Below are positions 1 to 64,000 of a stretch of DNA of 64,000 bases, piece by piece; within the stretch, counting starts at the first letter, position 1, and each line of letters begins with the position of its first letter. A program made the position numbers and the translations under genes. The DNA comes from a virus. The stretch spans positions 147,114-211,113 of IMG/VR virus record IMGVR_UViG_3300043446_004613; one strand, given 5' to 3'. Under the pieces are notes generated by a model. It was given only the letters and a program-made list of their open reading frames with translations. It was not told where the DNA came from and did not search any database.

Positions 1-779
1 TCTTTGGTTTCACCTGTCTTGGGATCGTACTGAATGATGCGCAATCCGGCGAGGCCTGTATCCCAAAGAACAGGTTCCTGACTCCGATCGACTACGTTCA
101 AGCTCGTGCCGTAAACGCTGTAGTAGTCCATCAAACGCACCGTAGATTGGTAGTCTGGCGTATGAAAATGCAGCACGTTATCGCGGATGAAGAAGTAGTA
201 CCCTCCGTGCCCGACTGTGTTGACTGCACGCGGTAAAAGGCGCTCGATAACAAAACGCGTATCATCGATGAAAGTCTGGTAGTAGATGAAGTCCCCGCTC
301 GTTTCTTCCACCACGCAATCGAGCTTGTTTTCAGCGGCGATCGCTTTGACGATGTCACTGATCTTGCCTTTGCGGGCTACTACTTTATTAGAGCGCTCAA
401 TTCGTAACAGGTCATTTGCAGTCTTGAATACGATCGTATGGCCAGACGTGTTAGCTATACCTTCAAATTTGCTGCTGTAGCATACGATGATGTGTTGTTG
501 CCAAGGCAGCCAGTACATTTTGGTGGGTGTGCCGAAACCAAGGCGAAATTCCAGCACCGGGTCTGCATCAGCCATAACCTGCTTTACGCTCTCAACAAAA
601 GCCGGGTCGTTCGTCGTAAAAGTGTGTGTACAAAAGCCCGTAGACATCATGCTTTCGCGCAATTCGGCTTGGTAAAGGGTAACAACGTTCGGATTGAACA
701 CGAGCGTCTTGTTGTCCTTCAAAACCAGCTTATACTGTAGCTGAGCTTGACCTTCTAGGGCTTGAACGGTTTCAGGCAT
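1..779 (-). CDS. Baseplate/tail hub protein, late-control-D-like (partial)
   Basis: The gene runs off the left edge; 259 codons are visible from the ATG at 779. Towards the visible C-terminal end the pattern resembles the phage late control D / gp27 hub family: a helix (ISDIVKAIAAENKLD), then a Phe/Tyr-rich segment (TFIDDTRFVIERLLPRA) and a strand pair (GYYFFIRDNVLHFHTPDY), matching the family's 'sets up a reading head for the next subunit' region. Hub proteins sit at the centre of the baseplate between tube and spike. The spike gene is elsewhere (13078-14100), as expected for a phage with scattered tail genes. The family assignment rests on motif shape only and the C-terminus is not seen. 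Confidence 0.5.
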   Translation of the reverse strand, partial: MPETVQALEGQAQLQYKLVLKDNKTLVFNPNVVTLYQAELRESMMSTGFCTHTFTTNDPAFVESVKQVMADADPVLEFRLGFGTPTKMYWLPWQQHIIVCYSSKFEGIANTSGHTIVFKTANDLLRIERSNKVVARKGKISDIVKAIAAENKLDCVVEETSGDFIYYQTFIDDTRFVIERLLPRAVNTVGHGGYYFFIRDNVLHFHTPDYQSTVRLMDYYSVYGTSLNVVDRSQEPVLWDTGLAGLRIIQYDPKTGETK

Positions 780-790
780 AATGTATACAG

Positions 791-1099
791 TCAGCCCTCA
801 TCCACAGCCACAAAACTGCGTTCAAGCAGTTCGAGAACATGGCTGGATAGGCCGACATCGTACAACGCGATTGACGCATCGTCGATTTCGATTGCGTCGA
901 TCATGCGCTCAACGGTGTTACTGTTGGCAAAAATCATGGAACATTCGGAAGCGCTCAGTTCGATGCCATCTTCTGCGACTGCCGCTTCATCGTTTGGATA
1001 AATCACGGCTTTTGACGTTTTAACCACGTCAACGTCGCTCTGGATGTGCTCAGAGCTAAGGTCTTCCAACAACTGTACAAGTGCGTTTGGTTTTTTCAT
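791..1099 (-). CDS. Small acidic protein of unknown function
   Basis: 102 residues, acidic and leucine-rich, with no family recognised. The start is set at the ATG beginning MKKPNALV; an in-frame ATG nine codons upstream would overlap the divergent gene that begins at 1120. It ends 11 bases before the hub gene and probably shares its transcript. Ser-rich and Glu/Asp-rich stretches suggest a soluble, mostly helical protein. The position beside a hub gene would suit an assembly chaperone, but nothing in the sequence shows it. Confidence 0.6.
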   Translation of the reverse strand: MKKPNALVQLLEDLSSEHIQSDVDVVKTSKAVIYPNDEAAVAEDGIELSASECSMIFANSNTVERMIDAIEIDDASIALYDVGLSSHVLELLERSFVAVDEG

Positions 1100-1119
1100 T
1101 CTGCTAGAATAGTTACGGT

Positions 1120-1674
1120 GTGACATTCAACGAGCGCAAAGAGTGGCAATACGACATGGCTCAGTACGGTCTGGCTGATACCCAAACCGCGCTGAAGATA
1201 CACGCGGAGTACATCAACAAGATGTCTCCCCGGCCATATCCCAAATTCTATGAGATCGACCGCCGCTCTGAGCGCTACGATGACCTTTGGCACGTACCGT
1301 TGGACGATAGAACCAAGTTTAGCCGGGTTATTGATGAACTTCCGGTCATCGTTCAAGCGGAGCGCCCGGACTGGCGTTTGACACGTGTCGGTATCGTACC
1401 GCAGCAAAAATACAAGGTCTGGATGTCCAATCTCGGCCTACAGGCTGCGAACTACTTTCCAACCCGTGGTGACATCATGTACTACAATGGTTATCGGAAC
1501 ATGATCATCAATGTGGTGATTGAGCCGACATCCATGTGGATGCAGACCAATGTCTGGCTGGGCCTGCTGGTCGAAACAACCATTCCGGCGGACGGCGATG
1601 CGCGTCCGTTGGTCAGCCCGAACGAACCAGCGCCGTCAGAACGTATACAAACACGCCCGCTGCCTGAAGCATGA
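1120..1674 (+). CDS. Neck / head-completion-like structural protein
   Basis: 184 residues starting at a GTG; a TAGTTA sequence lies four bases upstream. The centre contains the pattern 'tRGDIMYYNGYRNMIINVVIEP' followed by Trp-rich strands, reminiscent of the 'GD.v.y.g..yeI..v' strand pair of phage neck and head-completion proteins. The N-terminal 60 residues contain an Arg/Tyr-rich segment. It is followed directly by a gene starting inside its stop codon, so the two are translationally coupled. Role in connector or neck assembly is inferred from pattern and neighbourhood (hub, sheath, tube). It could equally be another small tail-completion protein. Confidence 0.4.
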   Translation: MTFNERKEWQYDMAQYGLADTQTALKIHAEYINKMSPRPYPKFYEIDRRSERYDDLWHVPLDDRTKFSRVIDELPVIVQAERPDWRLTRVGIVPQQKYKVWMSNLGLQAANYFPTRGDIMYYNGYRNMIINVVIEPTSMWMQTNVWLGLLVETTIPADGDARPLVSPNEPAPSERIQTRPLPEA

Positions 1675-2018
1675 TAATGGACGCGCTAAAGCGGACTATC
1701 GACCAGTCGATTAAGACACGACTGGCGAACCCAGCGCAACGTAAACAGGTTGTAGACACCGTGCTGGCAGGATTTGAGCATCTGCGTAAAAATCCAGTGC
1801 CCGATTTGCCCGAGCGCACGCAAAAACTACGCCAGCGCGTTGAAAAGCTGGCGCAGGAAGTAGCGGTAGAGTTTTCCGGTGATAAGCTCGTAGTTAAGGT
1901 GGCCGGGGCGTCAGAGTCGTTGTTGGTAGAGCTTAGACGCGGCACAAACTGGTATGCGCCGTGGGAAGAGATTGACGTGATTGTTCTGGCTGCGATATTA
2001 AAAGACCCAAGCAAGTAG
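1671..2018 (+). CDS. Hypothetical tail-region protein
   Basis: 115 residues. The start ATG overlaps the previous stop (ATGATAATG), and the second ATG at 1677 is equally possible. The N-terminal two thirds are helical and basic (ALKRTIDQSIKTRLAN, then a second helix with KLRQRVEKLAQEV); the C-terminal part alternates hydrophobic residues and ends in a Trp-containing segment (GTNWYAPWEEIDVIVLAA). No family recognised. The tight overlap with the neck-like gene and the following late-type motif suggest a virion or assembly protein. Confidence 0.6.
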   Translation: MIMDALKRTIDQSIKTRLANPAQRKQVVDTVLAGFEHLRKNPVPDLPERTQKLRQRVEKLAQEVAVEFSGDKLVVKVAGASESLLVELRRGTNWYAPWEEIDVIVLAAILKDPSK

Positions 2019-2027
2019 TTAAGTCAA

Positions 2028-2291
2028 ATGAAAGACCTCAAAAAGATCATTTCGGAATCCGTCGTGAACGGCGGCAAGAACTATGTGAGCGAAGCCGTGA
2101 ACCAGATTCTCGGCGAAGACGTCTCTAGCGGCCAAACGGTCGCAGTTGTTGACGATCCGATCAGCGGTATGACCGGTGCCAAAGGCAAGGTCAAATCCAT
2201 CAGCGACTCCAATCCCGGATTCGCGGACGTGGAGCTTGAAAACGGCACCACGGTGAAGATGCAGACTTCGCTGCTCGTTCCCGTCAAGTAA
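2028..2291 (+). CDS. Small KOW-like beta-barrel protein
   Basis: 87 residues. A helical N-terminus (LKKIISESVVNGG) is followed by a small beta domain: VAVVDDPISGMTGAKGKVKSI, then DVELENGTTVKMQTSLLVPV. The 'G..G.V..i......V.leng....v....L.pv' pattern resembles KOW/SH3-like barrels. The sequence GTAGTTA lies six bases upstream of the ATG, and a strong hairpin follows the stop, so this gene ends a transcript. Small proteins of this kind occur as minor virion components in large phages; the precise role is not visible. Confidence 0.6.
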   Translation: MKDLKKIISESVVNGGKNYVSEAVNQILGEDVSSGQTVAVVDDPISGMTGAKGKVKSISDSNPGFADVELENGTTVKMQTSLLVPVK

Positions 2292-2310
2292 CACCGTGAG
2301 TTATTTTGCC

Positions 2311-2352
2311 AGCGAGCACGGCGGCTAAAAAGGCTGCCGTGCTCGCTGTTTC
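2311..2352 (+). terminator. Rho-independent terminator
   Basis: A perfect 12-bp stem (AGCGAGCACGGC at 2311-2322 with GCCGTGCTCGCT at 2336-2347), A-rich loop, then GTTTCTTT. It lies 19 bases after the KOW-like gene and separates it from the next gene at 2376. Confidence 0.8.
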
Positions 2353-2375
2353 TTTACAGACCCGTAATTAAGTGT

Positions 2376-3449
2376 GTGAACGTACCGAATTGGAAAGGTA
2401 ACACGCTGAACACGCAGGCCGGTGCCTTGGCTGGCACCAGTATGCGTTATCATGAACTGGCGCTCCAACAGTGGCTGAACACAGTGTTCAAACTGCGCTG
2501 GGGCGTGCCGGTGCCTGTTGTATTCTCTACACCGATGGACGCGTTCAGCGCGTTCAACAAGCTCTGGGCCGAAAACGACAACGTGTTCAAATACCTGTTG
2601 GACGTAAAAGACGAGGAAGGCCGACCGGTGTATCAGCCGTATCCACAGCCGGTGCGCTACCCGATCATAAGTGTATACAGAAAAGGCTGGAAGCTGCGTC
2701 AGTCGCATAACTTCTCGATTCACCGGATGCGCTACATCAACTGGCCCACGGTCAGCAGCACCGGCTCAAGTGTATACGGGCGACCCGATCAAGGTGATAA
2801 CCTTACCCAGTGCAACATGGGTCACGTGACAACGAGCCGTTTTCCGATGGCTTTCGATTACCGTTTCCAGATCGATCATTTTTGTAACCGCCCGGATACG
2901 CAGGCATTTTATATTTCGCAGCTGTTCCGCGAATTTTGGCGTACAGGAGGCCCGACGATGCAGACATGGATCGTCGTGAATTATCCCGGTTTAGGCTCAA
3001 AGCTTGTTCGACTTTATGTCGACGGTGAAATCCAGAACATGACGCCGGAAGAACCGGAAGATGGCAAGAGCGTTGAATTTCGCACCAGTTTCACCGTCGT
3101 GCTGGAAGGTTACGATATTGACCTCGATTATCAGATTTATCCGACGCTATGGAAACTGGTGCTGCGCAGCGGAAGCGTTGATCCGGCGGCACTGACTGAC
3201 GCGTTTAACGCACTAACCATAGACATGCGCGAACAGCCGGATAATAGCGTCGTAAACTATCGCAGCAAGATGGGTGCGATGCCACCTGAAGGCGATTGCC
3301 CGCAAAAACTGCGTGACGCTCGCTTGGAGCGCGAGCAGGTACAGGTTACCGTGCTTGAAGCATTACAGGTTACAACGCAAGGGCCTTCCGGTTATCCGCC
3401 AGCAGCCGGAGTTACCGCTTTCGGTACTGCTTCACTAGCTTCAGTGTAA
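2376..3449 (+). CDS. Virion structural protein upstream of tail sheath
   Basis: 357 residues from a GTG start, with GTAATTA five bases upstream. The protein is Tyr/Trp/Pro-rich with alternating hydrophobic residues, as in beta-structured tail proteins. It has a conserved-looking core (HFCNRPDTQAFYISQLFREFW; VNYPGLGSKLVRLYVDGEI; TSFTVVLEGYDIDLDYQIY). The C-terminal 60 residues are a charged helix and a Pro/Gly/Ala-rich tail. It sits between a terminator and the sheath gene. A tail-completion or sheath-terminator role is plausible from position alone; no family was recognised. Confidence 0.5.
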   Translation: MNVPNWKGNTLNTQAGALAGTSMRYHELALQQWLNTVFKLRWGVPVPVVFSTPMDAFSAFNKLWAENDNVFKYLLDVKDEEGRPVYQPYPQPVRYPIISVYRKGWKLRQSHNFSIHRMRYINWPTVSSTGSSVYGRPDQGDNLTQCNMGHVTTSRFPMAFDYRFQIDHFCNRPDTQAFYISQLFREFWRTGGPTMQTWIVVNYPGLGSKLVRLYVDGEIQNMTPEEPEDGKSVEFRTSFTVVLEGYDIDLDYQIYPTLWKLVLRSGSVDPAALTDAFNALTIDMREQPDNSVVNYRSKMGAMPPEGDCPQKLRDARLEREQVQVTVLEALQVTTQGPSGYPPAAGVTAFGTASLASV

Positions 3450-3557
3450 ACACCCGCGAGTACGTGGCGTTGCGTTAAGTGCGCTGAATGATACTGGTAG
3501 TTAAAAGTGTGAGCGCGGTTTTAATAGATTAGCGCGTAGTTAAGACAGCAAAAGATT

Positions 3558-5855
3558 ATGACGATTACACCAAAAACCTTTCCGGGGGTTTACACGACTA
3601 TTGTCGACAAATCCTTTTTTACTCCGGCGACCAGCCGCTTCAAACCCGGTTTGCTCGGTGTCGCCTCAAAAGGGCCGTTTGACGTGCCAACCCCGGTGCA
3701 GTCACTCAAGGACTTTGTCAACGCGTTTGGCCGTCCGATCACGACGACCTACTCGACGGACGCGACCAGCCGCATCACGACCCCAGACGGTAACGGCTAC
3801 TTTCTCGCTGACGCCGTGGACGCGATCACGGATTACACCGACGCGATCACGATCGTGCGCATCGGTAACCGCTACACGGAACTTCAACCTTCCGACGCAA
3901 TTTCCGGTGCAAACAACTACACGGTGTACAGCCCGTCAAACGCACCTCGGATTCAGCAGCTGATCGTGGATAACGACGGCCCGGTATATCTGCGTCTTAC
4001 GCAGCCCGGCCTCCACTCGACAGTCAATGTTCTGGCTATCTCAGCCACAGGTACAACCATTGCGCTTGACCCGAGCAGCGACGGTATGGCTGACGCCTAC
4101 GGCCCCAATGCGACGATCTCGTACAGTCTTACGGACAAGGCAGCCAATAAAGCGGAAGGCGTTCTCTACGCTTACACCTACGGCACCGATGCAACTGACT
4201 ATGCAGACGCGCTATTCACGTCTGTCGGTTCCATCTCTGGCAACAAGAATCAGTTCCAGTTCTACTGCGCATCTGATGCGGACAACATTGCTGTCGGTGA
4301 TGTTTTCAAGATCAAGGAAACGAACAAAGACACGTCGTACGAAGTGCGTGTTCGCGGTTTGCTCATTGACTACCTGAACAACAACGCTGGTACGGTCTAT
4401 CTTGAAAAGACGGACATGCCGCAGATCGGCTATCAAGCGCTGCCGTTGCAAGACAACTACTCCAATGCCCAGCTGTACAAGCCCACCGGCAAGCTTCCGG
4501 CTCTTCGCCTCAAGGCGACCACGGAAGGCACATGGGCCAACGGCGCAAATTCCTCGCAAGGTCTTTACCTGCGCGTACGCCCCGGTTCTGACGGCGGTAC
4601 CAAGAAGCTTGAAGTCTACTGGGATTCAGCGCTTGTTGAAACCCACGACAATATCACAGACGATCCGGCTGATACCGTCAATTTCTGGGAAGCCCGCTTG
4701 GCCAAAGGCAAGAGCCAGTTCGTTTACCTCGACGAAGATGCAGGCGTTACCGACTTGATTACCGGAGATTGGACTTGCGCCAACACGGTTCATCCGTGGG
4801 ATGCCCGTTTCTTCGGCACTACCGCAACTCCCGGCCTGCCGGTTCCGATGCCGCTCGGTGCAACCAACGCCGGTATCTTGAACGTCGCAGTGAATACCAT
4901 CGAAGACACTGGCGGTCAGTTTATCAATGGTTACAACGGCGAAAATCCGAACGATTCCGACTGGATTGGTACGCTCGACCCGACGACAGACACCATGACC
5001 GGTATCCGTGCTTTTGAAGACACCGACACGGTTGAAATCAACTATCTCGCCGCGCCGATGGACAACATCAGCTTTGCGGTGATGGAACAGATGGGCCGTA
5101 CCTGCGCCAAGGTCAATGCGATGGCCGTTTGCGACGTGCCTGCTCAGTACAACGCTCGCGAAGCGATTGACTGGCACAATGGCAAGCTGCCGACTCAGGA
5201 CGGTACCCGGATCGACAACCGCAACGTTGCGGTCTATTGGAATTGGTTCATGCGCACCAATAGCTGGGCTGAAACAAAGTTTGTGCCTCCGACGGTTGGA
5301 TTGCTGGCACGTACCGGCTACACCTTCAACGCGGACAAGCCGTGGTATGCTGTCGCTGGCGAAACTCGCGGCTATCTCCAGATGGCTGAAAAGGTCGCGT
5401 TTGACCGCGTGTCTGATGACACCAAGCAGGCGATGTACGGTAACGGCAACAGCATTAACCCGATCCTCAAGATCAAGGGCAACCACTACCTGTACGGTGA
5501 ACGCACAATGCAACGTGCCGAAAGCAAGCTTACGGCAGTTCATAACGTTGTTCTCGTGAACTGGGTTGTAACCGGTATGGCGAACGTCGCCCGCCGCTTC
5601 GTGTTTGATCCGAACGACGCTGAATTGCTGATCCAGCTGAAGCTGGCGTTCACCGAGTTCCTTGACCGCATCGCTAACGATCGCGGCATCGAACAGTACA
5701 ATCTGGTCATGGATGATCGGAATAACACGGCTGAGACTCGCAATAACCGCGAAGTTTTAGTCGACTTGGAGATTATTCCGACCGACGTGGCGGAACGTAT
5801 CTACATCAACGCGACTGTTCGCGAAAGCGGCGCAGTCCTGAACCGTTTAGTCTAA
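3558..5855 (+). CDS. Contractile tail sheath protein (gp18-like)
   Basis: 765 residues. The N-terminus has the typical sheath opening (PGVYTTIVDKSFFTP, then GLLGVASKGPFDVPTPV...F...FG). The C-terminus has the conserved T4 gp18-type domain: FTEFLDRIANDRGIEQYNLV, then RNNREVLVDLEIIPTDVAERI with a final beta strand, which forms the arm exchanged between neighbouring subunits. The middle (about residues 150-480) is a long variable surface domain; the total is longer than T4 gp18 (659) and similar to jumbo-phage sheaths. Two GTAGTTAA sequences lie in the 108-base leader. The tail tube gene follows after four bases. Confidence 0.95.
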   Translation: MTITPKTFPGVYTTIVDKSFFTPATSRFKPGLLGVASKGPFDVPTPVQSLKDFVNAFGRPITTTYSTDATSRITTPDGNGYFLADAVDAITDYTDAITIVRIGNRYTELQPSDAISGANNYTVYSPSNAPRIQQLIVDNDGPVYLRLTQPGLHSTVNVLAISATGTTIALDPSSDGMADAYGPNATISYSLTDKAANKAEGVLYAYTYGTDATDYADALFTSVGSISGNKNQFQFYCASDADNIAVGDVFKIKETNKDTSYEVRVRGLLIDYLNNNAGTVYLEKTDMPQIGYQALPLQDNYSNAQLYKPTGKLPALRLKATTEGTWANGANSSQGLYLRVRPGSDGGTKKLEVYWDSALVETHDNITDDPADTVNFWEARLAKGKSQFVYLDEDAGVTDLITGDWTCANTVHPWDARFFGTTATPGLPVPMPLGATNAGILNVAVNTIEDTGGQFINGYNGENPNDSDWIGTLDPTTDTMTGIRAFEDTDTVEINYLAAPMDNISFAVMEQMGRTCAKVNAMAVCDVPAQYNAREAIDWHNGKLPTQDGTRIDNRNVAVYWNWFMRTNSWAETKFVPPTVGLLARTGYTFNADKPWYAVAGETRGYLQMAEKVAFDRVSDDTKQAMYGNGNSINPILKIKGNHYLYGERTMQRAESKLTAVHNVVLVNWVVTGMANVARRFVFDPNDAELLIQLKLAFTEFLDRIANDRGIEQYNLVMDDRNNTAETRNNREVLVDLEIIPTDVAERIYINATVRESGAVLNRLV

Positions 5856-5859
5856 TCTT

Positions 5860-6501
5860 ATGTCAAAGATGAACTTCAACAATACGTTCGGCGCTATTTC
5901 AGACGCCAACGCTATTGACCTGCAACGCAGCGACCTGTGGAAAGTGGACATTGTCTTGCCACAGGTGCTGAACGCGAACTGGAACGACAACGTGCAGTTC
6001 TTGCTCGAAAAGTTTCCGTTCCCGACCCGCGAACGCGAAATGATCGAGGTCAAGTACATGCAGCAGACCAACTTCATTATCGGGAAGGACACTCCGACAA
6101 ACGCCATCGAAATTCCCGTCCGCTACGCTTTCGGTGTCAAAGTCGTCGAAGCGCTCGAAAAATGGAATTGGCTCGTTGCCAACCCGATCACAGGTGGTAT
6201 CGGTCTGACCTCGCAATGCAAAGCCAAAGGCAGCATGCGCTGGGTTGTACCGAACATGCAGAACCAAGTGAACGCCCTGAGCAACAACGTTGCTGCCGGG
6301 GAGAACACGATGGACGACGGCTTGGTTTACAACCTTGAGGGCTGCATCATCAAAGGACTCAAATACTCAGATGCTGACATGACGCAGAGCGGTTATGTGA
6401 ACATCATGTTCAATCTCCAGATCGATCGCTACTATCCGGCTGGCAAGTCTCGCAACGGCGCTCTGGATGACACAATCGTCAATCCTGTTGTTGCGCGGTG
6501 A
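5860..6501 (+). CDS. Tail tube protein (gp19-like)
   Basis: 213 residues. It shows the T4 gp19 tube pattern: an N-terminal strand (DLWKVDIVL), a loop around FPFPTREREMIEVKYMQQTNF, then IEIPVRYAFGVKVVEALEKWNW and a C-terminal strand pair (LEGCIIKGLKYSDADMTQSG; VNIMFNLQIDRYYP). It polymerises into the inner tube surrounded by sheath. It lies four bases after the sheath gene, the usual order. No good Shine-Dalgarno sequence is present before the ATG. The following gene starts with a GTG that overlaps its stop. Confidence 0.92.
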   Translation: MSKMNFNNTFGAISDANAIDLQRSDLWKVDIVLPQVLNANWNDNVQFLLEKFPFPTREREMIEVKYMQQTNFIIGKDTPTNAIEIPVRYAFGVKVVEALEKWNWLVANPITGGIGLTSQCKAKGSMRWVVPNMQNQVNALSNNVAAGENTMDDGLVYNLEGCIIKGLKYSDADMTQSGYVNIMFNLQIDRYYPAGKSRNGALDDTIVNPVVAR

Positions 6502-6899
6502 AAATTGACGTATACAGCGAAGCGGTACTTCGGGTGCTCCCCGAAGTACCTGATCTCCCTCTGGAGGCACCGCCTGCGGAGGGCTTCGATCTTGTCGATG
6601 TCTGCATCTGTCCGGCCTGCGGCGGCCAAGACGCCGCTGTGAAGAAAGTGGAGGATGCGGAAGTTGCTAAATGCCCACAGTGCCAGTGTGAATTCTCGCC
6701 ACGCTTGGAAGCTGTATCGGCGCAAGTCATTCGCCGTATTGGTGAGCACCGTGCCCGGCGCATGAGCCGCTTCCTTGAGTCATTGCCGTTGAATCCACCG
6801 CCGGGTGTAAATCCAAAAGATTACTCACTTTTCCGTAAAATCGTCGATACTGAGCCTTTGGCTGTTGAAAACCCTGAATCCGAACTTGAAAATGAATAA
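6498..6899 (+). CDS. Zinc-ribbon protein downstream of tail tube
   Basis: 133 residues from a GTG overlapping the tube stop (GTGA). Residues 36-62 form a four-cysteine zinc ribbon (CICPACGGQ and CPQCQCEFSP), followed by an Arg-rich helix (AQVIRRIGEHRARRMSRF) and a Pro-rich acidic tail. In many contractile phages the gene after the tube is a tail assembly chaperone or scaffold; a zinc ribbon is also seen in T4-type baseplate assembly chaperones. The role here is inferred from position. The C-terminus overlaps the next gene by eight bases in another frame. Confidence 0.6.
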   Translation: MKIDVYSEAVLRVLPEVPDLPLEAPPAEGFDLVDVCICPACGGQDAAVKKVEDAEVAKCPQCQCEFSPRLEAVSAQVIRRIGEHRARRMSRFLESLPLNPPPGVNPKDYSLFRKIVDTEPLAVENPESELENE

Positions 6900-7668
6900 A
6901 CTTATCGAAGCTGCTGTTGTTGAACCGCAGTACAGCAAAACAGAGCGTGAATTTGATCCTCGTCATCTCATGAGCAAGCTAGATGCTATACATCGCCGCT
7001 TTGTAGATGAGCGCGTAGCTGGCTTTACGACTCCTGAAGGTGTCACTCACCCACCCTGTTCACGTGAAGAGGCTGAAGCTCGTTGGGCTAAAGCGGAGCA
7101 GGCCTTTATGAACGCGCTTTCAGGAAACGTTGCACCTGAGCACCGTGAAAACAGTAAAAGTTTGCAGCATAAGCTGGGACTTACCCGGCCTAAGTTAACA
7201 GGCGCGATTTACCGCGATGATCCAACCGTTCCAGACACGGAACCAGAAACTGACTGGGAAAGCTACGAAAAATCGTGGCATAAGCAGGAAAGTAACGTGA
7301 GCGCTGTCGTGCGTACGCTTGTAACCGAAGCGATCGATATGCCTACGCCCGAGTGGGAAATAGATAAACATTTTTTTGATCAGGCACTGCACAGTATCCG
7401 CAGCCGCTTTGTAGATGAGCGCGTATCTGGTTTTATGACGCCTGACGGTGTCAAACATCCGCCGGTTTCGCGTGAAGAGGCGGAAGCTCGTTGGGCTAAA
7501 GCAGAGAATGTTTTCAAAAAAGCGCTTATGAATCCATCGCCAAAAGCGGCGAAAAGCTTGAAACTTGGACGTAAACTCAGCCCGTACGAGCGCGGCATGC
7601 GCGATGAGCCTTCGCTACGTCGCGGCGAGTCAAAATCCAGTTCTATCGTGCGGAAGATGATTTCTTGA
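6892..7668 (+). CDS. Hypothetical protein with an internal tandem domain duplication
   Basis: 258 residues starting at MNKLIEAAVV (an ATG nine codons upstream is also in frame). Two copies of a roughly 42-residue module are visible, near residues 33-76 and 164-207: RFVDERVAGFTTPEGVTHPP / RFVDERVSGFMTPDGVKHPP, each followed by SREEAEARWAKAE. The modules are about 75% identical, so the duplication is either recent or constrained. Linkers are charged and likely disordered. The start LIEAA is echoed by SLLEAE at 47050-48360. No family recognised. Its place after the tube suggests a tail or injected protein. Confidence 0.65.
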   Translation: MNKLIEAAVVEPQYSKTEREFDPRHLMSKLDAIHRRFVDERVAGFTTPEGVTHPPCSREEAEARWAKAEQAFMNALSGNVAPEHRENSKSLQHKLGLTRPKLTGAIYRDDPTVPDTEPETDWESYEKSWHKQESNVSAVVRTLVTEAIDMPTPEWEIDKHFFDQALHSIRSRFVDERVSGFMTPDGVKHPPVSREEAEARWAKAENVFKKALMNPSPKAAKSLKLGRKLSPYERGMRDEPSLRRGESKSSSIVRKMIS

Positions 7669-7670
7669 AC

Positions 7671-8207
7671 ATGAAGCGTCCTGAAGGATTACTAACCATC
7701 AGCGGCATCAAGGATGCCGAAGGTAAACCGCTGTCTACACAGCAAGCGGTTGACTATGGTTGGATCACGCCTTCTGCCGGAAACTTTGCTGGCTGGGGTC
7801 TTGCACGCCACGAAGTGCCTTTGGGTAAAAACCTCTTTGTGGATCAAGGGCGTCAACTCGTCGCCTACGCTTTTGGTTTCCGCAGCCCTATCTCTGACTA
7901 CACGGTTCAGAAGTTTGGAGTTGGCACTGGAACTACACCGGCCAAAGTTACCGATGTTGCCCTTCAAGCGCCGATCACGCTAAGCAATAGCTCTACGCTC
8001 AAAAACATCGATTCCGTCGATTTCCTAGCACCATTTGTTGTGCGGGTGTCTTTCACGCTAGGAAACGACGACGCCAACGGTTACATCATCAGCGAGATGG
8101 GCCTGTTCAGCGGCGGCAGTGCGCTGATTGCGCGTAAAGTCCGCAGCGTAAGCATCAACAAAACTTCCGACTACTCTCCGACATTGACGTGGCGCATCCG
8201 GTTCTAA
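7671..8207 (+). CDS. Virion structural (tail appendage) protein
   Basis: 178 residues; ATG chosen at 7671, three bases after the preceding stop (a TTG two codons earlier is possible). The middle and end are typical of small phage tail proteins: KFGVGTGTTPAKVTD, then YIISEMGLFSGGSALIARKV and a final beta strand (SPTLTWRIRF). The repeated 'vGtGttpa...l..pi' and 'sEmGLf.g...liaRkv' pattern is shared by baseplate or fibre-attachment proteins of several large myoviruses. It ends the first tail block; glycan genes follow. Confidence 0.6.
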   Translation: MKRPEGLLTISGIKDAEGKPLSTQQAVDYGWITPSAGNFAGWGLARHEVPLGKNLFVDQGRQLVAYAFGFRSPISDYTVQKFGVGTGTTPAKVTDVALQAPITLSNSSTLKNIDSVDFLAPFVVRVSFTLGNDDANGYIISEMGLFSGGSALIARKVRSVSINKTSDYSPTLTWRIRF

Positions 8208-8223
8208 TTCGGTTCTTACCGGC

Positions 8224-8886
8224 ATGGAACACTCGCTATTAACGGTACCTCAGTTTGCACAGCATGTGCAGGACGCTATAGACAAAGCCTCTAAAAATGA
8301 GCATCGGCTCGACGATGAAACGCTGGCCGTAAAAGGATTCAGCACCGCGCACATGCGGAAGTTATACAACAACCTGTGCGCATATCCGGGCATGACTTAC
8401 CTTGAAATAGGGCTTTGGTGTGGCGCGTCTTTCACAGCGGCGTGCTGTAATAACAAGCAACTTACCGCTTACGGAATCGAAAACTTTGATCAGAGTTTCG
8501 GCCTCGACAGTGTTCGCTACGAGTTGACTGTCAACCTCAACAACTTAAAGGCCAAGGCGGGTGATATAACAACACTGTTTACAGACTGCTGGCAGTGCGG
8601 CCCGGAACAGATCAAGCAACCTGTCGACTACTTTTTCTACGACGGTCATCACGACACACAGTGGCAGCTTAAAGCGCTGCCTCATTTCTTGCCCTGCATG
8701 TCGAACGTGTTTTTGTACGGTGTCGACGACTATAACTGGCCTGCTGTCCGCAAAGGCACAGAAGAAGCTTTCAGCAACCTTGCCGACAAAATTGTAACAG
8801 AGCGCTCATGGGTGTGGGAAACACCCGGAAATGACGATCCAACGTTCCATAACGGTTTGGCGCTTTTTCTGTGCCGTAAGGTATGA
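8224..8886 (+). CDS. Class I SAM-dependent methyltransferase
   Basis: 220 residues with a Rossmann-type methyltransferase core: motif I YLEIGLWCGASFTAA (about residues 59-73), an acidic end of strand 2 (YGIENFD), and motif IV FFYDGHHD (about 138-145), as in the Methyltransf_24 family that acts on small molecules and sugars. GTTCTTA lies five bases before the ATG, unlike the structural genes around it. It is overlapped by the next gene (ATGA), forming a three-gene methyltransferase / glycosyltransferase / methyltransferase unit. A glycan target is inferred from the neighbours. Confidence 0.8.
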   Translation: MEHSLLTVPQFAQHVQDAIDKASKNEHRLDDETLAVKGFSTAHMRKLYNNLCAYPGMTYLEIGLWCGASFTAACCNNKQLTAYGIENFDQSFGLDSVRYELTVNLNNLKAKAGDITTLFTDCWQCGPEQIKQPVDYFFYDGHHDTQWQLKALPHFLPCMSNVFLYGVDDYNWPAVRKGTEEAFSNLADKIVTERSWVWETPGNDDPTFHNGLALFLCRKV

Positions 8887-9647
8887 TCTCTGTTGTCGTA
8901 AACCTCGATACGCGTCCCGGATGGAAACTAGAAGCGACTCTGGCAACAAGTACGCTCAACGGAACACGCTCAGTCGATTTTTTCACTGAGGGCTTGATCA
9001 ATAAGCGAAAATTCTTTGCAGGACATGAAATCGAACTGATTGCTTACGTAGACGAGCACGAGCCTCTGGATGTTGCCGTAAGCGGCGCGGATAAGCTGGT
9101 GGTTGTACCACACAGCAAGGAACGCTACCGCTGGAACGACCATGTTTATCTGGATGCGCTGGCACACGCACAAGGCGACTACGTCTGTCACTTTGATCAG
9201 GATACGGTGGCGTTTTGTGTTGATGGTGCTGTTATCGAGCAATACCTCAAGTTGCTTGACTCCGGCGTCGCTAACTTTGTCAGCCTCCCTTTGCCATCTG
9301 AGCGGACAGATACCTATTGGTGGGCCAGCACACGGTTTTTCATCACCAAGCGGGAATTTTTACCGCTGGACGAAATTCGTCACTACATCACTGATCCGCA
9401 GGCTCTCGTTGAAAAATACCGTTGGCCCGGAATATCTTCTTTCCCGTGCTTAGAGCACCTGCTTGGAGCAATGAACGCAGGTAAAGTGCTCTATCCGGTT
9501 CAAGATGGTAAGGCTCACATCTACTCATGGTACAACTATCGTCAGGGTGTGCTCGCTGATATGAACCGATTGAGCTACCCAGAGGTCTGTGCTTTCATTG
9601 AAAGCAAATGCGGTACCGGCGGTGCTGGTGAGCTTTACCTGAAATGA
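8883..9647 (+). CDS. Glycosyltransferase, GT-A type
   Basis: 254 residues. The order of elements fits a GT-A glycosyltransferase: N-terminal strand (MISVVVNLDTRPGW), a second sugar-nucleotide strand (IELIAYVDEHE), a helix containing HVYLDALAHAQGDYV, then HFDQDTV as the DxD metal-binding motif at about residue 104, and an acceptor region rich in Trp/Tyr (WWASTRFFITKREF; WPGISSFPCLEHLLG). It is coupled to both flanking methyltransferase genes by four-base overlaps. Substrate unknown; decoration of virion or host surface glycan is possible. Confidence 0.7.
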   Translation: MISVVVNLDTRPGWKLEATLATSTLNGTRSVDFFTEGLINKRKFFAGHEIELIAYVDEHEPLDVAVSGADKLVVVPHSKERYRWNDHVYLDALAHAQGDYVCHFDQDTVAFCVDGAVIEQYLKLLDSGVANFVSLPLPSERTDTYWWASTRFFITKREFLPLDEIRHYITDPQALVEKYRWPGISSFPCLEHLLGAMNAGKVLYPVQDGKAHIYSWYNYRQGVLADMNRLSYPEVCAFIESKCGTGGAGELYLK

Positions 9648-10225
9648 AAACGATTATTCACGTCGGCTGCGGCCCGATCTACATGGAGTCTGATAGGAAC
9701 TACCGCTGGATAAACATGGACATCAATCCAGCTTTTAAGGCGGATATTACAGGTGATTGTAGACAGCTTAGCGTTCTGATTGGGAATAACGTCGGTGACT
9801 ACTTGTGGTCGTGCCATCATCTGGAGCATCTGCCTTACCCGGACGGTGTCCAAGAGACATTGCGCCAGTTCCTAGCGGTGCTTAAACCCGGAGGAATTGC
9901 GCGTATCGCCACACCTGACCTTGAAACAGTAGCGCAGGCTTACTGTGACGGCAGCAGCTTGAAGTTCATCTACGGCGAAGACTTCAAGGGCTACGCGCAT
10001 ATCGACTGTCCGGCGGAGCGGTTCTTGTTTTTCATGCGTGCGTGGGAACACACGTTTATCCCCGATTTCGTCCTTTTGTCTACACTTATGCGTGAAGCAG
10101 GCTTTGAAAACGTCCGCCGTTGTACCGCAAATCAAAGCGCCATACCCGGCTGGTGCCATGACCGGTTTCAATCTGAGAGCCTATACATTGAAGGACAGAA
10201 ACCTGCGCAGACCGAGTGTATTTAG
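9644..10225 (+). CDS. Class I SAM-dependent methyltransferase (Methyltransf_11-like)
   Basis: 193 residues. Motif I is HVGCGPIYM at the very N-terminus, the acidic strand 2 end is WINMDINP, motif IV is WSCHHLEHLPYPDGV (the HHLEH form common in Methyltransf_11 enzymes of glycan clusters), and motif VI is LKPGGIARIATPDLE. The C-terminal half has the usual capping helices and AGFENVRRC. Third gene of the overlapped unit starting at 8224. Probably methylates a sugar or an amide in the same pathway. Confidence 0.8.
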   Translation: MKTIIHVGCGPIYMESDRNYRWINMDINPAFKADITGDCRQLSVLIGNNVGDYLWSCHHLEHLPYPDGVQETLRQFLAVLKPGGIARIATPDLETVAQAYCDGSSLKFIYGEDFKGYAHIDCPAERFLFFMRAWEHTFIPDFVLLSTLMREAGFENVRRCTANQSAIPGWCHDRFQSESLYIEGQKPAQTECI

Positions 10226-10231
10226 ATCAGT

Positions 10232-10585
10232 ATGATGATTCACGTTACAGATTCACAGGTGGTCGGCGAAACCCAGAGCACGCTTTTCAGTGTGCTTCAG
10301 TCGGGGCCGATCAACATGGCCCTTTTCATCAAAAATTCAGGTGTAAACACGATGAACTACCGCTTGCAGGAGTTCAACGGAACCGCTTGGGTTGACCTCG
10401 GTAACTCCGGCAGCGACTACTACAACACTTTGTCACCAAACGAAGTGAAGTTGGTTAAGGTCGTTTCATCGTACCCGCAGGTACAGATGGTCGGCAACGC
10501 TTCCGGCGGCGCGTTCTTGGAGTTCTCAATCGACCGCTACTTCAACCGTCCTTCGGGCGGGGCGCTGCCGATTCTGAACCTCTAA
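10232..10585 (+). CDS. Small virion structural protein
   Basis: 117 residues, beta-rich: LFSVLQSGPINMALFIKNSG, then RLQEFNGTAWVDLGNSG and VKLVKVVSSYPQVQMVGNA. This 'alfikN.g...m.yr.qe.ng..W.dlg..g' pattern resembles small decoration-type phage proteins with an immunoglobulin-like fold, and is comparable in style to the protein at 27567-28094. Two start ATGs are adjacent (10232, 10235). It ends convergently with the exonuclease gene, overlapping it by four bases. Confidence 0.5.
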   Translation: MMIHVTDSQVVGETQSTLFSVLQSGPINMALFIKNSGVNTMNYRLQEFNGTAWVDLGNSGSDYYNTLSPNEVKLVKVVSSYPQVQMVGNASGGAFLEFSIDRYFNRPSGGALPILNL

Positions 10586-11406
10586 TCTGAGTAGTAGGGG
10601 TAGACCTGACGATAATACAGGTCAATCTGCGGGACATCGAGTTTATCGACTTCAGCAGGTTTGCGTAGTTTCAAATGTGCCGGGCTTGGAACGCCCGGCA
10701 CATCGTTTCTAAGCAATGTGCGCTCAAGGGCGACGTAGAATTCATCGGCTTGCGTAGGCGGAAGCTGACTGACGATTGTATCCATCGCTTCTTGAAACTT
10801 CATTTCCGGTGTAACAGCCTCAAACAGTTTCCGGCACTTCTTTTCGCCGTAACCGTGTACACCCTTGATGTTGTCGACAGAGTCACCCGTAACCGCCAGC
10901 GAAAGCGCAATCTGACTGGGACGCTTGATGTTTGGGAATTTCTTCAGGATCGTGGCTCGTGACAGAACAGCCTTATCGTGCAGCGAATAATACTGGCAGC
11001 GTTCAGACATCAGCTGCATCAGGTCTTTGTCGCCTGATACGATGTATACGATGTCTTCCGGTGCTTTTTGGGCGCATACCGTGGCTACGATGTCGTCGCC
11101 TTCAGCAGAGTCATTCTCCACGTTAGCTGCCCCGAGTATTTCACGCAGAATCTCCTTTAGGCGGTCTTTTGTCGCGTGGTAAGCTGGAGGCTTTGGGTCG
11201 CGATTTTTCGCTTTATTTTGCTGGCCGTCCCATGCGAACAAGATGCGATCAAACGTAAGCCCGATCTTGTTCGTGCCCGGATTCAGGAGCAGTAGCACGG
11301 AATTGATCGCCAGCCGCAAGGCTTCGCGAGGATCAGGGTTGTTGCGCTGGGCAGCAAACCACGACCTCGCGTAGAGACTGTTGGCGTCAAATACTAAGTC
11401 AGTCAT
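10582..11406 (-). CDS. 5'-3' exonuclease / flap endonuclease family
   Basis: 274 residues; the ATG at 11406 (MTDLVFDANSLYARSW) overlaps the preceding stop. Motifs of the Pol I N-terminal / T5 D15 / T4 RNase H family are present in order: FDAN (metal aspartate), FAWDGQ, AEGDDIVATV (acidic metal cluster), VSGDKDLMQL, and a helix-3-turn-helix GDSVDNIKGVHGYGEKK. It should remove RNA primers and 5' flaps during phage replication. Downstream of the tail assembly chaperone, an unusual place for a replication gene. The upstream small reading frame and this gene share an ATGA junction. Confidence 0.9.
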   Translation of the reverse strand: MTDLVFDANSLYARSWFAAQRNNPDPREALRLAINSVLLLLNPGTNKIGLTFDRILFAWDGQQNKAKNRDPKPPAYHATKDRLKEILREILGAANVENDSAEGDDIVATVCAQKAPEDIVYIVSGDKDLMQLMSERCQYYSLHDKAVLSRATILKKFPNIKRPSQIALSLAVTGDSVDNIKGVHGYGEKKCRKLFEAVTPEMKFQEAMDTIVSQLPPTQADEFYVALERTLLRNDVPGVPSPAHLKLRKPAEVDKLDVPQIDLYYRQVYPYYSD

Positions 11407-11579
11407 CGTTTTGAGGCTTGTCGATTTTCTTCTTCTACGCGTTCGTTGCGCCAAACGGCAAACTGTTTAAGGATGTCGTCCGGCAAATCGTTCATGATTA
11501 GCGATAGACCTTTACCGTCCCACGCTAAGTCGAACATCAGGCGGTATCTGGCGATGCGGCTCGTCCGAGCCGCTTCAAC
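11403..11579 (-). CDS. Frameshift extension of the tail assembly chaperone
   Basis: A 58-codon open frame beginning at the TTTTTTC run just before the stop of the 254-residue chaperone and ending at the exonuclease start. It reads on from FDSEFF into VEAARTSRIARY and then MFDLAWDGKGL, FAVWRNERVEEENRQ. An internal ATG at 11537 would give 44 residues but lacks any Shine-Dalgarno sequence. The frame is +1 (equivalent to -2) relative to the chaperone, and the six-T run allows tRNA-Phe to re-pair. Tail chaperones of many phages make a longer form by frameshifting, so this is read as its C-terminal extension. Confidence 0.55.
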   Translation of the reverse strand, partial: VEAARTSRIARYRLMFDLAWDGKGLSLIMNDLPDDILKQFAVWRNERVEEENRQASKR

Positions 11580-12339
11580 GAAAAAACTCGCTATCGAAGC
11601 TCAACGGAAACGTGAACGAGCGACCGCACGCTGCTTCATCGCACTTGTGCGGAATGTTCGTATCAAGGTGTGGCGTGATCTTACGTCCCTCATCGTCAAG
11701 GAACTTACAATCACGCGGACTCAACGCACGGAACCACTGAATCATTTCATCCAAATTATCCGGCTTACTGTCGTTGATCTCAACGATACGTAGAATCGTA
11801 CGCAGTTCACCATCAGGCACCGCATCGCGATTCGCACGCTGGCCGATAATGACCTTCTCGTCGGCGATCAATAGCGGACGCAGTTTAACAACGTCCTTCA
11901 CATCCGGCAGTGTAACCGTGTCGTAGCCGGGATAGCCGACAGCTTTTTCGCCAATTTTTCCAAGCTCGTCTGGAACTTTTATCGTCTCTTCAGTCTTGCT
12001 ACCGCAGTACGGACACTGAGCAGTGTATACAACTGCCCCGTCCGTAGTCAAGGCACGACTGACAAGAAGCACCACATTGATTTCATCGGCCACGAAGTTG
12101 TCCAGCTTGCCGCCGTTCAAATCAGCTACCTGTCCGAGCAGGCCGAAGATCAAGTCTTGGCGGGAGAGCTTGCGCAGGTTGTCAACGATCCACTGGTCAA
12201 TCGTATTATCCCAAGGGTAAATCGTCAGCTTTCCACCCGCCCACGCAGGATCGTTGAATCCCTTGGAGAGAAGCGTGATTTCTTTCTTATACTGCTGGCG
12301 GCGCGGCGTCAGCGACTTCAGATTGGTTTTAATAGCCAT
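11575..12339 (-). CDS. Baseplate hub assembly chaperone (T4 gp26-like)
   Basis: 254 residues. The pattern fits the T4-family baseplate hub assembly chaperone: a variable N-terminus with a CPYCG pair near residue 109, the central YDTVTLPDVKDVVKLRPL, then RALSPRDCKFLDDEGRKI and a C-terminal zinc-type segment (HKCDEAACGRSFTFPLSFDSEFF). These proteins act in baseplate assembly and are usually absent from the virion. Its neighbours upstream are the spike and an unknown beta protein. The gene ends with a T6 run and UGA that probably permits a longer product (see 11403-11579). Confidence 0.75.
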   Translation of the reverse strand: MAIKTNLKSLTPRRQQYKKEITLLSKGFNDPAWAGGKLTIYPWDNTIDQWIVDNLRKLSRQDLIFGLLGQVADLNGGKLDNFVADEINVVLLVSRALTTDGAVVYTAQCPYCGSKTEETIKVPDELGKIGEKAVGYPGYDTVTLPDVKDVVKLRPLLIADEKVIIGQRANRDAVPDGELRTILRIVEINDSKPDNLDEMIQWFRALSPRDCKFLDDEGRKITPHLDTNIPHKCDEAACGRSFTFPLSFDSEFFR

Positions 12340-12359
12340 ACAAGGTAGAACGGCAAAAG

Positions 12360-13076
12360 TCAGGTTTTAGGCAGATAAATCGGATCGGTGATAGGCTGTG
12401 GTTCAGCCTGAACTGTTCCTTGCACGTTAGCCGTGATATTCCCGCCTGTAACGAAGTCGCTAAGCTGGGTTTGCGGGAAGTTGATAACCGGTACTGGTAT
12501 CGGCACTTTAACCATGATTGGCGGCGGTGCAGGAAACGGTATTGTGACGGTATAGTCGGCACCCACAGCGATGTTTGGAAGTTCCAGTTGAAAGGTCGGC
12601 ACATCGACAACAACTGGTGTCTTTTTAGCCACCAGCTGGATGTTCAGCACGATGACAAACCCAATCTTGATCACGATGCTGACGGTAAGCTCTGGGATAG
12701 CCTGCACCAGTTTTATCGCGTCATTTACGATGTTCTGCACTCGTTTTACGATATTTGACGTAAGCCAGAGAGTTGCCTCTGGAATACCGAGAGCCGTCAG
12801 TGCAGGGAGGACGAAATCGCCCAAAAGGTTGAGGTTAAGGCTCAGGTTAAGGAATGGAACAGGAATCTGAACGACGATCGTGTAGTTGTATGCGGCGGTA
12901 GCGCCACTGTCTGTACGGATTACAGTGCTGTCCGTCGTTACACCGTAGGACGTCAATCCGGCACTACTGGTCAGCGTGCTTGTTCCGTAGTTGCCGTTCA
13001 GCGTAAAAGTTGGATTGTCCAGTGTCGGGCCGGTATAGCTGGCACTGTTGGTTCCTGAATCGTATACAGTAGGCAT
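12360..13076 (-). CDS. Beta-rich baseplate protein next to the central spike
   Basis: 238 residues of unusual composition: almost no charged residues in the middle, many Val/Ile/Pro/Thr. An N-terminal Ser/Thr/Gly strand-rich half (residues 1-75) is followed by amphipathic strands and a helix (NIVKRVQNIVNDAIKLVQ), then repeated proline-hydrophobic runs (VTIPFPAPPPIMVKVPIPVPV). It could be a spike tip, a hydrophobic tail-tip or a membrane-interacting protein. It starts one base after the spike gene ends, so both are in one operon. No homologous family recognised. Confidence 0.5.
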   Translation of the reverse strand: MPTVYDSGTNSASYTGPTLDNPTFTLNGNYGTSTLTSSAGLTSYGVTTDSTVIRTDSGATAAYNYTIVVQIPVPFLNLSLNLNLLGDFVLPALTALGIPEATLWLTSNIVKRVQNIVNDAIKLVQAIPELTVSIVIKIGFVIVLNIQLVAKKTPVVVDVPTFQLELPNIAVGADYTVTIPFPAPPPIMVKVPIPVPVINFPQTQLSDFVTGGNITANVQGTVQAEPQPITDPIYLPKT

Positions 13077-13077
13077 G

Positions 13078-14100
13078 TTAAATAGTACGGGTTGTCAGTG
13101 ATCCAGTATCCAGCGGCGGTGCTCCAATCGGTGTTCCGGTAGGCTCACCGTCCTTTCCGTTATAGTGCGTGTGGGCTGTGATCCATTCCAGCATTGCCGG
13201 GGTTAGCATCATAACCTGATACTGAGCTTGCGTGCCTAGCGCGATGGCTGCGCTATTCATGACGAACTGCGGGGCGTTCATGGACAGTTTTGTGGCTTCA
13301 CACACAACGCCTGTTCCACCAGCCGAGCCTATATGCGCTTTCGTAGCTTCCAGCGCCAAACTTGATCCGCCAGCTGAATTCAGTGAAACATTGCCACTTT
13401 CGTCGATAATAAACGTCGCGCCGGAGGCGGTACTGATAACTGTGGAAGAAGCTTCGACGCTGATCATCGTGGAGCCGACCATCATCGTTAAGCGCTCCGA
13501 CGCCCGCATAAGCACACTCGTGGCCGCGTTCAAGATGACGGTTTTGGCCGACATCACGCCTGTTTCAAGAGATTGGATGACGGCGGTTCCATTCAAGTCG
13601 TTCAGGGTCATCCGTTGACCCTTTGGCGTTTGTATGGAGGCCTGTCCGCCGCTTTCACTGGTACTTTCCTGTAGCAGCAGTTGATAGCCTTCCTTGGTGG
13701 TCATAACCAAGGAATCGGTTTTTAGCTCAATACTGTGCCCGTAGCGTGTCCAAATGGCCCGATCCGGGGCATTGTTCGTGTACTCGTTGAGCTTTAAGTT
13801 GCTGTGGTCGTTGTCTGATTGAACGGCCCATTCCCAGATTGGTTTTTCCGGTTCACCATCCAGAAAACGTACCCAGACCTTGTCGCCTTTCTCTGGTAAA
13901 TGACTGAATCCGCCTGATTTGCTGGAGCCACCGGCAGGCATACCAGCAGGCAGTGCCCACGGCAAATCGTTGGTAGGCACGTAACCGCTACCCGTAGACA
14001 AAGAGCCGTATACGTGCGGAACGCGCACTTTTAACCGACCGACTTGGCGCGGATCAGCCGTCGACTCAACGATTCCAGCGTATGTGAACCCGTAATTCAT
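13078..14100 (-). CDS. Baseplate central spike protein (gp5/gp45-type OB fold)
   Basis: 340 residues. The N-terminal OB-fold domain of baseplate spikes is clear: FTYAGIVESTADPRQVGRLK, VRVPHVYG, then LPEKGDKVWVRFLDGEPEKP and IWEWAVQ (to about residue 95). A linker with Ser/Gly leads to a repetitive beta-helix (residues 130-280) in which short strands repeat every 8-10 residues, as in the membrane-piercing needle. There is no lysozyme domain, in contrast to T4 gp5. The C-terminus has THYNGKDGEP. It punctures the outer membrane during contraction. Divergent from 14120. Confidence 0.88.
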   Translation of the reverse strand: MNYGFTYAGIVESTADPRQVGRLKVRVPHVYGSLSTGSGYVPTNDLPWALPAGMPAGGSSKSGGFSHLPEKGDKVWVRFLDGEPEKPIWEWAVQSDNDHSNLKLNEYTNNAPDRAIWTRYGHSIELKTDSLVMTTKEGYQLLLQESTSESGGQASIQTPKGQRMTLNDLNGTAVIQSLETGVMSAKTVILNAATSVLMRASERLTMMVGSTMISVEASSTVISTASGATFIIDESGNVSLNSAGGSSLALEATKAHIGSAGGTGVVCEATKLSMNAPQFVMNSAAIALGTQAQYQVMMLTPAMLEWITAHTHYNGKDGEPTGTPIGAPPLDTGSLTTRTI

Positions 14101-14119
14101 TCTCTATTGTAGTTACAGC

Positions 14120-14953
14120 ATGGCGCGTCAGATCGACATAAGCACACAAGTAAATCTCTGGGGCAAGGCGACCGACCAAACGGTTGGACTTGTACCTCAG
14201 CGAAGCGACTTGTTTTACGTTGACTTCAGAAACGCTGTGCGGGGTATAAACGCCACAGGCGCTTCACCGCGCCCTATCGACCCGGCCAGCATCCTGCCGC
14301 AATTTGTACGATCCACCACCTTACCAGAGAACAGACTAAAACCAGAAACTGTACGCCGGGATAGTGTGCCATACAACATGCCCTCGTGGGACGATCCGCT
14401 CGATCCGGTAAAAGTGGTGTTTTTAATGAGTAATTCTGACGATGTCAGTAAAAACGACCTTATATCCGTACTGGATACGTGGTTGAAACTGACACGTGCC
14501 GGTCGTGGTTCTCGTCAGGATGGATACGGTAATTCTGGATACGTACTGTTGAACAGCAACTACTCAATCGACTATACGTTCGACGTGAGTATTCACCTAC
14601 TGCGCGGTACACTGCTCAATGCTTCCAATACAGCAGCTAACACCTCAAATGCAAGAGTCATGGCTGTAAACAACGAGATTCAGCGGCACCGTCGAAAAGC
14701 AAAAGGCTTGGCGCAAATGGGTAAACCCATACCAAAATCGATACAGAAGCAGCTTGCGTCATCACCCGGCGCAGTTAACAACATTGTCGAAACCGGCATG
14801 ACTATCGATGCTACGTGGATCATGTACAACGCATGGATCGGCGGCTACAAGCTTTCTGACCTGAACACCGCAGAAACCGGGCTGGTCACGGTTGAGGCCA
14901 CGTTCTATACAGAAGCGTTTGAGCGCAACGATGCTCTGAGCAATCAACTATGA
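14120..14953 (+). CDS. Tail-tube-fold baseplate protein (tube initiator-like)
   Basis: 277 residues. The arrangement resembles tube-fold baseplate proteins (gp48/gp54 type): an N-terminal strand (DLFYVDFRNAVRGI), LPQFVRSTTLPENRLKPETV, a strand with VKVVFLMSN, a helix (LISVLDTWLKLTR), then NYSIDYTFDVSIHLLRG and a final strand pair (GGYKLSDLNTAETGLVTVEA). A basic insert (IQRHRRKAKGLAQ) lies near residue 190. Such proteins sit on the hub and start tube polymerisation. GTAGTTA lies four bases before the ATG. The next gene overlaps by four bases. Confidence 0.6.
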   Translation: MARQIDISTQVNLWGKATDQTVGLVPQRSDLFYVDFRNAVRGINATGASPRPIDPASILPQFVRSTTLPENRLKPETVRRDSVPYNMPSWDDPLDPVKVVFLMSNSDDVSKNDLISVLDTWLKLTRAGRGSRQDGYGNSGYVLLNSNYSIDYTFDVSIHLLRGTLLNASNTAANTSNARVMAVNNEIQRHRRKAKGLAQMGKPIPKSIQKQLASSPGAVNNIVETGMTIDATWIMYNAWIGGYKLSDLNTAETGLVTVEATFYTEAFERNDALSNQL

Positions 14954-16119
14954 ATCTATCCACGCCGACGCTTAACGCGCTTGCCAAGTTAAGACCGCCG
15001 TTCGCACGGTCGGCTACTTTCTTATACCCGTTCACAAACGAAGGCTTGGTAAACCCCGGAATCACTGTGCAGATGCCTGCCGGTGAGCCGGTCGTTGCCG
15101 CAGGTGCTGGAACGGTCGTTGATGTATACAGGCAGCTTCCGATCTACCAAGTTTCCGACAATACGCTGCTAAAAGCGGTGGTTTACTACGTGGTCATTGC
15201 CCACGGCGGACTGGTGTTCACTACCGTCGCAGGTCTTTCTGGCGTGAACGTCGTTAAAGGTTCGACTGTTCAGCGCGGCCAGCGCATCGGCACGATGTCT
15301 AGTGACAATCTGTTTGTAGCGGCTCAAATCGACAACAAGGCGATAAATCCGCTGACATTAAATAAGCACTGGGCAATCCAGAACTCGGCGTTTGTCGTCG
15401 GTCAGGGAAATAAGATTCGATTCGCTCCTGATCAACTGCTGCGCGATTTGAGTAATGGCATCGTGGTGTTCCTGCATAACGGTATAAAATATTTCAAGCA
15501 AGCAGTCGCGCCTACACCTTTTCTGGTCAATATTGCGTTTAATGGCGACGGTACAAAGACCGGGAGCGCAGCTACTGGCATCACCGCTGATGACTACTGG
15601 AACGATTATCTGCCTGAAGACTTTCAAGCACTTGTAGACTCTGCATGCTATTACCCTTACCTAGGTTCATTTGGGATACAAGCATACGACTTCACTGCAC
15701 AGCCGGTGCTCCACCTGAGCGATTACGCAGGTAATCGCAATCAGGTACTGCTTGAGCGCGTTGCTCCGATGCTTTCGGCAGCAAATAGCGGTTTGAGTTG
15801 GGATGCTATGCTTGCCCGCTGGATTGGTGGTTATCTCGGGCCAGTACCCTACGAAAATATCTTTCGCCTGCGTAACGTTCCACCGGGAACGTATACACTT
15901 TACCTGTACGCTAATGCAGGAACGCTTGGCAGCGCCAGCACGTTTTACGTGTCAATCAACAGCGGTACGCCGACAGTATTGACCAACAATCCTGTGCTGA
16001 CACCCGCTTTCATCGAACACTACAACTACGTAAAAATTGATGTTACGCTTGCACGCAACGACGCCCTCACAATCAAGACAATCGGTTATCTGTCAGGATT
16101 GCAGCTTCAGCGGATTTAG
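14950..16119 (+). CDS. Baseplate protein with degenerate M23/lysostaphin-like domain
   Basis: 389 residues. Residues 35-125 follow the M23 metallopeptidase fold outline: GITVQMPAGEPVVAAGAGTV, YYVVIAHGGLVFTTVAGLSG, VNVVKGSTVQRGQRIGTMSS, but the HxH zinc ligands expected afterwards are replaced (FVAAQI), so it is probably inactive. Residues 190-389 contain further beta domains, ending in a carbohydrate-binding-like strand pattern (RLRNVPPGTYTLYLYANAG). Inactive M23 domains occur as structural modules in some phage tail proteins. Overlaps the tube-like gene upstream by four bases. Confidence 0.55.
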   Translation: MNLSTPTLNALAKLRPPFARSATFLYPFTNEGLVNPGITVQMPAGEPVVAAGAGTVVDVYRQLPIYQVSDNTLLKAVVYYVVIAHGGLVFTTVAGLSGVNVVKGSTVQRGQRIGTMSSDNLFVAAQIDNKAINPLTLNKHWAIQNSAFVVGQGNKIRFAPDQLLRDLSNGIVVFLHNGIKYFKQAVAPTPFLVNIAFNGDGTKTGSAATGITADDYWNDYLPEDFQALVDSACYYPYLGSFGIQAYDFTAQPVLHLSDYAGNRNQVLLERVAPMLSAANSGLSWDAMLARWIGGYLGPVPYENIFRLRNVPPGTYTLYLYANAGTLGSASTFYVSINSGTPTVLTNNPVLTPAFIEHYNYVKIDVTLARNDALTIKTIGYLSGLQLQRI

Positions 16120-16700
16120 ACCGTAGCGCCGATGTCAATCAGGCTGCCTTGGCTACGATCATGGAAAAACGGTGACGGAAAAATCACCGCACTATTGAAC
16201 TTGCGCCAAAAATAAAGATCATCAGGGAACCCGTCGAATTCTACCGAGCGAAAGCGCAGCGCCGCTTCTGGTGTTATCCAGTATGCCATGCAGCAGCCGT
16301 TTATGCCGGACGATTTATCATTCGTGTAAAGGCCGTAACCGAATCCAAGATCAGCAACCTTACTGTACGCATTTACATCGAATTCGCGCCCGTGGAGGCT
16401 GATAAAATCGAATCGGTAGAGGTGGGAAAAAGCCTCAAGCGCTATCCTTTGCCAGTGGTTACTGATAGGCACGGCATCGTCTTCAAAAACCAAGGCCGGG
16501 CCAACGGCTTCCGCTAGAGCGTCTTGGTGCCCGCGAAAAGCCCGCAGGTGACCTACCTTGTTTGGCACGATATTGTGCTGGTCGACCCACCCATCCGGCA
16601 GTTCGTAGTCAGCGCAGAAATGCTGGTTGTAGTTCAAGCCGCGCAGGTGCGGCAAAATAAGCGCTTTGCGCTTTGTGTTTGCGACAACGATTATGTTCAT
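16116..16700 (-). CDS. Glycosyltransferase family 25-like (LPS biosynthesis)
   Basis: 194 residues, short but with the GT25 outline: N-terminal strand (MNIIVVANTKRKALI), the conserved GHLRAFRGHQDALAEAVGPA helix, the catalytic-type acidic strand ALVFEDDAVP (about residue 70), and a C-terminal 'GCCMAYWITPEAALRF' segment that matches the 'g..aYlitr.gA' motif. The family transfers hexoses in LPS core or capsule synthesis. Last gene of a six-gene minus-strand glycan operon with four- to eight-base overlaps. It converges on the baseplate gene at 14950. Confidence 0.75.
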   Translation of the reverse strand: MNIIVVANTKRKALILPHLRGLNYNQHFCADYELPDGWVDQHNIVPNKVGHLRAFRGHQDALAEAVGPALVFEDDAVPISNHWQRIALEAFSHLYRFDFISLHGREFDVNAYSKVADLGFGYGLYTNDKSSGINGCCMAYWITPEAALRFRSVEFDGFPDDLYFWRKFNSAVIFPSPFFHDRSQGSLIDIGATV

Positions 16701-17704
16701 GACCAGATACCTGCTTCACGGAGTGCTGGCACAACGTGCTCTTCCATGTATACACTGTTAATGTAGCGCCTTGCTTGCACACAGCCTGCAACATAGATTC
16801 GATACAGGTTTGCGTGGAGCGCCTGCTCAATTTTGTCTACAGCAGCTTTGACATCTATCCAGTGCGGAGGATTGCGATTGGGCCGCGTAAGGTTGGGTAA
16901 AACCACGCAGTTAACGCCATCTGTCCAAGGGTACGTAAAATCCACGGGAGACTCTTGCATAGCCATGACGCTATTAAAACTGGCTTCAGCATGGCGAAAA
17001 CATTTCCAAGACGCACCCCGTAGGCATAGCGACAACTTGGCCTTGCTTTGATACGCCATCAAAGTGTCCAAAGGTATACGGCGGTAATGCGGTGTATACA
17101 GAATCGCTGTTTGGCGCTTATGCCCTTTTGCAAAAGCGTAGTCCAAGTCCTCAAGCGACGTACACAGACCATTGCACAGCTTTCTTTTAACAAGTTCAGC
17201 GTGTAAAAGCGGACGATCACACGAGCTAAAGCCGTATGAGTAGAATATGTCAATCGGACGTGCGTTAAATGCCTCTTCAGTATCCGGCTCGTGTGGAGAA
17301 AAAGTACTCGTAAAGTCGATAACCTTGAGCGGGAACGCTGTTGTTGGAACAGTGCGCTTGGAGAATTCGCGCTTAAAGTAAAGCTTCACTGCTGGGGCAA
17401 GATCAGCACAAGGCTTGTAGGCGCTCAACTTGCCGGGCCAGTTAAAGCTGTTGGTCAGAATTATTTGATAATCGTTTTCGCACTCAAGGTAGTCAAACAC
17501 GACAACGGGTTTACCTGACAGCAGCACAGCTTTTACAGTTTCCGGGTCACACACGTATTCAGGGTGCCATGTCCAAAGGTAAAAAACGACGTCGGCCTCG
17601 TTCAAAGAGGTGACAAACTCTGAGTCGCGTAAACCTTTTACACGATCAAGCACGAAGCCATCGACTTCGACGTTGCCGCATGTTGTGGAGTAGACTTTCA
17701 CCAT
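16697..17704 (-). CDS. Probable glycosyltransferase (GT-B, exostosin-like)
   Basis: 335 residues. N-terminal half has Rossmann-like strands (VVFYLWTWHPEYV, KPVVVFDYLE), and the C-terminal half carries LSLCLRGASWKCFRHAEASF followed by MQESPVDFTYPWTDGVNCVV, similar to the nucleotide-sugar-binding region of exostosin-like and glycan group-1 transferases (a 'rg.g..s.R..Ea...g..Pv' pattern). It overlaps GT genes on both sides. Specificity cannot be read. Confidence 0.55.
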   Translation of the reverse strand: MVKVYSTTCGNVEVDGFVLDRVKGLRDSEFVTSLNEADVVFYLWTWHPEYVCDPETVKAVLLSGKPVVVFDYLECENDYQIILTNSFNWPGKLSAYKPCADLAPAVKLYFKREFSKRTVPTTAFPLKVIDFTSTFSPHEPDTEEAFNARPIDIFYSYGFSSCDRPLLHAELVKRKLCNGLCTSLEDLDYAFAKGHKRQTAILYTPHYRRIPLDTLMAYQSKAKLSLCLRGASWKCFRHAEASFNSVMAMQESPVDFTYPWTDGVNCVVLPNLTRPNRNPPHWIDVKAAVDKIEQALHANLYRIYVAGCVQARRYINSVYMEEHVVPALREAGIWS

Positions 17705-18348
17705 TGGCCTTCTCCAACAAAGTTATAGGCGACATCTTCCGATATTCCGTTTACACCGCTGCCGTATATTCCGATGTGCTGTGCTAGTGAGTGCTTGGTG
17801 GCAATCTTGCGCTCAAACACCTTACTGATGCAATGATCCCAGTTATGAACCCACCAGCTGACGGGCATCTCATCAAACACGCACTGGGCTGTAGCACGAT
17901 CGACGAATTGAATTGCACCGCCTACGCCATCCACCACCACCCAATCTTCGTGCTCTTCGTAGACCTTCTGCGTAACAGAGCGGTATCCGGTGAGCACCGT
18001 TCGGCGGTGCGGGTCTTTTGTGACCTCCCACAGCTGGCGTAGGCGATAATCGAACTGAGCGCCAAGGAGCAGATCGTTGTCCATCGCTAACAGGTAACGA
18101 TACTGCTCAGGCGAACTCAAAAAAGCTTTGTAGCGGTTGTACGCTGCCATACCGACACCCACATGTTCGACATGCTGCTGCACTGGCCAGTCCCAGCGGG
18201 ACAGAAAATCTACGCCGTACTTTTCGCTCTTGTCGTCGATGATCAAGACGTCGCTGGCAGCGCTTTTGTTGCGCTTTAAGCTGTCCAACGTAATTCCTGT
18301 CAGATCGCGGCGATTCCACGTAGACACGATGATGAGGATGTCTTTCAT
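17698..18348 (-). CDS. Family 2 glycosyltransferase
   Basis: 216 residues. GT2 features: ILIIVSTWNRRDLTGITLDS at the N-terminus, DVLIIDDKSEKYG, and the metal-binding acidic motif YRYLLAMDNDLLLG near residue 92. A second region (VDGVGGAIQFVDRATAQCVF; SWWVHNWDHCISKVF) fits the acceptor-binding part with a catalytic acidic residue. Slightly shorter than typical GT2 enzymes. Seven-base overlap with the downstream gene; part of the 16.1-21.5 kb glycan operon. Confidence 0.8.
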   Translation of the reverse strand: MKDILIIVSTWNRRDLTGITLDSLKRNKSAASDVLIIDDKSEKYGVDFLSRWDWPVQQHVEHVGVGMAAYNRYKAFLSSPEQYRYLLAMDNDLLLGAQFDYRLRQLWEVTKDPHRRTVLTGYRSVTQKVYEEHEDWVVVDGVGGAIQFVDRATAQCVFDEMPVSWWVHNWDHCISKVFERKIATKHSLAQHIGIYGSGVNGISEDVAYNFVGEGQW

Positions 18349-19223
18349 GCCATGATGCGGAAATGTGTCCGCGTATTGTCTTCCTCAAAGATGTCGAGCT
18401 TGGTCTGGCTATAGGAGCGCTGCCACGATTCTTCAGTTGTGTTCTCGCCCGTCTGTCCAACGTGCCACGCACGGTTAACAAGAGCTACCGCATGAGAAAA
18501 TCCAGCTAGACGCAAGGCCAGCGCCATAGCCCCGTCTTGACTTGATACAGGGCGTGACGTGAAGTACTCCTTGGCTGGCCAATGAACCGGAAACGGTCGA
18601 TTGCCGCAATGGACAGGCAGGCGCTCAGCAATACCACGCATCCAGTCGCCGATGCGGGCGATGTCGCGATCTTTGTAGGGGCACTGGAGGAAGCGCTGGA
18701 CATATTCTTGCATCCACGGACGGGTTAAAATCCAGCACTCGCGGCTCATCATGTGATTACACAAGCTATAGCCGCAGTCCGATACCAGTCCGAGACTGGC
18801 TTGCTTTTCTTCCAGCGGCATGTTGCAGAATACGGCTGTGCTGACAACACACTCGTTGCTGTAGTTGGCTTTTATCCAAGCCATCATGTTCTGCAACAAA
18901 GTCATCAAGTGCGGAGACATGCGGATGTCGTCCTCGACGTAAAATACCCGGTCAAACTTGCACTCTTCAAACAGATAGCGTTTAGCCTCGTACACGTTTC
19001 GACCGATACCGTAGTGCTCTGGGCGCATCAGCAGGTGCAACCCCGGAATCTTTGCCCGTATAGCGATGGCTGCGTTTTCATACTGGGCAGCGTCAGGGCC
19101 TCCGTCGCACGCCAGAACGACCGGCATGCCCATGCGTACCTGCGGAAATGCCAGCACGTCTTGCAGCACTTGAGCAAGCATGCCGGGTCGGTTATAGCAC
19201 GGTATTAAAATAGCGGTCTTCAC
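18345..19223 (-). CDS. Family 2-type glycosyltransferase (GNT-I/GT13-like)
   Basis: 292 residues. TAILIPCYNRPGMLAQVLQD gives the GT-A N-terminus; VVLACDGGPD and FYVEDDIRMSPHL (about residue 95) supply the acidic metal motif in the 'EDD' form seen in GNT-I-like enzymes. The rest holds MMSRECWILTRPWM and a Trp/His-rich C-terminus (NRAWHVGQTGENTT) reminiscent of bacterial GNT-I-like enzymes that end in an H-x-G-x-T type motif. ATGA overlap with the next gene. Confidence 0.75.
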   Translation of the reverse strand: MKTAILIPCYNRPGMLAQVLQDVLAFPQVRMGMPVVLACDGGPDAAQYENAAIAIRAKIPGLHLLMRPEHYGIGRNVYEAKRYLFEECKFDRVFYVEDDIRMSPHLMTLLQNMMAWIKANYSNECVVSTAVFCNMPLEEKQASLGLVSDCGYSLCNHMMSRECWILTRPWMQEYVQRFLQCPYKDRDIARIGDWMRGIAERLPVHCGNRPFPVHWPAKEYFTSRPVSSQDGAMALALRLAGFSHAVALVNRAWHVGQTGENTTEESWQRSYSQTKLDIFEEDNTRTHFRIMA

Positions 19224-20938
19224 GCGACAACGGTAGAACGTTTCACCGCAAAGAACCGAATTTCCTCGCCGTTACCGGATGCCCATACTTTTTCGATCTC
19301 TGCATCAATCTCTTCGGTCTTCATGACGCGGTTTTCGCGCTCTTGGATTAAACGGCGCAGTTCGTTTAAGTCGTAATCGCCTGTATGCGTGTACACACGG
19401 AGTACGTCAAAACCGAACTTCTCAAGCGTCGCTTTCAAAGTTGCCGGACTGTAGTGGACATAGTGCGTGTTGACGTCCAGCCATTGCCATTTTTCTTTGC
19501 GCTGTTCGCTACAATACGATTCGATGTTAGGAACGATACCGGCGAAAATGCCTCCTACTTTTAAGAGTTTGCACACACGGCTTAAAACCTCAGCTGGCTT
19601 GGAAAGGTGCTCGAACGTGTGGATAGCGACAATCACGTCAAGGCTGTCGGCATCAATCGCACAATCCAGCAGTTCGTCGCAGGTGGTAGGTATGCCGAGC
19701 ACAGAGTTGCTAAAATTGGCCGCCTTGTAGCAAACGTCGATACCCTGCGGCGTGAATCCCTTCTCGCGAGCATTTACCATGAAGGCACCCCAGCCGCAGC
19801 CAATGTCCAGCATCTTACCGGGCGGTTTGGCGAATTCCATAAGCTGCTGCATGAAGTAGTCACGACGCAGTCCGCTCGTACGGATGTCGTCAAAATTCTT
19901 CGGCAGGCGCATGTGTGAGTGGTCATCGGCGTACTGCTGATAATAGAGCATCGTCTGCTCATGATCCGGGTGCGTGCGCAGATACACGAGATTGCAGCTT
20001 GGGCACTTTACGATGTCAGTCTGCGCTCGATGCTGCGGAGCGTTGGCGGCATCTGCGTCGCAGATGGGACATTTTGTTAACACGGTATTCATAGATTTTT
20101 TGTATAGTTTTGGTATATGAACAATAGCGCTTTCGCCGTAAATCGCGTTGCGCCGGTTGAAAATGCAGTTCGGGCCTTCGAGCCACACTTCGAGCATGCT
20201 GTCGTGCTTCAAGCCTTCACAGATGGCGTAAGGCAGCGACTGGTTTCCAATGTACAAGCGGCAACCCGCTATGAGACGCGCAAGTTCAAGGAAGTCTTTT
20301 GTCGGCAAATACGTCAAATAACCCCAGTCAGCAACGAACGCGTTGTACTCGCTAGGCAATCCGACAAAGGCCGCTCTTTTGCCGTGACGCTCCATGATCT
20401 TCGCCCACGGAAAATCAGAATTACGCCAACGCGGGCTGCGGTGGATAAGAACTGGATAGTCATTTAGCTCAGTGGGAGTGTCGATCGTAAGCCACGCGGA
20501 TTGACAGGCATCTAGCGGCACTTTGAACGTGTATAGATGAGCTTCCGCTAGGTTGAGTCGCCGTGCGCCTTCCGCCATTTTGGTGTGCTCCGTCAGCAGG
20601 TATTCACGGAACTGGTTCAAGTCGATGTCGATTTCAGGGGCTTTTTCTACAAAGCTCAGTTCGTGGATATACGGTTGCATTTCCAGCAGAGGTCGCATTA
20701 CTTCTACATGCTCTGCTGTCATCGACAAACGTGTCTTGTGTTGAACACTTGGGCCGATAAACAAGCTGCCGCCGCCCATCGCTTTTATGGTCGGCAGCGC
20801 GTAAATGATGTCGCCAAAGTCACCGCTATGGAAAAACGAAAGACGGTGCTTCAGTGGAATGACGACGCTTCTTTCGGCAGACACGGGATCAAAGTGTTCT
20901 GCTTTTAGCTTTTTAGCGATGTATTCAAACGATTTCAC
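19220..20938 (-). CDS. Fusion: GT9-like glycosyltransferase + zinc-ribbon methyltransferase
   Basis: 572 residues from the GTG at 20938 (a TTG two codons upstream is possible). Residues about 30-275 resemble a heptosyltransferase-type GT-B fold: FFHSGDFGDIIYALPTIKAM, a Rossmann segment with DYPVLIHRSPRW, and a sugar-nucleotide site (ARLIAGCRLYIGNQSLPYAI). Near residue 283 an internal Met opens MNTVLTKCPICD, a zinc ribbon (CPICD and CPSCN), and then a class I methyltransferase: MLDIGCGWGAFMVNA, VIVAIHTFEHLSKPAEVL, LLKVGGIFAGIVPN. Zinc ribbon plus methyltransferase is a known stand-alone architecture, so the reading frame looks like two genes joined. Confidence 0.8.
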   Translation of the reverse strand: MKSFEYIAKKLKAEHFDPVSAERSVVIPLKHRLSFFHSGDFGDIIYALPTIKAMGGGSLFIGPSVQHKTRLSMTAEHVEVMRPLLEMQPYIHELSFVEKAPEIDIDLNQFREYLLTEHTKMAEGARRLNLAEAHLYTFKVPLDACQSAWLTIDTPTELNDYPVLIHRSPRWRNSDFPWAKIMERHGKRAAFVGLPSEYNAFVADWGYLTYLPTKDFLELARLIAGCRLYIGNQSLPYAICEGLKHDSMLEVWLEGPNCIFNRRNAIYGESAIVHIPKLYKKSMNTVLTKCPICDADAANAPQHRAQTDIVKCPSCNLVYLRTHPDHEQTMLYYQQYADDHSHMRLPKNFDDIRTSGLRRDYFMQQLMEFAKPPGKMLDIGCGWGAFMVNAREKGFTPQGIDVCYKAANFSNSVLGIPTTCDELLDCAIDADSLDVIVAIHTFEHLSKPAEVLSRVCKLLKVGGIFAGIVPNIESYCSEQRKEKWQWLDVNTHYVHYSPATLKATLEKFGFDVLRVYTHTGDYDLNELRRLIQERENRVMKTEEIDAEIEKVWASGNGEEIRFFAVKRSTVVA

Positions 20939-21485
20939 TAGCAAAACGGGTTACGTAATGAGCCGCACTGTCGATTTCTGTCACGATCTCGAACTGTTTC
21001 CTGAACTCCACAGGGTTTTCTGTAAAGCTCGCTGGAAAGAACCGGTAAAATCCCCAGCAATCACGATGACCTTCTACGATCACAAGCTTTCTGTCTTTTA
21101 ACGCATAGACCCGCTGTTGGCGCAGTAAAGTGATCGAGTTCTTGGCCCGTTTGTCCATGTGTGCCCGGATATAGGCTGGATCGTAAACAGCATCAGGTAG
21201 CCAGTTGAAGCACCATTCACCGATGGCATTATCGCGGCAAAGCTGAAGCATTGCCGGTACGGATTGGCGGCTGAGTTGAATCTCCAGAAAGTTAGGCCAC
21301 CGCTTAAACCAAGGCTTGAGCTTGCTATTGGTCGTATTGTATACAACCATCTGCTTATTCGGCCAGTCTTGGTTGTAAAATGAAGCGATGCTTGCTCTCG
21401 CGGCGGTTAGCTGCTGGGGACGGGTAAACGCCATGAGTCCCGATGCGATCGGGTATTCAATCCAACTGGTGTCGTTCTCAGGCAC
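20925..21485 (-). CDS. Short glycosyltransferase-like protein (GT2-like)
   Basis: 186 residues. The N-terminus GLMAFTRPQQLTAARASIAS, then FYNQDWPNKQMVVYNTTNSK, matches the first two strands and helix of GT2 enzymes, followed by ALQLCRDNAIGEWCFNWLPD-like sequence where 'WL.DD' is usual; the acidic motif appears as WLPDAVYDP. It lacks the acceptor half and is about two thirds of a normal enzyme, so it may be reduced or act with the fused protein whose start it overlaps by 14 bases. First gene of the glycan operon after the 63-residue protein. Confidence 0.55.
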   Translation of the reverse strand: MPENDTSWIEYPIASGLMAFTRPQQLTAARASIASFYNQDWPNKQMVVYNTTNSKLKPWFKRWPNFLEIQLSRQSVPAMLQLCRDNAIGEWCFNWLPDAVYDPAYIRAHMDKRAKNSITLLRQQRVYALKDRKLVIVEGHRDCWGFYRFFPASFTENPVEFRKQFEIVTEIDSAAHYVTRFASEIV

Positions 21486-21505
21486 ACGACAAAGAACGGT
21501 TTTTG

Positions 21506-21697
21506 TCAGTTGGATACTGGCGTGATCGGTGGCATCTGCTGCGGCATGCCTTGCGTCTGGTTTTGCGCAGCCATGCGTTGGGCTAGTTCGACACCGAAAC
21601 CGACCTGATGGCTACGGTCAATCGTAGGCAGCTGGCTGTCCGAAGCAGGTGCGGTGTACTTTTGTGCCGTATCAATGAATTTGTTAATATCGTTCAC
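21506..21697 (-). CDS. Small hypothetical protein
   Basis: 63 residues from a GTG start; GTTCTTA lies five bases upstream on the minus strand. An N-terminal helix (NDINKFIDTAQKY) is followed by a Gln/Met/Pro-rich C-terminus (QNQTQGMPQQMPPI), probably disordered. Divergent from the primase gene. No family recognised. Its start signal groups it with the non-structural genes. Confidence 0.55.
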   Translation of the reverse strand: MNDINKFIDTAQKYTAPASDSQLPTIDRSHQVGFGVELAQRMAAQNQTQGMPQQMPPITPVSN

Positions 21698-21717
21698 AGT
21701 TCTAAGAACAAGATAGC
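21698..21717. promoter_or_regulatory. Divergent start-proximal motif between the 63-residue gene and primase
   Basis: The 20-base gap contains the palindrome GTTCTAAGAAC. Read on the minus strand it gives GTTCTTA five bases before the GTG at 21697; read on the plus strand it gives GTTCTAA 14 bases before the primase ATG. The gap is too short for two ordinary promoters with leaders. Confidence 0.45.
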
Positions 21718-22776
21718 ATGATCGGGCCGGTACTAAAGCAGGAAATTGAGAATACGTTCATCGTGGTGCGCGAAAAGTGTACCACCCTCGAATTGGTATT
21801 CTGCTGCCCCGAGTGCGGCGATAAGACAGGCCATCGCAGCGTAAACCTCAAGTCCGGCAAGACTTTCTGCTGGAAATGCAACAAGGGCAAGAATAACAAA
21901 GGGAACTTTGTTGCGTGGGCGCGGGCGCTCGGTTTCCATTTTACGGCAGATACAGGGGCGAATAACGTTCCGGTTGAACAACTGCTTTATGCTGAAGATC
22001 AGCAGGAATCGGTTGTTCCCGTTATCCAAGAGGTGAAGCTGCCTGAAGGTTTTACACCAATCGCCCGGACACCCAAGAGCGTATACACTAAGTTGATAAC
22101 CAAGATGGCTGCACGTAAAAACCTAGACTACGCTGCATTTGCTGAAGCAGGAGCCGGTTATACCCCAGCCCACCCAAAATGGGAGCCTTTCTGCATTTTT
22201 CCGGTGCAAGAGTACGGTTTGACGGTCTACTACCAAGGGCGCACTTATGTAGACGTGCCGGGGGAGACAACCAAGAAATTTCCAAGTCGGAACGAGGTAA
22301 CTTTTGGTGCTGGTAACTGGGTGTACAACATCGATACCGTTCGTGAGCAACAGCCGGAAATTGTTGTCATCGTGGAATCCATATTGAACGTGCTGTCGTT
22401 GCGCAAAAAGCTTCGGCAGCTTGGCTGGAAAAATATCGTTCCTGTCTGTGTTTTTAAGCACCACCTAAGCCAAGTACAAGCACTTAAACTACTGCGTTGC
22501 CAAGGTGTTCAAGAGTTCTGCATGCTGTTTGACCACGATGCGATCGATAAAACGTGGCAGAGTGTCAGCGCGATTGCGAACAAGAAGGTCGTGACGATCG
22601 CTGAGATGCCGTTATTAGACGGCAATAAGAAATGCGATCCAAACGACGATGTGGACGCCGCGATAAACGCAATCGAAAATCGTCAGCTGTATACAGCTTC
22701 GAGCTTCAGCCGTAAAATGCTGGAGGCAGATGATCCGAGAATTTTTAGTATCACATCACGAAATATCTGTTCTTAG
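21718..22776 (+). CDS. DNA primase (zinc-binding + TOPRIM)
   Basis: 352 residues. N-terminal zinc finger of bacterial/T7-type primases: FCCPECGD and FCWKC, with the usual GHRSVNL in between (residues 29-54). A TOPRIM fold follows: IVVIVESILNVLSLRKK (about 217), LLFDHDA-type aspartates as MLFDHDAIDK, and CDPNDDVD (about 306), supplying the Glu and DxD metal ligands. No helicase domain is attached; the helicase-like gene is at 40641. It makes RNA primers for the phage replisome. Its stop codon TAG lies inside the GTTCTTAG motif of the next gene. Confidence 0.88.
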   Translation: MIGPVLKQEIENTFIVVREKCTTLELVFCCPECGDKTGHRSVNLKSGKTFCWKCNKGKNNKGNFVAWARALGFHFTADTGANNVPVEQLLYAEDQQESVVPVIQEVKLPEGFTPIARTPKSVYTKLITKMAARKNLDYAAFAEAGAGYTPAHPKWEPFCIFPVQEYGLTVYYQGRTYVDVPGETTKKFPSRNEVTFGAGNWVYNIDTVREQQPEIVVIVESILNVLSLRKKLRQLGWKNIVPVCVFKHHLSQVQALKLLRCQGVQEFCMLFDHDAIDKTWQSVSAIANKKVVTIAEMPLLDGNKKCDPNDDVDAAINAIENRQLYTASSFSRKMLEADDPRIFSITSRNICS

Positions 22777-22780
22777 CACC

Positions 22781-23407
22781 ATGAACGTAAATCTATTCGG
22801 CCACCGTTGTCTCGTTGAATTCACACGTCTGAAAACGACGAGCAAAATCGTTATCCCTGACGCAGCCCAAACGCACGATACCCACCGCATCGGTATTGTT
22901 CGCTTTATCGGCGACGGTAAAGTGAAAGGCAAAGATGAACCAGTGCCCTCGTTGGTAAAGCCCGGTGACATGGTCATGTTCCAGATGAATCAAGTCATGG
23001 AGAACACGCAGAAGTATGTCGCTGATGGCAAGCACTACATGAACTTGCTTCAAACGGAGTTGGTGTGCCGGATCAATGGTGAAGATATGTCCATCGACAA
23101 CCTTGAAGCGCTTGGTGACTACACCATCCTCAAGCACTTTGTGCGTGAAGCGTCGGATACCATCATCCTGCCTGATAGCGTTGCCCGCCAGAACGCCAAT
23201 GAATTCATCTATTTCAAGCTTTTGAAGAAAGGCTCAACTGTCGATCTGCCGATTAACGTCAATGATGAACTTATCGTCAATTTTGGCCGCCTTACGCCGA
23301 TGTTTATCGTCACCAGCGGTCTTGAAGGTACCCGTAACGAGGAATACTGCTACACAAGCAAGGAATGGATCGACGCCGTCGTTTTCAATGTCGACACCAC
23401 ACGTTAA
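22781..23407 (+). CDS. Co-chaperonin-like protein with two GroES folds
   Basis: 208 residues. The start is put at the ATG 22781 (MNVNLFGHRCLVEF), five bases after GTTCTTA. Two GroES-type beta domains in tandem are visible: LFGHRCLVEFTRL...SKIVIPDAA...GIVRFIGDG...VKPGDMVMF, and YTILKHFVREASDTIILPDS...YFKLLKKGS...INVNDELIVNF. The mobile-loop position in the first copy contains THDTHRIG. T4 gp31 and other phage GroES analogues have one domain; a double copy would act as a folding co-chaperonin for the capsid protein, or be a structural derivative. No GroEL gene in this window. Confidence 0.65.
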   Translation: MNVNLFGHRCLVEFTRLKTTSKIVIPDAAQTHDTHRIGIVRFIGDGKVKGKDEPVPSLVKPGDMVMFQMNQVMENTQKYVADGKHYMNLLQTELVCRINGEDMSIDNLEALGDYTILKHFVREASDTIILPDSVARQNANEFIYFKLLKKGSTVDLPINVNDELIVNFGRLTPMFIVTSGLEGTRNEEYCYTSKEWIDAVVFNVDTTR

Positions 23408-23645
23408 GCGCGGTACGACCGATCTCTGCGCCGGGGAGATGGTTTGGGGAAAGACGTCCTTGCGGATGTCGAAAGCGCAGTTTCGTAGGCAGTGCCCTGA
23501 GTGCGGTCGGCGCGAAATTTGGGTACCGGCGCGGGGAGCCGCGAAAGGTTACTGGTCAGTTGTTGATCTTCACAATCTCGAACAGCGAAGCCCAGAATGG
23601 CTTGCTTCGCATTTGATGTCTTGGATAACAGGCGACCGTAGTTAA
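23388..23645 (+). CDS. Small zinc-binding protein
   Basis: 85 residues beginning at an ATG inside the end of the GroES-like gene (MSTPHVKRGTTDL), in another frame. It has a short Cys motif (CPECGRREIW), with a basic patch before it (RMSKAQFRRQ) and a Trp/His-rich second half (WSVVDLHNLEQRSPEW). Only one CxxC is present, with one extra Cys at residue 15, so a full zinc site is uncertain. The next gene starts after three bases with its late-type motif overlapping this gene's stop. Confidence 0.5.
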   Translation: MSTPHVKRGTTDLCAGEMVWGKTSLRMSKAQFRRQCPECGRREIWVPARGAAKGYWSVVDLHNLEQRSPEWLASHLMSWITGDRS

Positions 23646-23648
23646 TGC

Positions 23649-26600
23649 GTGATCGAGCTATTCGTCAATGATGCCCCTTTACCGGCGTCTCTAGCTGCTA
23701 ATGCCAATTACACGCTAACCGTTCGTTTGAACGGTGCTGTGGTGTTGCCGTTAAATTGGTCGGTCACCGATGGCACCTCTACAGTCGCCGAGGGTGCGTC
23801 CAGCCCGGTAAAGTTTCAACCTGTAAGTCCGGTACCGCACACGATCGTTGTCCGGGTGATGGGTGAATTCGATTTGCCGCAAACCTATGCCCAGACGGTA
23901 AATATTGTTGCACGGGGAAGCAGTGCGCAAGCCGGTGTGAACTGGAGCAACCTGATCTTTACGCCCGGCGAAAACATCACAGCCGTCATTCAAGCCCGCG
24001 ACAGTGTAGGTGCGCCTCCCCAAAGCATCCTCTGGACACTTTACCGGAACGGTGTCGAAGTGTTCAAGAGCAGCGGTTCATCCGTGAATTACAGTGGTTC
24101 AGCGAGCGGTCTTTATCGGTTACGTGGAACGGCTTACTGCAACGATGGATCACAGCTTAGTTTCGACAGTACGGTGCAGTGCTCAGGTTCGGTTAATGTA
24201 CGTCACAATCTTCCTGTGCCGGAGTTTGGAGGTAGTTTGGTTTATCTAGGATCGGTGTATACACAAACACTAGCTGCTAACGGCGGTACAGCTACCAGCT
24301 TGCCGCAACAGATTGCTAGCGTCACCGAAGAAATTTTCCTGCTTCCGGGCACTACGCACTGGACTTTTGATATTGATCCCGGTGCCGGGCCTCTTGCGGA
24401 TGAAGTCGTGTTGCGCACGCAAAAAGGTAACTGGTGCTTGAACGGTTTGTCTGGCGGATTGGCTGGTGAAACGGTCGGTTATGACTACGGTTACATGCCG
24501 ACATACATCCCCGCACCGGCAGACCAACACCTGCGTATCACAACGGACACTTTCAGCGTAAGCAGTTTGACCTATAGCGGTTACACATCACGGTTGCGCT
24601 TAAACTGCTACCGCACCGTGCCTCAAGGCATCTACCGTTACGAGCGCTGCACTAATTCTGACCTGCCGGGTGGCGAAGGTCGGCGTAATCGGCGCTGGGC
24701 CGCTATCATCACTGAGATGGATGTGCAAACTGACGCCAACACGCGCCTTGACCGCATGGGTGTCGGTGAAAGCCTTACACACTACACTACGGTAGATGCT
24801 ACCAGTGTTCCGTTGATGAATCTTGCCACGAACGGCGCACCGAATCCGATCCAAGCAAATACCGGACTCTTTTACACTGACAGTAACTTGTACGCATTTT
24901 ACGAGTCCGACGGGAAGTACGAGCTAAGCGCTCACGCCATCGCTGCGATTGAAGGTGTACGTCCTTGCTGCATGTCCTTATTGACGTTCGGCAACACACG
25001 TCCGCTGATCAACAACCGGATCAAGCGTTTAACTGGAAAGTTGAGTGTTTATCTTACGGATGGATCGGTAATGGCTGGTTCTGTGATCAATGTAACCTTG
25101 CTTCGGCAGGAAGGATTAGCGTCAACAATAATTCCTGTAAATGTAACGGAAACTGCTTACGCGGACGACTCCAACACCCTACTTCGTGTGGGTCAGGCTG
25201 AGATCAATATCAGTGACTTTCAGTTCAGCGAGACTGGGCTGGTTATGTCTTTTTCTGTTGACGAGTCCGGTGTCACGGATTCGACGCCAAATCCGCTGCC
25301 TACGCCGATAAGCAGCCCGGATAACATCTACTCGCCGGTTTGGGGACGCACTGTAGTTTACGAAGGGGCTTGCTACACAAACCCAGTGTACGTTCCGGTA
25401 TTTGACGGCGAGGGTGTGCTTGTAACGCCAATCGGCGGCTGTCAGACGCCAATCTGTGGCCCGGCAGCGCTTTACTGTTACACCTCGCTGGAATCACCAG
25501 TCACCAAGATCAACGTGGCACAGCCTTTTGGATTTCCTGCCCCGTTTGTCGCCTATGGCGCAGCCCCTGCACGTTGTTATGGTGATCCTAAAGCGCAGGC
25601 GTACTATAACGGCACAAACGTGTCTACAGCGGCGTTCACTGGAACGCAAGCGATTGACCTTTGGGCATATCAAACCACAGACTTTTGCGGAGAATCCTAT
25701 CTCTATAACGCCTGCGTAGCATCCGCAGCGTACGCAGCTTCACTGGTAGTTGTTTATCCTACTGCGTCAACACCGCATGCTTACTTGAGCTATGGCGACC
25801 GCCTATACACGTTCGCCGGTACCGTGGATGACTACGGTTCGCGGATGCTCGTTTCCGCTGCTGACGTCATGCCTGCGCTGGATTGTGAACTAAACGCATC
25901 CGTCAACGGCGACTCAGTTGTATACATTGATACCCAGACAGGCATTGAAGTTCCGGTTCGTTTTGACCACCTAGCTGAAGGTATCGCGCATTACGGAGTA
26001 GCCAGCGAGATCATTGACGACTGGAACGACGGTGTAACCGATGGTCGTCGTTCGGTCGGGTTGAATCGCGCTGACACGCTCATCTACAGCAGCACCGGCA
26101 CAGGTAAGCTTATCTTTGACGTCGGGCTGGCTTACCCCAAGAGCCTCGTGCGCGAGCGTGCCGGAGTCCTGACCGCCTACACGATGCCGTCTGCCACTTA
26201 TCGCCAGCTGGTTCAAGTGATCCCCGGAGACAAGGTCTATCTGCGCGTTTCTGATGCCTATGGCCGTCTGCCGCATCAGTTGACCGGTAAAACGGTAGCA
26301 GTCAGCTGGCAGGCTATACCTGCACTGCCTCGGCTATACCATGCTGCGCTGCTTGAATACGAAGGCAGCAGCGCCATAAACGCGGTCGGTTTTTGTGCGT
26401 ACACCAACCAAGGTGAATACGTTTTTTATGGAACGCTGCCGTATAAAGGCTCGATGTCTGGCCCGGTCAATCCAGACAGTATTGTTACAGTCACAGCTGA
26501 AGGTACGGAGTACAATCTTATCAGCGCTTCTGCGGTAGGCGACGTTAACTCTTACGAGCTTACGCACCTGCCGGATTACGCAGGCCAGCTGCTCAACGGC

Positions 26601-26957
26601 CCGTTCCTATTCAAGTTTTACGCCGGGCGTGAAGCCTTTGGTGCGCATGGCGAGATGGATGTATGGCTCGATACTGACGGCGAATTTCCAAATTACTTCC
26701 GTGCAGGACAGTTCAGCGCCTTGTCCGTTGGAACATATCGGCGTGACGTGGCTCCAACAGACACGCACCGTAATAGCTTTGCCGTGGCTGCTTCGGAAAC
26801 GGTCGTAGATGCCGTATGGCCGCAGCTGGCGGTTGCTGCCGATGGTGAAGTCATTTCAGCCTACAATCCGACCGGTTATTTCGTATACGGAGGTAAAACC
26901 TTCAATGCTGTTGCACCTGATCCCGGTTTATCTTACTCGATCATCCGGCTGGCATGA
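23649..26957 (+). CDS. Large virion surface protein, beta-rich, adhesin-like
   Basis: 1102 residues from a GTG; GTAGTTA lies four bases upstream and the motif spans the previous stop. The N-terminal 180 residues carry two Ig/PKD-like repeats (YTLTVRLNGAVVLPLNWSVT; GENITAVIQARDSVGAPPQS; YRLRGTAYCNDGSQLSFDST). The middle is Tyr/Cys-rich, including a cluster CYTNPVYVPVFDGEGV and CQTPICGPAALYCY. No signal peptide or collagen repeat is seen. A tail fibre, baseplate or whisker role is the likely reading. It overlaps the convergent gene at 26933 by 25 bases. Confidence 0.6.
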   Translation: MIELFVNDAPLPASLAANANYTLTVRLNGAVVLPLNWSVTDGTSTVAEGASSPVKFQPVSPVPHTIVVRVMGEFDLPQTYAQTVNIVARGSSAQAGVNWSNLIFTPGENITAVIQARDSVGAPPQSILWTLYRNGVEVFKSSGSSVNYSGSASGLYRLRGTAYCNDGSQLSFDSTVQCSGSVNVRHNLPVPEFGGSLVYLGSVYTQTLAANGGTATSLPQQIASVTEEIFLLPGTTHWTFDIDPGAGPLADEVVLRTQKGNWCLNGLSGGLAGETVGYDYGYMPTYIPAPADQHLRITTDTFSVSSLTYSGYTSRLRLNCYRTVPQGIYRYERCTNSDLPGGEGRRNRRWAAIITEMDVQTDANTRLDRMGVGESLTHYTTVDATSVPLMNLATNGAPNPIQANTGLFYTDSNLYAFYESDGKYELSAHAIAAIEGVRPCCMSLLTFGNTRPLINNRIKRLTGKLSVYLTDGSVMAGSVINVTLLRQEGLASTIIPVNVTETAYADDSNTLLRVGQAEINISDFQFSETGLVMSFSVDESGVTDSTPNPLPTPISSPDNIYSPVWGRTVVYEGACYTNPVYVPVFDGEGVLVTPIGGCQTPICGPAALYCYTSLESPVTKINVAQPFGFPAPFVAYGAAPARCYGDPKAQAYYNGTNVSTAAFTGTQAIDLWAYQTTDFCGESYLYNACVASAAYAASLVVVYPTASTPHAYLSYGDRLYTFAGTVDDYGSRMLVSAADVMPALDCELNASVNGDSVVYIDTQTGIEVPVRFDHLAEGIAHYGVASEIIDDWNDGVTDGRRSVGLNRADTLIYSSTGTGKLIFDVGLAYPKSLVRERAGVLTAYTMPSATYRQLVQVIPGDKVYLRVSDAYGRLPHQLTGKTVAVSWQAIPALPRLYHAALLEYEGSSAINAVGFCAYTNQGEYVFYGTLPYKGSMSGPVNPDSIVTVTAEGTEYNLISASAVGDVNSYELTHLPDYAGQLLNGPFLFKFYAGREAFGAHGEMDVWLDTDGEFPNYFRAGQFSALSVGTYRRDVAPTDTHRNSFAVAASETVVDAVWPQLAVAADGEVISAYNPTGYFVYGGKTFNAVAPDPGLSYSIIRLA

Positions 26958-27505
26958 TTTAGAATCTCAGCGGCATCCTGCACGGTAGGTGGAGCGGCTT
27001 TCTTCGTGAAGGCGCTGCGGACTTTTTCGTCCTTTTCACAGATAATAGACAGCGCTCCCAGTACGTTTTCTACGATATAGCGGGCGATGTCCTGTTCCGT
27101 TTTGGGTACCGGCACGTAGATCACTTGATGATTTTCCACGATCAGCTGCACCGTAAGTTCTGCACCAAGTACATCACTGGCTTTTACGACTTTCGCGTTG
27201 ACCTTGTGGATCGGTGTACCGTCAGGCGCTTTGCCTACGACTTCATTCGTATAAGTGTAACCGGGGAAGGATGTAACAAAAGCAACACGCTGTGGTTCAG
27301 CTATTTTTAGATCGATAAGGATACCGGACTTTTCGTAGGCATACGTGGTTGTGCTTCCTTCCACGAGTGACGTGAATTCGCGCTGTTTCATAAACACATC
27401 GAGTGCCAGCAAGGCAAATCGATACTGCTGATGGCGCTGACCAGACAAGAGTCTGGCCTTGCTGTCTGAGGCCGCTAGGGAACTGCTTGCCGGTACTATG
27501 TCCAT
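26933..27505 (-). CDS. Hypothetical protein
   Basis: 190 residues starting at MDIVPASSSLAAS; GTTCTTA lies six bases before the ATG. Sequence: a helix (RHQQYRFALLALDVFMKQ), beta strands (TYAYEKSGILIDLKI; VAFVTSFPGYTY; LTVQLIVENHQVIYVPV), then helices (DIARYIVENVLGAL; KVRSAFTKK; DAAEILNHASRM). No family recognised. A terminator with a T-run ends only about 13 bases upstream of its ATG, so it must have its own start signal or rely on read-through. Convergent with the 1102-residue gene. Confidence 0.6.
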   Translation of the reverse strand: MDIVPASSSLAASDSKARLLSGQRHQQYRFALLALDVFMKQREFTSLVEGSTTTYAYEKSGILIDLKIAEPQRVAFVTSFPGYTYTNEVVGKAPDGTPIHKVNAKVVKASDVLGAELTVQLIVENHQVIYVPVPKTEQDIARYIVENVLGALSIICEKDEKVRSAFTKKAAPPTVQDAAEILNHASRMIE

Positions 27506-27518
27506 ACAGGCTAAGAAC

Positions 27519-27543
27519 AAAAAAGCCGCCCCGAAGGGCGGCT
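27519..27543 (-). terminator. Rho-independent terminator with UUCG tetraloop
   Basis: On the minus strand an 8-bp stem (AGCCGCCC...GGGCGGCT) closed by a C(UUCG)G tetraloop is followed directly by six T. It ends the gene at 27567-28094. The next minus-strand gene begins immediately after the T-run. Confidence 0.85.
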
Positions 27544-27566
27544 CGTGATCTACGCAGACGGCTCGA

Positions 27567-28094
27567 TTAGATGGTCGTGCCGTTGGGATTGATGTTACCG
27601 GGGCCTGCGTTGATGTTGGCAACGGTAGAGGCTGGGCCAGTAACAGAACCCCACTGCTTGATGAGTTCGTTGCGGCACCAACCTTCGTCGTAGCCCCAAG
27701 CGCGGCGGCCCGTGGCAACGATGTCGATCTGCGCACCGCGCAGGTCGGACTTGTTGCGAAGAACAGCCGAGATGTTGACGGAGGTGTTGCCAGAGCCGAA
27801 GAACGCCACGCGCTTGCTAACAAGCGTGTAGTGACGGGTGACAGTACCACCGGGAGCCACTGCGAAGCCACGGAATCCAGCAGTGAACGGAGACGCGGTG
27901 TAGGTCGTGTCGATTGTGGCGAAGCCGGAGGGCGACGTTGTACCGTCATATTGACCGAGACGGATGTAAGCGGTGTTAGGCCCCGTGTTTTCAAACACGA
28001 AGTCGATTGCGCCCAGCCGGTCATTGGCGGATTCGGCATAACCTTGGAACACGTTGGCGTCAACGCCGAACGGTACAGAGGATACTTGGTTCAT
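27567..28094 (-). CDS. Probable abundant virion/decoration protein
   Basis: 175 residues, beta-rich and Gly/Ser/Thr-rich: AIDFVFENTGPNTAYIRLGQ, FRGFAVAPGGTVTRHYTLVS, RVAFFGSGNTSVNISAVLRN. The pattern of Asn-rich strands followed by 'gg...' turns resembles small surface proteins such as decoration or head proteins. The gene stands alone: it has a CAA-repeat leader and a very stable terminator, so strong monocistronic expression is likely. A relative in style is 10232-10585. Confidence 0.55.
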   Translation of the reverse strand: MNQVSSVPFGVDANVFQGYAESANDRLGAIDFVFENTGPNTAYIRLGQYDGTTSPSGFATIDTTYTASPFTAGFRGFAVAPGGTVTRHYTLVSKRVAFFGSGNTSVNISAVLRNKSDLRGAQIDIVATGRRAWGYDEGWCRNELIKQWGSVTGPASTVANINAGPGNINPNGTTI

Positions 28095-28130
28095 AGTGAT
28101 GTTTTGGTTTGTTGTTGTTGTTGTTTATCA
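28095..28130 (-). promoter_or_regulatory. CAA-repeat untranslated leader
   Basis: On the minus strand the 5' leader reads AACAACAACAACAACAAACC just before the ATG at 28094. It is unstructured and lacks any Shine-Dalgarno sequence or the GTTCTTA/GTAGTTA motifs. Unstructured CAA tracts are known to enhance translation in other systems. Confidence 0.5.
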
Positions 28131-28222
28131 GCCAGCCACATGACCGGCATTTGTTGCACCATAACAACGTGTTCACTGCCTACTGCATCGAACACTGTTG
28201 AAATTCAATGCGCTTAGACGTA

Positions 28223-29245
28223 TCAGCCATTCAATACGTGCCCGCTCATCTCGATCATCTCATCTTCATTCAGGCTGATTCCAACTTTTGATGGCGGTAC
28301 TGACTTCAAATAGCGGCGAAGCGTGCCTTCAAACGAGAAATCCGTTTGTTCCGTCTGCTCCTCTGGTGCCTGTTCTTCGTATTTGTATTCGGCGACTGCG
28401 CGGTTGAACAGCGGATGCCGGAAAAACTGCTCGGATTCGTCGTGGCTGGTCAGCACGACGCGGTAGCGATCCTCGCTGGCTGTGCCTACAGAAGTCATGA
28501 ACTCTGTCAGCGACAGCGTGCGGTATTGCGGGTATCCGGTAAGAGGAACCCACTTCACGGAACAGGTATCAGTGTCTACAATAGCGACGCGCTTATCTTG
28601 ACCGGCTTCACCCCAGTCCTGCTGAAAAGGTGAGCCGATATAGTGGATTTTACTCGTGAGTGACTGGGGCATGTGAATGTGTCCCATCAGCACTAGGTTG
28701 CACGCAGAAAGCAACTTTTGCGGCACGCCTGTCAGCGCTTTGGCATTATTGAAAAAGGAGCCTTCAATCTCAAAGTGCCCGAATAATATAACCGGGCCTG
28801 CACAAGCACCGAGTTTTTTATCGATCCACTCACAGAGCTTCTTATAGTCGCCGGGATAGGATGCAAAAAGCAGGTTCACGTCGTCTACTATTTCGTGCCG
28901 ATAGCGGTCAACTACGGTAAAGCTGTGGTCGAACAAACGGCGATTGTTGACCGAAGCATCGCGTAGGTATTGCTCATGGTTTCCGGTCAGTTTCCAGCGC
29001 GGGCAGTCTGGCAGACCAGCGATGCCCGAGCCAAGTACCTCAACAGTCGTCATCGGTATCGATGACCGATCATCTGTTGTGTCCCCTAGATCGACTATTC
29101 CATCGCAACCTTCCGCCGTGTATATCTCGGCGATGTCCTTAAAGAACTTTTGCGTTCGATAGTGCTGGAGTGTTGTGTTGGGCTTCGTGAAGCAGAGTTC
29201 GTCGCCGTCAGTGGCCTGTAGATCAGCGTAGCATAGCAGTTTCAT
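28223..29245 (-). CDS. Recombination nuclease subunit, SbcD/Mre11-like (T4 gp47-like)
   Basis: 340 residues; ATG at 29245 (MKLLCYADLQATDGD), six bases after GTTCTTA. Calcineurin-type phosphoesterase motifs are in order: YADLQAT (the usual His is replaced by Gln-Ala), DLGDTTDDR, TGNHEQ, ILFGHFEIEG, and LMGHIHMPQ, followed by the capping domain (IGSPFQQDWGEAGQDKRVAI). T4 gp47 and SbcD are the nuclease halves of recombination complexes; the ATPase partner (gp46/SbcC) is not in this window. Divergent from 29327. Confidence 0.85.
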   Translation of the reverse strand: MKLLCYADLQATDGDELCFTKPNTTLQHYRTQKFFKDIAEIYTAEGCDGIVDLGDTTDDRSSIPMTTVEVLGSGIAGLPDCPRWKLTGNHEQYLRDASVNNRRLFDHSFTVVDRYRHEIVDDVNLLFASYPGDYKKLCEWIDKKLGACAGPVILFGHFEIEGSFFNNAKALTGVPQKLLSACNLVLMGHIHMPQSLTSKIHYIGSPFQQDWGEAGQDKRVAIVDTDTCSVKWVPLTGYPQYRTLSLTEFMTSVGTASEDRYRVVLTSHDESEQFFRHPLFNRAVAEYKYEEQAPEEQTEQTDFSFEGTLRRYLKSVPPSKVGISLNEDEMIEMSGHVLNG

Positions 29246-29326
29246 GCTTTTTAAGAACAGCGTCTGCTTGAAGTTCAATCAGGAAAGATGCGTTAAGGGG
29301 TTTGCTGTTATTGGTTCTTATTGAAA
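29246..29326. promoter_or_regulatory. Divergent promoter-type region with back-to-back GTTCTTA
   Basis: This 81-base divergent gap carries GTTCTTA on the minus strand (29252-29258, six bases before the nuclease ATG) and GTTCTTA on the plus strand (29314-29320, six bases before the GTG at 29327). The symmetrical layout shows the heptamer follows gene orientation rather than random position. Confidence 0.5.
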
Positions 29327-29548
29327 GTGGAACTTACATTGATGACAAAGCTATATTCACTGGCTGTAAACAGACAGGAAGTCTGTCGGGTCGAAATTGA
29401 AGCCCCGGCATGGCTGCCGGTAACGCCGCGTGTACCGAAAGAATGGCTGCGCGGAGTCGTCACCAAGGCGCTTCACCGCTATTTTTCTGAGTCGTCCCTG
29501 TATTTAGATTGTCATGACCGAAGCACGCGCAGCACAATTTTTAATTGA
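29327..29548 (+). CDS. Small hypothetical protein
   Basis: 73 residues if started at the GTG six bases after GTTCTTA (MELTLMTKLYSLAVN); an ATG at 29342 gives 68. Contains RVEIEAPAWLPVTPRVPKEW and a helix (LRGVVTKALHRYFS). Its last 35 bases overlap the next gene in a different frame. No family recognised. Confidence 0.5.
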   Translation: MELTLMTKLYSLAVNRQEVCRVEIEAPAWLPVTPRVPKEWLRGVVTKALHRYFSESSLYLDCHDRSTRSTIFN

Positions 29549-29891
29549 AGACCTGCCCTTTAAGCTCAAGAAAGCAGGGGCAGACGAGAAAGTCTCAGCC
29601 GTAGCCAACCGGATGGCTTTGCAGGTCTTTAGTGTCCCTTCGTTGCAGGCTTTTCTTTCTGACTGGAGCGTCACCGATAAAGGCTGTTCTGACGGTGCCG
29701 TGAAAGTTCAGCTGGACTTTTTGCGTTTGCCGCAGGAAATCATCCCCGAGCTTGAGAAATTACTGTGCGTTGACCAGTTCAAGAACCACCGGCTGCTAAA
29801 ATACATCAAGAACGGTCAAGCGCGTACAGGGCTGGAGATTGAGATCAGCCCGAAAGACCTGCCGGGTACGCCTTACAACTATGCCTTCTGA
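29514..29891 (+). CDS. Hypothetical protein
   Basis: 125 residues. Mostly helical: ARAAQFLIEDLPFKLKKAG, KVSAVANRMALQVF, SVPSLQAFLSDWSV, then strands (AVKVQLDFLRLPQEII) and a helix (ELEKLLCVDQFKNHRLLKY). No family recognised. It overlaps the genes on either side and seems part of a three-gene unit led by GTTCTTA at 29314. Confidence 0.6.
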   Translation: MTEARAAQFLIEDLPFKLKKAGADEKVSAVANRMALQVFSVPSLQAFLSDWSVTDKGCSDGAVKVQLDFLRLPQEIIPELEKLLCVDQFKNHRLLKYIKNGQARTGLEIEISPKDLPGTPYNYAF

Positions 29892-30189
29892 TGAAGCCAA
29901 GAAAGTGGCAGGCACCTACGTTCCCGATGAAGTGAACAAGCTGTCAGAAACGATGGCTTGGCTTACCAAGGAATGTCGTTCTGGCTCTCTTTCTGAGCAC
30001 GTAGCTCAATTCTGCAACGAGCAGCGTGAGTTTATAGACAAATCGCTGGTGATCGTTGAAAACGTCACCAGCGACTGTATACACTGTAGAATTCCCTGCC
30101 GCTGCTACGACCACGAAGATGCAGGCACTTTTCCGGTCGATGTCCGCTTCACGCTTAATCCGAAGACGGGGGCGTGTGCTCGGATTTAA
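29881..30189 (+). CDS. Small cysteine-rich protein
   Basis: 102 residues, starting at the ATG at 29881 (MPSDEAKKVAGTY), which overlaps the previous gene by 11 bases. Helical N-terminus (EVNKLSETMAWLTKECR; EHVAQFCNEQREFIDKS), then a compact motif DCIHCRIPCRCYDHED with four Cys and a His that could bind zinc, and a short strand end. The C-terminus overlaps the convergent RHH gene by four bases. Function unknown. Confidence 0.55.
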   Translation: MPSDEAKKVAGTYVPDEVNKLSETMAWLTKECRSGSLSEHVAQFCNEQREFIDKSLVIVENVTSDCIHCRIPCRCYDHEDAGTFPVDVRFTLNPKTGACARI

Positions 30190-30446
30190 CCGATCTTTTC
30201 GTGGTCAACCAGACGATCTGCCGGATTTTTGTATACAAGGCGGCCATCAATGAAGTCATTGACCACCTTACGGGCCTGTTGATTCAGTGAATTCACGCCG
30301 GTAGCTTCGCCGCGCTCGAAGATTTCGGAAAGCTTGCCGTGCTTGTCGCCGCTGAGGCGGAAGCTGACAACGTGTGGATGTGTGATCGCCTCGCGTTGAA
30401 CGGCGGCGCTTTTCTTTGTTTTTGGTGCTTTAGTGTTTTTAGCCAT
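30186..30446 (-). CDS. Ribbon-helix-helix-type DNA-binding protein
   Basis: 86 residues; ATG at 30446 (MAKNTKAPKTKK), five bases after GTTCTTA. A basic N-terminal arm is followed by VVSFRLSGDKHGKLSEI, the strand and first helix of an RHH fold, and then TGVNSLNQQARKVVNDFI, the second helix with the usual 'G.S.nq.ar' turn. Likely a dimeric DNA-binding regulator of neighbouring genes. It is divergent from the portal gene and could act on the 52-base gap between them. Confidence 0.6.
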   Translation of the reverse strand: MAKNTKAPKTKKSAAVQREAITHPHVVSFRLSGDKHGKLSEIFERGEATGVNSLNQQARKVVNDFIDGRLVYKNPADRLVDHEKIG

Positions 30447-30498
30447 ACCTCTAAGAACAGCATTTTGAGAATTTTCTGTTCTCGTAGTTAAAGATATT
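30447..30498. promoter_or_regulatory. Divergent region with both heptamer classes
   Basis: Between the RHH gene and the portal gene, the minus strand has GTTCTTA (30452-30458) and the plus strand has GTAGTTA (30484-30490, eight bases before the portal ATG). An AT-rich stretch (GAGAATTTTCTGTTCTC) with an imperfect inverted repeat lies between them, a possible operator. Confidence 0.45.
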
Positions 30499-32472
30499 AT
30501 GGCTGATACCAAAACCAGCAGTTTGTTGCGCTACATGGGACTTACGGGTTCGAGTGGGGCGCACACCGGTTCTCTAGTGCCTCGTGCCCAAACGCCCGAC
30601 GCCGATCAACGGCTATGGCAGGAATTTCAAGATGCCGGTCGTGTAAGCGATCCTGAAATCTGGACGAAGTTCAATTCCATGATGAAGCGTCCGACGACGT
30701 TCGACGCGATGCTTCAGATGTGGGATGAGATGAGTCAGTGGGACTTGCTGGCGGCAGCGCTCGTCGAAATTGTCGATGAAGCAACGCAGGCCGATGCCAA
30801 CAGCCCCGGCACGTTATGGTACCAGTGCAACGATACGGCTTTTGAGGAAGAACTGAACGACATGCTTGTTCGCCTCGATGTCGAGTCCTTGATTCAATCT
30901 CAGGTCTGGTATATCGCCGCGATGGGTAATCACTTCGAGAAATTGGAGTACGCACCGCACGACGGCATCATCGGGATGTCTTTTGTTCACCCAATGGAGA
31001 TGCGTCGCTACTGGCTGGAGCGCAACCGCAAATGTATCGGATTCCGCTGGCTAAACCATAAACCGAACAAAGAAGACGTTTTTGTACAGCCCGACAACTC
31101 GACGCCGGTTGAACGTGTTTCAATGGCCAGCGGCCAGAACGTCGAAGATTTGTGGTATCCGTGGGATTTTATGCACTTTCGCCGCATGTTCCGCATGCGC
31201 ATGAGTGAGCACGGTGAACCAATTTTTTCTGAAGCTGACGGCATCTATAAGAAGCTGCGCTTAGCTGTTGACCAGATGGTCGTCTGCCGTGCGCAAGTTC
31301 AACCTGATCGTTACGCGGTCAGCATCGACACACAAGAGCAACCGCCGATTGAGCAAATGAAAACGGTGCAGCGCTGGCGTCAGACGCTACGCAGCAAGCT
31401 GGCGTTCGGGCAGGTTGGATCGCCGAACGAGATGAATAGTGCCAGTGACTTTACGGCTTATTACAACGCGCTGGCTTTGGACACCATGCTGTACATTGCA
31501 CAGCCCAAAGGTTTCAACAACGTCATCACCAAGCTGCCCGGTACAGCAGACGTGCCTGATGTATACGACATCGAGCTTTTAACCGACCTTTTCTACAGCA
31601 TCATCGGCATGCCAAAGTCATGGTTCAGTAACCAAGGTGGTGGCGGCGGTGGCGGCGGTGAAACACCGTCCGGTCGTGCGTTGCTCGCTCAAGACATCCG
31701 TTTCCTGCGCAAGATCAAGTCCATCCGCAAGCCGATTACCAACTGTTACCAGTGGCTGGCTTACTTCCACGCCGTACTGAAAGGCAAGGATGTCAGCAAG
31801 CTCGACATCAAGGCCATGATGCCTCAGATCGGCAGTCTGGAAGAGCAGATGAAGATGGAAATGCTCGGTATCCAAGCCGACATCTTGCAGAAGCTAGGTG
31901 ACGTCATGGAGCAGTACAAGTTGCCCAAGGAAGCGTGGATTGACGTCGTTTTCAAGCGCTACATGCACCTTCCAGACGAAGTTGTTTCTGTTTTCATGAC
32001 GGCGCTGCCCTCTGAAATCGAGCAGCAGGAAGAGAGTCTTGGTCGCAAGGGTGCGCCCAAGATGGATAAACTGATCGAAGAGATCAACGCCAAGATCGGC
32101 AATAGCCGTGAAGGTCAGGCAGCCATGAACATGCTGCGGGAGGTCTACTACAAAGAGAAGTTGCCGCAGGAACCGAAGACCAAGTGGACAAAGGAACGTG
32201 TCCTTGAGCGTGCGCCGATGAAAGAGAACGACGTTGTTGTATCAAGCTTTGGTCGCCATCCGTTTGAGCTTAAACGCCGCACAAATTCTGACGGAAAACT
32301 CTCCGAGAGCAAAGTCGGCGAAAATGGTGCTGCCGGGGTCATCCAAGCCAAAGTCGATGCTAAGTCTGCGGGCTGGGACGATGACGGCGCTACGAAGCCT
32401 GTCAACGAGTCACAATCAGGTTCCGGCGAGGGCATGGGCGGCCCGTCCGTGTACCGTAAATGGATCGGCTAA
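30499..32472 (+). CDS. Portal protein (gp20-like)
   Basis: 657 residues. Features of T4-type portals: an N-terminal helical region with FNSMMKRPTTFDAMLQMWDE, the wing segment (WYIAAMGNHFEKLEYAPHDG; SFVHPMEMRRYWL), and the clip/stem region DIELLTDLFYSIIGMPKSWF followed by SGRALLAQDIRFLRKIKSIR. A run of eight glycines (about residue 380) sits at the place of a known variable tunnel-loop insertion. The C-terminus is charged and disordered. It forms the dodecameric vertex for DNA packaging. GTAGTTA lies eight bases before the ATG. The next gene overlaps by one base. Confidence 0.92.
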   Translation: MADTKTSSLLRYMGLTGSSGAHTGSLVPRAQTPDADQRLWQEFQDAGRVSDPEIWTKFNSMMKRPTTFDAMLQMWDEMSQWDLLAAALVEIVDEATQADANSPGTLWYQCNDTAFEEELNDMLVRLDVESLIQSQVWYIAAMGNHFEKLEYAPHDGIIGMSFVHPMEMRRYWLERNRKCIGFRWLNHKPNKEDVFVQPDNSTPVERVSMASGQNVEDLWYPWDFMHFRRMFRMRMSEHGEPIFSEADGIYKKLRLAVDQMVVCRAQVQPDRYAVSIDTQEQPPIEQMKTVQRWRQTLRSKLAFGQVGSPNEMNSASDFTAYYNALALDTMLYIAQPKGFNNVITKLPGTADVPDVYDIELLTDLFYSIIGMPKSWFSNQGGGGGGGGETPSGRALLAQDIRFLRKIKSIRKPITNCYQWLAYFHAVLKGKDVSKLDIKAMMPQIGSLEEQMKMEMLGIQADILQKLGDVMEQYKLPKEAWIDVVFKRYMHLPDEVVSVFMTALPSEIEQQEESLGRKGAPKMDKLIEEINAKIGNSREGQAAMNMLREVYYKEKLPQEPKTKWTKERVLERAPMKENDVVVSSFGRHPFELKRRTNSDGKLSESKVGENGAAGVIQAKVDAKSAGWDDDGATKPVNESQSGSGEGMGGPSVYRKWIG

Positions 32473-33233
32473 TGTCACTGCGCATAACCAACTTAAACGG
32501 GGTAAACCTCATCGAGCAACCACCAGAGACGGTAGCAGTTGCTGCTTATCCGGTAACCGGCGGTGCCGCAAACATCCAGTGTTTGTTGATTGAGGACTCA
32601 GCCCTGCCGGTTGACTACATCACCGGTACGCTTTACTGGGATGATGGCTCATTACCGGTTGTATACAACGGTACCAGCGCAGGCACGATTGTCATTGATG
32701 CGACCCGTAACCTACAGCCCGGACAATACGTGGCGCGGGTGGAGGCGCACAATTATGCGGTGATACCGGAGGACTGCGGACGACCGCACTGGAACACTGT
32801 CAGCGTAAACTTTGGATTCTATGTCCAACCGATTGATAAGCAACCGGTCAAGACGCCGTTGATCTACGGCCCGATTCTGCCAAAGGACACCGGTTATCCG
32901 AACCAAGACCAATGGAACTGGAATCGCGGTGAAGACATTGAGATTCTTGCTTCTTCTGTAAAGATGCTGCTCACCACGCGCAAAGGCGAGCGGATCATGC
33001 AGCCGGGTTACGGTACCAATCTGCACGCCATCTTGTTCGAGCTTCAGACCACCGGTATTGAAACATTGGTTCAGCAAGAGATTGTAGACGCGCTGGTGCT
33101 TTGGGAGCCTCGTGTGAGTTTACGTTCTATACTTGTGGAACGAACGGCAGAACGTGACGTAACAGTGACTGCCGATTTCGTCAGTAAACTGAACCAACGG
33201 GATTTTACGATCCCAATGACATTCAACACGTGA
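32472..33233 (+). CDS. Baseplate wedge protein (gp25/W-like) with N-terminal beta domain
   Basis: 253 residues from the ATG overlapping the portal stop (TAATG). Residues 1-130 form a beta domain (VDYITGTLYWDDGSLPVVYN; TRNLQPGQYVARVEAHNYAV), not typical of gp25. Residues about 155-250 match gp25: EDIEILASSVKMLLTTRKGE, RIMQPGYGTNLHAILFE, ETLVQQEIVDALVLWEPRVS, ending in a VTVTADFVSKL strand. gp25 proteins link the wedge and sheath. The extra N-terminal domain is a fusion. The next gene starts by GTGA overlap. Confidence 0.85.
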   Translation: MSLRITNLNGVNLIEQPPETVAVAAYPVTGGAANIQCLLIEDSALPVDYITGTLYWDDGSLPVVYNGTSAGTIVIDATRNLQPGQYVARVEAHNYAVIPEDCGRPHWNTVSVNFGFYVQPIDKQPVKTPLIYGPILPKDTGYPNQDQWNWNRGEDIEILASSVKMLLTTRKGERIMQPGYGTNLHAILFELQTTGIETLVQQEIVDALVLWEPRVSLRSILVERTAERDVTVTADFVSKLNQRDFTIPMTFNT

Positions 33234-33589
33234 ACGAAATTGACGCGAAAACGTTTGACCGGCGGACTTTTATCGATCGGTACATGAAAGAAGGTGGATT
33301 GACGTACAGTCAAGCCTGCCGCCTGCACACCGTAACCTGTAACGTATTTGAAGAGGCTATCATCACCGGCAGTAAAGTTACCATCGGGCGTGTTGGAGCC
33401 ATCGTTCCCTGCTGGCGTTCACCGCGAGAAATCCAGATGCACTTTCGGCGGACGGGCCAGAAGGTCGAAAAAGGTGTTCACCGCACTTTTTTCATGGACG
33501 GACGCTACGAGTTCAAGTTCCGCCTCTACCGGCGATTCTTGGAATCTCGGAACCTAAAGTGGATGGTAGATATGCCGGTCAGTAGTTAA
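33230..33589 (+). CDS. HU/IHF-fold DNA-binding-like protein
   Basis: 119 residues from a GTG overlapping the previous stop. DRRTFIDRYMKEGGLTYSQA looks like the helical half of HU (the 'k.dlid.....glsk..a' pattern), and CNVFEEAIITGSKVTIGRVG followed by IVPCWRSPREIQMHFR fits the strand arm region. The C-terminus adds a basic segment (FKFRLYRRFLESRNLKW). HU-like proteins of large phages can be packaged or act in genome compaction. Position between a wedge gene and a fibre gene suggests a late, virion-related role. Confidence 0.5.
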   Translation: MNEIDAKTFDRRTFIDRYMKEGGLTYSQACRLHTVTCNVFEEAIITGSKVTIGRVGAIVPCWRSPREIQMHFRRTGQKVEKGVHRTFFMDGRYEFKFRLYRRFLESRNLKWMVDMPVSS

Positions 33590-33595
33590 AAGCGT

Positions 33596-34930
33596 ATGGC
33601 AATAAAACCACTCGATTTACCGGCAGCAGCTGGTGTTGATTATAGCGGCGGCGATGTGCGGCACTTCTCGCAAGGTGACGCTGTTAACGTGCCCGGCTTG
33701 AGCGCCCCGACACGCAATCTAGCTGAGCGCGACAATCTTATCGGGGAAAAAGTCAACGAGATCATCAGCACGGTGAACAACCGCGAACAGTTTGTTCCCC
33801 TGCCGGTAATCCGCACCACCGTACCTCCCGGCGAAGAGATCATCGTCACAAATTACCGTATTCCGGCAGGCTATGAATCGCGGGTGCTTAACGCAGTCAT
33901 CAGCGCCACGCCAACCAGCAATCTGGCGCAGCTGAACGTCTATTACTCGGATACGTATGGCGGTTCGACGGGTACAGCTGTGGTTACAACCACACCTAGC
34001 AGCGAATTCAACGGTGACGTCAATTTTTATCAGACCGGCGAATTCATCGTTTCACTGAAAAACACTGGAGCCGCCACGCTCGAACTGGCCGCCAGCTTGA
34101 TGCTGACGATGCGTCCGTTGGGTGCTGAAGGTACGCTTCTTGTCGGCACGGTCATCCAAGGCGAACAAGGGCCTCCCGGCCCGAAAGGTGCGCCCGGCCC
34201 GCAGGGGCCTCCCGGTACCGGCGGTGTTGGTTCTCCCGGCATGATCTGGCGCGGCGCTTGGTTGAACGCTACAGGCTACCTGACAAACGACGTGGTCAGC
34301 TATGACTACAGCGGAACGTACGGGTCTTGGATTTGCCGTAATGCTCATGTGTCATCGCTGGGTGTTAACGATCCGGCTGTTGATCCGGCCACTTGGAATT
34401 TTGTTAGCTACGGTATCTATGCCCAAGGCCCCGCAGGCCCTACAGGCCCTACCGGTGGTGAGCCTGTGTTCAGCCAGCAAGACATCAGCGGTACGATCTT
34501 TACGTCGAATACCTACGTGTCGCGTCCGTACAGTGCCGATTACACGGCAGGTGTCGTATCAGCTGCGAGCACTAAATATCCGATTGCTGTGCGTGAATCG
34601 GTCATCACTAACGCTTCAGGTACGATCGGCTTTGCTTTTCTGGAAGCTTCCTACAAGACATGCTTCAGCGGAAGTCTGTCTATCATACTACCGAACAAGG
34701 CGTTCAACGGCGCGGCTGCGAACTACAACACGTCCAGCATCAGCCTTCAAGTAGCAGCGGCAGGTACATTCGTGTCCGCAGGTACAGCCACGAACTCTTC
34801 AGTTTCCGGCGGGGTTTATTCCAAGCTGTTTGAGCAGACAACGTACAGTTACGGTTGGGGTATCAAGGTGCTGTCACCGGACGCGCTTCCAATGTCATTC
34901 CTGATTTCTGGCGTTCAGTCCGTTCCTTGA
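33596..34930 (+). CDS. Collagen-like tail fibre / head fibre protein
   Basis: 444 residues. N-terminal strand-rich attachment domain (to about 195). Then GEQGPPGPKGAPGPQGPPG, a collagen-type GXY repeat, followed by a carbohydrate-binding-like segment (WRGAWLNATGYLTNDVVSY with WICRNAHVSSLGVN; the 'W.ga...y..gdvV.y.g..w.c...h' pattern of CBM5/12-type modules), a second short GPAGPTGPTG run, and a C-terminal beta receptor-binding or shaft region. GTAGTTA lies seven bases before the ATG. Ends overlapping the convergent gene at 34863 by 68 bases. Confidence 0.8.
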   Translation: MAIKPLDLPAAAGVDYSGGDVRHFSQGDAVNVPGLSAPTRNLAERDNLIGEKVNEIISTVNNREQFVPLPVIRTTVPPGEEIIVTNYRIPAGYESRVLNAVISATPTSNLAQLNVYYSDTYGGSTGTAVVTTTPSSEFNGDVNFYQTGEFIVSLKNTGAATLELAASLMLTMRPLGAEGTLLVGTVIQGEQGPPGPKGAPGPQGPPGTGGVGSPGMIWRGAWLNATGYLTNDVVSYDYSGTYGSWICRNAHVSSLGVNDPAVDPATWNFVSYGIYAQGPAGPTGPTGGEPVFSQQDISGTIFTSNTYVSRPYSADYTAGVVSAASTKYPIAVRESVITNASGTIGFAFLEASYKTCFSGSLSIILPNKAFNGAAANYNTSSISLQVAAAGTFVSAGTATNSSVSGGVYSKLFEQTTYSYGWGIKVLSPDALPMSFLISGVQSVP

Positions 34931-35255
34931 TGAACTGAAGGTAGCTGGGAAAAGTACAGTCAGGAAAAAGGTCATCCACTGAAATTTTAAGCTGTTCCGC
35001 TATGCGGTTCATCGCTTCATCGTCTTTACCTTCACGGTGTAAGCGAACAAGTTCCAGATCAAAAGCTGCCAGCGCCTGCCAATCGTAGCTGCTGCGCTCC
35101 TCAGCCCTCATGACCAATGTTCCTTGGGTGTGGTGATAAGCTGCAACCAATATCGGCCATTCCCGAAGCACATAAGCAAAAACCCGGCGCATATCGTCTT
35201 TTTCGTCCTGCGTCCACGCGTGAACGTTTTTAACATGCGCACAGATTGTGTTCAT
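34863..35255 (-). CDS. Hypothetical protein
   Basis: 130 residues. Helical and charged: WTQDEKDDMRRVFAYVLREW, YDWQALAAFDLELVRLHREG, AMNRIAEQLKISVDDLFP, FPSYLQFIKERTERQ. No family recognised. Its start is inside the stop of the 379-residue gene upstream (ATGA), so it belongs to the minus-strand structural operon. The last 22 codons lie antisense to the end of the collagen-like fibre gene. It may be an assembly chaperone for the preceding structural proteins; this is only inference from position. Confidence 0.55.
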   Translation of the reverse strand: MNTICAHVKNVHAWTQDEKDDMRRVFAYVLREWPILVAAYHHTQGTLVMRAEERSSYDWQALAAFDLELVRLHREGKDDEAMNRIAEQLKISVDDLFPDCTFPSYLQFIKERTERQKSGMTLEARPVTAP

Positions 35256-36391
35256 ATCGGAGGCCCCGGCGGATAGTAATAGTTGTCAGAGTAGACCGGA
35301 TCATTCGCCAGTGTGATACGCGAAGCCGATTGATTCGTATCAGGGCCGGAAAATATCCAGCTGCCATCCTCGTCGTTACAACGGAAATAGCACCAATTTG
35401 TATACGTTGATCCAGCCGCGTTCGTAAACTTACCCCGCACCAAAGCTCCGGGTTGACCACTGTTATTGCCTGAAGCTGTCCTGATAACAAGTTCGTACGG
35501 GTATTCCGCAGTTCCGACCATCTTCGAGTGTGTATTAACCCAGCTTACTTGAGCCGGTACAGCGGTAAATCCTGTGCTGTATACAAGAGATACCCATTCG
35601 CCTGAGCCTAAAAGCGGATCAGTTGGGCCGGTAGGCACGTAGCTGTTGAGTTGCCATTCAAAAATGTACGGAAGGGTACCGCCAGCAGGCAAATTAACGT
35701 AGAAGTAACCAAACTGGGTATCATCACGCCCCATCGAGCAGTAGTTGCAGTTAGTTCCGATCAAAGTCGTTATCCCCGGAAAAGCCGGACGTACCGGCTG
35801 TAGCGGGCCGCCCAGTCTGCGACTGCATGGAAGCAAAAGCTCAACGCCGTCTACGATGATACGCGCAAGGTAATCCGCAACCCGATGGCCTGCGCTATCG
35901 ACCGTGACCTGTGGGATCACTTGGTACAAGCCGCCGCTGTGTGTTTCCCAGTGTGCTTCCTGCGTGTGCGGCAGCAGCACCTGCGTATTCGTATTGATCA
36001 AGTCTTGCTCGTCTTGTGGTGTGAAGTCGGTGACCCACGCAGTACCTCCGGGCGCGGTGGTAATCGTCGGCGTGTTGAGCGTGCGGCTTATGCCTGTCTC
36101 GGGGTCTTTACCCGGAAGTGACGTGGCTTCAATCGGAACAAAGTAGTTGATGCGGTTGTAGTTCAGCACCATGTAGTAGCGACCAACGCGATCACCGTGG
36201 CTGTCCAGATACATGCTTACGTCGTTACCGGCGGCATCGTAGTAGGGCACCGGCAGGTAGCGCAAGTTGATGCCGTGCGCTTTAGACAGCGAAGCGTTAG
36301 CGTGCTTGAACAAGTTGTTTACAAGCTCAGTCTGTGCCGCTTTTATCTGCTCAAGTCGCGCACGGGTAACGAGATTTTGTTGTGAAGCCAT
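35252..36391 (-). CDS. Virion structural protein
   Basis: 379 residues. An N-terminal helix (ARLEQIKAAQTELVNNLFKH) is followed by a mostly beta protein rich in Tyr, Gly and Pro: RYLPVPYYDAAGNDVSMY, SHGDRVGRYYMVLNYNRINY, YFVNLPAGGTLPYIFEWQ, and a C-terminal DNYYYPPGPPI. A CNYCS pair is near residue 216. Likely a baseplate or fibre attachment protein; no family recognised. Three bases after the intein-bearing gene, with one transcript expected. Confidence 0.55.
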   Translation of the reverse strand: MASQQNLVTRARLEQIKAAQTELVNNLFKHANASLSKAHGINLRYLPVPYYDAAGNDVSMYLDSHGDRVGRYYMVLNYNRINYFVPIEATSLPGKDPETGISRTLNTPTITTAPGGTAWVTDFTPQDEQDLINTNTQVLLPHTQEAHWETHSGGLYQVIPQVTVDSAGHRVADYLARIIVDGVELLLPCSRRLGGPLQPVRPAFPGITTLIGTNCNYCSMGRDDTQFGYFYVNLPAGGTLPYIFEWQLNSYVPTGPTDPLLGSGEWVSLVYSTGFTAVPAQVSWVNTHSKMVGTAEYPYELVIRTASGNNSGQPGALVRGKFTNAAGSTYTNWCYFRCNDEDGSWIFSGPDTNQSASRITLANDPVYSDNYYYPPGPPI

Positions 36392-36394
36392 AGG

Positions 36395-37525
36395 TTATCC
36401 AAGGGGCGGCAGAATCACGTTAGTTCCGGCGCTGCTTATACTGGCAGGCCCGGATATGTGGGCCAGCCCGTACATCGCGAAATTGAAGAATCCTTTCCAG
36501 AAACTGTTATGTGCCACGTAGCCATTGACCACGTACACGTCGGTAGGTTCAACATCCAGATTGTAGGTTTCAACATGTCCGCGCACGTATGACATGCGAT
36601 CGATCGTTACCGACATCCCATCTTTCCAGAGAAGGTCGCCAACAACCAAGTCCTGAACCTGACGAAAAGCCCAGATGCCAGAGCGACAGGTAAGCAGCGG
36701 ATGTTCGTAAGTAACACGAAGGTCGAGCAACTGAAAGTAACCGGTGAACTGCTGATGCAGGACGCGCTTGACCGTTGATGGTGACGCACGCATCACCAGT
36801 TCCTTAGCCGACCACGTTTTCCACGCGTCCTCGTTATCTGGATTTAGGCCGTTGATCTTGTATGACATGACCTTGTCGCCGACTTTGACATCGCAGATGA
36901 GCTTTTGCGTGCCATCAGCCATTGTAACCGGCGTGTCTGGCAAAAAGCAGCCGTCTTTGTGGTATCTGAAACCTGAACTGATCGGCGATACCGTCAAATG
37001 CGCGGAACTGCTGACCGTTGTTCCGTAGCTGTTCGATACGACTACATCGTAATTTCCACTGTTCGCTGTAGTGCAATACGGTATGAGGTAAGCGGCTGTA
37101 TTTCCGTTAGCTACGTTTGTGCCGTTGAAACGCCACTGATAGCTCATTTCCACCGGGCTGATAGCTTTAACCACAAACTCTGCCGGATCAGTTGTATACA
37201 CAGATAGCGGCTCCGGTTGGCGCACAATGTACGGCGTGCTTCCAACCTCGTAGGCTGTCGAACCGGATATGATTGCAGGCAGTGTAAAGGCAGCATCGCC
37301 GGTACCGTCTACGTTGGTACCTGTCAGCTGCACCCGCAGCAGAAAAGCGCCGTTTATGGTATGACCCGTGTCGTGCTCAGCGAAAGTTGTGCCGTAAAAG
37401 CGCACTTGATTATGAGCGCCCCAGTCCCCAGATGCGTGGGCGGCGGCGGAGTTCTCGTAACCGGTAACGGCTTGATAAACGGCAGCTTCGCTGGCAGACG
37501 TCAGTATGTTTACGTTCTGCCGCAT
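36395..37525 (-). CDS. Ig-domain virion protein interrupted by a mini-intein (Hint domain)
   Basis: 376 residues. Residues about 100-180 form an Ig-like domain (YQWRFNGTNVANGNTAAYL; NSGNYDVVVSNSYGTTV). Residues 193-340 form a complete Hint fold: start Cys193 (GCFLPDTPVTMADG), block A KVGDKVMSY, block B TYEH (Thr272...His275), LVVGDLLWKDGMSV, then VEPTDVYVVNGYVAHN and Ser341. These are the residues required for protein splicing: N-terminal Cys, TxxH, His-Asn, then Ser. There is no homing endonuclease domain. Splicing would give a 228-residue protein ending in a hydrophobic tail (FWKGFFNFAMYGLAHI). Confidence 0.8.
   Translation of the reverse strand: MRQNVNILTSASEAAVYQAVTGYENSAAAHASGDWGAHNQVRFYGTTFAEHDTGHTINGAFLLRVQLTGTNVDGTGDAAFTLPAIISGSTAYEVGSTPYIVRQPEPLSVYTTDPAEFVVKAISPVEMSYQWRFNGTNVANGNTAAYLIPYCTTANSGNYDVVVSNSYGTTVSSSAHLTVSPISSGFRYHKDGCFLPDTPVTMADGTQKLICDVKVGDKVMSYKINGLNPDNEDAWKTWSAKELVMRASPSTVKRVLHQQFTGYFQLLDLRVTYEHPLLTCRSGIWAFRQVQDLVVGDLLWKDGMSVTIDRMSYVRGHVETYNLDVEPTDVYVVNGYVAHNSFWKGFFNFAMYGLAHISGPASISSAGTNVILPPLG
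36506..36949 (-). mobile_element. Mini-intein / Hint coding segment
   Basis: This is the coding part for residues 193-340 of the protein above (148 residues). The end residues (Cys1, C-terminal His-Asn, +1 Ser) match a splicing-competent intein; bacterial-intein-like (BIL) domains share the fold and may only cleave. No endonuclease is inserted, so it cannot move by homing on its own. Confidence 0.7.
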
Positions 37526-37532
37526 GTTTTAA

Positions 37533-37991
37533 TTATTCGCGTGGCGGCTCAGGCAAAGCAATCTCTTCTTCGCCAGCACCTTCAGGTGAAGCCAGTTGTT
37601 CGGCTGTTTCTGCCTCGCTGGGTTCTTCGCCGGGTTCAGGCAGACCAGCTTCTGGGCCGCCTTCGACCGGAGCTTCCATGCTCTCAGGCTCTTGTGTCGG
37701 CACCTCTTGCGCGTCTTCTGGCGCACCGGCATCTGGCGGCGCATTAGGCGGGAGCGGGATAGCCATATCGCTTTCCGCATCACCTTCGCCCTCACCTTCA
37801 CCCTTGCCTTCATCCTCCTCTTCGCCGGGGCCGGGCACGCGTTCCATGTACCACTGCCATTCCGCGTTGAGTTCGTCGGCAACAGGATCACTGTGGTTAT
37901 TGGCCAGCGCTGCTGCGATCGCCTCGATTTGACCCCAGCTAAGTTCTAACTTATAATCGTTATAAGTTTTTTTAATCTTTTCGAGTTTCAT
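37533..37991 (-). CDS. Acidic Pro/Glu-rich protein
   Basis: 152 residues. A lysine-rich N-terminal helix (KLEKIKKTYNDYKLELSW), then a conserved-looking segment (QIEAIAAALANNHSDPVADE; NAEWQWYMERVPGPGEE), and from residue 55 a low-complexity tail of Glu, Gly, Pro and Ala, including a GEG repeat. Strongly acidic and disordered. It could be a scaffold or a DNA-mimic, but the sequence gives no proof. Its start overlaps the 3' end of an HNH endonuclease remnant. Confidence 0.55.
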   Translation of the reverse strand: MKLEKIKKTYNDYKLELSWGQIEAIAAALANNHSDPVADELNAEWQWYMERVPGPGEEEDEGKGEGEGEGDAESDMAIPLPPNAPPDAGAPEDAQEVPTQEPESMEAPVEGGPEAGLPEPGEEPSEAETAEQLASPEGAGEEEIALPEPPRE

Positions 37992-38205
37992 GGTTTTGCT
38001 TTATTTTTGTGTAAACGCGGACGCACCAGTCGTAAAACTCGGCCAAGCTGTTATCGCTTTTAGCATAGTTGCATACTTTACAGCAGGGAACTGCGTTTTC
38101 AGGAACGTACGCCATATCATTATCTACACGATCAAGATCGCTATAGTTAAAGCCGCCGTTTATTCCGTAGCCGTGTATAAGAACAGAATCGGCGGCTTGC
38201 TGTTC
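37972..38205 (-). pseudogene. HNH endonuclease C-terminal remnant
   Basis: A 77-codon open frame without a suitable start codon at its 5' end (an ATG inside gives only 47 residues). It reads NYSDLDRVDNDMAYVPENAV followed by PCCKVCNYAKSD and LAEFYDWCVRVY, the typical C-terminal end of phage HNH endonucleases ('lDRiDn..gY...NvvPcC..CN..K.dm...eF'). The metal-binding first half (HNH core) is missing. It lies upstream of, and overlaps, the acidic protein gene. A decayed homing endonuclease or a gene cut by rearrangement. Confidence 0.6.
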
Positions 38206-38213
38206 TTAACACC

Positions 38214-39350
38214 ATGAATCTGATCACATTCAATGACCCGATCACAATCGCCTTCAAGAAAAGCGCCGGTGGCGTCACTCAAACCTTTGAAGCCAACCGT
38301 CCATACCTGATCGCCAATGCGCAGATTGAGCGCATCATGCGCGATCAACAAGTCAGCGGACGCGCTTACAAAATCAGCCGCGCCGACACACGTATTCCGA
38401 ACGCGCATAAAGCCGCTTTCAACCGTAATGACAGCGTTCTGATCTACAACGGCAGCGGCGGCTACGGCGACCAGATTTTGACTTGGCCGGTGGCGCGTTA
38501 TCTTGCCAATCAGGGTTTGAAAGTCCACGTCTTAACTGACCCCGGCAACAACGTATGCTGGTGGGGATTTGACTTCGTCAAGACGGTGAACACGATTCCG
38601 TTGCTTTGGGAGACTGTTCAGCTATATGACCACTTCATCCACTGGGAGGCGGTGGTTAACATGGACGAGCATCAGGATCAGGAGCATCCGATTGACATGA
38701 TGTTCCGCAAGATAGGCTACGATCCGGCGGATATTTCGGCTGAGGACAAGTGCGTGCGCCCTGTGTTTACGCCAAGTGAACTAGGCACCTTGAACAAATA
38801 CGTGACTTCCGGCAAGCGCGTCGGTCTTTACCAGCTATCCAGTGCCAATCCAGTGCGCTGCCTGCCTGCGGCGGACAGCGTGTTCTTGATCATGAAGATT
38901 GCTGAAGCCTATCCTGACATTCACTGGCTCTGCCTGCATGACGAGTTTGTGCCCAAGGAGTACAAAGAGACACTGGCTGTTGAAATTACCAAGCGCGGTT
39001 TTACGAATGTGGAAGGTTTTACGGCTCCTAATCTGCGCGAACTGTGGGCGCTGACAGAGCACGTGAATGTGGTTATCAGCCCTGACAGCATGATGGCCCA
39101 CATCGCCGGAGCTTTCGGTACTCCCTGCGTAGGTCTTTGGGGGCCGATGTCACCGGAAAGTCGGATGAAATACTACAAGAACCACCACCCGATCTACCAT
39201 CGCGAGTTCTGCCCGCACAGCCCCTGCTTTGTATACAGTAACACATTCCCGAAATATTGTCCGCCTCGCGCAAATCGCAATGTCTGCGACGTTATGGCCG
39301 GTATTTCGCCTTCGGAAGTGATTAGCGCTATCGGTCACATCTGTAGATAG
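38214..39350 (+). CDS. Glycosyltransferase family 9 (heptosyltransferase-like)
   Basis: 378 residues. GT9 signatures: VLIYNGSGGYGDQILTWPVA at about residue 77, the acceptor region WWGFDFVKTVNTIPLLWE, and the nucleotide-sugar half VGLYQLSSANPVRCLPAADS, then VVISPDSMMAHIAGAFGTPC and VGLWGPMSPESRMKYY (the 'D(S/T)...H.A...g.P...lfG.t.p' motif). The N-terminal 70 residues are an extra domain. GTTCTTA lies five bases before the ATG. The 3' end is duplicated downstream (see 39326). It resembles the N-terminal half of the fusion at 19220. Confidence 0.85.
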   Translation: MNLITFNDPITIAFKKSAGGVTQTFEANRPYLIANAQIERIMRDQQVSGRAYKISRADTRIPNAHKAAFNRNDSVLIYNGSGGYGDQILTWPVARYLANQGLKVHVLTDPGNNVCWWGFDFVKTVNTIPLLWETVQLYDHFIHWEAVVNMDEHQDQEHPIDMMFRKIGYDPADISAEDKCVRPVFTPSELGTLNKYVTSGKRVGLYQLSSANPVRCLPAADSVFLIMKIAEAYPDIHWLCLHDEFVPKEYKETLAVEITKRGFTNVEGFTAPNLRELWALTEHVNVVISPDSMMAHIAGAFGTPCVGLWGPMSPESRMKYYKNHHPIYHREFCPHSPCFVYSNTFPKYCPPRANRNVCDVMAGISPSEVISAIGHICR

Positions 39351-39483
39351 TTCATGAACGATGAACCGATAAATACTGAGTATATTGATCCCGAGGCTGA
39401 ACGCTATCGGTCACATCTGTAGATAGTTCATGAACGATGAACCGTTAAATCCTGAGCATCTTGATCCCGAAGCTGAACGCTAT
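39326..39483. repeat. 76-bp tandem duplication spanning a gene junction
   Basis: Two copies of 76 bp (39326-39401 and 39402-39477) plus the first six bases of a third unit. Each copy starts CGCTATCGGTCACATCTGTA, covering the end of the GT9 gene and the first codons of the next gene. The copies differ by a few substitutions. The ATG in copy 1 (39354) opens a 22-codon frame ending in TAG at 39422, seven bases before the real ATG in copy 2 (39430). Confidence 0.85.
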
Positions 39484-40158
39484 CTCAGCCAGCTTCCGCC
39501 CGCGCCGCCAGACGATACGCTTCAAGGTGTCGTTTCCGCGCTGCAACCGTTGGGCATTACAGAGCTTAAGGTGCAATATTCCGGCTATGGTGACAGTGGA
39601 GACATCGACTACATCAGCATAGAGCCGTCTGACATCGTTTTGCCGGATAAGTTCGATGAAGTGGTTAAAGACGTTGCGTGGAAAACAGCCTACAATCTAC
39701 ACTCCGGATTTGAGAATAACGAAGGTGGTCAAGGTCATGTAACTTTTGATTTTAACGATAGAACGGTCACGGTATATCACACAGACAATGTTGAGTTCGA
39801 CGAGGAACTGAACATGCCGAATTTACCTTTGCCGGAAGAATTTCGGGAATACACTGGGGATGACGGATCGTGCTACATTAGCTTCTACATGGGCAGCGAT
39901 GGTGATGTCTACTTCAATGATAAAACTGAAGGCATCGATGAAGATGCAAACAATGTTGGGGCTATTTCAACGCTTGTTTTTGATAACGCAGACTTAGGGG
40001 AAAATGATTCCTACTCTGGAGCAGTGCGCTGGCAAAATGGCTCAGACACCTGCTCTATCAGAGGCACGAAATCATGGACAGCGACTGACGAGGATAATGC
40101 CTCTGTAAACACGTATACGTTCGATGAAATTTTAGCGAATGAGCAGCTAGGTACCTAA
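39430..40158 (+). CDS. Hypothetical protein, DUF6878-like N-terminal part
   Basis: 242 residues, acidic. Residues 35-120 contain LGITELKVQYSGYGDSGDID, then LHSGFENNEGGQGHVTFDFN and DRTVTVYHTDNV, a pattern that from memory resembles DUF6878-type proteins of bacterial plasmids and phages ('Y.G.GDSG...l....H..wE.n.Gg.G...d....'). A second part (GDDGSCYISFYMGSDGDVYF) may be a further beta domain. The 5' end was duplicated: a copy of its first 16 codons lies upstream. No function is known to me for the family. Confidence 0.6.
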   Translation: MNDEPLNPEHLDPEAERYLSQLPPAPPDDTLQGVVSALQPLGITELKVQYSGYGDSGDIDYISIEPSDIVLPDKFDEVVKDVAWKTAYNLHSGFENNEGGQGHVTFDFNDRTVTVYHTDNVEFDEELNMPNLPLPEEFREYTGDDGSCYISFYMGSDGDVYFNDKTEGIDEDANNVGAISTLVFDNADLGENDSYSGAVRWQNGSDTCSIRGTKSWTATDEDNASVNTYTFDEILANEQLGT

Positions 40159-40178
40159 CCGGAGGAGTTACCTTAAAC

Positions 40179-40568
40179 ATGGCCACATCTTACCACCACG
40201 CAGTGAGCAGCGCCCGTAAGTGGGGCGGTAAACCGGATGATTACATCAAGGTTCACACGTGGTTTGATGAATCGAAGATGTTCATGGCCGATTTCCGGCA
40301 CCGCGCATTGCGTCACCATGCTGAAGGTATCTTCATGGCTGAACGCTTGTTCGGTACAGTCATCATCAATTCCTTGGGTCGGGAGATACCTGTGCGTTGG
40401 ATCGGAGAGCAGCATGTGCTTGAAGACCTTGGGTTTATCCCTTCCATGCAAGATTGGTTTGAGCACATCACCCCGGTTCATTGGATGCGGAACACCAAAA
40501 AGCTTCCCGTTGAGATTGAAGCAGAGAAAGCGGCCAAAGCAGCTGCAAAAGCACGTAGTGCGAAGTAA
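40179..40568 (+). CDS. Conserved phage protein, DUF6915-like
   Basis: 129 residues. The core is SSARKWGGKPDDYIKVHTWF, DESKMFMADFRHRALRHHAE, GIFMAERLFGTVIINSLGRE and GEQHVLEDLGFIPSMQDWFE; this 'saRk.GG.peDYl.iH.wfDeSK......rHRalrHHa.Gi' arrangement matches what I know as DUF6915. The many conserved His/Asp residues suggest a metal site, but no activity is established. It ends in an Ala/Lys-rich helix. A good Shine-Dalgarno (GGAGGAG) sits 17 bases upstream of the ATG, one of the few in the window. Confidence 0.65.
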   Translation: MATSYHHAVSSARKWGGKPDDYIKVHTWFDESKMFMADFRHRALRHHAEGIFMAERLFGTVIINSLGREIPVRWIGEQHVLEDLGFIPSMQDWFEHITPVHWMRNTKKLPVEIEAEKAAKAAAKARSAK

Positions 40569-40640
40569 TTGTTGATTATTGTTGACGGTTACTATACCGT
40601 CGAGGTGCGACGTTTTTCTGGTTCTTAACGTCGGCCCGCT

Positions 40641-42395
40641 ATGATCACACTTTACGAAAACGCTACGCATGTCACCGTCACCGGTAACGCGCAAGAGATT
40701 GACGAGCTTGTAACCACTTTCCGCTTCCGCCCGGATGGGTACTTCTTTGCTCTCAGCTACCAGCGTAATGTAAAAAGCCAAGGCGAAGAAGGCTGGGATG
40801 GCTACACCTACCCTTTACAGCGCACCGGCAGGACAGCGGCCCGCGCTCTGCGCGGACGTAAAGACGAAATCATCCGGGCAGCCAAGATGTTGGGATATAA
40901 AGTTGACTTGGGTCACCTGCTTCCTTATCCGTTCGCACACCTTTTACCGGACGACATCCAGCCCGACTGTGTCAAAGGCGAGCACCGGCTGGATGACGAT
41001 CAGCGGCGCTGCATCTGTGATTGGCTCAAGGCCGGTATCGGCTTCAACAAAGTCACTGTGGGTGGCGGCAAGACCATGACTTTTGCAGGAGCCGCGTATA
41101 CAATCAAGCAGAAGTATCCCGAAGCTCGCTTTTTGTTCATTACGCCATCCGAGCGCCTTGTGCGGCAGGTGACCAAAGAGATGAAGAAGTTCCTGCCCGA
41201 CTTTGACATCGGACAGTGCGGCGGTGGACGCAAGGAATTTGCTGCGAAAGACATGGTGGTCTGCACCGTGGCGATGCTCAACAAGAACTACATCAGTCTG
41301 CGTAACGAGCAGTGGTTTGATACCTTCATGGCCATCCTGTATGACGAAGTTCACCACGCAGGCAGCCCGTCATCGATGAAGATTCTCCTCTCGATCCCGG
41401 CTTATTTCCGGCTCGGCGCGAGCGATTCCGGCAAAGAAAACGATCTGGTGCGTTTCAACAATGTCCGGGGTCTTTTCGGCCCGATGCTTAACGAAGTCCA
41501 TTCTGCGCCTTTGATAGACAAAGGGCGCTTAGCCCGCCCAAACATCTACATTGTAGACATTCCTGACTGGAAGAGTCGCTTTTCTGACGTGCCTTATCGC
41601 CCGACCATCGGCAGTAAAGCGCACTTGCTACTGGATGGTGCGTGGATAACCGGTACGTATGCAGGCCCGGTCTACGAGATGGTTGAGACTAAGGATGGTC
41701 AACAAAAAATAAAAACCAAAGCCGTCAAAACCGCCGAACGTGATGCTAACGGTGAGTGGATCGTGGTACATGAGCCTGTAACCGTAACCGGCGTCCACAA
41801 GATAAACGTCGACGGAGAAGACTTTGAGATTGAATCGCGTTGGTGCCTGCTGGAGCGGATGTACGATCGCGCCATCATCCAGTTCAAGTCACGTAACCAG
41901 ATGATTGTAGACTGGGTTCGCTTCTTCAACAAAAAGGGCTGGCCGACGGTGGTTGTCGCTACACGCACGACACATGTCTGCATCTTGGAGGCACTTCTAA
42001 AAGGCGCTATCGGCGAAGAGTCTGTGCGCGTGCTTATCGGTGAAGCTTCGCCCGAAGAACGTGACGCTACTTTTGAATGGTTCAGAAATACACCGGGCAG
42101 TGTGCTTGTCACACCGCTCGTCAAAGAAGGGGTCAGCATCAACGAGATACGGGCTATGGTGGTCGCCGACTACGTCAGCGACTACGACGTAGCCCGTCAG
42201 ATTATCGGACGCGGCATGCGTCCAAAGAAGACCGACAACCAAGCACACATCGTGTGGTTTTGGGATCGGCAACACACGGTGCTCAACCGTGGATGTAATG
42301 AGATTTTCAACCAACTAGAACGCGTCGAAGGCTTCGAGTTTTACCATCCCTGTGCGGGGCCGGAGACAGTGTTTACAAAAGACAAGGAATTATGA
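40641..42395 (+). CDS. SF2 DNA helicase (UvsW-like)
   Basis: 584 residues. Superfamily 2 motifs in order: an N-terminal domain, YDDQ-type entry (LDDDQRRCICDWLKAG), motif I VGGGKT, Ia FITPSERLVRQ, motif II DEVHH, III ASDS-type region (RLGASDSG), IV/V (VVVATRTTHV; LVTPLVKEGVSI) and motif VI QIIGRGMRPK. A 110-residue insertion sits between the RecA domains. T4 UvsW remodels stalled forks and recombination intermediates. GTTCTTA is present but 13 bases before the ATG. The stop overlaps the start of the initiator-like gene. Confidence 0.88.
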   Translation: MITLYENATHVTVTGNAQEIDELVTTFRFRPDGYFFALSYQRNVKSQGEEGWDGYTYPLQRTGRTAARALRGRKDEIIRAAKMLGYKVDLGHLLPYPFAHLLPDDIQPDCVKGEHRLDDDQRRCICDWLKAGIGFNKVTVGGGKTMTFAGAAYTIKQKYPEARFLFITPSERLVRQVTKEMKKFLPDFDIGQCGGGRKEFAAKDMVVCTVAMLNKNYISLRNEQWFDTFMAILYDEVHHAGSPSSMKILLSIPAYFRLGASDSGKENDLVRFNNVRGLFGPMLNEVHSAPLIDKGRLARPNIYIVDIPDWKSRFSDVPYRPTIGSKAHLLLDGAWITGTYAGPVYEMVETKDGQQKIKTKAVKTAERDANGEWIVVHEPVTVTGVHKINVDGEDFEIESRWCLLERMYDRAIIQFKSRNQMIVDWVRFFNKKGWPTVVVATRTTHVCILEALLKGAIGEESVRVLIGEASPEERDATFEWFRNTPGSVLVTPLVKEGVSINEIRAMVVADYVSDYDVARQIIGRGMRPKKTDNQAHIVWFWDRQHTVLNRGCNEIFNQLERVEGFEFYHPCAGPETVFTKDKEL

Positions 42396-43702
42396 AAAAA
42401 CAAATAGTACACGAGTTCGACGCAGAAATCGCAACACACTACAGTATCAACGCAGCCATCGTGTTCGGCTACTTCAACTTTCGGCTGAACAACAGGTCTT
42501 ACCTTCAGCTTGAATTTGAAGACCGCTACTGCCCAATCAAGTTCGACAATCTTCAAGCCATGTACCCCTACATGGCACGAAAAACGATCCAGAACGCGCT
42601 GGAACTGCTGTGCAAAGGCACTGATAAGCATCCAGCCCTGTTGAAGCGCCGGAAAAAGGGCAACATACTGGAGATCGGCCTTACCGGCGCGTTCAAGCTG
42701 ATCCAATCACCGCATAAGTTTGACACACAGCTTGCAGCCAAGTTGGGTGTCATCGCGGCAGTCGCTTACTACAACATCTCCTACTTCATTGGTAAGAACT
42801 GGTCAAAGGCGATGACTGACTACGTCTTGCGCCTTGATCCCCTCAAGTTTACGGACAATCAGGAGCGCACCCACGCCGCTTATTTAGCAACCCTACGTGC
42901 CGCTGCCTACACCGGTTCCATCAGCAACTGGCTAAAGCACCGTCCGTACGTTTCACAGCGTACCTCTGAACGGGCTTTTGCTGCTTTGATTGATGAAGGC
43001 CTGCTGCATAAACAGCGCGGTGATCGTCATTCTTTCAAGTATTGCTGGAGCAAGAAGGAACTGGAAAAGTATCTCGCTACGTCTTTGAATTTGTGTGGGA
43101 TAAAAAATTATCTCCCCAAAGATATACAGTTGCCGTCAAATGTATATGATGGACGTCAAATGTATATCGAAGGCGTCAAAGATATATCAAAACTGGTGTT
43201 AACTGCAACAGCATCAGCCACTTGCAAGCCTGTTGTAGAAGATTTAGTTGTAGGAAGAAGCGCTGACGCTTTTGGAGAAGATATTGACGAAGACATTGAC
43301 GAGCCGCCTTCGCTTCGCTCGGCGACGTCGTCCGGTGAACGTGCTTCGCACGTGGAGGCGGAGGATTTACGCTCTCCGGTAGAAATCCGTAAGATGCAGG
43401 AGATCGAAGCGAACGGTGGAGAAGACCCTGACAAGACGTTAGCTCAGAAAATACCTCGCGGTGTCGTTTCTGAGCTACATGTGATCGAAGGAGAGGAAGA
43501 CCGTCTTTACCTCAGTGATAAGGGACTCAGTGCGCTTCAGCGTAAGCTCAACAGACCGTACTACCCGAAAGCTCCACGGAAGAAGAAGACAGGTACCCGG
43601 CCATATCATAAGAAGATCATCCCGGATCATCCTGATTTCGATGACTACGTGGACGGACTGACACCGGAACAACGGGCAGCGTACTTTGCCAGTCTTTCGT
43701 AG
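42392..43702 (+). CDS. Probable replication initiator with winged-helix domains
   Basis: 436 residues, ATG overlapping the helicase stop. Two winged-helix units are likely: residues about 10-105 (ITAAIVFGYFNFRLN-like helix as INAAIVFGYFNFRLN; PYMARKTIQNALELLCKGTD) and about 140-225 (YVSQRTSERAFAALIDEGLL, then HKQRGDRHSFKYCWSKK). The C-terminal half is acidic (EDIDEDIDEPPS) with a basic tail (PYYPKAPRKKKTG). The gene carries four 20-bp iterons at 43114-43193, as lambda O and plasmid Rep genes do. It would bind them and recruit the replisome; helicase loading is not shown. Confidence 0.65.
   Translation: MKKQIVHEFDAEIATHYSINAAIVFGYFNFRLNNRSYLQLEFEDRYCPIKFDNLQAMYPYMARKTIQNALELLCKGTDKHPALLKRRKKGNILEIGLTGAFKLIQSPHKFDTQLAAKLGVIAAVAYYNISYFIGKNWSKAMTDYVLRLDPLKFTDNQERTHAAYLATLRAAAYTGSISNWLKHRPYVSQRTSERAFAALIDEGLLHKQRGDRHSFKYCWSKKELEKYLATSLNLCGIKNYLPKDIQLPSNVYDGRQMYIEGVKDISKLVLTATASATCKPVVEDLVVGRSADAFGEDIDEDIDEPPSLRSATSSGERASHVEAEDLRSPVEIRKMQEIEANGGEDPDKTLAQKIPRGVVSELHVIEGEEDRLYLSDKGLSALQRKLNRPYYPKAPRKKKTGTRPYHKKIIPDHPDFDDYVDGLTPEQRAAYFASLS
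43114..43193 (+). repeat. Four 20-bp iterons: candidate replication origin
   Basis: Exact 20-bp period with the core CAAA(T/G)(G/A)TATA: units start at 43114, 43134, 43154 and 43174. Units 2 and 3 share CGTCAAATGTATAT; unit 4 has CGTCAAAGATATAT; unit 1 CCCCAAAGATATAC. Twenty is not a multiple of three, so the copies are read in three different frames and encode unrelated residues; the repeat is kept at DNA level. An AT-rich stretch (GATAAAAAATTATC) lies just upstream, as a possible unwinding element. Confidence 0.75.
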
Positions 43703-43709
43703 TTAAGGC

Positions 43710-44090
43710 GTGAAGTTAACGCCTGAACAACAGCGCGACATTGCCCGTCGTGCTCAGTGGTACTTTGACTGCTACTTCGGCCCACCCGGTGAGAGTGTGG
43801 TGTTTACCGGAGACGGCGTTGAAGACCTTGATCAGTTGATCAGTCGGTTGCAGTTCAACGGCACGACGAATTTCTTTCGTAACCAGAAGTTTTTCTGTGA
43901 CGTGGGTACCCAGTATTCCGACTGGAAACCGTTTGACATCGACGATGTCGTGGCGATCAAAGCGTTTTACGAAGCGTACTACGGTGACGTCAATAAACCG
44001 AACGTATACGCTTCAGGATCAAACGTGGCAATGCCGGTGGCGATAGACACTGAATATGGCGGGAGCAGCCCGCAGATTTCGATTGAATGA
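43710..44090 (+). CDS. Hypothetical protein
   Basis: 126 residues from a GTG; GTAGTTA overlaps the previous stop and ends four bases before the start. Tyr/Phe-rich: QQRDIARRAQWYFDCYFGPP, SRLQFNGTTNFFRNQKFFCD, DIDDVVAIKAFYEAYYGDVN. No family recognised. The next gene begins inside its stop (ATGA), linking it to the 986-residue protein. The motif class suggests late expression. Confidence 0.6.
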   Translation: MKLTPEQQRDIARRAQWYFDCYFGPPGESVVFTGDGVEDLDQLISRLQFNGTTNFFRNQKFFCDVGTQYSDWKPFDIDDVVAIKAFYEAYYGDVNKPNVYASGSNVAMPVAIDTEYGGSSPQISIE

Positions 44091-47047
44091 ACGAAGCCTA
44101 CCATAGTCGTTATGACAGACCGGAGATGACTCCGCACACAGCCGGTGCGGATGATCCGAACTTGTCTCTGGACGCGGCGGCAGAGATGGTGGACGCGATC
44201 CTCAACATCGGTTACGTGCGCCATAAGCAGTTGGAAGACTATGCGGCGGCTAGTCAGTCGCTTGAAGTCTATCGCGACGGAACATTCCATATCAAGCACG
44301 CACACGTGGGCCAGTATGCAGACTTTGTAGACCGTTCAAACCACAGTTACTTGAAAGAAACGTATCCGTGGCTGACGGATGTCGGTGATGGGCTTGGTTT
44401 TGACGTAGACACGTGGCCCGAAGAATTCGACAGCTTTGAGGCGTACCTTGCGTCGATAACTGAAGATAGCTGGACAGCCTTCTTTGAGGAACTTGAAAAT
44501 TTGGAGAACTACCCTGTGTTGGATGAGCAGGGCATGTCTGACCTTGAGATGAAGGAGACTGATCGGTGGATCACCGAGGACGGTACCCCAGATATGATCA
44601 AGGAGTTGATGTCTTACATCGACGACGCTTACGAGGTATTTCTTGTCTCAAAGATCACGCCGGACTTGATGTACGAATGGTGCCGCGAAACGGGTCATTA
44701 CCCGGAAAGTCAGGGCGAGGGCGCGGTGTGGCTGGACGTCAAAAGCTACGCGCAGCAGGAAGAGACACAGAACTGGTTCGTTGAGCACATCGACGACGAT
44801 CACGCAGGCTGGGAGGCTGTGCGGACGACGTTCTTTGAGTCGCAAGGTAACAAGTTTGACGCGCTGCTTAAAAAGCTCGCCATTGAGGATGAGGTTATCG
44901 CGACTGTCTACAACAAGCTCGATGCCGACTCTTTCCGCCGTCTGTGGGACTTGGCACACCCTGACCACTGGGCTGGCGGCGATGAGCCTTACTGGTATTT
45001 CTGGAAGCCATACAACGCTACAGAGATCGTGTGGGCTTACGGCTGGGAGCCGGAAGGCTGGGGCAACAATGACTGGATTGGGCAGTATCAACTCGCGCTT
45101 GAAGAGATGTACGATTCGGATAAGTTCCGCAAGCTCGTGGCAACTTTCTTTGAACGTCCGCCCAAAGACCACCCGGAACTGAAATTTGAGTCGATCGACC
45201 CGGATGATCCAAGTATCTTCATGGACTACGGTGGTGGCCTGAACCAGACCACGCTCTATGCCGATGATCGTATTGTTCTCATTGAGCCTAAAGATACAGC
45301 GGCGATAAATCATTACCTTGAAACAGGCGGCTATCAGCCAATCAACGGTCAAGACTACGAACGTTATTTCCGTTGGCCGGACAAGATTGTCATCTTGGAT
45401 AAAGTCGGTGAATCCGACGAGCAAGGCAGCCAATCGGTAAAGCCGCTCGGTATCTTGCTGCTGGAAGATGGAAACATGCGCTCATGGCCGCCTCCGACTT
45501 ACGGTGGAAAAGGCATCGACGTGTTGTTGGAAAACGTGGCTGTGCGGAAAGCCCTGCTTCAGTACTTCCGGCGTCTGATTGAAGAGGACAGTGAATCGTA
45601 CGCGCTAGGCAACTACCTGCTCAAGCTTGGAGGCCCCGCAGAGCTTCGGCGACAGGATCGTAAAGGTAACTTGCGGCTTGATGACTACAGCCTGCCGCTC
45701 GCGCTATACTACGTTAATCGTAAACAGTACAAGAAGATTCCAGCGCTATACGGCAAGCCGGTAGAGGCAGCGGAGCCTCGCGGAATTTGGTTGAGCTACA
45801 CAGGCTTTGATGATCTCGCGCCGGTTTTTGAGAACGAGAAAGCGGCAGAGGAAGTTTTCAGCCAAGAAAATTACCACTGGTTCGATTACACCGACGAGCC
45901 GGAAGCAAAAGATGTAATCCCTTATCTCACAGGTAAAGCGATGAAAAGTATCCGGGAGGCGCTTTTGAATCGCCGCGTCTGGATGCCCGATGCCGGTGAA
46001 AATCAGCGTGGAGACTACGTCGTGCTGACCAAGGCTGTCCTTGATCAGTATGATGATCAGACACTAAAAGACTGGCTGAGTGATCCGAGCGACGAAGATA
46101 CCGAAGATGGTGTGTTCGACGATATAATCGACGCGATTAAATCCGATGGCCGTCGCGCTATCGAGTCGTTAAGTCAGGACAATGTTTACACTGCGTATAC
46201 AGATAAAGCCATCGAACAGATCGGCGGCATTGAGTACAAGTGGGGCACGTCCGGCGTAGACAAGTCTGGTAGACCGAAAGAAGCGCTGCTTGTGTTGGTT
46301 CGCTGGAATGACATCGCTGAAGCAGCTACTACGTATTACAGCAACGAAAACGAAAATTTTAGCGGCGCTTTGGAAGACCTGATGGTGCAAGCCAACAAAA
46401 AGTCAGCCTCAGTGGACGATTCGCAGTATCACGCCAGCACCTACGATTTTGCCAAGTGCCAGCATCTCGATGGCCTCTTTTACGAGATATACGAGCTTGA
46501 AGCGCCTAAGCCTTATGTAGACCCAAACCAAACACAGTTGGCGCTTGAATCGCAGGTTGACTTAGACAGTCCTGACGAAATGCCTGCCATGTGGAGCGGC
46601 ATACCAGTGACACTTGAGAAGCGGGTCAACGCCGCTATCAAAGACGCAGCCAATGCGGAAGGTGCAGTGCTGTCACCTGCACATTTTAAGCTTATACCGA
46701 TCGAGCAGTACTCCGAAGAAGAGCTTGATTCATCGGACGGTCGTTTGACGCAACCAGACGCTGGACGGAAATTGGCGCTTTGGTTTGAATATGACGAGAA
46801 CTTTAAGTGGCGATCGATGCAGAGGCTGTTTGACGCTGTCACGGACATCGTTGTAAACGAGTTCCCGGAATATACGTCCGTGCGCTATTCGGCGAGTATG
46901 CTGGATGCTGACGTGTTAGGCTTGGAAGACATCGAACATCCAGAAAGTACACTCGTGTTTCTGTATGCTCTCCACGACGCTGCTCGAAAGCAGTCGGATC
47001 AAGAAGTGCTTGATCAGCTGGGCGCTGGAGAGGAAATTCCATTTTGA
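44087..47047 (+). CDS. Large acidic protein of unknown function
   Basis: 986 residues, rich in Asp/Glu and aromatic residues, with no transmembrane segment or signal peptide. Repeated local patterns of the form 'W..e....e' occur (PEEFDSFEAYLASITEDSW; WYFWKPYNATEIVWAYGW; GWGNNDWIGQYQLALEEMYD). A C-terminal region (FKLIPIEQYSEEELDSSDGR) resembles the end of bulky phage internal proteins, but I recognise no family. It lies between GTG-started late genes and the 2H-phosphoesterase protein. Candidates are an injected internal protein or a scaffold. Confidence 0.6.
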   Translation: MNEAYHSRYDRPEMTPHTAGADDPNLSLDAAAEMVDAILNIGYVRHKQLEDYAAASQSLEVYRDGTFHIKHAHVGQYADFVDRSNHSYLKETYPWLTDVGDGLGFDVDTWPEEFDSFEAYLASITEDSWTAFFEELENLENYPVLDEQGMSDLEMKETDRWITEDGTPDMIKELMSYIDDAYEVFLVSKITPDLMYEWCRETGHYPESQGEGAVWLDVKSYAQQEETQNWFVEHIDDDHAGWEAVRTTFFESQGNKFDALLKKLAIEDEVIATVYNKLDADSFRRLWDLAHPDHWAGGDEPYWYFWKPYNATEIVWAYGWEPEGWGNNDWIGQYQLALEEMYDSDKFRKLVATFFERPPKDHPELKFESIDPDDPSIFMDYGGGLNQTTLYADDRIVLIEPKDTAAINHYLETGGYQPINGQDYERYFRWPDKIVILDKVGESDEQGSQSVKPLGILLLEDGNMRSWPPPTYGGKGIDVLLENVAVRKALLQYFRRLIEEDSESYALGNYLLKLGGPAELRRQDRKGNLRLDDYSLPLALYYVNRKQYKKIPALYGKPVEAAEPRGIWLSYTGFDDLAPVFENEKAAEEVFSQENYHWFDYTDEPEAKDVIPYLTGKAMKSIREALLNRRVWMPDAGENQRGDYVVLTKAVLDQYDDQTLKDWLSDPSDEDTEDGVFDDIIDAIKSDGRRAIESLSQDNVYTAYTDKAIEQIGGIEYKWGTSGVDKSGRPKEALLVLVRWNDIAEAATTYYSNENENFSGALEDLMVQANKKSASVDDSQYHASTYDFAKCQHLDGLFYEIYELEAPKPYVDPNQTQLALESQVDLDSPDEMPAMWSGIPVTLEKRVNAAIKDAANAEGAVLSPAHFKLIPIEQYSEEELDSSDGRLTQPDAGRKLALWFEYDENFKWRSMQRLFDAVTDIVVNEFPEYTSVRYSASMLDADVLGLEDIEHPESTLVFLYALHDAARKQSDQEVLDQLGAGEEIPF

Positions 47048-47049
47048 TT

Positions 47050-48360
47050 ATGACACCGTTTGGATTAGCCAGAAGCCTGCTTGAAGCCGAATACTCGTAT
47101 TCGTCGACGGACATCGCGCCGCCGCCGGAGATGATCGACTTCATCCTTGAATGGAACCGGTTACAGGTTCCTGAAGATGCTCTGGTCATCGATCCAGATG
47201 GCGGCAAAGGTCGTGAACGCGATCCGCATATCACCGTCAAGTACGGGCTGCTTGCAAGCGAAGTACCGGGTGAACTGAGGCAGATCGCCAAGGACACCAG
47301 ACCGTTCCCAATCTTCTTGGGTACTGTATCGTTGTTCACAACGAACCCGCAATTCGATGTGGTGAAAATCGATGTGGAGTCGCCCGAACTTCGCTTGCTC
47401 AACAAGCGCGTCAGCGATGCAATCCCACACGAAGACTCGTATCCGACCTACAATCCACATCTGACGCTCGCCTACGTTAAGAAAGGTTCCTGTACACATC
47501 TTGTCGGGGAAGACCCGTTTGAATCACCAGAGTCGACACGCGAATTCATTGCTGCCGGTATGCGCTTCAGCGGTGCCGGTGACGACAGTGACCCTGACCG
47601 TTTACGTGAGCATTTGCTGTTTAGCCGTGCGCCAAAAGCCAAAGAGGTAACCGAGGCGGTCATAGACGTTGAACGCACCGAAATCGACAGCATTGTAGAC
47701 ATCATTACACAGTGTGCGGAAGAATCCAACAGCGACCCGCGCATTTTTGTGGCCTTGGCTAATGATGCGTTGCAAGACAAAGGCGTCCTGTTCGGCGAAA
47801 CCCAGTTCAACGTGCCAGAAGCGGATGAGACAGGTGTTACCATACCGATCCCTTATCCCCAGCAGCTGCGCAGCCCATACTGGCCGAAGAGCTTGGCTTC
47901 CATTTTATACCATGAAGGCGTTCATCTTGGGCAGATGGATCGCATGCAAGACCCGAAGGCCGTAGCCGATAAGGCTACCGAGTACGTCGCTCCCGGCGGT
48001 AAGATGGATACTGATCGCTATCTGAACCAAAAGCAGGAAGTCATGGCGTGGGCGGCTAGCATGGTTGACTCTTGGCGTCGGCAAGGGCTTTCCAAGGAAC
48101 AGATGGTGCAGCGCCTTCGCTCGGGTAACTGGGGCTACGGAATGAAGTACTGGCATAATCGTCAGCGCTACCCGCAGACGTTCAACCGTTTCGTCAAGCA
48201 GGCGACTGAATACATCAACCTAAGTGAAAGCGAAGAAGCCCGCATTGAATCCGTTAATACTGATCCATTTGCCAACCTGAAGTTCCCGGTTGACCCGGCG
48301 CGGGTTGCTCAGTTCTTAAACAGTAACTGGAGGAAGCGCGTTGGGCGCATGATCCTGTAG
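47050..48360 (+). CDS. 2H phosphoesterase fused to an HExxH zincin-like domain
   Basis: 436 residues; ATG at 47050, with a TTG at 47044 also possible. Residues about 25-185 have the two HxTx motifs of 2H phosphoesterases: HITVKYGL at about 60 and HLTLAYVKKG at about 137, spaced as in LigT and the anti-CBASS enzyme Acb1. Residues 210-410 contain LASILYHEGVHLGQMDRM at about 288, a HExxH zinc-metalloprotease motif with a later Glu (NQKQEVMAWAASMV). The two domains in one protein suggest a takeover or counter-defence effector, possibly delivered with the virion. Acb1 function is from the known family; here it is inference. Confidence 0.7.
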   Translation: MTPFGLARSLLEAEYSYSSTDIAPPPEMIDFILEWNRLQVPEDALVIDPDGGKGRERDPHITVKYGLLASEVPGELRQIAKDTRPFPIFLGTVSLFTTNPQFDVVKIDVESPELRLLNKRVSDAIPHEDSYPTYNPHLTLAYVKKGSCTHLVGEDPFESPESTREFIAAGMRFSGAGDDSDPDRLREHLLFSRAPKAKEVTEAVIDVERTEIDSIVDIITQCAEESNSDPRIFVALANDALQDKGVLFGETQFNVPEADETGVTIPIPYPQQLRSPYWPKSLASILYHEGVHLGQMDRMQDPKAVADKATEYVAPGGKMDTDRYLNQKQEVMAWAASMVDSWRRQGLSKEQMVQRLRSGNWGYGMKYWHNRQRYPQTFNRFVKQATEYINLSESEEARIESVNTDPFANLKFPVDPARVAQFLNSNWRKRVGRMIL

Positions 48361-48372
48361 TTATTGCGTTAA

Positions 48373-51300
48373 ATGAGCATCGGCAATCTCAAAGAGCAGT
48401 TTCTGTACGATCTCCTGCCTGACGCTGTCGTCAGTCAGGATGATCGCGGGTACATCGAAGCAGTCGTTTCCGGCGTGCAAGACCGCTTGGAAGACGTGCG
48501 CTCTTATGCCAAGAAGCTGGACTTGTTCTGGCAGCCCGGTGCGCTTCCAACCGGGAGTTACAATGTCATTCTGGTCGATCTCGTCAGCGAACAGGGTAAA
48601 GCGTATACGCGCAGTCTGGACATCCAGACGGATACACCTGCTCCGGGCAGCAGCCAGCTTCCACTGTGGGCAGCTTTTCAACTGAACATCCCGGTCGAAG
48701 CATTAGGCGCGGTGCGTTACGGATACGATGCGTTGCGTGCTGTAGACGTTAACACTTTGGCGTGGCTGGCCCAGACACTGGGAGCGATCCTGTATGATAC
48801 CGACATGCTTGAGGGCAATGCGGTAAACGCCGCTCAAGTCCAACTGGTGTCTACGTGGTTCCCGCGCCTCAAGATCAAAGGCACCAATCAAAGCTTTGAA
48901 GTGCTCGGTAAGATTCTCGGCTTTGACGACATCCGCATGACCCCGCTGTGGTCACGCCTTAATCCGCACGTCCCGGACGATGTCGGCAACAGCGCCAATG
49001 CAACCGATTACGCCGCCGAGCCGGAATACGCGCCGCAGCAAGTTATCGGCCCTTACTACGATCCGTTCGTTTATCGTGACGGCCCTTTTTACAGCTGGAG
49101 CACTACGGTTAACAACGGCACGAACAGCACCGAATTTTACACGGAAAGCGTCAACGGTAAGAATCCTTGGATTCGCGTTGCACTGCTCGGTTCACTGGCA
49201 GGCACGAACGTACCATCGATTCAGAACGGGACAGTTACTCATCCAGCGACTGGCTCATACGCACTGGCCAACGGTAATTCACTGGCCCGCGCATACGTTG
49301 ATCCGCTCGGCAGCAGCGTTCGTTTTCAGGCGGTCGCCGACGGTGCTTCCTTCAACGGCATCTATGTCCACGTTACTACCGTGGGTACGCTGGCGACGAT
49401 TGCCATCGAAGACCGACTGTCGGCAATCAAGTACCGCAGCAGTTACTTCGATCTCGGCCTCACCGCTGACATGGACAAGGTGGAGGAAATCTTTGGAAGC
49501 CGGGCGGCGACGACCAATAAAGACCTCAAAGCCAATCCGAACCTGACCCCGGATGGAACGGCGGAGAGTCCATACCGGCCTTGGGTATCCGGCAGCATCG
49601 CTGTTGCCGAGACGACGACAGACTGGGTGACTTCAAACGGCGACATCACCTACACGGTTGTTGCTCGTCAGCAAGCTGATCCAGCGGTCGGTGACCGCCA
49701 GCTGAACACGGATTCACTGGTCGTTGCCGGTGTGCAGGTCACGCAAGCCTTGGAAGAGGTACGTGCAGCTACCCGCCTACCCCGGCGTAGCCAGACCGGT
49801 TTCTTGGTGAATGACAGCGCTTGCTATGCGCCGTACGCTGTAAACGGCACGTTGTTTACAGAACCGACAGCAGTCGCCGCCTCAAGCGGAACCTGCGCTG
49901 ATGCGCCGTTGGGTTCGTATGTGGCTGCTCTGACGGCAGTCATTCCCAATGTAACGGAGATCAAGTGGGTCGCTGAAGCAAACGTTCAGTACGTCCTGAC
50001 CGCTTATTTCATATCGCCGCCCGCACCAAACGTCGTGCTTGGAACAGTCACAGCGCAGAACGCAGGAACGTACGCTTTTTACACCGATACCAGCCCATCC
50101 GCCGCTTTCTCCATCGAACCGTCTCCGGTCTATGCGTTCCCGGTGCAATCGAACACGGCAACGCTGCCTTTGACCGCTGAGGTTAATCCGGCAAACTACG
50201 ACGAATACATCTACGCGATAAAGTCGGATACGAACATAACCTGCACCGGTTCGTTTAATTTCGCGACTGGGCAGTACGGCTTCAGCCACAGCAACATTGC
50301 AGATTTTACGGTGTTGACGGCATGGACGCTGGTGAGCACAGGTACGATTCGGCCTGAGCCTTATGAAAGTGTTCTGGTTTGTGAAACAGGCACGTTTTAC
50401 ACCGATAGCACGTTAGGCCCGACGAACACAAATCCGACTGCGCCGTGGCCGGATACAGGCATATTTTTTCAACAAGGCGAACTGATCTCGATAACGACGG
50501 TCGGTTCTGTTTCACCAACGCCCGGTTATTGGATCGGGCCGGAAGGCTACAACTGGGCACCTGACCGGCTGGACAATCGGTTCAAGCACGAAGCTTTGCT
50601 TGGTCGCGTCGGGCTATCGGGCAGCATCTTTTTGGTCGGCTCGCTCTATTCCGGCGCGGCGACAGACACCGGAAGCCTTTACCTAGTCACGAATGACGTA
50701 TCACGCGCCAACAACGAAGGCTCGTTTACATCGTACATTACCGTCTGTTCCGAAGAAGAACAACGGGCGGCGGAAGCGTGCTTGTGTCGTCCCGAAGACG
50801 AAGATGACGGGCTGATTTACGAGGTTGCTGATGATTTTCCGTGGAACCGTGAAGTCACGGTCGGCGGTGAACTGGTTGAGTTGGACATCTACCGCACAGG
50901 CACGGACATCGCTGTTCAAGAGCTAGAGGAGGCAACAGCTTTCAACGACCAGACCGGTGTCGACATAAATGTCTACGCGCTGACCAGTCCCAACACATCG
51001 GTACCTCGTCTGACCTACGAACCGCGTTCAATCGCTAAAGGCGTATACAGTCCGGCCTACACCGCCATCGGCTATCAAGGCACACTCAAGGACTTGTCTA
51101 CGCTAACATCAGCGGAAACAGACTTCATACGTCCTCCGATCGGTTCCAGCTTTGGCGATACAGAGACGGACTATGACGTGCTCTTTCAGCCCGGATACAG
51201 TCTGTACCACGTTGGCCTCGCTCAAGGCGTTTTGGTTGCGGACTTGGTTAAATTTTTCGGCCCTCAGCACAGCGTGGGCTTGGTCGGTTGGTTCGCATTT

Positions 51301-54300
51301 AATGAGCACGTAGACGCAGCGCTTTCTGTAGTCGACCACAGCTTCCGGGCTACGCCGACAGACTTGATCGGTGTTAATAGCGCAGACCGCCATTTTGACT
51401 CTGTTCGTGGATGGTGCCTGACGTTGAATGACAGTCAGGTGATTGCCGATGAATACCGTGATTTGGTAGACGAAGTGACGGCGGCGTTCTGGATCAAGCG
51501 CACGGCGACTGCACTCTACCCGTCAACGGAAACTACGATTGTCGACTGTTCACTGGTCTATTTCACGCTAAGCCCCGGCGGTGCCGTGACTGGCTACGCC
51601 AAAAAGGACAACGGTGTAGGCACTGCCCTTGGCAGCGTAGTGATTGCAGACGGCGAATGGCACTTCATTTACATCCGGCGCAGCGAACACAATGCAGTGT
51701 TCGGTGATGCAACGTTGTCTACCAGTGCTGTGGAAATCAACGTAGCTGGTTCATACCTTGCCGGTGATCCCGATATTGATACGCTGGTAAATGTGCAAGC
51801 TGCCAATGGCGCTGCATTTACGATCCACGATCTGCGCATCTGGAACGTGACCAAGACAGCAGCGGAAATGGACTTGATCCGTTACCATAATCCGACACCG
51901 ACGCTCTGCACTTACCGCCTTGGGTTCATCTATACGCTGGATCGAAAGGACAAATACGGTATCAAGATTCTACCGTCCGGTTGGGCTTACCCGAATGTAT
52001 TGCCTGCGTGGTATCGTCGCACGCGCCAAGGTCTGGTGTTGCGCTACGATAGCATGGGTTCCTACCACGGCGACAGCCGTTTCAAGGAAGTCGGTATCGG
52101 CGACTGTCGTCCGTTGCCGGACACTTATACGCTGGGTGCTCAGTTCACGTGTATGACTGGTGAAGGCACGACGCCGTACAGCACTGACAGCGGACAGTTG
52201 CCCGGTTGGTCTGCTAAGTGGCAGTCCCAGAACAATTCAGGCAACTACCTGAAATTAAACTTCAGCGGCAGCACGGCTAACGGTATTCCAGCGGTCACTG
52301 TTTCAAGCGGTACCGCAACGCCGTGGCCGAACACGATGACGCAGACTAATCCGTTCCGTGAGTACGTGTACGTGCTTACCACGAACGGGCAGCATGTATA
52401 CCAGATGGCTTTGAATGGTGATGCCGCATCAACATGGTTGGAGGCGGTTTTCGTGGGTACAGTAGGAAATGAAGAAGCCACCGGGGCTTATACACGGCTC
52501 AGCAAGAACGGCGTAGGCATGCTTTTCGCCGACCCGACCACAATGCGCGGCGTTATCTCAGCCGCGAATCCGTGGCCGACGCTTGGTATGTTCACAACGC
52601 CGCCGCTGTACATGTATCTGACCAGCCGCAGCAAGCAGACAGTGGGAGATGCTCACGACACATGGGTCGACAAGACACCTACAGGCAGTCCGCCCGTAGT
52701 GACGCCCGAGGATAATGCCGTCGATTGGCAGCCCATGCCAAGCATCGTGCGTATCGACTCGTACGGAACATCTTTGTATACGCCTGCACTCGGCAAAGCG
52801 GGCGTGCTTGAGTTTACAGGTAGCAACTACCTCGCTACAGGCAACTACGAGCTAACGATTGTTAGTGCGCAAGTAGGTCAAGCGGATGAAGACTTTGACG
52901 GATTCGCTGTCGGCATCAATGTGAACGACACGGTTATCCAGCGCCGCCTGCTGCGCGGTAAGAGCGGCTACAATTTTAGCGGCACGGATACGTTTCAGTT
53001 TTATCTGGACGACGAAGTGAGCGGGAATTATCTGATCAGTTTCGATTGGACGAACCCATTGACAGATACGGCAAAAGGAACCAAGCGCCAGCTGGCGATC
53101 CTTGGTTACACACTCCGCCACATCAATACTGAGATTTTTAAGGTTGAGGCGCTGAGCGTTGGGTCACCCACATTTACGCAGCTTTCTACCGACATCAGTT
53201 CTATTGGTACGACACCCGGCGGCTGGTTTGCAGCAATCAATAGCTATGGTACTGCGGTAGGCTACCAGCACGAATCGACAATCTATACGTCGAACGAAAA
53301 TACAGCGGCAATATATCCCGTTGGAGATACGCTCTCTCCGCTGACAAACGAACGTCGCGACGACATCATTTATACCGGAACGAATGTCGTCGTTGCCGAT
53401 ACCGGTACAATCACGATGCCGAACTTTACGGCGGCAGGCACGGCTCCGCAGGACGCTCCGGCTTGGGTTTGGGCAGGTGCCTTGACCAGTAATCCATCGT
53501 TCACAGTGACAGTCAAAACGACCGGTCAAACGACACTTCGCTTAGCGGTAAGCGAGTCGAGCACTTTTAGCGATAGTTCGATGACCGACATGGTGGCCTC
53601 GGGTGCCGACAATTACACCAAGATCAAAGTTGATGGGTTGAAGCCGTGGACAACCTACTATTACGCTGTCGAGACAGGCGGAAGCATCCATTATGAGATG
53701 GCAGGTACCGTTGCAACATCCGGTACAGGTGCCCAGAGCTTTAAGTTTGCGGTGGTCGCTTGCGAGAACAATACCAGTTTAAGCACGGTATCCAACGCGG
53801 CTTGGGGATTTATTCACACGCAGAATCCGATGTTTGTAATGCACGTTGGGGATTTCCATTACTACAACATCAACGTAAACGATCCATCTTTTTACCGGAC
53901 AGCGTTCAACAACGTGCTATCGGAAAGCAAACACAAAGCGTTCTACCGGCAACATGGCGTCATGTACATGTGGGATGATCACGATTACGGCCCGAATGAC
54001 GGCAGTAGCGCAAACGTATCACGCCCGGCAGCCCGTTCGGCCTACCGGCAAGTGGTACCGCATCTGCCTTTGGCAGCGGGCGATGGTAACCAGCCGATTT
54101 ATTACGCGTTTACTGTAGGGCGCTGTCGCTTCATCGTCACTGATTGCCGATCGGAACGTACGCCAGTAACGGTGGCTGATAACAACAACAAGACCGTACT
54201 AGGCGCGGCGCAAAAAGCTTGGTTCAAGCAGGAACTGCTGGCGGCTAGTTCAAGTGGAGACATTGCAGCGATCTTCTGGGTCAATTCCTTCCCGTGGACA

Positions 54301-54756
54301 GGCGTTGCCCATCCCGAAGCGAATCCGAGCGTGGAGAACTGGGCAGCCTATCCGACTGAACGTAAAGAGATCGCAGATTACATTTACAGCAAGGCCATCC
54401 GCAAAGTGTTCATTCTCTCGGGCGACATGCACGCCACGGCTTTTGACGATGGTCGAACCTACGATTTTCACGCAAACGGTACGAATTCCGTAGCCCCTAA
54501 TGGACACGGACTACCGGTATTTCAGTGCGGTCAGCTATACAACTCGAATAGCCAAAAGGGAACGCCATACCAAATCGGCCCGTTCTATACAGGCTCAGGC
54601 ACGCGTTCTATCTTTGGCATGGTTCAGGTGGACGACTACGGAAGTTACATGCTCATCACTTTCACCGCCCGCAGCGGAGCCAGCGGAGCAATCGTGAACG
54701 TGGGCGGTATCTACGTTACGGCAACACTTAACTCAGCAGAATCACCCAGACCATGA
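48373..54756 (+). CDS. Giant tail protein: gpI-like N-terminus, LamG-type module, PhoD-type phosphatase
   Basis: 2127 residues, GTAGTTA nine bases before the ATG. N-terminal 215 residues resemble P2 gpI-type baseplate proteins (TLAWLAQTLGAILYDTDMLE; FEVLGKILGFDDIRMTPLWS). A concanavalin/LamG-type module is near 970-1180 (VGWFAFNEHVDAALSVVDHS; GEWHFIYIRRSEHN; FTIHDLRIWNVTKTAAEMDL). A fibronectin-type domain (about 1690-1785) precedes a PhoD-like metallophosphatase: VACEN, HVGDFHYYN (1822), MWDDHDYGPND (1866), ILSGDMHATAF (2016). PhoD enzymes hydrolyse phosphodiesters, so the tail could cut a surface polymer. The next gene overlaps by four bases. Confidence 0.8.
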   Translation: MSIGNLKEQFLYDLLPDAVVSQDDRGYIEAVVSGVQDRLEDVRSYAKKLDLFWQPGALPTGSYNVILVDLVSEQGKAYTRSLDIQTDTPAPGSSQLPLWAAFQLNIPVEALGAVRYGYDALRAVDVNTLAWLAQTLGAILYDTDMLEGNAVNAAQVQLVSTWFPRLKIKGTNQSFEVLGKILGFDDIRMTPLWSRLNPHVPDDVGNSANATDYAAEPEYAPQQVIGPYYDPFVYRDGPFYSWSTTVNNGTNSTEFYTESVNGKNPWIRVALLGSLAGTNVPSIQNGTVTHPATGSYALANGNSLARAYVDPLGSSVRFQAVADGASFNGIYVHVTTVGTLATIAIEDRLSAIKYRSSYFDLGLTADMDKVEEIFGSRAATTNKDLKANPNLTPDGTAESPYRPWVSGSIAVAETTTDWVTSNGDITYTVVARQQADPAVGDRQLNTDSLVVAGVQVTQALEEVRAATRLPRRSQTGFLVNDSACYAPYAVNGTLFTEPTAVAASSGTCADAPLGSYVAALTAVIPNVTEIKWVAEANVQYVLTAYFISPPAPNVVLGTVTAQNAGTYAFYTDTSPSAAFSIEPSPVYAFPVQSNTATLPLTAEVNPANYDEYIYAIKSDTNITCTGSFNFATGQYGFSHSNIADFTVLTAWTLVSTGTIRPEPYESVLVCETGTFYTDSTLGPTNTNPTAPWPDTGIFFQQGELISITTVGSVSPTPGYWIGPEGYNWAPDRLDNRFKHEALLGRVGLSGSIFLVGSLYSGAATDTGSLYLVTNDVSRANNEGSFTSYITVCSEEEQRAAEACLCRPEDEDDGLIYEVADDFPWNREVTVGGELVELDIYRTGTDIAVQELEEATAFNDQTGVDINVYALTSPNTSVPRLTYEPRSIAKGVYSPAYTAIGYQGTLKDLSTLTSAETDFIRPPIGSSFGDTETDYDVLFQPGYSLYHVGLAQGVLVADLVKFFGPQHSVGLVGWFAFNEHVDAALSVVDHSFRATPTDLIGVNSADRHFDSVRGWCLTLNDSQVIADEYRDLVDEVTAAFWIKRTATALYPSTETTIVDCSLVYFTLSPGGAVTGYAKKDNGVGTALGSVVIADGEWHFIYIRRSEHNAVFGDATLSTSAVEINVAGSYLAGDPDIDTLVNVQAANGAAFTIHDLRIWNVTKTAAEMDLIRYHNPTPTLCTYRLGFIYTLDRKDKYGIKILPSGWAYPNVLPAWYRRTRQGLVLRYDSMGSYHGDSRFKEVGIGDCRPLPDTYTLGAQFTCMTGEGTTPYSTDSGQLPGWSAKWQSQNNSGNYLKLNFSGSTANGIPAVTVSSGTATPWPNTMTQTNPFREYVYVLTTNGQHVYQMALNGDAASTWLEAVFVGTVGNEEATGAYTRLSKNGVGMLFADPTTMRGVISAANPWPTLGMFTTPPLYMYLTSRSKQTVGDAHDTWVDKTPTGSPPVVTPEDNAVDWQPMPSIVRIDSYGTSLYTPALGKAGVLEFTGSNYLATGNYELTIVSAQVGQADEDFDGFAVGINVNDTVIQRRLLRGKSGYNFSGTDTFQFYLDDEVSGNYLISFDWTNPLTDTAKGTKRQLAILGYTLRHINTEIFKVEALSVGSPTFTQLSTDISSIGTTPGGWFAAINSYGTAVGYQHESTIYTSNENTAAIYPVGDTLSPLTNERRDDIIYTGTNVVVADTGTITMPNFTAAGTAPQDAPAWVWAGALTSNPSFTVTVKTTGQTTLRLAVSESSTFSDSSMTDMVASGADNYTKIKVDGLKPWTTYYYAVETGGSIHYEMAGTVATSGTGAQSFKFAVVACENNTSLSTVSNAAWGFIHTQNPMFVMHVGDFHYYNINVNDPSFYRTAFNNVLSESKHKAFYRQHGVMYMWDDHDYGPNDGSSANVSRPAARSAYRQVVPHLPLAAGDGNQPIYYAFTVGRCRFIVTDCRSERTPVTVADNNNKTVLGAAQKAWFKQELLAASSSGDIAAIFWVNSFPWTGVAHPEANPSVENWAAYPTERKEIADYIYSKAIRKVFILSGDMHATAFDDGRTYDFHANGTNSVAPNGHGLPVFQCGQLYNSNSQKGTPYQIGPFYTGSGTRSIFGMVQVDDYGSYMLITFTARSGASGAIVNVGGIYVTATLNSAESPRP

Positions 54757-56036
54757 ATCAAGTAGGCGATCAAGTTATCTTGCTGGCGACACCGATACCT
54801 ACCGGTAGCGATGTTTACAGCTATGTCTGGGACTTTTGGGATAATTCTTCGGCAGCGACCAGCCAACCGTTTATCACTAAAGTTGTAAACATGGGCGGCA
54901 ATCCGTTCAACGATGTGCTGTCTTACCGTTGCCGCCCGGTAGCTGTCGACGGTCAAAGTGATACGGTGCTTGGTTACATCACGGCAAATCAGCCGCCGAC
55001 CATATTGCCGGGGGTCAGCATCAGCCGAAATGACGAATACTTTACGTATCCGACACGGCTATCGTTGACGGCTATCGACATTGATGGCGACGCCATTGGA
55101 TTCAGCTGGTATCAGGGAACAAATTACATCGGTTCCGGTACCACGGCATCTGCCGGTAGCGCGAATGGAACATGGCACGGCCCGGAGTGGTACAACGGGA
55201 CGACGATTGTCGTATCGCGCCCGGCTACCGAGTGTTACTACGATCTGCTCGTAACTAGCCCGCGCACCGTCACATGTAAGGTTTATGATGTGCGCGGTGG
55301 TACGAGTTCCGTCGACTTTTTGCTGCGCGGTGACGCGAATAGACCACCGGATGCAAGTCTTACCGCAGGTGTAAACGGCGTCGCCTTTGACGCAAGTACG
55401 CCAGTCCAAGCTAGGATCGGTGAAAGCCAGCAGCTGACTTTCAGCGTGTTTGTCGGCCCGATGCCGACACACGTTGTTTATTTTGATTGGAGTTTTTCGG
55501 GAAGTAACCACTGGACGATGGCTCCGCACAGCGTAAACGGCACCACGACTTATCTGGCCAACGGTGCGATCCAGAACACCGTGGAACGCGACATCAGTGC
55601 GGAAGTAGTCACCAGTGGCACAGCCAAGCTGGCCCGTGTGGATGTACGTGTATACGCCGAAAATATCTACGACAGTCGCGTCAGTTATACCGACATAAGC
55701 TATTCGGTATTGCTCATCGAGAATAGTGCTCCTAGCGCAGTCACGGTGGGGCGCTACGATGAAAACAACCTGCCGATTGATACATCGACCGGAACCGGCA
55801 CGAAGATTTTGTTCACCGCGACCGGCACAGACTACAATAACGACTGGATGACCTACGAATGGGCGTTCTCGCATACCGTGCCGCATCTGCCCAGCCCGTT
55901 TTACTGCTGGGGGCCGAAAGTCGTATTCGATACGACCGGCGCGGTGGTCGATACGACGCTTGAAGGTCTGCTTACGGTTACGGATGTGTTGGGCGGCAAA
56001 CTTATCGTAGCGCTGCCTTCTACCACGCTGGAATAA
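54753..56036 (+). CDS. Ig/PKD-like tail fibre protein
   Basis: 427 residues, overlapping the giant tail gene by four bases (ATGA). Beta-rich, with repeating Ig/PKD-type modules: residues 1-75 (DVYSYVWDFWDNSSAA; LSYRCRPVAVDGQSD), 80-195 (TRLSLTAIDIDGDAIGFSWY), 200-330 (GESQQLTFSVFVGPMPTHVV; YFDWSFSGSNHW), and 335-427 (TKILFTATGTDYNNDWMTYE). The four-domain pattern fits a fibre or spacer that extends the giant tail protein. No enzymatic motif or signal peptide. Confidence 0.7.
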   Translation: MNQVGDQVILLATPIPTGSDVYSYVWDFWDNSSAATSQPFITKVVNMGGNPFNDVLSYRCRPVAVDGQSDTVLGYITANQPPTILPGVSISRNDEYFTYPTRLSLTAIDIDGDAIGFSWYQGTNYIGSGTTASAGSANGTWHGPEWYNGTTIVVSRPATECYYDLLVTSPRTVTCKVYDVRGGTSSVDFLLRGDANRPPDASLTAGVNGVAFDASTPVQARIGESQQLTFSVFVGPMPTHVVYFDWSFSGSNHWTMAPHSVNGTTTYLANGAIQNTVERDISAEVVTSGTAKLARVDVRVYAENIYDSRVSYTDISYSVLLIENSAPSAVTVGRYDENNLPIDTSTGTGTKILFTATGTDYNNDWMTYEWAFSHTVPHLPSPFYCWGPKVVFDTTGAVVDTTLEGLLTVTDVLGGKLIVALPSTTLE

Positions 56037-56052
56037 ATATTGTTTTTTAGTG

Positions 56053-56079
56053 TTGACGCAGCTTACGACACTGTATACA
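56053..56079 (+). promoter_or_regulatory. Promoter-like element with 15-base spacer
   Basis: TTGACG (56053-56058) and TATACA (56074-56079) are separated by 15 bases, ending 10 bases before the ATG at 56090. TATACA is the end of a TGTATACA palindrome. The same geometry occurs before the gene at 56850. Confidence 0.45.
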
Positions 56080-56089
56080 GTACAGGCGT

Positions 56090-56749
56090 ATGGCAAAACT
56101 AAACTCTCTTGATATTCCAGATGCGGCCTCTAAAAAGGCCAAAACCGAAATCCCCACCGTCGTCGTCACCGGCGATATTGTCACCCGCTACAACGAGGCA
56201 CGCGATGCCGCTGACCGGGCCGAAGAAATTCTCAACGAACTGAAGCCAACGCTTACCGAAGAAGGTTTGCAGGGCGTGTTCAATCACAACGCGCAACATC
56301 CTGAAGACCCAAAAGCCCGCATCAGCAGCGTCAATCTCAAGGACGACGCCACCGGCGAGATCGTTCAATTCTCATGGACGAAGAAGAACCTCAAATGCGA
56401 CCCGAAACAGGTCGAAGCCGAGTTCAATACCTTGCGCACTGTGGATGGTAAAAAGGCCAACGTGAACGACTACGTCGGCTATGAGATTGCAGCCAGTTTC
56501 GATACCAAAGTGTTCATGGTTGACGGCAAGTTCAACCGCAACCGCTATGATCAGTTCATGACAGCCATCCAGCAGGTAGCTGCTGATCTGGGCGTCGATA
56601 ATCCGCTTACCTGCGGAAAAGTGCTCGTTCCGAAGGCCGACTTCCACGATAAACGCTGGCAGGCTTTCAACGTCGAGGACAACCTCTGGTTGCAGCAGCT
56701 GCTTCCGACACAGTGCAGCCTTAAACCTATTCGCCCGGAGGCAGACTAA
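56090..56749 (+). CDS. Hypothetical protein (early-type)
   Basis: 219 residues. Charged and mixed helix/strand: IVTRYNEARDAADRAEEILN, ATGEIVQFSWTKKNLKCDP, VNDYVGYEIAASFDTKVFMV, QFMTAIQQVAADLGVDNPLT. No family recognised. It has its own promoter-like element and ends at a strong terminator, so it is transcribed alone. Composition and location at the border of the early-type region suggest abundant early or middle expression. Confidence 0.65.
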   Translation: MAKLNSLDIPDAASKKAKTEIPTVVVTGDIVTRYNEARDAADRAEEILNELKPTLTEEGLQGVFNHNAQHPEDPKARISSVNLKDDATGEIVQFSWTKKNLKCDPKQVEAEFNTLRTVDGKKANVNDYVGYEIAASFDTKVFMVDGKFNRNRYDQFMTAIQQVAADLGVDNPLTCGKVLVPKADFHDKRWQAFNVEDNLWLQQLLPTQCSLKPIRPEAD

Positions 56750-56759
56750 ATATCACTGG

Positions 56760-56797
56760 AACAGGGCGGCGCTAACGTGTGCCGCCCTGTTCTTTTA
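56760..56797 (+). terminator. Rho-independent terminator
   Basis: Stem AACAGGGCGGC (56760-56770) with GCCGCCCTGTT (56781-56791), 11 bp, followed by CTTTTATG. It closes the gene ending at 56749. Confidence 0.85.
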
Positions 56798-56811
56798 TGT
56801 TGACTATGTGC

Positions 56812-56838
56812 TCGACAAATATGTCCATAGCGTATACA
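56812..56838 (+). promoter_or_regulatory. Promoter-like element with 15-base spacer
   Basis: TCGACA (56812-56817) and TATACA (56833-56838), 15 bases apart, ending 11 bases before the ATG at 56850. An alternative TTGACT at 56800 is too distant. Matches the geometry at 56053-56079. Confidence 0.4.
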
Positions 56839-56849
56839 ACATAAACATT

Positions 56850-57359
56850 ATGCCGAAACGTATCATTAAAAAGTGTGCCGAAGTGCAAGCCGCTGCGCTT
56901 AGCGACTATCGAGGCTCCGATCTAACCACGGAGGAAATCGCCACTAAGCATGGCATTTCCAGTGCGACGCTGACCGTATGGGCCAAGAAAGCCAATATCG
57001 CGCTGCGTAACCGTGGTCGAAAGACCCAGACGGAGCCGACGCCTCGTCAGCTTGCAATCGTCAAGCTTTCCGCCAACTTCAGCTATGAGCAGGTTGGTAA
57101 ACGATTTGGCATGAAGAAGCAGTCGATCCACCGTATTGTCACGCGCTGGAAGCACTGGGGAGAAACAGCTTCTCCTCCGTTTGAACGCGGTGATGTCATC
57201 CTATGGCGTAATCGTAAGTTTACTGTGCTTGAGGCCAGAAAAGACGAAGGAACCTTACGTGAAGAACCTACTGGCAAGCAGTATAAGAATTTTTCGTGGA
57301 CTGGTGGACGTATTCCGAAAAAAGTCGGTCACGTCACGCTACCGGATAGCGGGGAGTAG
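56850..57359 (+). CDS. Double helix-turn-helix regulator-like protein
   Basis: 169 residues, starting at MPKRIIKKCAEVQ (an ATG 14 codons upstream would place the start in the promoter-like element). Two HTH units: residues about 25-50 (LTTEEIATKHGISSATLTVW) and 70-95 (SYEQVGKRFGMKKQSIHRIV), with a basic linker (KKANIALRNRGRKTQTE). The C-terminus is a small beta domain (RGDVILWRNRKFTVLEARKD; GHVTLPDSGE). Likely an early DNA-binding regulator. Flanked by terminators on both sides. Confidence 0.7.
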   Translation: MPKRIIKKCAEVQAAALSDYRGSDLTTEEIATKHGISSATLTVWAKKANIALRNRGRKTQTEPTPRQLAIVKLSANFSYEQVGKRFGMKKQSIHRIVTRWKHWGETASPPFERGDVILWRNRKFTVLEARKDEGTLREEPTGKQYKNFSWTGGRIPKKVGHVTLPDSGE

Positions 57360-57365
57360 AACAGG

Positions 57366-57405
57366 CCGCCTGACCGTAAAACATTCAGGCGGTACTGCTT
57401 TTTAC
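57366..57405 (+). terminator. Rho-independent terminator
   Basis: CCGCCTGA (57366-57373) pairs with TCAGGCGG (57385-57392), with an 11-base loop and a following GCTTTTT tract. It follows the regulator-like gene. Confidence 0.75.
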
Positions 57406-57434
57406 ACCTACGACCCAACCACACTAGCCTTCCA

Positions 57435-57923
57435 ATGGCTAAGCTACCGGAAACGCTGAACCAGTTCATGCTGCCCTCGGGTGTCCCTGTCGGACAGGCT
57501 GGGCCGGGCGTTACCGCGCTATTGCTGGCCAGAGGGTACAAACTGCCCCACAGCTACCCCATAATTGAGGAAGGTGACTACGAGGATTTCGAGCAGTGTG
57601 TCCTACGGGCCTGCTCAAGGATGGTTTTCGATATAAAGCTGGAAGACTTTACTTCGCAGTGTCAGTCGGACGGAGTCGAAGTACGTCGTTTTGATCGCAA
57701 ATGGGTTTATGATGCGCAGCTAAAGCCATCAACCACGATTAGCGCAATGTTTCAGTTTAGAAGCTTCACCGACGAAGCTGTTTACCACTACCTGAAAGAG
57801 CTATCACTTGATTACGGTTTCATATTCAACCGTCTACAGATAAGTCGTGAGCGCAACTACATGGAGCCTTGGAAGGACATCGCGGTTGCGGAAGCCGAGC
57901 TTGTCTGGCCAACGTGGACGTAG
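57435..57923 (+). CDS. Hypothetical protein
   Basis: 162 residues. Starts MAKLPETLNQFMLPSGVPV; contains GYKLPHSYPIIEEGDYEDFE, MVFDIKLEDFTSQCQ, and AELVWPTWT at its end. Mixed helix/strand, two Cys, no motif recognised. It converges on the GHMP-kinase-like gene on the minus strand with a five-base gap. A terminator just upstream means it needs its own start signal, which I could not identify. Confidence 0.6.
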   Translation: MAKLPETLNQFMLPSGVPVGQAGPGVTALLLARGYKLPHSYPIIEEGDYEDFEQCVLRACSRMVFDIKLEDFTSQCQSDGVEVRRFDRKWVYDAQLKPSTTISAMFQFRSFTDEAVYHYLKELSLDYGFIFNRLQISRERNYMEPWKDIAVAEAELVWPTWT

Positions 57924-57928
57924 CTGCT

Positions 57929-58582
57929 TTAATCAGCGACGTAAGGTTCGATAGCCATAGCCCCCGGACGTTCGCAGAAGGCGTCACGCAGAGACTTGTC
58001 CGGGAACAGATAAAGCGCATAGCCTCCAAATCCGTCGCCCACGTACTTGTAGGCTAGGCTGCGGAAAGCGCTTGGCAGTGGCTCCATGCCATCGGACAGC
58101 TGGATGTTGTGGGTAAGGTTTATCGCCTCGGCCAGTTTGGTCAGGTTACCGGCAGCGACAGCGGCGACAGCTAGAGCGCTAGATTCAGCATGGGCGCTGA
58201 TAGGGGCGCGAGCAACTACTTCCAAGCAGTTTTTACCGGTGTGCCAGAGAGCCATTTTACCGGCCAGAAACGCAGCCTCTCGCTTTTCAATCAACGGTTG
58301 GGGCTTTAGCGGATCAAGTGACCAGACACACAGGCCAGTCTCTTCCAATATGCCAAAATCAGGCAGGAAGCAATCAGACCACGCAGAGGGATCAGCGTCC
58401 AAAAGCAAGCTCCGGGCGTAGGTATCAGCTAAACCAGAACGGTCAAGGTACGGCCAGTCATCCAGCGTCACTGTTGGACTGATCGCGCAGTTAACAACGA
58501 CCACGGATGTCGATGGGTAGACGTTCACCGGGAAACTGGACGGCCCGGCGAAATCAACACGTAATGGTACCTTGTCAGGCAT
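57929..58582 (-). CDS. GHMP-kinase-like protein
   Basis: 217 residues, shorter than typical (about 300). N-terminus MPDKVPLRVDFAGPSSF followed by VVVVNCAISPTVTLDDWPYL fits GHMP motif 1 ('pLRidfaGg....f....g.vvn.aI'). ARAPISAHAESSALAVAAVA fills the place of motif 2 ('PxxxGLGSSSAL'), with divergent residues in the phosphate loop. YVGDGFGGYALYLFPDKS matches motif 3 ('G.GfGG..l.l'). Such kinases phosphorylate sugars (for example heptose or fucose) in glycan-precursor pathways, which would fit the GT-rich genome. The altered motif 2 makes activity uncertain. Confidence 0.55.
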   Translation of the reverse strand: MPDKVPLRVDFAGPSSFPVNVYPSTSVVVVNCAISPTVTLDDWPYLDRSGLADTYARSLLLDADPSAWSDCFLPDFGILEETGLCVWSLDPLKPQPLIEKREAAFLAGKMALWHTGKNCLEVVARAPISAHAESSALAVAAVAAGNLTKLAEAINLTHNIQLSDGMEPLPSAFRSLAYKYVGDGFGGYALYLFPDKSLRDAFCERPGAMAIEPYVAD

Positions 58583-58595
58583 AGCCTAAATACAG

Positions 58596-59054
58596 TCAGG
58601 ATAGCTTGCCGCCACAGTGCGGGCAAACACAGAGGTTATGTCTTTTGTTCGCTGATTTTTGCGGTTCAGGTAATCCGAGCCACTTGGCAAGCTCCTTATG
58701 AGATTTCCAGCCATACCCCCGCGTCTTACTGCTCCAGTCTTTCTGATCAGCTTTAGTAACACGCAAACGTCCAGATTGGTACGCTTCCAGAGCTTCTTCG
58801 CGGCTATTGATATTGCAGTTGTTCAGCAGGTTTGCAAGCCTTACGCTAAAACCGTCTGTCCAGTGCGGGCCGCGATTTAGGCACTGTATGGCGTCTTTGT
58901 ATAGGTAGTTTGCCCTGCCTTCACATACACCCATTCTTTTGCCTATTTCCCTATAGGTCAGCCCTTGTTTGCGCAGCGTGTAGGCTGAGAAACGGCGCTC
59001 GCCTAAAAGCTCAACGGACGGAGCGCTAAGAGTTTCAAGTTGTTCGTCTTGCAT
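58596..59054 (-). CDS. Sigma-4/alpha-CTD-like HTH protein with zinc ribbon
   Basis: 152 residues. Residues about 20-60 (RFSAYTLRKQGLTYREIGKR, MGVCEGRANYLYKDAI) look like a sigma region 4-type HTH. Residues 70-100 (FSVRLANLLNNCNINSREEA, LEAYQSGRLRV) resemble the helix-hairpin pair of the RNA polymerase alpha C-terminal domain. The C-terminus has HNLCVCPHCGGKLS, a short zinc motif. The combination suggests a phage factor that acts on the host polymerase or DNA. Inference from pattern only. Confidence 0.55.
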   Translation of the reverse strand: MQDEQLETLSAPSVELLGERRFSAYTLRKQGLTYREIGKRMGVCEGRANYLYKDAIQCLNRGPHWTDGFSVRLANLLNNCNINSREEALEAYQSGRLRVTKADQKDWSSKTRGYGWKSHKELAKWLGLPEPQKSANKRHNLCVCPHCGGKLS

Positions 59055-59092
59055 ATCAATATTTTGAGGTGCCCTGTCAATACGTATTATCT

Positions 59093-59314
59093 CTATTGCT
59101 TGCGAAATACCTCTTCAAGATATTCGATGAGGTATTTCGCATACCCTAGAACAAAGGTGCGCCCTTCAAAGATGAATGTGTCGGCCTGCACTGCTTCGGC
59201 GGCTTTGTATGTACGCTTGAGCCGGGCAAGCATGTCCGGCGTAAAATTGATGGACTCCTGCGACTCCTGCGCTGGTTTCGGTTCCGAATTCACATGTTCG
59301 AGTAGACTTAGCAT
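59093..59314 (-). CDS. Small hypothetical protein
   Basis: 73 residues. Starts MLSLLEHVNSEPKPAQ; a helix (TPDMLARLKRTYKAAEAV), a short strand pair (ADTFIFEGRTFVLGYAKY) and a terminal helix (LIEYLEEVFRKQ). Acidic N-terminus. Typical of short early phage proteins; no family recognised. Six bases separate it from the gene upstream. Confidence 0.6.
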   Translation of the reverse strand: MLSLLEHVNSEPKPAQESQESINFTPDMLARLKRTYKAAEAVQADTFIFEGRTFVLGYAKYLIEYLEEVFRKQ

Positions 59315-59320
59315 ACGATT

Positions 59321-59593
59321 CTATTTCTTGTTGAGCCACGCGGAAACCTTTTCAGGTGATCCGTAGCAGTCCGTACGGACGTTGTTATGGATGAAAGTGA
59401 TCAACAAGCCAATCGCGTTCTGGGCGTCGCGATCGGCGCGGCCAAAAGCAGCAAACAGATCGTTGGATAAGATTGCCGTCAGAAAATGTCCGGGAGCAGA
59501 GTGGTGCTCGACATAGTCATAAAGGCTGGTGAGGATGTAACTGGGAATTGCCCGGTATTGGGGATCGTTTACGGCTTGTTCAAATGTAATCAT
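59321..59593 (-). CDS. Conserved small early phage protein
   Basis: 90 residues: DPQYRAIPSYILTSLYDYVE, HHSAPGHFLTAILSNDLFAA, FGRADRDAQNAIGLLITFIH. The pattern 'ipsyi..aL..Yve.g..pG.FLtavLsNDl..A..rAD......l' is shared by small proteins of many phages, with no known activity. It sits directly downstream of a strong promoter-like sequence and would be the first gene of an early minus-strand transcript running to 57929. Confidence 0.7.
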   Translation of the reverse strand: MITFEQAVNDPQYRAIPSYILTSLYDYVEHHSAPGHFLTAILSNDLFAAFGRADRDAQNAIGLLITFIHNNVRTDCYGSPEKVSAWLNKK

Positions 59594-59600
59594 GGCAATC

Positions 59601-59628
59601 AGTATAAAGACTTTAGTTTCTACGTCAA
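59601..59628 (-). promoter_or_regulatory. Sigma70-type promoter
   Basis: On the minus strand TTGACG (59628-59623) and TATACT (59606-59601) are separated by 16 bases, in an AT-rich region, 8 bases upstream of the ATG at 59593. Directly before the gene block 59593 to 57929. Confidence 0.65.
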
Positions 59629-59663
59629 CTTTAATTTTTAATATTATTTAGCAGACCATGCAG

Positions 59664-59729
59664 CGCTTTACGCGGGCGTCCCATTCATCAAACGAACAAG
59701 GATGTCGAGGTGTGCGCCCACGTAAAGCG
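59664..59729. repeat. Long-loop inverted repeat
   Basis: CGCTTTACGCGGGCG (59664-59678) and CGCCCACGTAAAGCG (59715-59729) pair over 15 bp with one mismatch, with a 36-base loop. It lies in the 147-base gap between two minus-strand genes. No T-run follows, so it may be a structured RNA, an RNase processing hairpin or a protein-binding site rather than a simple terminator. Confidence 0.6.
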
Positions 59730-59740
59730 GCAAAGGCTGT

Positions 59741-60775
59741 TTACACCGTGCCAAAGGCGTGCAGGCGCTCAATGGCGGTGACAAAGCTCATGAGAGCACC
59801 ATTGTTGAGGCGGAACGCTTTCTTATCGCCGTAATGATCACGCACTGTCTGCCAGCGGCGTGTATAGTCGTTGTGACCGGATACAAGGACGTAATCGACT
59901 TGCGGCAGTTTCGCATGCGGTTGATTTTCACCAAGAATGAGTTCGACGTTATAGCCGCGACCAAGACGTTGGGTGATGCGTGGAATTTCTTTGTCCGACG
60001 GCCCGAACACCAGAAAGCGCTTCAAGTTCTTCGGGGTGGCGGCGGGTGTAGCAACTACAGTCGCCGGGGCCGGTGCAGCAGGCATGCTGACCGTAGGAGC
60101 CGGTGTAGCAGGTGTAGCAGGTGCGGCATGCTCGACAGCAGTTTTCACTTCCTGCTTGGAAAGGAACACATTGACGCGCTCGACATTCTGGATCATCTGG
60201 TCGTAACCAGTGCGGAATTTATCCACGTCTTCGAGCGCCGTGAGCACGGAATCTTCGATACCATTGAGACGCTTACCGAAGTCGGACAGTGTATTTTTGA
60301 CGCTGAGTTCGATAGCCTTAAAGCTTTCATTTCCAGCATTTTGTTTTTCAACGACACGCGCTTCAAAAGCGGTCAATTCCGTAAGACTGGCAGCAAGCTG
60401 AGCCTTAAATTCTTCCAGCTTAGAGAGTTCTTCTTTCAAAAAGCTGCCCCGTGCGAAAAGCTCAGTCAATAGTGTGAGCGCCGGGATGTCTGACAGGGGA
60501 GAAACCGTAGGCAGTTCAGCCTCGGGCGCTGCAACTACAGGCTTAACCGGTTTTTCGTTTCCAGATGCGTCGAGGTTGAGAATCTCGAACAGCGGCTTCA
60601 GCTGAGTTAACCGGCCAATGTGAAAACGACGGCGTTCGGGGGCGATGTCATCCTGACAAACCATCACAACCTGCGTCCACGGCATTTCGGGCTTGGACTG
60701 TTTCATTTTCTTTGCCCGGTTGGCGATGCCTTTCCACTCGTCATCAGTCCAGACTATGTAGCTTCTTGTATCCAT
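59741..60775 (-). CDS. Myb-like N-terminus, coiled coil and DUF2325-like C-terminus
   Basis: 344 residues. Residues 5-40 (SYIVWTDDEWKGIANRAKKM) resemble a Myb/SANT helix set. Residues 95-210 form a long coiled coil (EELSKLEEFKAQLAASLTEL; FGKRLNGIEDSVLTALEDVD), followed by an Ala/Pro/Thr linker. The C-terminal 95 residues (FLVFGPSDKEIPRITQRLG; VDYVLVSGHNDYTRRWQTV; FRLNNGALMSFVTAI) follow the DUF2325 outline (a Rossmann-like fold with 'D.vlv...yvsH'). Function unknown. It could be an oligomeric sensor or DNA-associated protein. Confidence 0.6.
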   Translation of the reverse strand: MDTRSYIVWTDDEWKGIANRAKKMKQSKPEMPWTQVVMVCQDDIAPERRRFHIGRLTQLKPLFEILNLDASGNEKPVKPVVAAPEAELPTVSPLSDIPALTLLTELFARGSFLKEELSKLEEFKAQLAASLTELTAFEARVVEKQNAGNESFKAIELSVKNTLSDFGKRLNGIEDSVLTALEDVDKFRTGYDQMIQNVERVNVFLSKQEVKTAVEHAAPATPATPAPTVSMPAAPAPATVVATPAATPKNLKRFLVFGPSDKEIPRITQRLGRGYNVELILGENQPHAKLPQVDYVLVSGHNDYTRRWQTVRDHYGDKKAFRLNNGALMSFVTAIERLHAFGTV

Positions 60776-60793
60776 AATGTTTAGAGTTTTGAG

Positions 60794-61243
60794 TTAACGT
60801 TGGCAACCGCACCAGAAGACGGCGTCGGCGTTGTTATACGTGGCCCAGTGGGTTGCCTTGCCGCACTGGACACAGGGGCCAGCTTCCGCCGAGCGGAAGC
60901 CGAAATTAGTAGCGCCTAAGACGGTCATGGTTTGGCTATCTGGCTGATCTACAGGGACATCAATGATCTGCCTGATCCAAGGCCGGGCAGGAGACAGCAG
61001 CCATTCCTGACTTGATTTTACTTGTGACAACATCTTCAGTTGACCGGCAACGTTTGCGCTGGTTATGTCTGACAAGTTTCTGTTTTCCAGACGCTTAGTA
61101 AGAGCGTCACAGGTATCTTTTGTGAGGGTATAGGTCTTCACCTGCGCAGAAAGCATCCACGAGAAGGCAACAAGTTCCCGTTTTACGTCGCCGCAGTGCT
61201 CGCACTTGGGAGCCTCTAGTTCTTTTAAGCTCTTGATAATCAT
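60794..61243 (-). CDS. Zinc-ribbon protein, paralogue of 61256-61546
   Basis: 149 residues. Two possible zinc sites: an N-terminal CEHCGDVKRE and a C-terminal CVQCGKATHW...FWCGC. The middle is helical (TKRLENRNLSDITSANVAGQ). The C-terminal module (CxxCGxxTxW, then Trp-Cys-Gly-Cys) also ends the next gene, so a paralogous pair is likely. Thirteen bases separate the two genes. Role unknown; small zinc ribbons often act on host machinery. Confidence 0.65.
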   Translation of the reverse strand: MIIKSLKELEAPKCEHCGDVKRELVAFSWMLSAQVKTYTLTKDTCDALTKRLENRNLSDITSANVAGQLKMLSQVKSSQEWLLSPARPWIRQIIDVPVDQPDSQTMTVLGATNFGFRSAEAGPCVQCGKATHWATYNNADAVFWCGCQR

Positions 61244-61255
61244 AGATAAATAAGG

Positions 61256-61546
61256 TTAGTCGCAACCGCACCAGTACGCATGACGATCGACTACCTGTAT
61301 CCGCCAGTTGGTCGGCGTATTGCATTTCTCACACTTGCCGCGAACCGTGTGCCGAAAACCGGTGTGCGTCGAAGTTTGTTTGAGCATGGCCGTGTTCAGA
61401 TCGTCGCAGAGCCTTTGAACGGCAGTCAGATCAGTCCGGCGCGTTCCTTCAACCATGAGGTTGTCGGAATCCATGACCCAGTGCTCCTGTACCTTGTTCC
61501 AGCGAGGCTGCTCGGAGTAAACGCGATAGGGTGTTTGCTTGCTCAT
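61256..61546 (-). CDS. Zinc-ribbon protein, paralogue of 60794-61243
   Basis: 96 residues. N-terminus QTPYRVYSEQPRWNKVQEHW, then LTAVQRLCDDLNTAMLKQTS, and C-terminal CEKCNTPTNWRIQVVDRHAY followed by WCGCD. The CxxC...WCGC module matches that of its neighbour downstream. The start overlaps the stop of the alarmone-hydrolase-like gene (ATGA-type overlap), so they are co-transcribed. Confidence 0.65.
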   Translation of the reverse strand: MSKQTPYRVYSEQPRWNKVQEHWVMDSDNLMVEGTRRTDLTAVQRLCDDLNTAMLKQTSTHTGFRHTVRGKCEKCNTPTNWRIQVVDRHAYWCGCD

Positions 61547-61983
61547 TGTGCGCCTTTCGCTTTGATGCCTTCGAGGATGTACTTGGCCAGAGTGTACTTG
61601 TCGAGCAAGCTTCCGGGCGGCAAGTCGCTGGAATTGTGCTCAATGTCCTTGAGCTTCACTTCGAGCGTATCAGGATCACTGGCAGCCCGCAGGATAAAAT
61701 CAAGGTAAGGTTCATCAGGCTTCTTGGTCAGCAACAAGAGTTTATCAACAAGTTCGTCAGGCAAGAGTGTGCGCAAGCGCTCTTCGTCGTAGGCAACGTT
61801 GTCTTCCATCACGTCATGCAAGATAGCCAGCGGCTTGAGACGGTCGGGTACCATCATTGCAACCGCCATTGGGTGCATGATATACGGCTCTTCAGTTCTG
61901 TTGCGCTTTTGTGAACGATGCGCGGCGCTGGCAATGGTGACGGAAAGTTGAATTAAATCGGGGAGTTTGATTTCGATTTTCAT
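61543..61983 (-). CDS. (p)ppGpp hydrolase-like HD protein (SpoT/MESH1-type)
   Basis: 146 residues; ATG at 61983 (MKIEIKLPDLIQLS). Residues follow the HD_4 alarmone hydrolase: AAHRSQKRNRTEEPYIMHPM, then AILHDVMEDN (HDxxED metal box) and LEVKLKDIEHNSSDL (the D/N pair). The length fits small stand-alone hydrolases. Family members cut the 3'-pyrophosphate of (p)ppGpp; nucleotide choice cannot be read here. A phage enzyme of this type could block the stringent response or alarmone-based defence. It is one base from the next upstream gene. Confidence 0.7.
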   Translation of the reverse strand: MKIEIKLPDLIQLSVTIASAAHRSQKRNRTEEPYIMHPMAVAMMVPDRLKPLAILHDVMEDNVAYDEERLRTLLPDELVDKLLLLTKKPDEPYLDFILRAASDPDTLEVKLKDIEHNSSDLPPGSLLDKYTLAKYILEGIKAKGAQ

Positions 61984-61984
61984 G

Positions 61985-62248
61985 TTAAAAATGAGATACT
62001 TGGATTGTGCCGTTGAGTTTCTTTGCAGACTTCGGTGTACCATGCTGCCAGTGGCCAGCGGTACGTGCTTCGATCTCGGTCGGGAACCAGCGGGCTTGCT
62101 GGAGATCGTGGGATAGACCGACGGGAGGTAAATCACTCAAATAGAGTGGATTATTGGGATCACCACCGCCCCTGCGTTTACTCGCTTCGACGATGTAACC
62201 GAATTCGATGGATACGGTAGGCATAAACTCAGTTTTGATTGCTTTCAT
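61985..62248 (-). CDS. Small hypothetical protein
   Basis: 87 residues: MPTVSIEFGYIVEASKRRGG, LYLSDLPPVGLSHDLQQARW, FPTEIEARTAGHWQHGTP, ending in a basic strand. 'a.wF.t..eA...a' resembles short phage proteins that display a surface strand pair, but no family is clear. It is the first gene after the promoter-like element at 62265-62294. Confidence 0.55.
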   Translation of the reverse strand: MKAIKTEFMPTVSIEFGYIVEASKRRGGGDPNNPLYLSDLPPVGLSHDLQQARWFPTEIEARTAGHWQHGTPKSAKKLNGTIQVSHF

Positions 62249-62264
62249 GTTGAATCATGTGCTG

Positions 62265-62294
62265 ATACTAAAAGGAGTTGATTGTTACAGTCAA
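62265..62294 (-). promoter_or_regulatory. Promoter-like element
   Basis: On the minus strand TTGACT (62294-62289) and TAGTAT (62270-62265) are 18 bases apart, 16 bases upstream of the ATG at 62248. A short inverted repeat (GTTGA...TCAAC) overlaps the -35 box and could be an operator. Confidence 0.5.
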
Positions 62295-62316
62295 CATTTA
62301 TTTTTAGCATAGCACA

Positions 62317-62556
62317 TCACCAGAGCGGGACACTGGCTGAACGTGCCCAGCGTTTCCAATCGGTCAGTGAGCAGCGGCAGAACTTCGTCGAATTCTTCTT
62401 GCGCTTGTACACCACAGTAATCCCACGTGGATAGCGCTTCTCGAGGGCGACCACCATACGGGAATGGACACTGGTAACTCCGTGACGATTCCGCAATACG
62501 CGGGCAATACGATCACCGGGTTTGGGGACTTTGTTTGGTTTGCGTTTAATACTCAT
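62317..62556 (-). CDS. Small basic protein
   Basis: 79 residues starting at MSIKRKPNKVPKPGD. Very basic (many Arg/Lys): RIARVLRNRHGVTSVHSRMV, ALEKRYPRGITVVYKRKKNS, TDWKRWARSA. A small beta segment in the middle may form an SH3-like barrel. A nucleic-acid-binding or host-interacting role is likely, but none is identified. Ten bases downstream of the neighbouring gene's end. Confidence 0.55.
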   Translation of the reverse strand: MSIKRKPNKVPKPGDRIARVLRNRHGVTSVHSRMVVALEKRYPRGITVVYKRKKNSTKFCRCSLTDWKRWARSASVPLW

Positions 62557-62566
62557 ACTGTGCGAT

Positions 62567-62893
62567 TTAGTTGTCTGTTTCTTTTTCAGGATCGTCCTCG
62601 ATCTCAAGTTCAGCGGCGATGTCTTCCATGAGGCAGTTGCCATCGCAGTCGGCCCCGTCATAGTGAACGACGATTGCCGTGGCCTGCTCGACGTAGTTGG
62701 ACTCATTCGCCTTGGCGAGTAAGTCATAGGCCGCCTTGAGCAGCACACCTTGGCGCTGATACGCGGCGTCGATCCGTTTGGCTACTTCTTCAGCTACCGG
62801 CAGATGAATCGCTGTCACTCCGGCAAGTTCGTTGTACTCTTTGATGTGTTTCAGGACGGTATTGGCGACGTCCAGCGCTTTGGTAGAGGTCAT
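62567..62893 (-). CDS. Small acidic helical protein
   Basis: 108 residues starting MTSTKALDVANTVLKHIKEY (ATG at 62893). Helical through residues 5-60 (AEEVAKRIDAAYQRQGVLLK; AAYDLLAKANES), then a segment with VHYDGADCDGNCLMEDIAAE and a strongly acidic C-terminus (DDPEKETDN). Common small early phage protein pattern, without a function I can name. Confidence 0.6.
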   Translation of the reverse strand: MTSTKALDVANTVLKHIKEYNELAGVTAIHLPVAEEVAKRIDAAYQRQGVLLKAAYDLLAKANESNYVEQATAIVVHYDGADCDGNCLMEDIAAELEIEDDPEKETDN

Positions 62894-62894
62894 G

Positions 62895-63728
62895 CTAATT
62901 TTCTTGGGCGTAGTTCGTTTGGCTAAAGGGTTTGAAGGGTAATTCCGGCAACGGCATCCAGTGCGTGACGGATTGGGCGGACGGACTGCCGTCCATGAAG
63001 AATTCATCCAGTGTACCGACATAGCGGCCACGGACAGGTGTCTCCTGCCCCGGAATGGCGAGCAGGATCGGTTTATAGTCCATAGCTGTGCTGTGCAGCT
63101 TGGCCGGGACAGGGTGCTTTGCTACGGCGTGCCAGACAGGCAGTGGCAGGTTGTCCCGGAGCAGGTTACTGAACTCGATCAAGGCCCGAACCTGCAACGG
63201 TTCAAGGCTGTCGAGCGGGCCGTCGGTGAACGTGTGGGGGTAAGCGGCGTGGGTCAGGTCACCGTCCTCGCTCACATTCGGGCGTAGGCCGATCCATTTA
63301 GGGATAGCCAGTCCATTGAGTTCGGCGGCGAGCGCCTGCTCAGCGGCCTCTTTCCGGCGCTGATTGGCCTTGAAGCGGTCATTCTTGTCCTTCTCCTTCT
63401 GATGCGTGTTCAGCGCGTATTCGACCACCTTCGTGATTGTCTCCTCGGTCTGAAGGTGCAGGGTGACTGACCGCGCAGCGTACGGATTGTGGCAGGTGAT
63501 GATCGTGGCCATCCGGCGCGGTGTCAGGAGCAAACGCCGGACGAATTCGATTGTGTAGCGGAAACCTCCGGTGCGTTCGATGCAGACGAGAGAGCCGATC
63601 TTGTCCTCCGTTTGATTGCTGGTGCGCTTGAGGTAATGGACGTCCCAGCCTTGCTTATCGAAGGCGACCGTAAAGTCATTGATCCACTTCGTGCGTGTAT
63701 CGTTTACGATGTCTTGTTGTTCAGGCAT
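62895..63728 (-). CDS. Protein with DUF551-like C-terminal domain
   Basis: 277 residues. The N-terminal 110 residues have strands and a helix (GWDVHYLKRTSNQTED; RYTIEFVRRLLLTPRRMATI) followed by a charged helix (KEKDKNDRFKANQRRKEAAE). The last 55 residues, AMDYKPILLAIPGQETPVRG and QSVTHWMPLPELP, fit DUF551, a widespread small phage domain of unknown function ending in 'VTHWmplPe.P'. One base separates it from the gene downstream. Middle region unique. Confidence 0.65.
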   Translation of the reverse strand: MPEQQDIVNDTRTKWINDFTVAFDKQGWDVHYLKRTSNQTEDKIGSLVCIERTGGFRYTIEFVRRLLLTPRRMATIITCHNPYAARSVTLHLQTEETITKVVEYALNTHQKEKDKNDRFKANQRRKEAAEQALAAELNGLAIPKWIGLRPNVSEDGDLTHAAYPHTFTDGPLDSLEPLQVRALIEFSNLLRDNLPLPVWHAVAKHPVPAKLHSTAMDYKPILLAIPGQETPVRGRYVGTLDEFFMDGSPSAQSVTHWMPLPELPFKPFSQTNYAQEN

Positions 63729-63734
63729 AGAGAT

Positions 63735-64000
63735 TTAGTATTCGAGGCCCATGTCAGCGACCTTGCCGTCCGCCCAGTTCTGCGGGTCACGTTGACGCGC
63801 TTCATCAAAGCGCTTCTGATGGCAGGGACGCAGCTTGGGACGGATGGCATCGTAGTTCTCCGCCAAGAGTTTTTCTGCCAGCGCACGGCGAGCATTGCTG
63901 GCCGCGCAATAGGCAAGATAGGCTTCCTTCGACTTGGCTTGCAGAGCTTCAAGTTCGGTCAGGTCAAGGCCAGCGGCGCGAGCGGTTTCCTTGAACTCAC
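63735..64000 (-). CDS. Hypothetical protein (partial at right edge)
   Basis: The last 87 codons are visible and the gene continues beyond the window. Helical and Ala/Leu/Glu-rich (LDLTELEALQAKSKEAYL; ARRALAEKLLAENYDAI), then CHQKRFDEARQRDPQNWADG and a terminal MGLEY. Six bases lie between its stop and the next gene's start. No family recognised. Confidence 0.55.
   Translation of the reverse strand, partial: EFKETARAAGLDLTELEALQAKSKEAYLAYCAASNARRALAEKLLAENYDAIRPKLRPCHQKRFDEARQRDPQNWADGKVADMGLEY

Follow-up and report, generated by a model that had tools for sequence, protein, structure and literature searches.

The window analyzed here is a 64,000-nt stretch of viral DNA (IMG/VR record IMGVR_UViG_3300043446_004613, positions 147,114 to 211,113). 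It contains an ATG-initiated ORF of 376 aa, extending from 37525 to 36395 with its stop codon, that encodes an Ig domain followed by a Hint (intein/BIL-like) domain (Table 1); the strand, left out of a preliminary description of this locus, is the minus strand. The gene sits in a four-gene minus-strand group and is the only member with a convincing family match, since the adjacent 379-, 152-, and 130-aa genes matched no Pfam or PHROG family above chance. Plus-strand structural genes and a glycosyltransferase flank the group, and Pfam and PHROG matches identify a T4-type portal, gp25, and a collagen-like fiber among the plus-strand neighbors. Promoter and terminator scans around the gene gave signals no higher than those of shuffled sequence. 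Elsewhere in the window, a 2127-aa ORF (48373–54756, + strand) carries a C-terminal hydrolase/phosphodiesterase-like match (PHROGs 13624 and 24476).

Table 1. Features of the Ig-Hint gene and its neighbors (window coordinates)
Feature	Position	Strand	Basis
Ig-Hint protein, 376 aa, complete ORF	36398..37525; stop 36395–36397	−	ORF and orthologues L003, L091
N-terminal part, residues 1–93	37247..37525	−	Kept in all three orthologues; pLDDT <50
Ig domain, residues ~94–183	36977..37246	−	Pfam I-set/Ig_3, PHROG Hoc-like/tail, model, PDB Ig matches
Linker, residues 184–192	36950..36976	−	Variable among orthologues; low pLDDT
Hint (intein/BIL-like) domain, Cys193–Asn340	36506..36949	−	Pfam, PHROG, profile, AlphaFold2 model
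Cys193, predicted N-terminal nucleophile (block A)	36947..36949	−	28/28 representatives; outside search patterns
TYEH, residues 272–275 (block B TxxH)	36701..36712	−	T and H in 28/28
Asp329, block-F position	36539..36541	−	His at this position in 2lwy and the helicase intein
His339-Asn340 (block G), predicted Asn-cyclization site	36506..36511	−	28/28
C-terminal tail, residues 341–376, first residue Ser341	36398..36505	−	Not conserved
Downstream 379-aa gene	35255..36391	−	Same minus-strand group, order conserved, no family match
Upstream acidic 152-aa gene	37536..37991	−	Order conserved, no family match

Translation of the ORF places Cys193, the TxxH at 272–275, and His339-Asn340-Ser341 exactly where the preliminary description had put them. 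The 148-residue length that it gave for a Hint fold without an endonuclease (Cys193 to Asn340) is likewise correct. AlphaFold2 predicted this fold with a pLDDT of >90 for residues ~190–345, and no endonuclease domain was matched in the protein by Pfam or PHROG. Its Ig domain is also borne out by Pfam, by Hoc-like and tail PHROG families, and by a separate model that has solved Ig domains as matches. The low-confidence models yielded no fold for the C-terminal tail or for residues 1–93, the latter modeled at a pLDDT below 50 from only three sequences. The linker before Cys193 is Gly/Ser-rich in orthologue L091, and 36 residues follow Asn340, which together with the first 192 would make 228.

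Pfam Hint models gave several weak matches at the start of the domain and over its whole length (best E-value of 4e-5, below the gathering threshold), while PHROG 38766, named "virion structural protein," matched residues 191–341 with an E-value of 8.5e-8. When seven phage Hint domains were combined into a profile and compared with PDB, the first match was the Clostridium thermocellum BIL domain (2lwy; E-value of 1.6e-12). Together with the AlphaFold2 model and the VIA structure comparison, these matches amount to more than a chance resemblance, and with the fold, the block A Cys, and the block B TxxH all present, the domain belongs to the HINT superfamily. VIA Z scores ranged from 14 to 20 over the 50 Hint entries listed, with a maximum of 20.3. 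Among these listed matches, the first three were BIL domains (6y75, Z = 20.3; 6tmm, 19.3; 2lwy, 18.4), with DnaB mini-inteins at 18.2–18.4 (Ssp DnaB, 18.4) and Hedgehog (1at0) at 17.3. The ranking of BILs over inteins in this model comparison is suggestive and not decisive, as the inteins lie at most ~2 Z units away.

Two further viral contigs, L003 (56%) and L091 (48%), carry the window gene in an identical gene order and retain Cys1, TYEH, and Ala-His-Asn. However, the residue following Asn340 (+1) is Ser in the window, Asn in L003, and Pro in L091, and the tail after Asn340 comprises 36, 24, and 7 aa, respectively, with 29% identity over the aligned positions. Because Ser occupies the +1 position only in the window and the tails are dissimilar, neither the class-1 Ser nor the piece that splicing would add has been maintained. 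The term "complete mini-intein" in the preliminary description is therefore only partly supported: it fits the residues of the window protein, where the full class-1 set is present, but not the orthologues, in which the +1 residue is not conserved. No version of the window protein lacking the Hint domain came up in searches with the Ig and N-terminal part, which returned only weak matches (best E-value of 6e-3) to Hoc-like, whisker, and tail Ig proteins; a search of the window's own virus record found no second Hint domain. In L091, a free-standing gene resembling HNH-type homing endonucleases (L091:532-1044, − strand; sequence only) adjoins the window-type gene group, and the counterparts of the window's downstream 379-aa and 130-aa genes apparently form one fused ORF (L091:2265-3887).

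We scanned viral contigs with two patterns, one containing TxxH and the other Asp-x-Tyr, and obtained 157 relatives, 80 of which were taken into the analysis. Cys1, the Thr and His of TxxH, Tyr331, His339, and Asn340 proved invariant in all 28 representatives (mean pairwise identity of 31%), although the TxxH and Asp-x-Tyr positions are partly ascertained because the scan patterns contain them, unlike Cys1 and His-Asn. The latter were present in 52 of 52 non-redundant phage Hint domains, so the situation that the preliminary description had considered damaging, homologues without the terminal residues, applies only by half: these residues and TxxH persist throughout, and the +1 nucleophile does not. 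Specifically, the +1 residue was Lys in 32 of the 52 domains, Val in six, Thr in three, and Ala, Ile, or Pro in two each, with single cases of Ser, Asn, Gly, Met, and Cys. Cys, Ser, or Thr thus occupied this position in 5/52 domains (4/51 without a helicase intein), compared with a 21% share of these residues in the proteins, counts that come from related, non-independent sequences and are not a probability. A +1 nucleophile is accordingly absent from 47 of the 52 family members and from both orthologues, and present in the window. The helicase of Vibrio phage 13VV501A (L007:2161-4662) has two intein-like inserts, the second of which has a +1 Cys and the block-F His, unlike the virion-protein family, and is a true helicase intein. 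Asp329 was considered as a family hallmark and downgraded, since one search pattern contains the Asp and this position is His in the Afa-NA1 homologue. The 28 Hint domains together formed too divergent an alignment to be used for scanning genomes; the narrower A1 scan returned a single match, in a bacterial MAG.

In the tree, 31 phage Hint domains form a sister clade (L038, L089, L052, L034, L076, L032, L090, and relatives) with an invariant Lys right after the scissile Asn, typically as HNKG. The distance from the Hint end to the stop codon is 4–18 residues in many architectures and ~100–250 residues in most of the Lys clade, whose C-terminal parts span 4 to 250 residues across architectures. 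Two different Hint genes lie close together in four contigs (L025:3158-4495 and 5659-6711; L034:3216-4358 and 6435-8027; L052:746-1804 and 3002-4507; L076:930-1991 and 2984-4516), where one protein of each pair ends in HNVH(D/A/G)K and the other has HNKG(T/S)(N/D).

A Hint-free protein was found among relatives with a different N-terminal part, outside the window's own orthologues. The 324-aa gp096 of Dickeya phage JA11 (L092:2440-3414) is an orthologue of the Alexandravirus tail protein and ends in RITARNPK, at the linker before Cys1 and without a C-terminal piece, whereas its Hint-bearing relatives run on from ARNP through a linker to Cys. Judging from these sequences, Hint cutting at Cys1 would yield a product close to the JA11 protein. 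The Hint dN/dS in the Alexandravirus group was ~0.02–0.16 where dS was finite, as low as in the rest of the protein; these values are rough because dS was often saturated, and they indicate that the Hint domain there is under purifying selection.

Since the cutting residues are kept and the +1 nucleophile is not, trimming or activation is likelier than splicing. From sequence and model, we consider it fairly probable that the window gene encodes a phage particle protein whose Ig domain is followed by a C-terminal Hint domain for autoprocessing, of the type-A BIL kind, which would give the protein a trimmed or activated C terminus. Cys193, aided by Thr272 and His275, would turn the Gly192-Cys193 peptide bond into a thioester, and His339-Asn340 would cut after Asn340; the Hint domain and the short tail would then leave a ~192-residue Ig protein, through either thioester hydrolysis or capture by an amine. 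With Ser at +1, the window protein may in addition undergo some ordinary splicing to the 228-aa form. The conserved part of this activity, the Gly192-Cys193 thioester and Asn340 cleavage, is probably type-A BIL-like: type-A BILs have His-Asn without a +1 nucleophile, form a thioester at the N junction, cleave through Asn cyclization, and give predominantly cleavage products (PMC4031507). Two features of the window domain count against this reading, namely the Ser at +1, with which all class-1 splicing residues are present, and the replacement of the block-F His by Asp, which may affect Asn cyclization; a third point is that the JA11 comparison comes from outside the window's own orthologues. 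The side remark in the preliminary description that the role may be BIL-like finds support, as does its picture of an intein-like Hint without an endonuclease in a probable virion protein.

It is unlikely that the domain is an ordinary class-1 mini-intein, in which Cys193 and Ser341 would splice residues 1–192 to 341–376 and produce a mature protein of 228 aa. Every class-1 residue is present in the window, the model also matches mini-inteins such as Ssp DnaB well, and BILs splice efficiently once their +1 residue is made a nucleophile (PMC4031507, PMC7664689). However, Ser341 is replaced even in the closest orthologues, the tail to be joined varies in length and sequence, no allele with both Hint flanks directly joined was found among the relatives searched, and the Hint-less JA11 protein has no C-terminal piece. 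The 228-residue spliced product anticipated in the preliminary description does not hold up as a conserved outcome, given that the tails differ and the family +1 residue is mostly Lys, Val, Ile, or Ala.

The fate of the thioester allows for a sub-case of the favored explanation, conjugation, in which an amine, supplied by a different virion protein or by a further copy of the Ig protein, would attack the Cys193 thioester, leaving the Ig C terminus covalently attached. BIL2, from the BUBL1 locus of Tetrahymena, heads the structural matches listed; it belongs to a eukaryotic ubiquitin-like fusion and attaches a ubiquitin-like protein to lysines through isopeptides (PMC8616854), and by this analogy amine capture of the thioester is a serious alternative to its hydrolysis. 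The case is strongest in the 31-domain clade, where the invariant HNKG suggests a similar Lys conjugation and the Lys next to Asn is a possible acceptor for isopeptide formation; several phages also encode a pair of different Hint proteins in closely spaced genes. For the window protein, conjugation nevertheless has a low probability, as its acceptor is only putative, the Lys is missing from the window clade, structural likeness proves no function, and inteins score close to BIL2. A broader proposal, that several phage lineages use BIL-like Hints as built-in ligases covalently joining virion proteins, is quite doubtful. A Cys1 thioester at the C-terminal end of a tail or Ig protein would be captured by an amine, which in the HNKG clade would be the Lys adjoining the Asn at the cleavage site, with the window protein as a member with a putative acceptor; if true, virions would contain ATP-free isopeptide crosslinks or C-terminal conjugates. 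Finally, it is very unlikely that the Hint domain is a folded remnant that undergoes no processing and has only a structural or interaction role in the full-length virion protein. Hint activity is a prediction, the block-F His is replaced, and C-cleavage would free almost nothing in several relatives with only 4–10 residues after Asn; however, dN/dS is low, and without catalysis it is difficult to see why Cys1, Thr, His, and His-Asn should all be invariant at ~31% identity.

Compared with known systems, the window domain shares with the type-A BIL 2lwy the Hint fold, TxxH, the C-terminal His-Asn, the missing endonuclease, and a variable non-enzyme host. It differs from BILs, which lack a +1 nucleophile, in having Ser341, in the block-F Asp for His, and in its location in a phage particle protein. 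Since Ser341 is present, the window protein is not a BIL by the strict definition, while its family appears to behave like one. BIL2 of BUBL1 (6y75 and 6tmm) scored highest among the matches listed, with 24% identity, yet its Lys isopeptide activity belongs to a eukaryotic fusion, whereas the phage Hint is known from sequence and a model. Class-1 mini-inteins (Ssp and Npu DnaB, gp41-1) share the fold and four catalytic positions with the window protein, including the +1 nucleophile (Ser341) and the C-terminal His-Asn, but here the host is not a conserved enzyme and neither the +1 residue nor the C-extein is conserved. Homologous Hints at the C-terminal end of tail or virion proteins occur in the Alexandravirus group (Y3, Alexandra, and AD1), in NCTB, and in PHROG 38766; the N-terminal parts in the Alexandravirus group and NCTB are collagen-like or large and unrelated to that of the window, their +1 residue is Thr, Val, or Ala, and their tail has 7–10 residues. 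Hedgehog, which attaches itself to cholesterol, also has its Hint at the C terminus, and this Hint activates the preceding part of the protein in thioester form. In contrast to Hedgehog, the phage domain keeps the block G His-Asn, which is invariant, and only a variable tail of 36 aa follows the window Hint, leaving no room for sterol recognition.

Inteins are usually regarded as parasitic elements in enzymes for replication and packaging. The Hint domain described here recurs at the C-terminal end of unrelated phage tail, fiber, and Ig proteins with its catalytic residues conserved and the splicing nucleophile lost, a pattern suggesting that virion assembly includes a domesticated step of maturation or attachment, and one that would make phage Hints a supply of new domains for cleavage or conjugation. 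Its presence in tail or virion genes is not unprecedented and was already known as an annotation: the member in the record of Erwinia phage Y3 is called "putative phage tail protein, contains intein domain," and the tail protein of phage NCTB is likewise annotated "intein domain." The paper on AD1, the "hairy" phage, contains neither the term "mass spectrometry" nor the term "intein." In the portions of the literature available to us, which concern terminase and ribonucleotide-reductase inteins, we found no paper describing a role of Hint domains in phage tails.

The preliminary description had spoken of a virion protein in a structural operon, terms that were deduced rather than observed. Judging from PHROG names and the gene neighborhood, the window protein is likely part of the virion or tail, a role that is likely because of tail and structural gene settings and the tail-protein names in the records. 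The hosts of the Hint domain vary, from the Ig protein of the window to collagen-like tail proteins in the Alexandravirus group, very large NCTB proteins, and LCCL and lectin-like proteins. In L038 and L089, the Hint gene lies directly before the tail sheath gene, and in L038 it also follows tail-fiber or baseplate genes. At L097:512-4609, a collagen-like protein of 1366 aa carries a C-terminal Hint domain with Val at +1; this contig was assigned to a Rickettsiales MAG and is possibly a phage contig.

Follow-up and report, generated by a model that had tools for sequence, protein, structure and literature searches.

A PhoD-type metallophosphatase domain on a giant phage protein: a candidate virion-borne phosphodiesterase

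A single uninterrupted and intact ORF in the 211-kb record of a contractile-tailed phage encodes a protein of 2127 aa, P0001, and raises the question of what a phosphodiesterase-like domain does at the end of a giant phage polypeptide. The reading favoured here, with confidence little better than even, is that P0001 belongs to the virion, in a structural or adhesive role, and that its C-terminal PhoD phosphodiesterase is active and cuts a phosphodiester polymer at the host surface. The initial annotation had described a PhoD enzyme on a giant tail protein with a baseplate-like N-terminus and a LamG-like module; the ORF and the PhoD motifs and domain of that description hold, whereas its N-terminal assignment is not confirmed and the LamG-like module matches weakly. 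Features are collected in Table 1, with positions counted in the window, i.e., the whole 64,000-nucleotide stretch of the phage record that was analyzed.

Table 1. Features of P0001 and its surroundings in the window
Feature	Position	Strand	Basis
Contractile tail sheath gene	3558..5855	+	phrog_23 E 2e-40
Portal gene	30499..32472	+	phrog_213 E 6e-12
P0001, giant multidomain phage protein	48373..54756	+	ORF list and translation; second contig with identical DNA
N-terminal region, aa 1-204; gpI-like by eye only (LAWLAQTLG...KIKGTNQSFEVLGKILGF)	48373..48984	+	no family match
LecA/PA-IL-like module (Ca-dependent galactose lectin fold), aa 695-789; marginal	50455..50739	+	PF07828, PDB 1l7l
LamG/concanavalin A-like module, aa ~1030-1165; weak	51460..51867	+	PF13385
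FN3-like N-terminal domain of PhoD/PAP architecture, aa 1706-1771	53488..53685	+	PF16656 E 1.4e-4, PF16655; beta strands in model
PhoD catalytic domain, aa 1792-2102	53746..54678	+	Pfam, PHROG, PDB profile, AlphaFold model, Foldseek
C1797 = B. subtilis PhoD Cys-180, Fe3+ ligand	53761..53763	+	alignments; PMC4223295
D1827 = Asp-207; Y1830 = Fe3+-ligating Tyr (Y210)	53851..53862	+	alignment
D1868, D1869 = Asp-265/266; N1875, D1876 = Asn-271/272 (likely); Ca sites	53974..54000	+	alignment
D2018 = Asp-436; H2020 = its His (GDxH)	54424..54432	+	alignment
Downstream gene, 427 aa, weak PKD-like (Ig-fold) modules	54753..56036	+	ORF list, profile search

The PhoD domain and its metal ligands

Sequence comparison and a predicted structure strongly support the assignment of the C-terminal domain to the PhoD/PAP metallophosphatase fold and, as first proposed from its motifs, to the PhoD class of enzymes down to the level of metal ligands. 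The domain spans residues ~1698-2102 including its FN3-like part and is matched by PF09423 (PhoD) with an E value of 2.2e-22 (80.1 bits, Pfam cut-off 27), by two PHROG families annotated as hydrolase/phosphodiesterase (E 1.6e-57 and E 5.9e-53), and by PDB 2yeq (E 7e-12 as a single sequence, 7.7e-39 with the family profile). The AlphaFold (AF2) model reaches a pLDDT of 87 and a pTM of 0.90, and its best solved match in Foldseek is B. subtilis PhoD, 2YEQ (E 3.9e-26, TMq 0.72). Against NF058638, the NCBIfam equivalog of secreted bacterial PhoD, P0001 scores 52 bits, the cut-off being 1000. The motifs HVGDFHYY (1824-1831), MWDDHDYGPND (1866-1876), and LSGDMHA (2015-2021) are all present and belong to a complete PhoD domain whose matches greatly exceed what chance would give. 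An FN3-like N-terminal domain is normal in PhoD and purple acid phosphatases, and the fibronectin-type domain reported ahead of the catalytic part corresponds to it (Pur_ac_phosph_N at E 6e-5 and PhoD_N at E 8e-4, neither of which reaches the Pfam cut-off).

Ligand conservation was counted over 56 aligned sequences with B. subtilis PhoD as the numbering reference. Asp-207, Asp-436, and the His of the latter are invariant (56/56 each), and the Tyr column holds Y in 55. The Cys-180 column contains 36 C and 20 D; Asp-265 is kept in 50 sequences and Asp-266 in 55; Asn-271 is N in 45, and the Asn-272 column is composed of 32 N and 22 D, a change to Asp that has been reported as natural within the family (PMC4223295). 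In P0001, C1797, D1827, Y1830, D2018, and H2020—a Tyr-ligated Fe3+ site with Cys—are all matched by alignment, and the Asp that purple acid phosphatases have at the Fe site in place of Cys is absent. D1868 and D1869 are clear, while N1875 and D1876 likely correspond to N271 and N272, although this pairing requires moving the loop by one residue, which goes beyond what an alignment of sequences can settle by itself. Mutation of C180, D265, N271, N272, or D436 abolishes the activity of B. subtilis PhoD (PMC4223295), and all five positions have counterparts in P0001 by alignment, those of N271 and N272 being likely ones. The domain presumably binds Fe3+ and Ca2+ and is active.

It could instead be catalytically silent, serving a receptor-binding protein as a module that binds phosphate or a polymer. 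Enzyme folds are frequently recruited by phages for binding, and ligands have been lost in some relatives (D265 in 6 of the 56, D266 in one). P0001, however, keeps all mapped ligands, and the invariance of D207, D436, and the His implies selection for catalysis; a silent module seems very unlikely.

The phosphodiesterase PhoD of B. subtilis is believed to have teichoic acid as its target (PMC4223295). It shares with P0001 the fold (2YEQ), the FN3-like N-domain, the Fe3+ site with Cys, and probably the Asp/Asn set of the Ca site. In contrast to the bacterial enzyme, to which it is 17% identical, P0001 has neither a Tat signal nor the C-terminal capping helix, its Ca loop is one residue longer, and its PhoD domain lies at the C-terminus of a giant phage protein.

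Upstream modules and genomic setting

The ~1700 aa upstream of PhoD are non-enzymatic, Thr/Ser/Gly-rich, and lectin-like. Searches with the non-PhoD parts in viral and genome collections and in cultured phages recovered only a second contig, IMGVR_UViG_3300046804_005041, with identical DNA. The LamG-like module seen mid-protein in the initial annotation is weakly indicated by Laminin_G_3 (PF13385; E 0.001, 19.7 bits, cut-off 27.6). The LecA/PA-IL-like lectin module at ~695-789 had been overlooked there. As an isolated domain, it matches PF07828 with E 5.9e-5 and 23.5 bits (cut-off 22.5), whereas the whole protein reaches only 19.9 bits; PDB 1l7l is matched with E 0.002-0.006.

The N-terminus had been likened to the gpI baseplate protein, and this resemblance did not survive closer comparison. 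The isolated region has no match in Pfam, PHROG, or NCBIfam, and the PF09684 profile (P2 gpI/tail protein I) has none across the entire 211-kb record at E <= 10. An AF2 single-sequence model of the region is unusable (pLDDT 36). In hhalign comparisons with seven gpI proteins, the N-terminus was the best of 17 inputs in first controls, yet in a wider ranking it came 4th of 153 segments of the same genome with a probability of 2.3%, which is noise, and the gpI identity was dropped. Since no virion-attachment domain is otherwise recognized in P0001, its place in the particle is one that we infer.

The sheath gene in the window identifies a myophage, whose structural genes are scattered across the window. 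The immediate neighbors of P0001—a 2H-phosphoesterase protein, a 986-aa protein without known function, and the PKD-like protein—are not tail genes, and ~115 kb separate P0001 from the gene for the baseplate wedge. The gene for the PKD-like protein overlaps the P0001 stop codon (ATGA), and its product, for which no relatives were found beyond the same population, is a possible partner of P0001. A host assignment was abandoned, the sheath, wedge, and helicase matches being scattered among unrelated phages. Carriage on a tail protein, as initially proposed, is plausible from comparison with other phages, whereas neither the gpI evidence nor the flanking genes speak for it.

PhoD relatives in other phages

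PhoD relatives occur in >40 distinct phage contigs, often behind tape-measure, Dit, or tail-fiber genes, and tape-measure families lead a scan of their neighbors. Unrelated phages carry the gene within modules of virion genes. It follows tape-measure and tail genes in Thermobifida phage P1312 and tail and virion structural proteins in two further contigs (L066, L075); it lies behind a tail fiber and near the major head protein in another (L103) and near the major capsid protein in phage Alleb. In a tree, the PhoDs of phages are divided among several clades that are well supported and rich in phage sequences, which argues against one recent capture. Four long bacterial ORFs with a C-terminal PhoD (L019, L023, L024, L029) were rejected as examples of the P0001 architecture, since their N-terminal parts look like out-of-frame extensions of GC-rich ORFs.

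The nearest homologues in cultured phages are the alkaline phosphatase D proteins of Anabaena phage Elbi, Nostoc phage YongM, and Dolichospermum phage Dfl-JY23 (38-41% identity; YongM 38%), which share the WDDHDY motif and the Cys ligand with P0001. Unlike P0001, they are stand-alone proteins of ~630-650 aa with an N-terminal PhoD and no giant-protein fusion. The YongM protein, read by its authors as belonging to DNA metabolism, ranked 7th of 32 in LC-MS/MS of concentrated phage, a preparation of uncertain purity, with 35% coverage (PMC8875764 Table 4); four co-directional neighbors (within 4580-9086) were likewise detected (PMC8875764). Against the favored reading, a YongM UV mutant tolerates a frameshift located 3' of the part that encodes PhoD (PMC11356776). 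In YongM and Dfl-JY23, but not at the P0001 locus, a "capsid fiber" gene adjoins the PhoD gene, and in the YongM cluster it makes a location on the head instead of the tail possible.

Samistivirus PhoD genes lie in a tRNA-rich region outside the tail module. Like the non-structural neighbors of P0001 and the role of bacterial PhoD as a phosphate-starvation enzyme (PMC4223295), this would fit an intracellular or lysis-released enzyme acting in phosphate scavenging or superinfection control. Such a non-virion role is distinctly unlikely, given that ~1700 aa of lectin-like sequence would be needless for a scavenger and that the YongM homologue was detected in phage particles. Moreover, sequence inspection reveals neither a signal peptide nor a hydrophobic N-terminal stretch in P0001, so that an extracellular substrate would come within reach only if the protein were carried by the virion or set free by lysis.

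The siphophage clade that includes P1312 ORF22 (1096 aa) resembles P0001 in combining PhoD with a binding module, here a carbohydrate-binding one (CBM_4_9), there in a tail-region gene; ORF22 differs in its N-terminal PhoD, in Asp for Cys at the Fe site, and in belonging to a siphophage. MS of virions gave no coverage of it, which counts against a virion location (PMC4569894 Table 1), and its authors proposed in 2015 DNA degradation against superinfection first, with teichoic-acid cutting as an alternative (PMC4569894). Their first proposal lends weight to a virion-borne P0001 acting on another phosphoester, either nucleic acid or nucleotides or, with a view to penetration, membrane phospholipid; the S. 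chromofuscus phospholipase D, a PhoD family member, likewise ligates Fe through this Cys (PMC4223295). The lectin- and LamG-like modules point toward carbohydrate surfaces instead, and these other substrates appear unlikely.

A candidate class of virion phosphodiesterases

If P0001 is a virion-borne enzyme directed at a surface polymer, it would be folded and metallated in the host cytoplasm and then built into the particle, at the tail or baseplate periphery or as a head/neck fiber. On contact, its lectin-like modules would hold the envelope, and the PhoD domain would hydrolyze phosphodiester bonds of a surface component, such as a teichoic-acid-like polymer or a phosphate-containing capsule or LPS polymer. 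The path to the surface would thereby be cleared or the particle released from it. Cleavage during adsorption, as initially suggested, is putative in its timing, as are location and substrate.

Glycosidic and peptide bonds are the targets of most phage depolymerases known so far. Among virion enzymes that cut phosphodiesters, those of the GDPD type are best described, such as the GDPD-BppU fusion of enterococcal phage 9183, which is virion-linked and for which wall teichoic acid has been proposed as the substrate (PMC10194240). The proposed function is alike, but the fold and catalytic residues of GDPD (PF03009) are unrelated to those of the metallophosphatase PhoD, and neither Pfam nor Foldseek finds the GDPD TIM barrel in P0001, which would represent a new variety of virion-associated phosphodiesterase beside the known GDPD type. 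The literature searched largely bears out the initial statement that such a tail enzyme is not known to have been described, yet the YongM detection and the P1312 alternative come close (PMC8875764, PMC4569894).

More tentatively, and at somewhat less than even confidence, PhoD Fe3+/Ca2+ phosphodiesterases may form a widespread, unrecognized class displayed on virions—at the tail tip of actinobacterial siphophages, particle-associated in cyanobacterial myophages, and in the present large myophage, with P0001 the most elaborate form among those seen—and break down envelope polymers joined by phosphodiester bonds, as depolymerases or as receptor-destroying enzymes. Such a class, spread across unrelated phages, would offer a new toolbox for removing teichoic-acid-like polymers or capsular ones with phosphate links. 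PhoD domains of many phages are already annotated, as "phosphodiesterase", "alkaline phosphatase D", "purple acid phosphatase", and "hydrolase"; the class would account for a set of genes under the last three labels, which have at times been assigned to the metabolism of DNA or phosphate.

The PhoD domain and its metal site

That P0001, a protein of 2127 aa, ends in a PhoD-type enzyme domain, as the initial annotation had read from its motifs, is certain at the level of sequence and model. Residues 1792–2027 match Pfam PhoD (E 2.2e-22), the wider region matches three PHROG phage-protein families (hydrolase, phosphodiesterase, and unknown; E 1.6e-57 to 5.9e-43), and a profile from 56 sequences matches Bacillus subtilis PhoD (2YEQ) at 7.7e-39. 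For an AlphaFold2 model from the 56-sequence alignment (pLDDT 87.2, pTM 0.90), Foldseek places 2YEQ first among solved structures (E 3.9e-26, TMq 0.72), with purple acid phosphatases next. In contrast to B. subtilis PhoD, P0001 lacks a capping C-terminal helix, as do most members of the family, and the final secondary structure elements of its modelled domain are strands. The jumbo Bacillus phage G protein gp352 (866 aa, BFVD G3MA93) is a PhoD-fold protein too (Foldseek E 9e-18).

In B. subtilis PhoD, C180, D207, D265, D266, N271, N272, and D436 hold Fe3+ and two Ca2+, as revealed by mutation and crystallography (PMC4223295). By alignment, P0001 has counterparts to these ligands (in the same order C1797, D1827, D1868, D1869, N1875, D1876, and D2018); its Fe-ligating tyrosine is Y1830. 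Judged by sequence, the equivalence of N1875/D1876 to N271/N272 is likely rather than proven, because the WDDHDYGPND loop of P0001 exceeds its counterpart WDDHEVENN by one residue; Asn-272 to Asp is a natural change according to the structural paper (PMC4223295). D207, D436, and the next histidine are invariant in 56/56 aligned phage and bacterial sequences. The Fe-site ligand is cysteine in 36 of these and aspartate in 20, which parallels two described PhoD subfamilies (PMC4223295); both are therefore present in phages.

PhoD genes in virion modules

Of greatest interest is a wider pattern: PhoD genes of phages lying in virion modules. Among cultured phages, 53 records carry domains of the P0001 subtype (hosts: Streptomyces, Microbacterium, Thermobifida, and Nostoc/Anabaena/Dolichospermum), as do 56 IMG/VR loci, 53 of which were analysed (43 distinct at 80% identity). 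Among 93 proteins encoded up to three genes upstream of each IMG/VR locus, the most frequent families are tape-measure proteins, a single family reaching 13 proteins, and Dit and minor tail proteins rank within the top 25 families. Single loci follow genes for tail or virion structural proteins, for a tail fibre, or for a major head protein; an exception is Samistivirus, where PhoD sits in a tRNA-rich region. The tree contains several well-supported phage-rich clades, with P0001 unplaced among deep branches. A PhoD domain behind ~1700 aa is unusual, since at most ~360 aa precede it at all phage loci with an assigned reading frame (loci L081 and L096 gave no clean assignment).

In Nostoc phage YongM, an alkaline phosphatase D product (5775–7658) was detected by LC-MS/MS of concentrated phage, seventh of 32 proteins at 35% coverage, as were four neighbours from the same co-directional cluster, one annotated "capsid fiber protein"; the authors assigned the enzyme to DNA metabolism (PMC8875764). 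This detection supports particle association of a PhoD homologue, be it on the head or on the tail. In a UV mutant of YongM, deletion of an A at 6196 shifts the reading frame beyond the PhoD match and is tolerated (PMC11356776). The tail-region PhoD protein of P1312, for which teichoic-acid hydrolysis has already been given as an alternative function, had zero MS coverage, as did the adjoining tail protein ORF21 (PMC4569894). In the literature searched, PhoD enzymes are nowhere explicitly termed virion components; among described analogues, GDPD from tail modules comes closest (PMC10194240).

P0001 is most likely a virion-displayed phosphodiesterase. Its PhoD domain would fold with iron in the cytoplasm and then be assembled into the particle inside the cell; such cytoplasmic folding, argued for PhoD itself (PMC4223295), fits such an intracellular assembly. 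The missing signal peptide argues against secretion by the ordinary route. Tail location is not demonstrated, and the full chain (in the virion, active, and acting on a surface polymer, jointly) stands at about one half.

The remainder of P0001 and its surroundings

The gpI-like baseplate N-terminus initially annotated is not established: it resembles P2 gpI by look, family profile searches gave no gpI recognition, a single-sequence structure model was unusable, and against a gpI alignment it ranked fourth of 153 segments (104 kb of this genome) at 2.3% probability. The LamG-like module proposed mid-protein does match at aa ~1030–1165, but below cut-off; with a marginal LecA/PA-IL-like module (aa 695–789), it suggests possible carbohydrate binding. 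For the tested parts of residues 1–1690, no relatives were found beyond contig IMGVR_UViG_3300046804_005041, in which the P0001 DNA is 100% identical and which lends no independent support for conservation.

The upstream neighbour weakly matches Acb1 anti-CBASS (E 0.008), and the C-terminal part of its product carries HEGVH, an HExxH-type metallopeptidase-like motif. The downstream product, a candidate partner of P0001, had no relatives outside the same population in our searches. The virus record (211,113 bases, the window being its final 64 kb) is a contractile-tailed phage by its sheath, portal, and baseplate wedge genes. Direct repeats emerged from comparison of both contigs, and a radical SAM protein points to possible 7-deazaguanine DNA modification.

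Features of the virus record (window positions unless marked; G000, full-record coordinates; L014, a locus with its own numbering)
Feature	Position	Strand	Remarks
Contractile tail sheath gene	3558–5855		
Portal gene	30499–32472		
Direct repeats	39326–39484		83 bases, near-identical (94%), ~76 bases apart
2′-5′ RNA ligase/2H phosphoesterase domain gene	47044–48360	+	upstream of P0001; PF13563, E 5e-12
P0001	48373–54756	+	intact, 2127 codons
Downstream gene	54753–56036	+	overlaps P0001 stop; weak PKD-like domains
Baseplate wedge gene	G000:79.5–81.9 kb		
Radical SAM protein	L014:14443–15291 (G000 ~84.4–85.3 kb)		QueE-like match, E 3e-6
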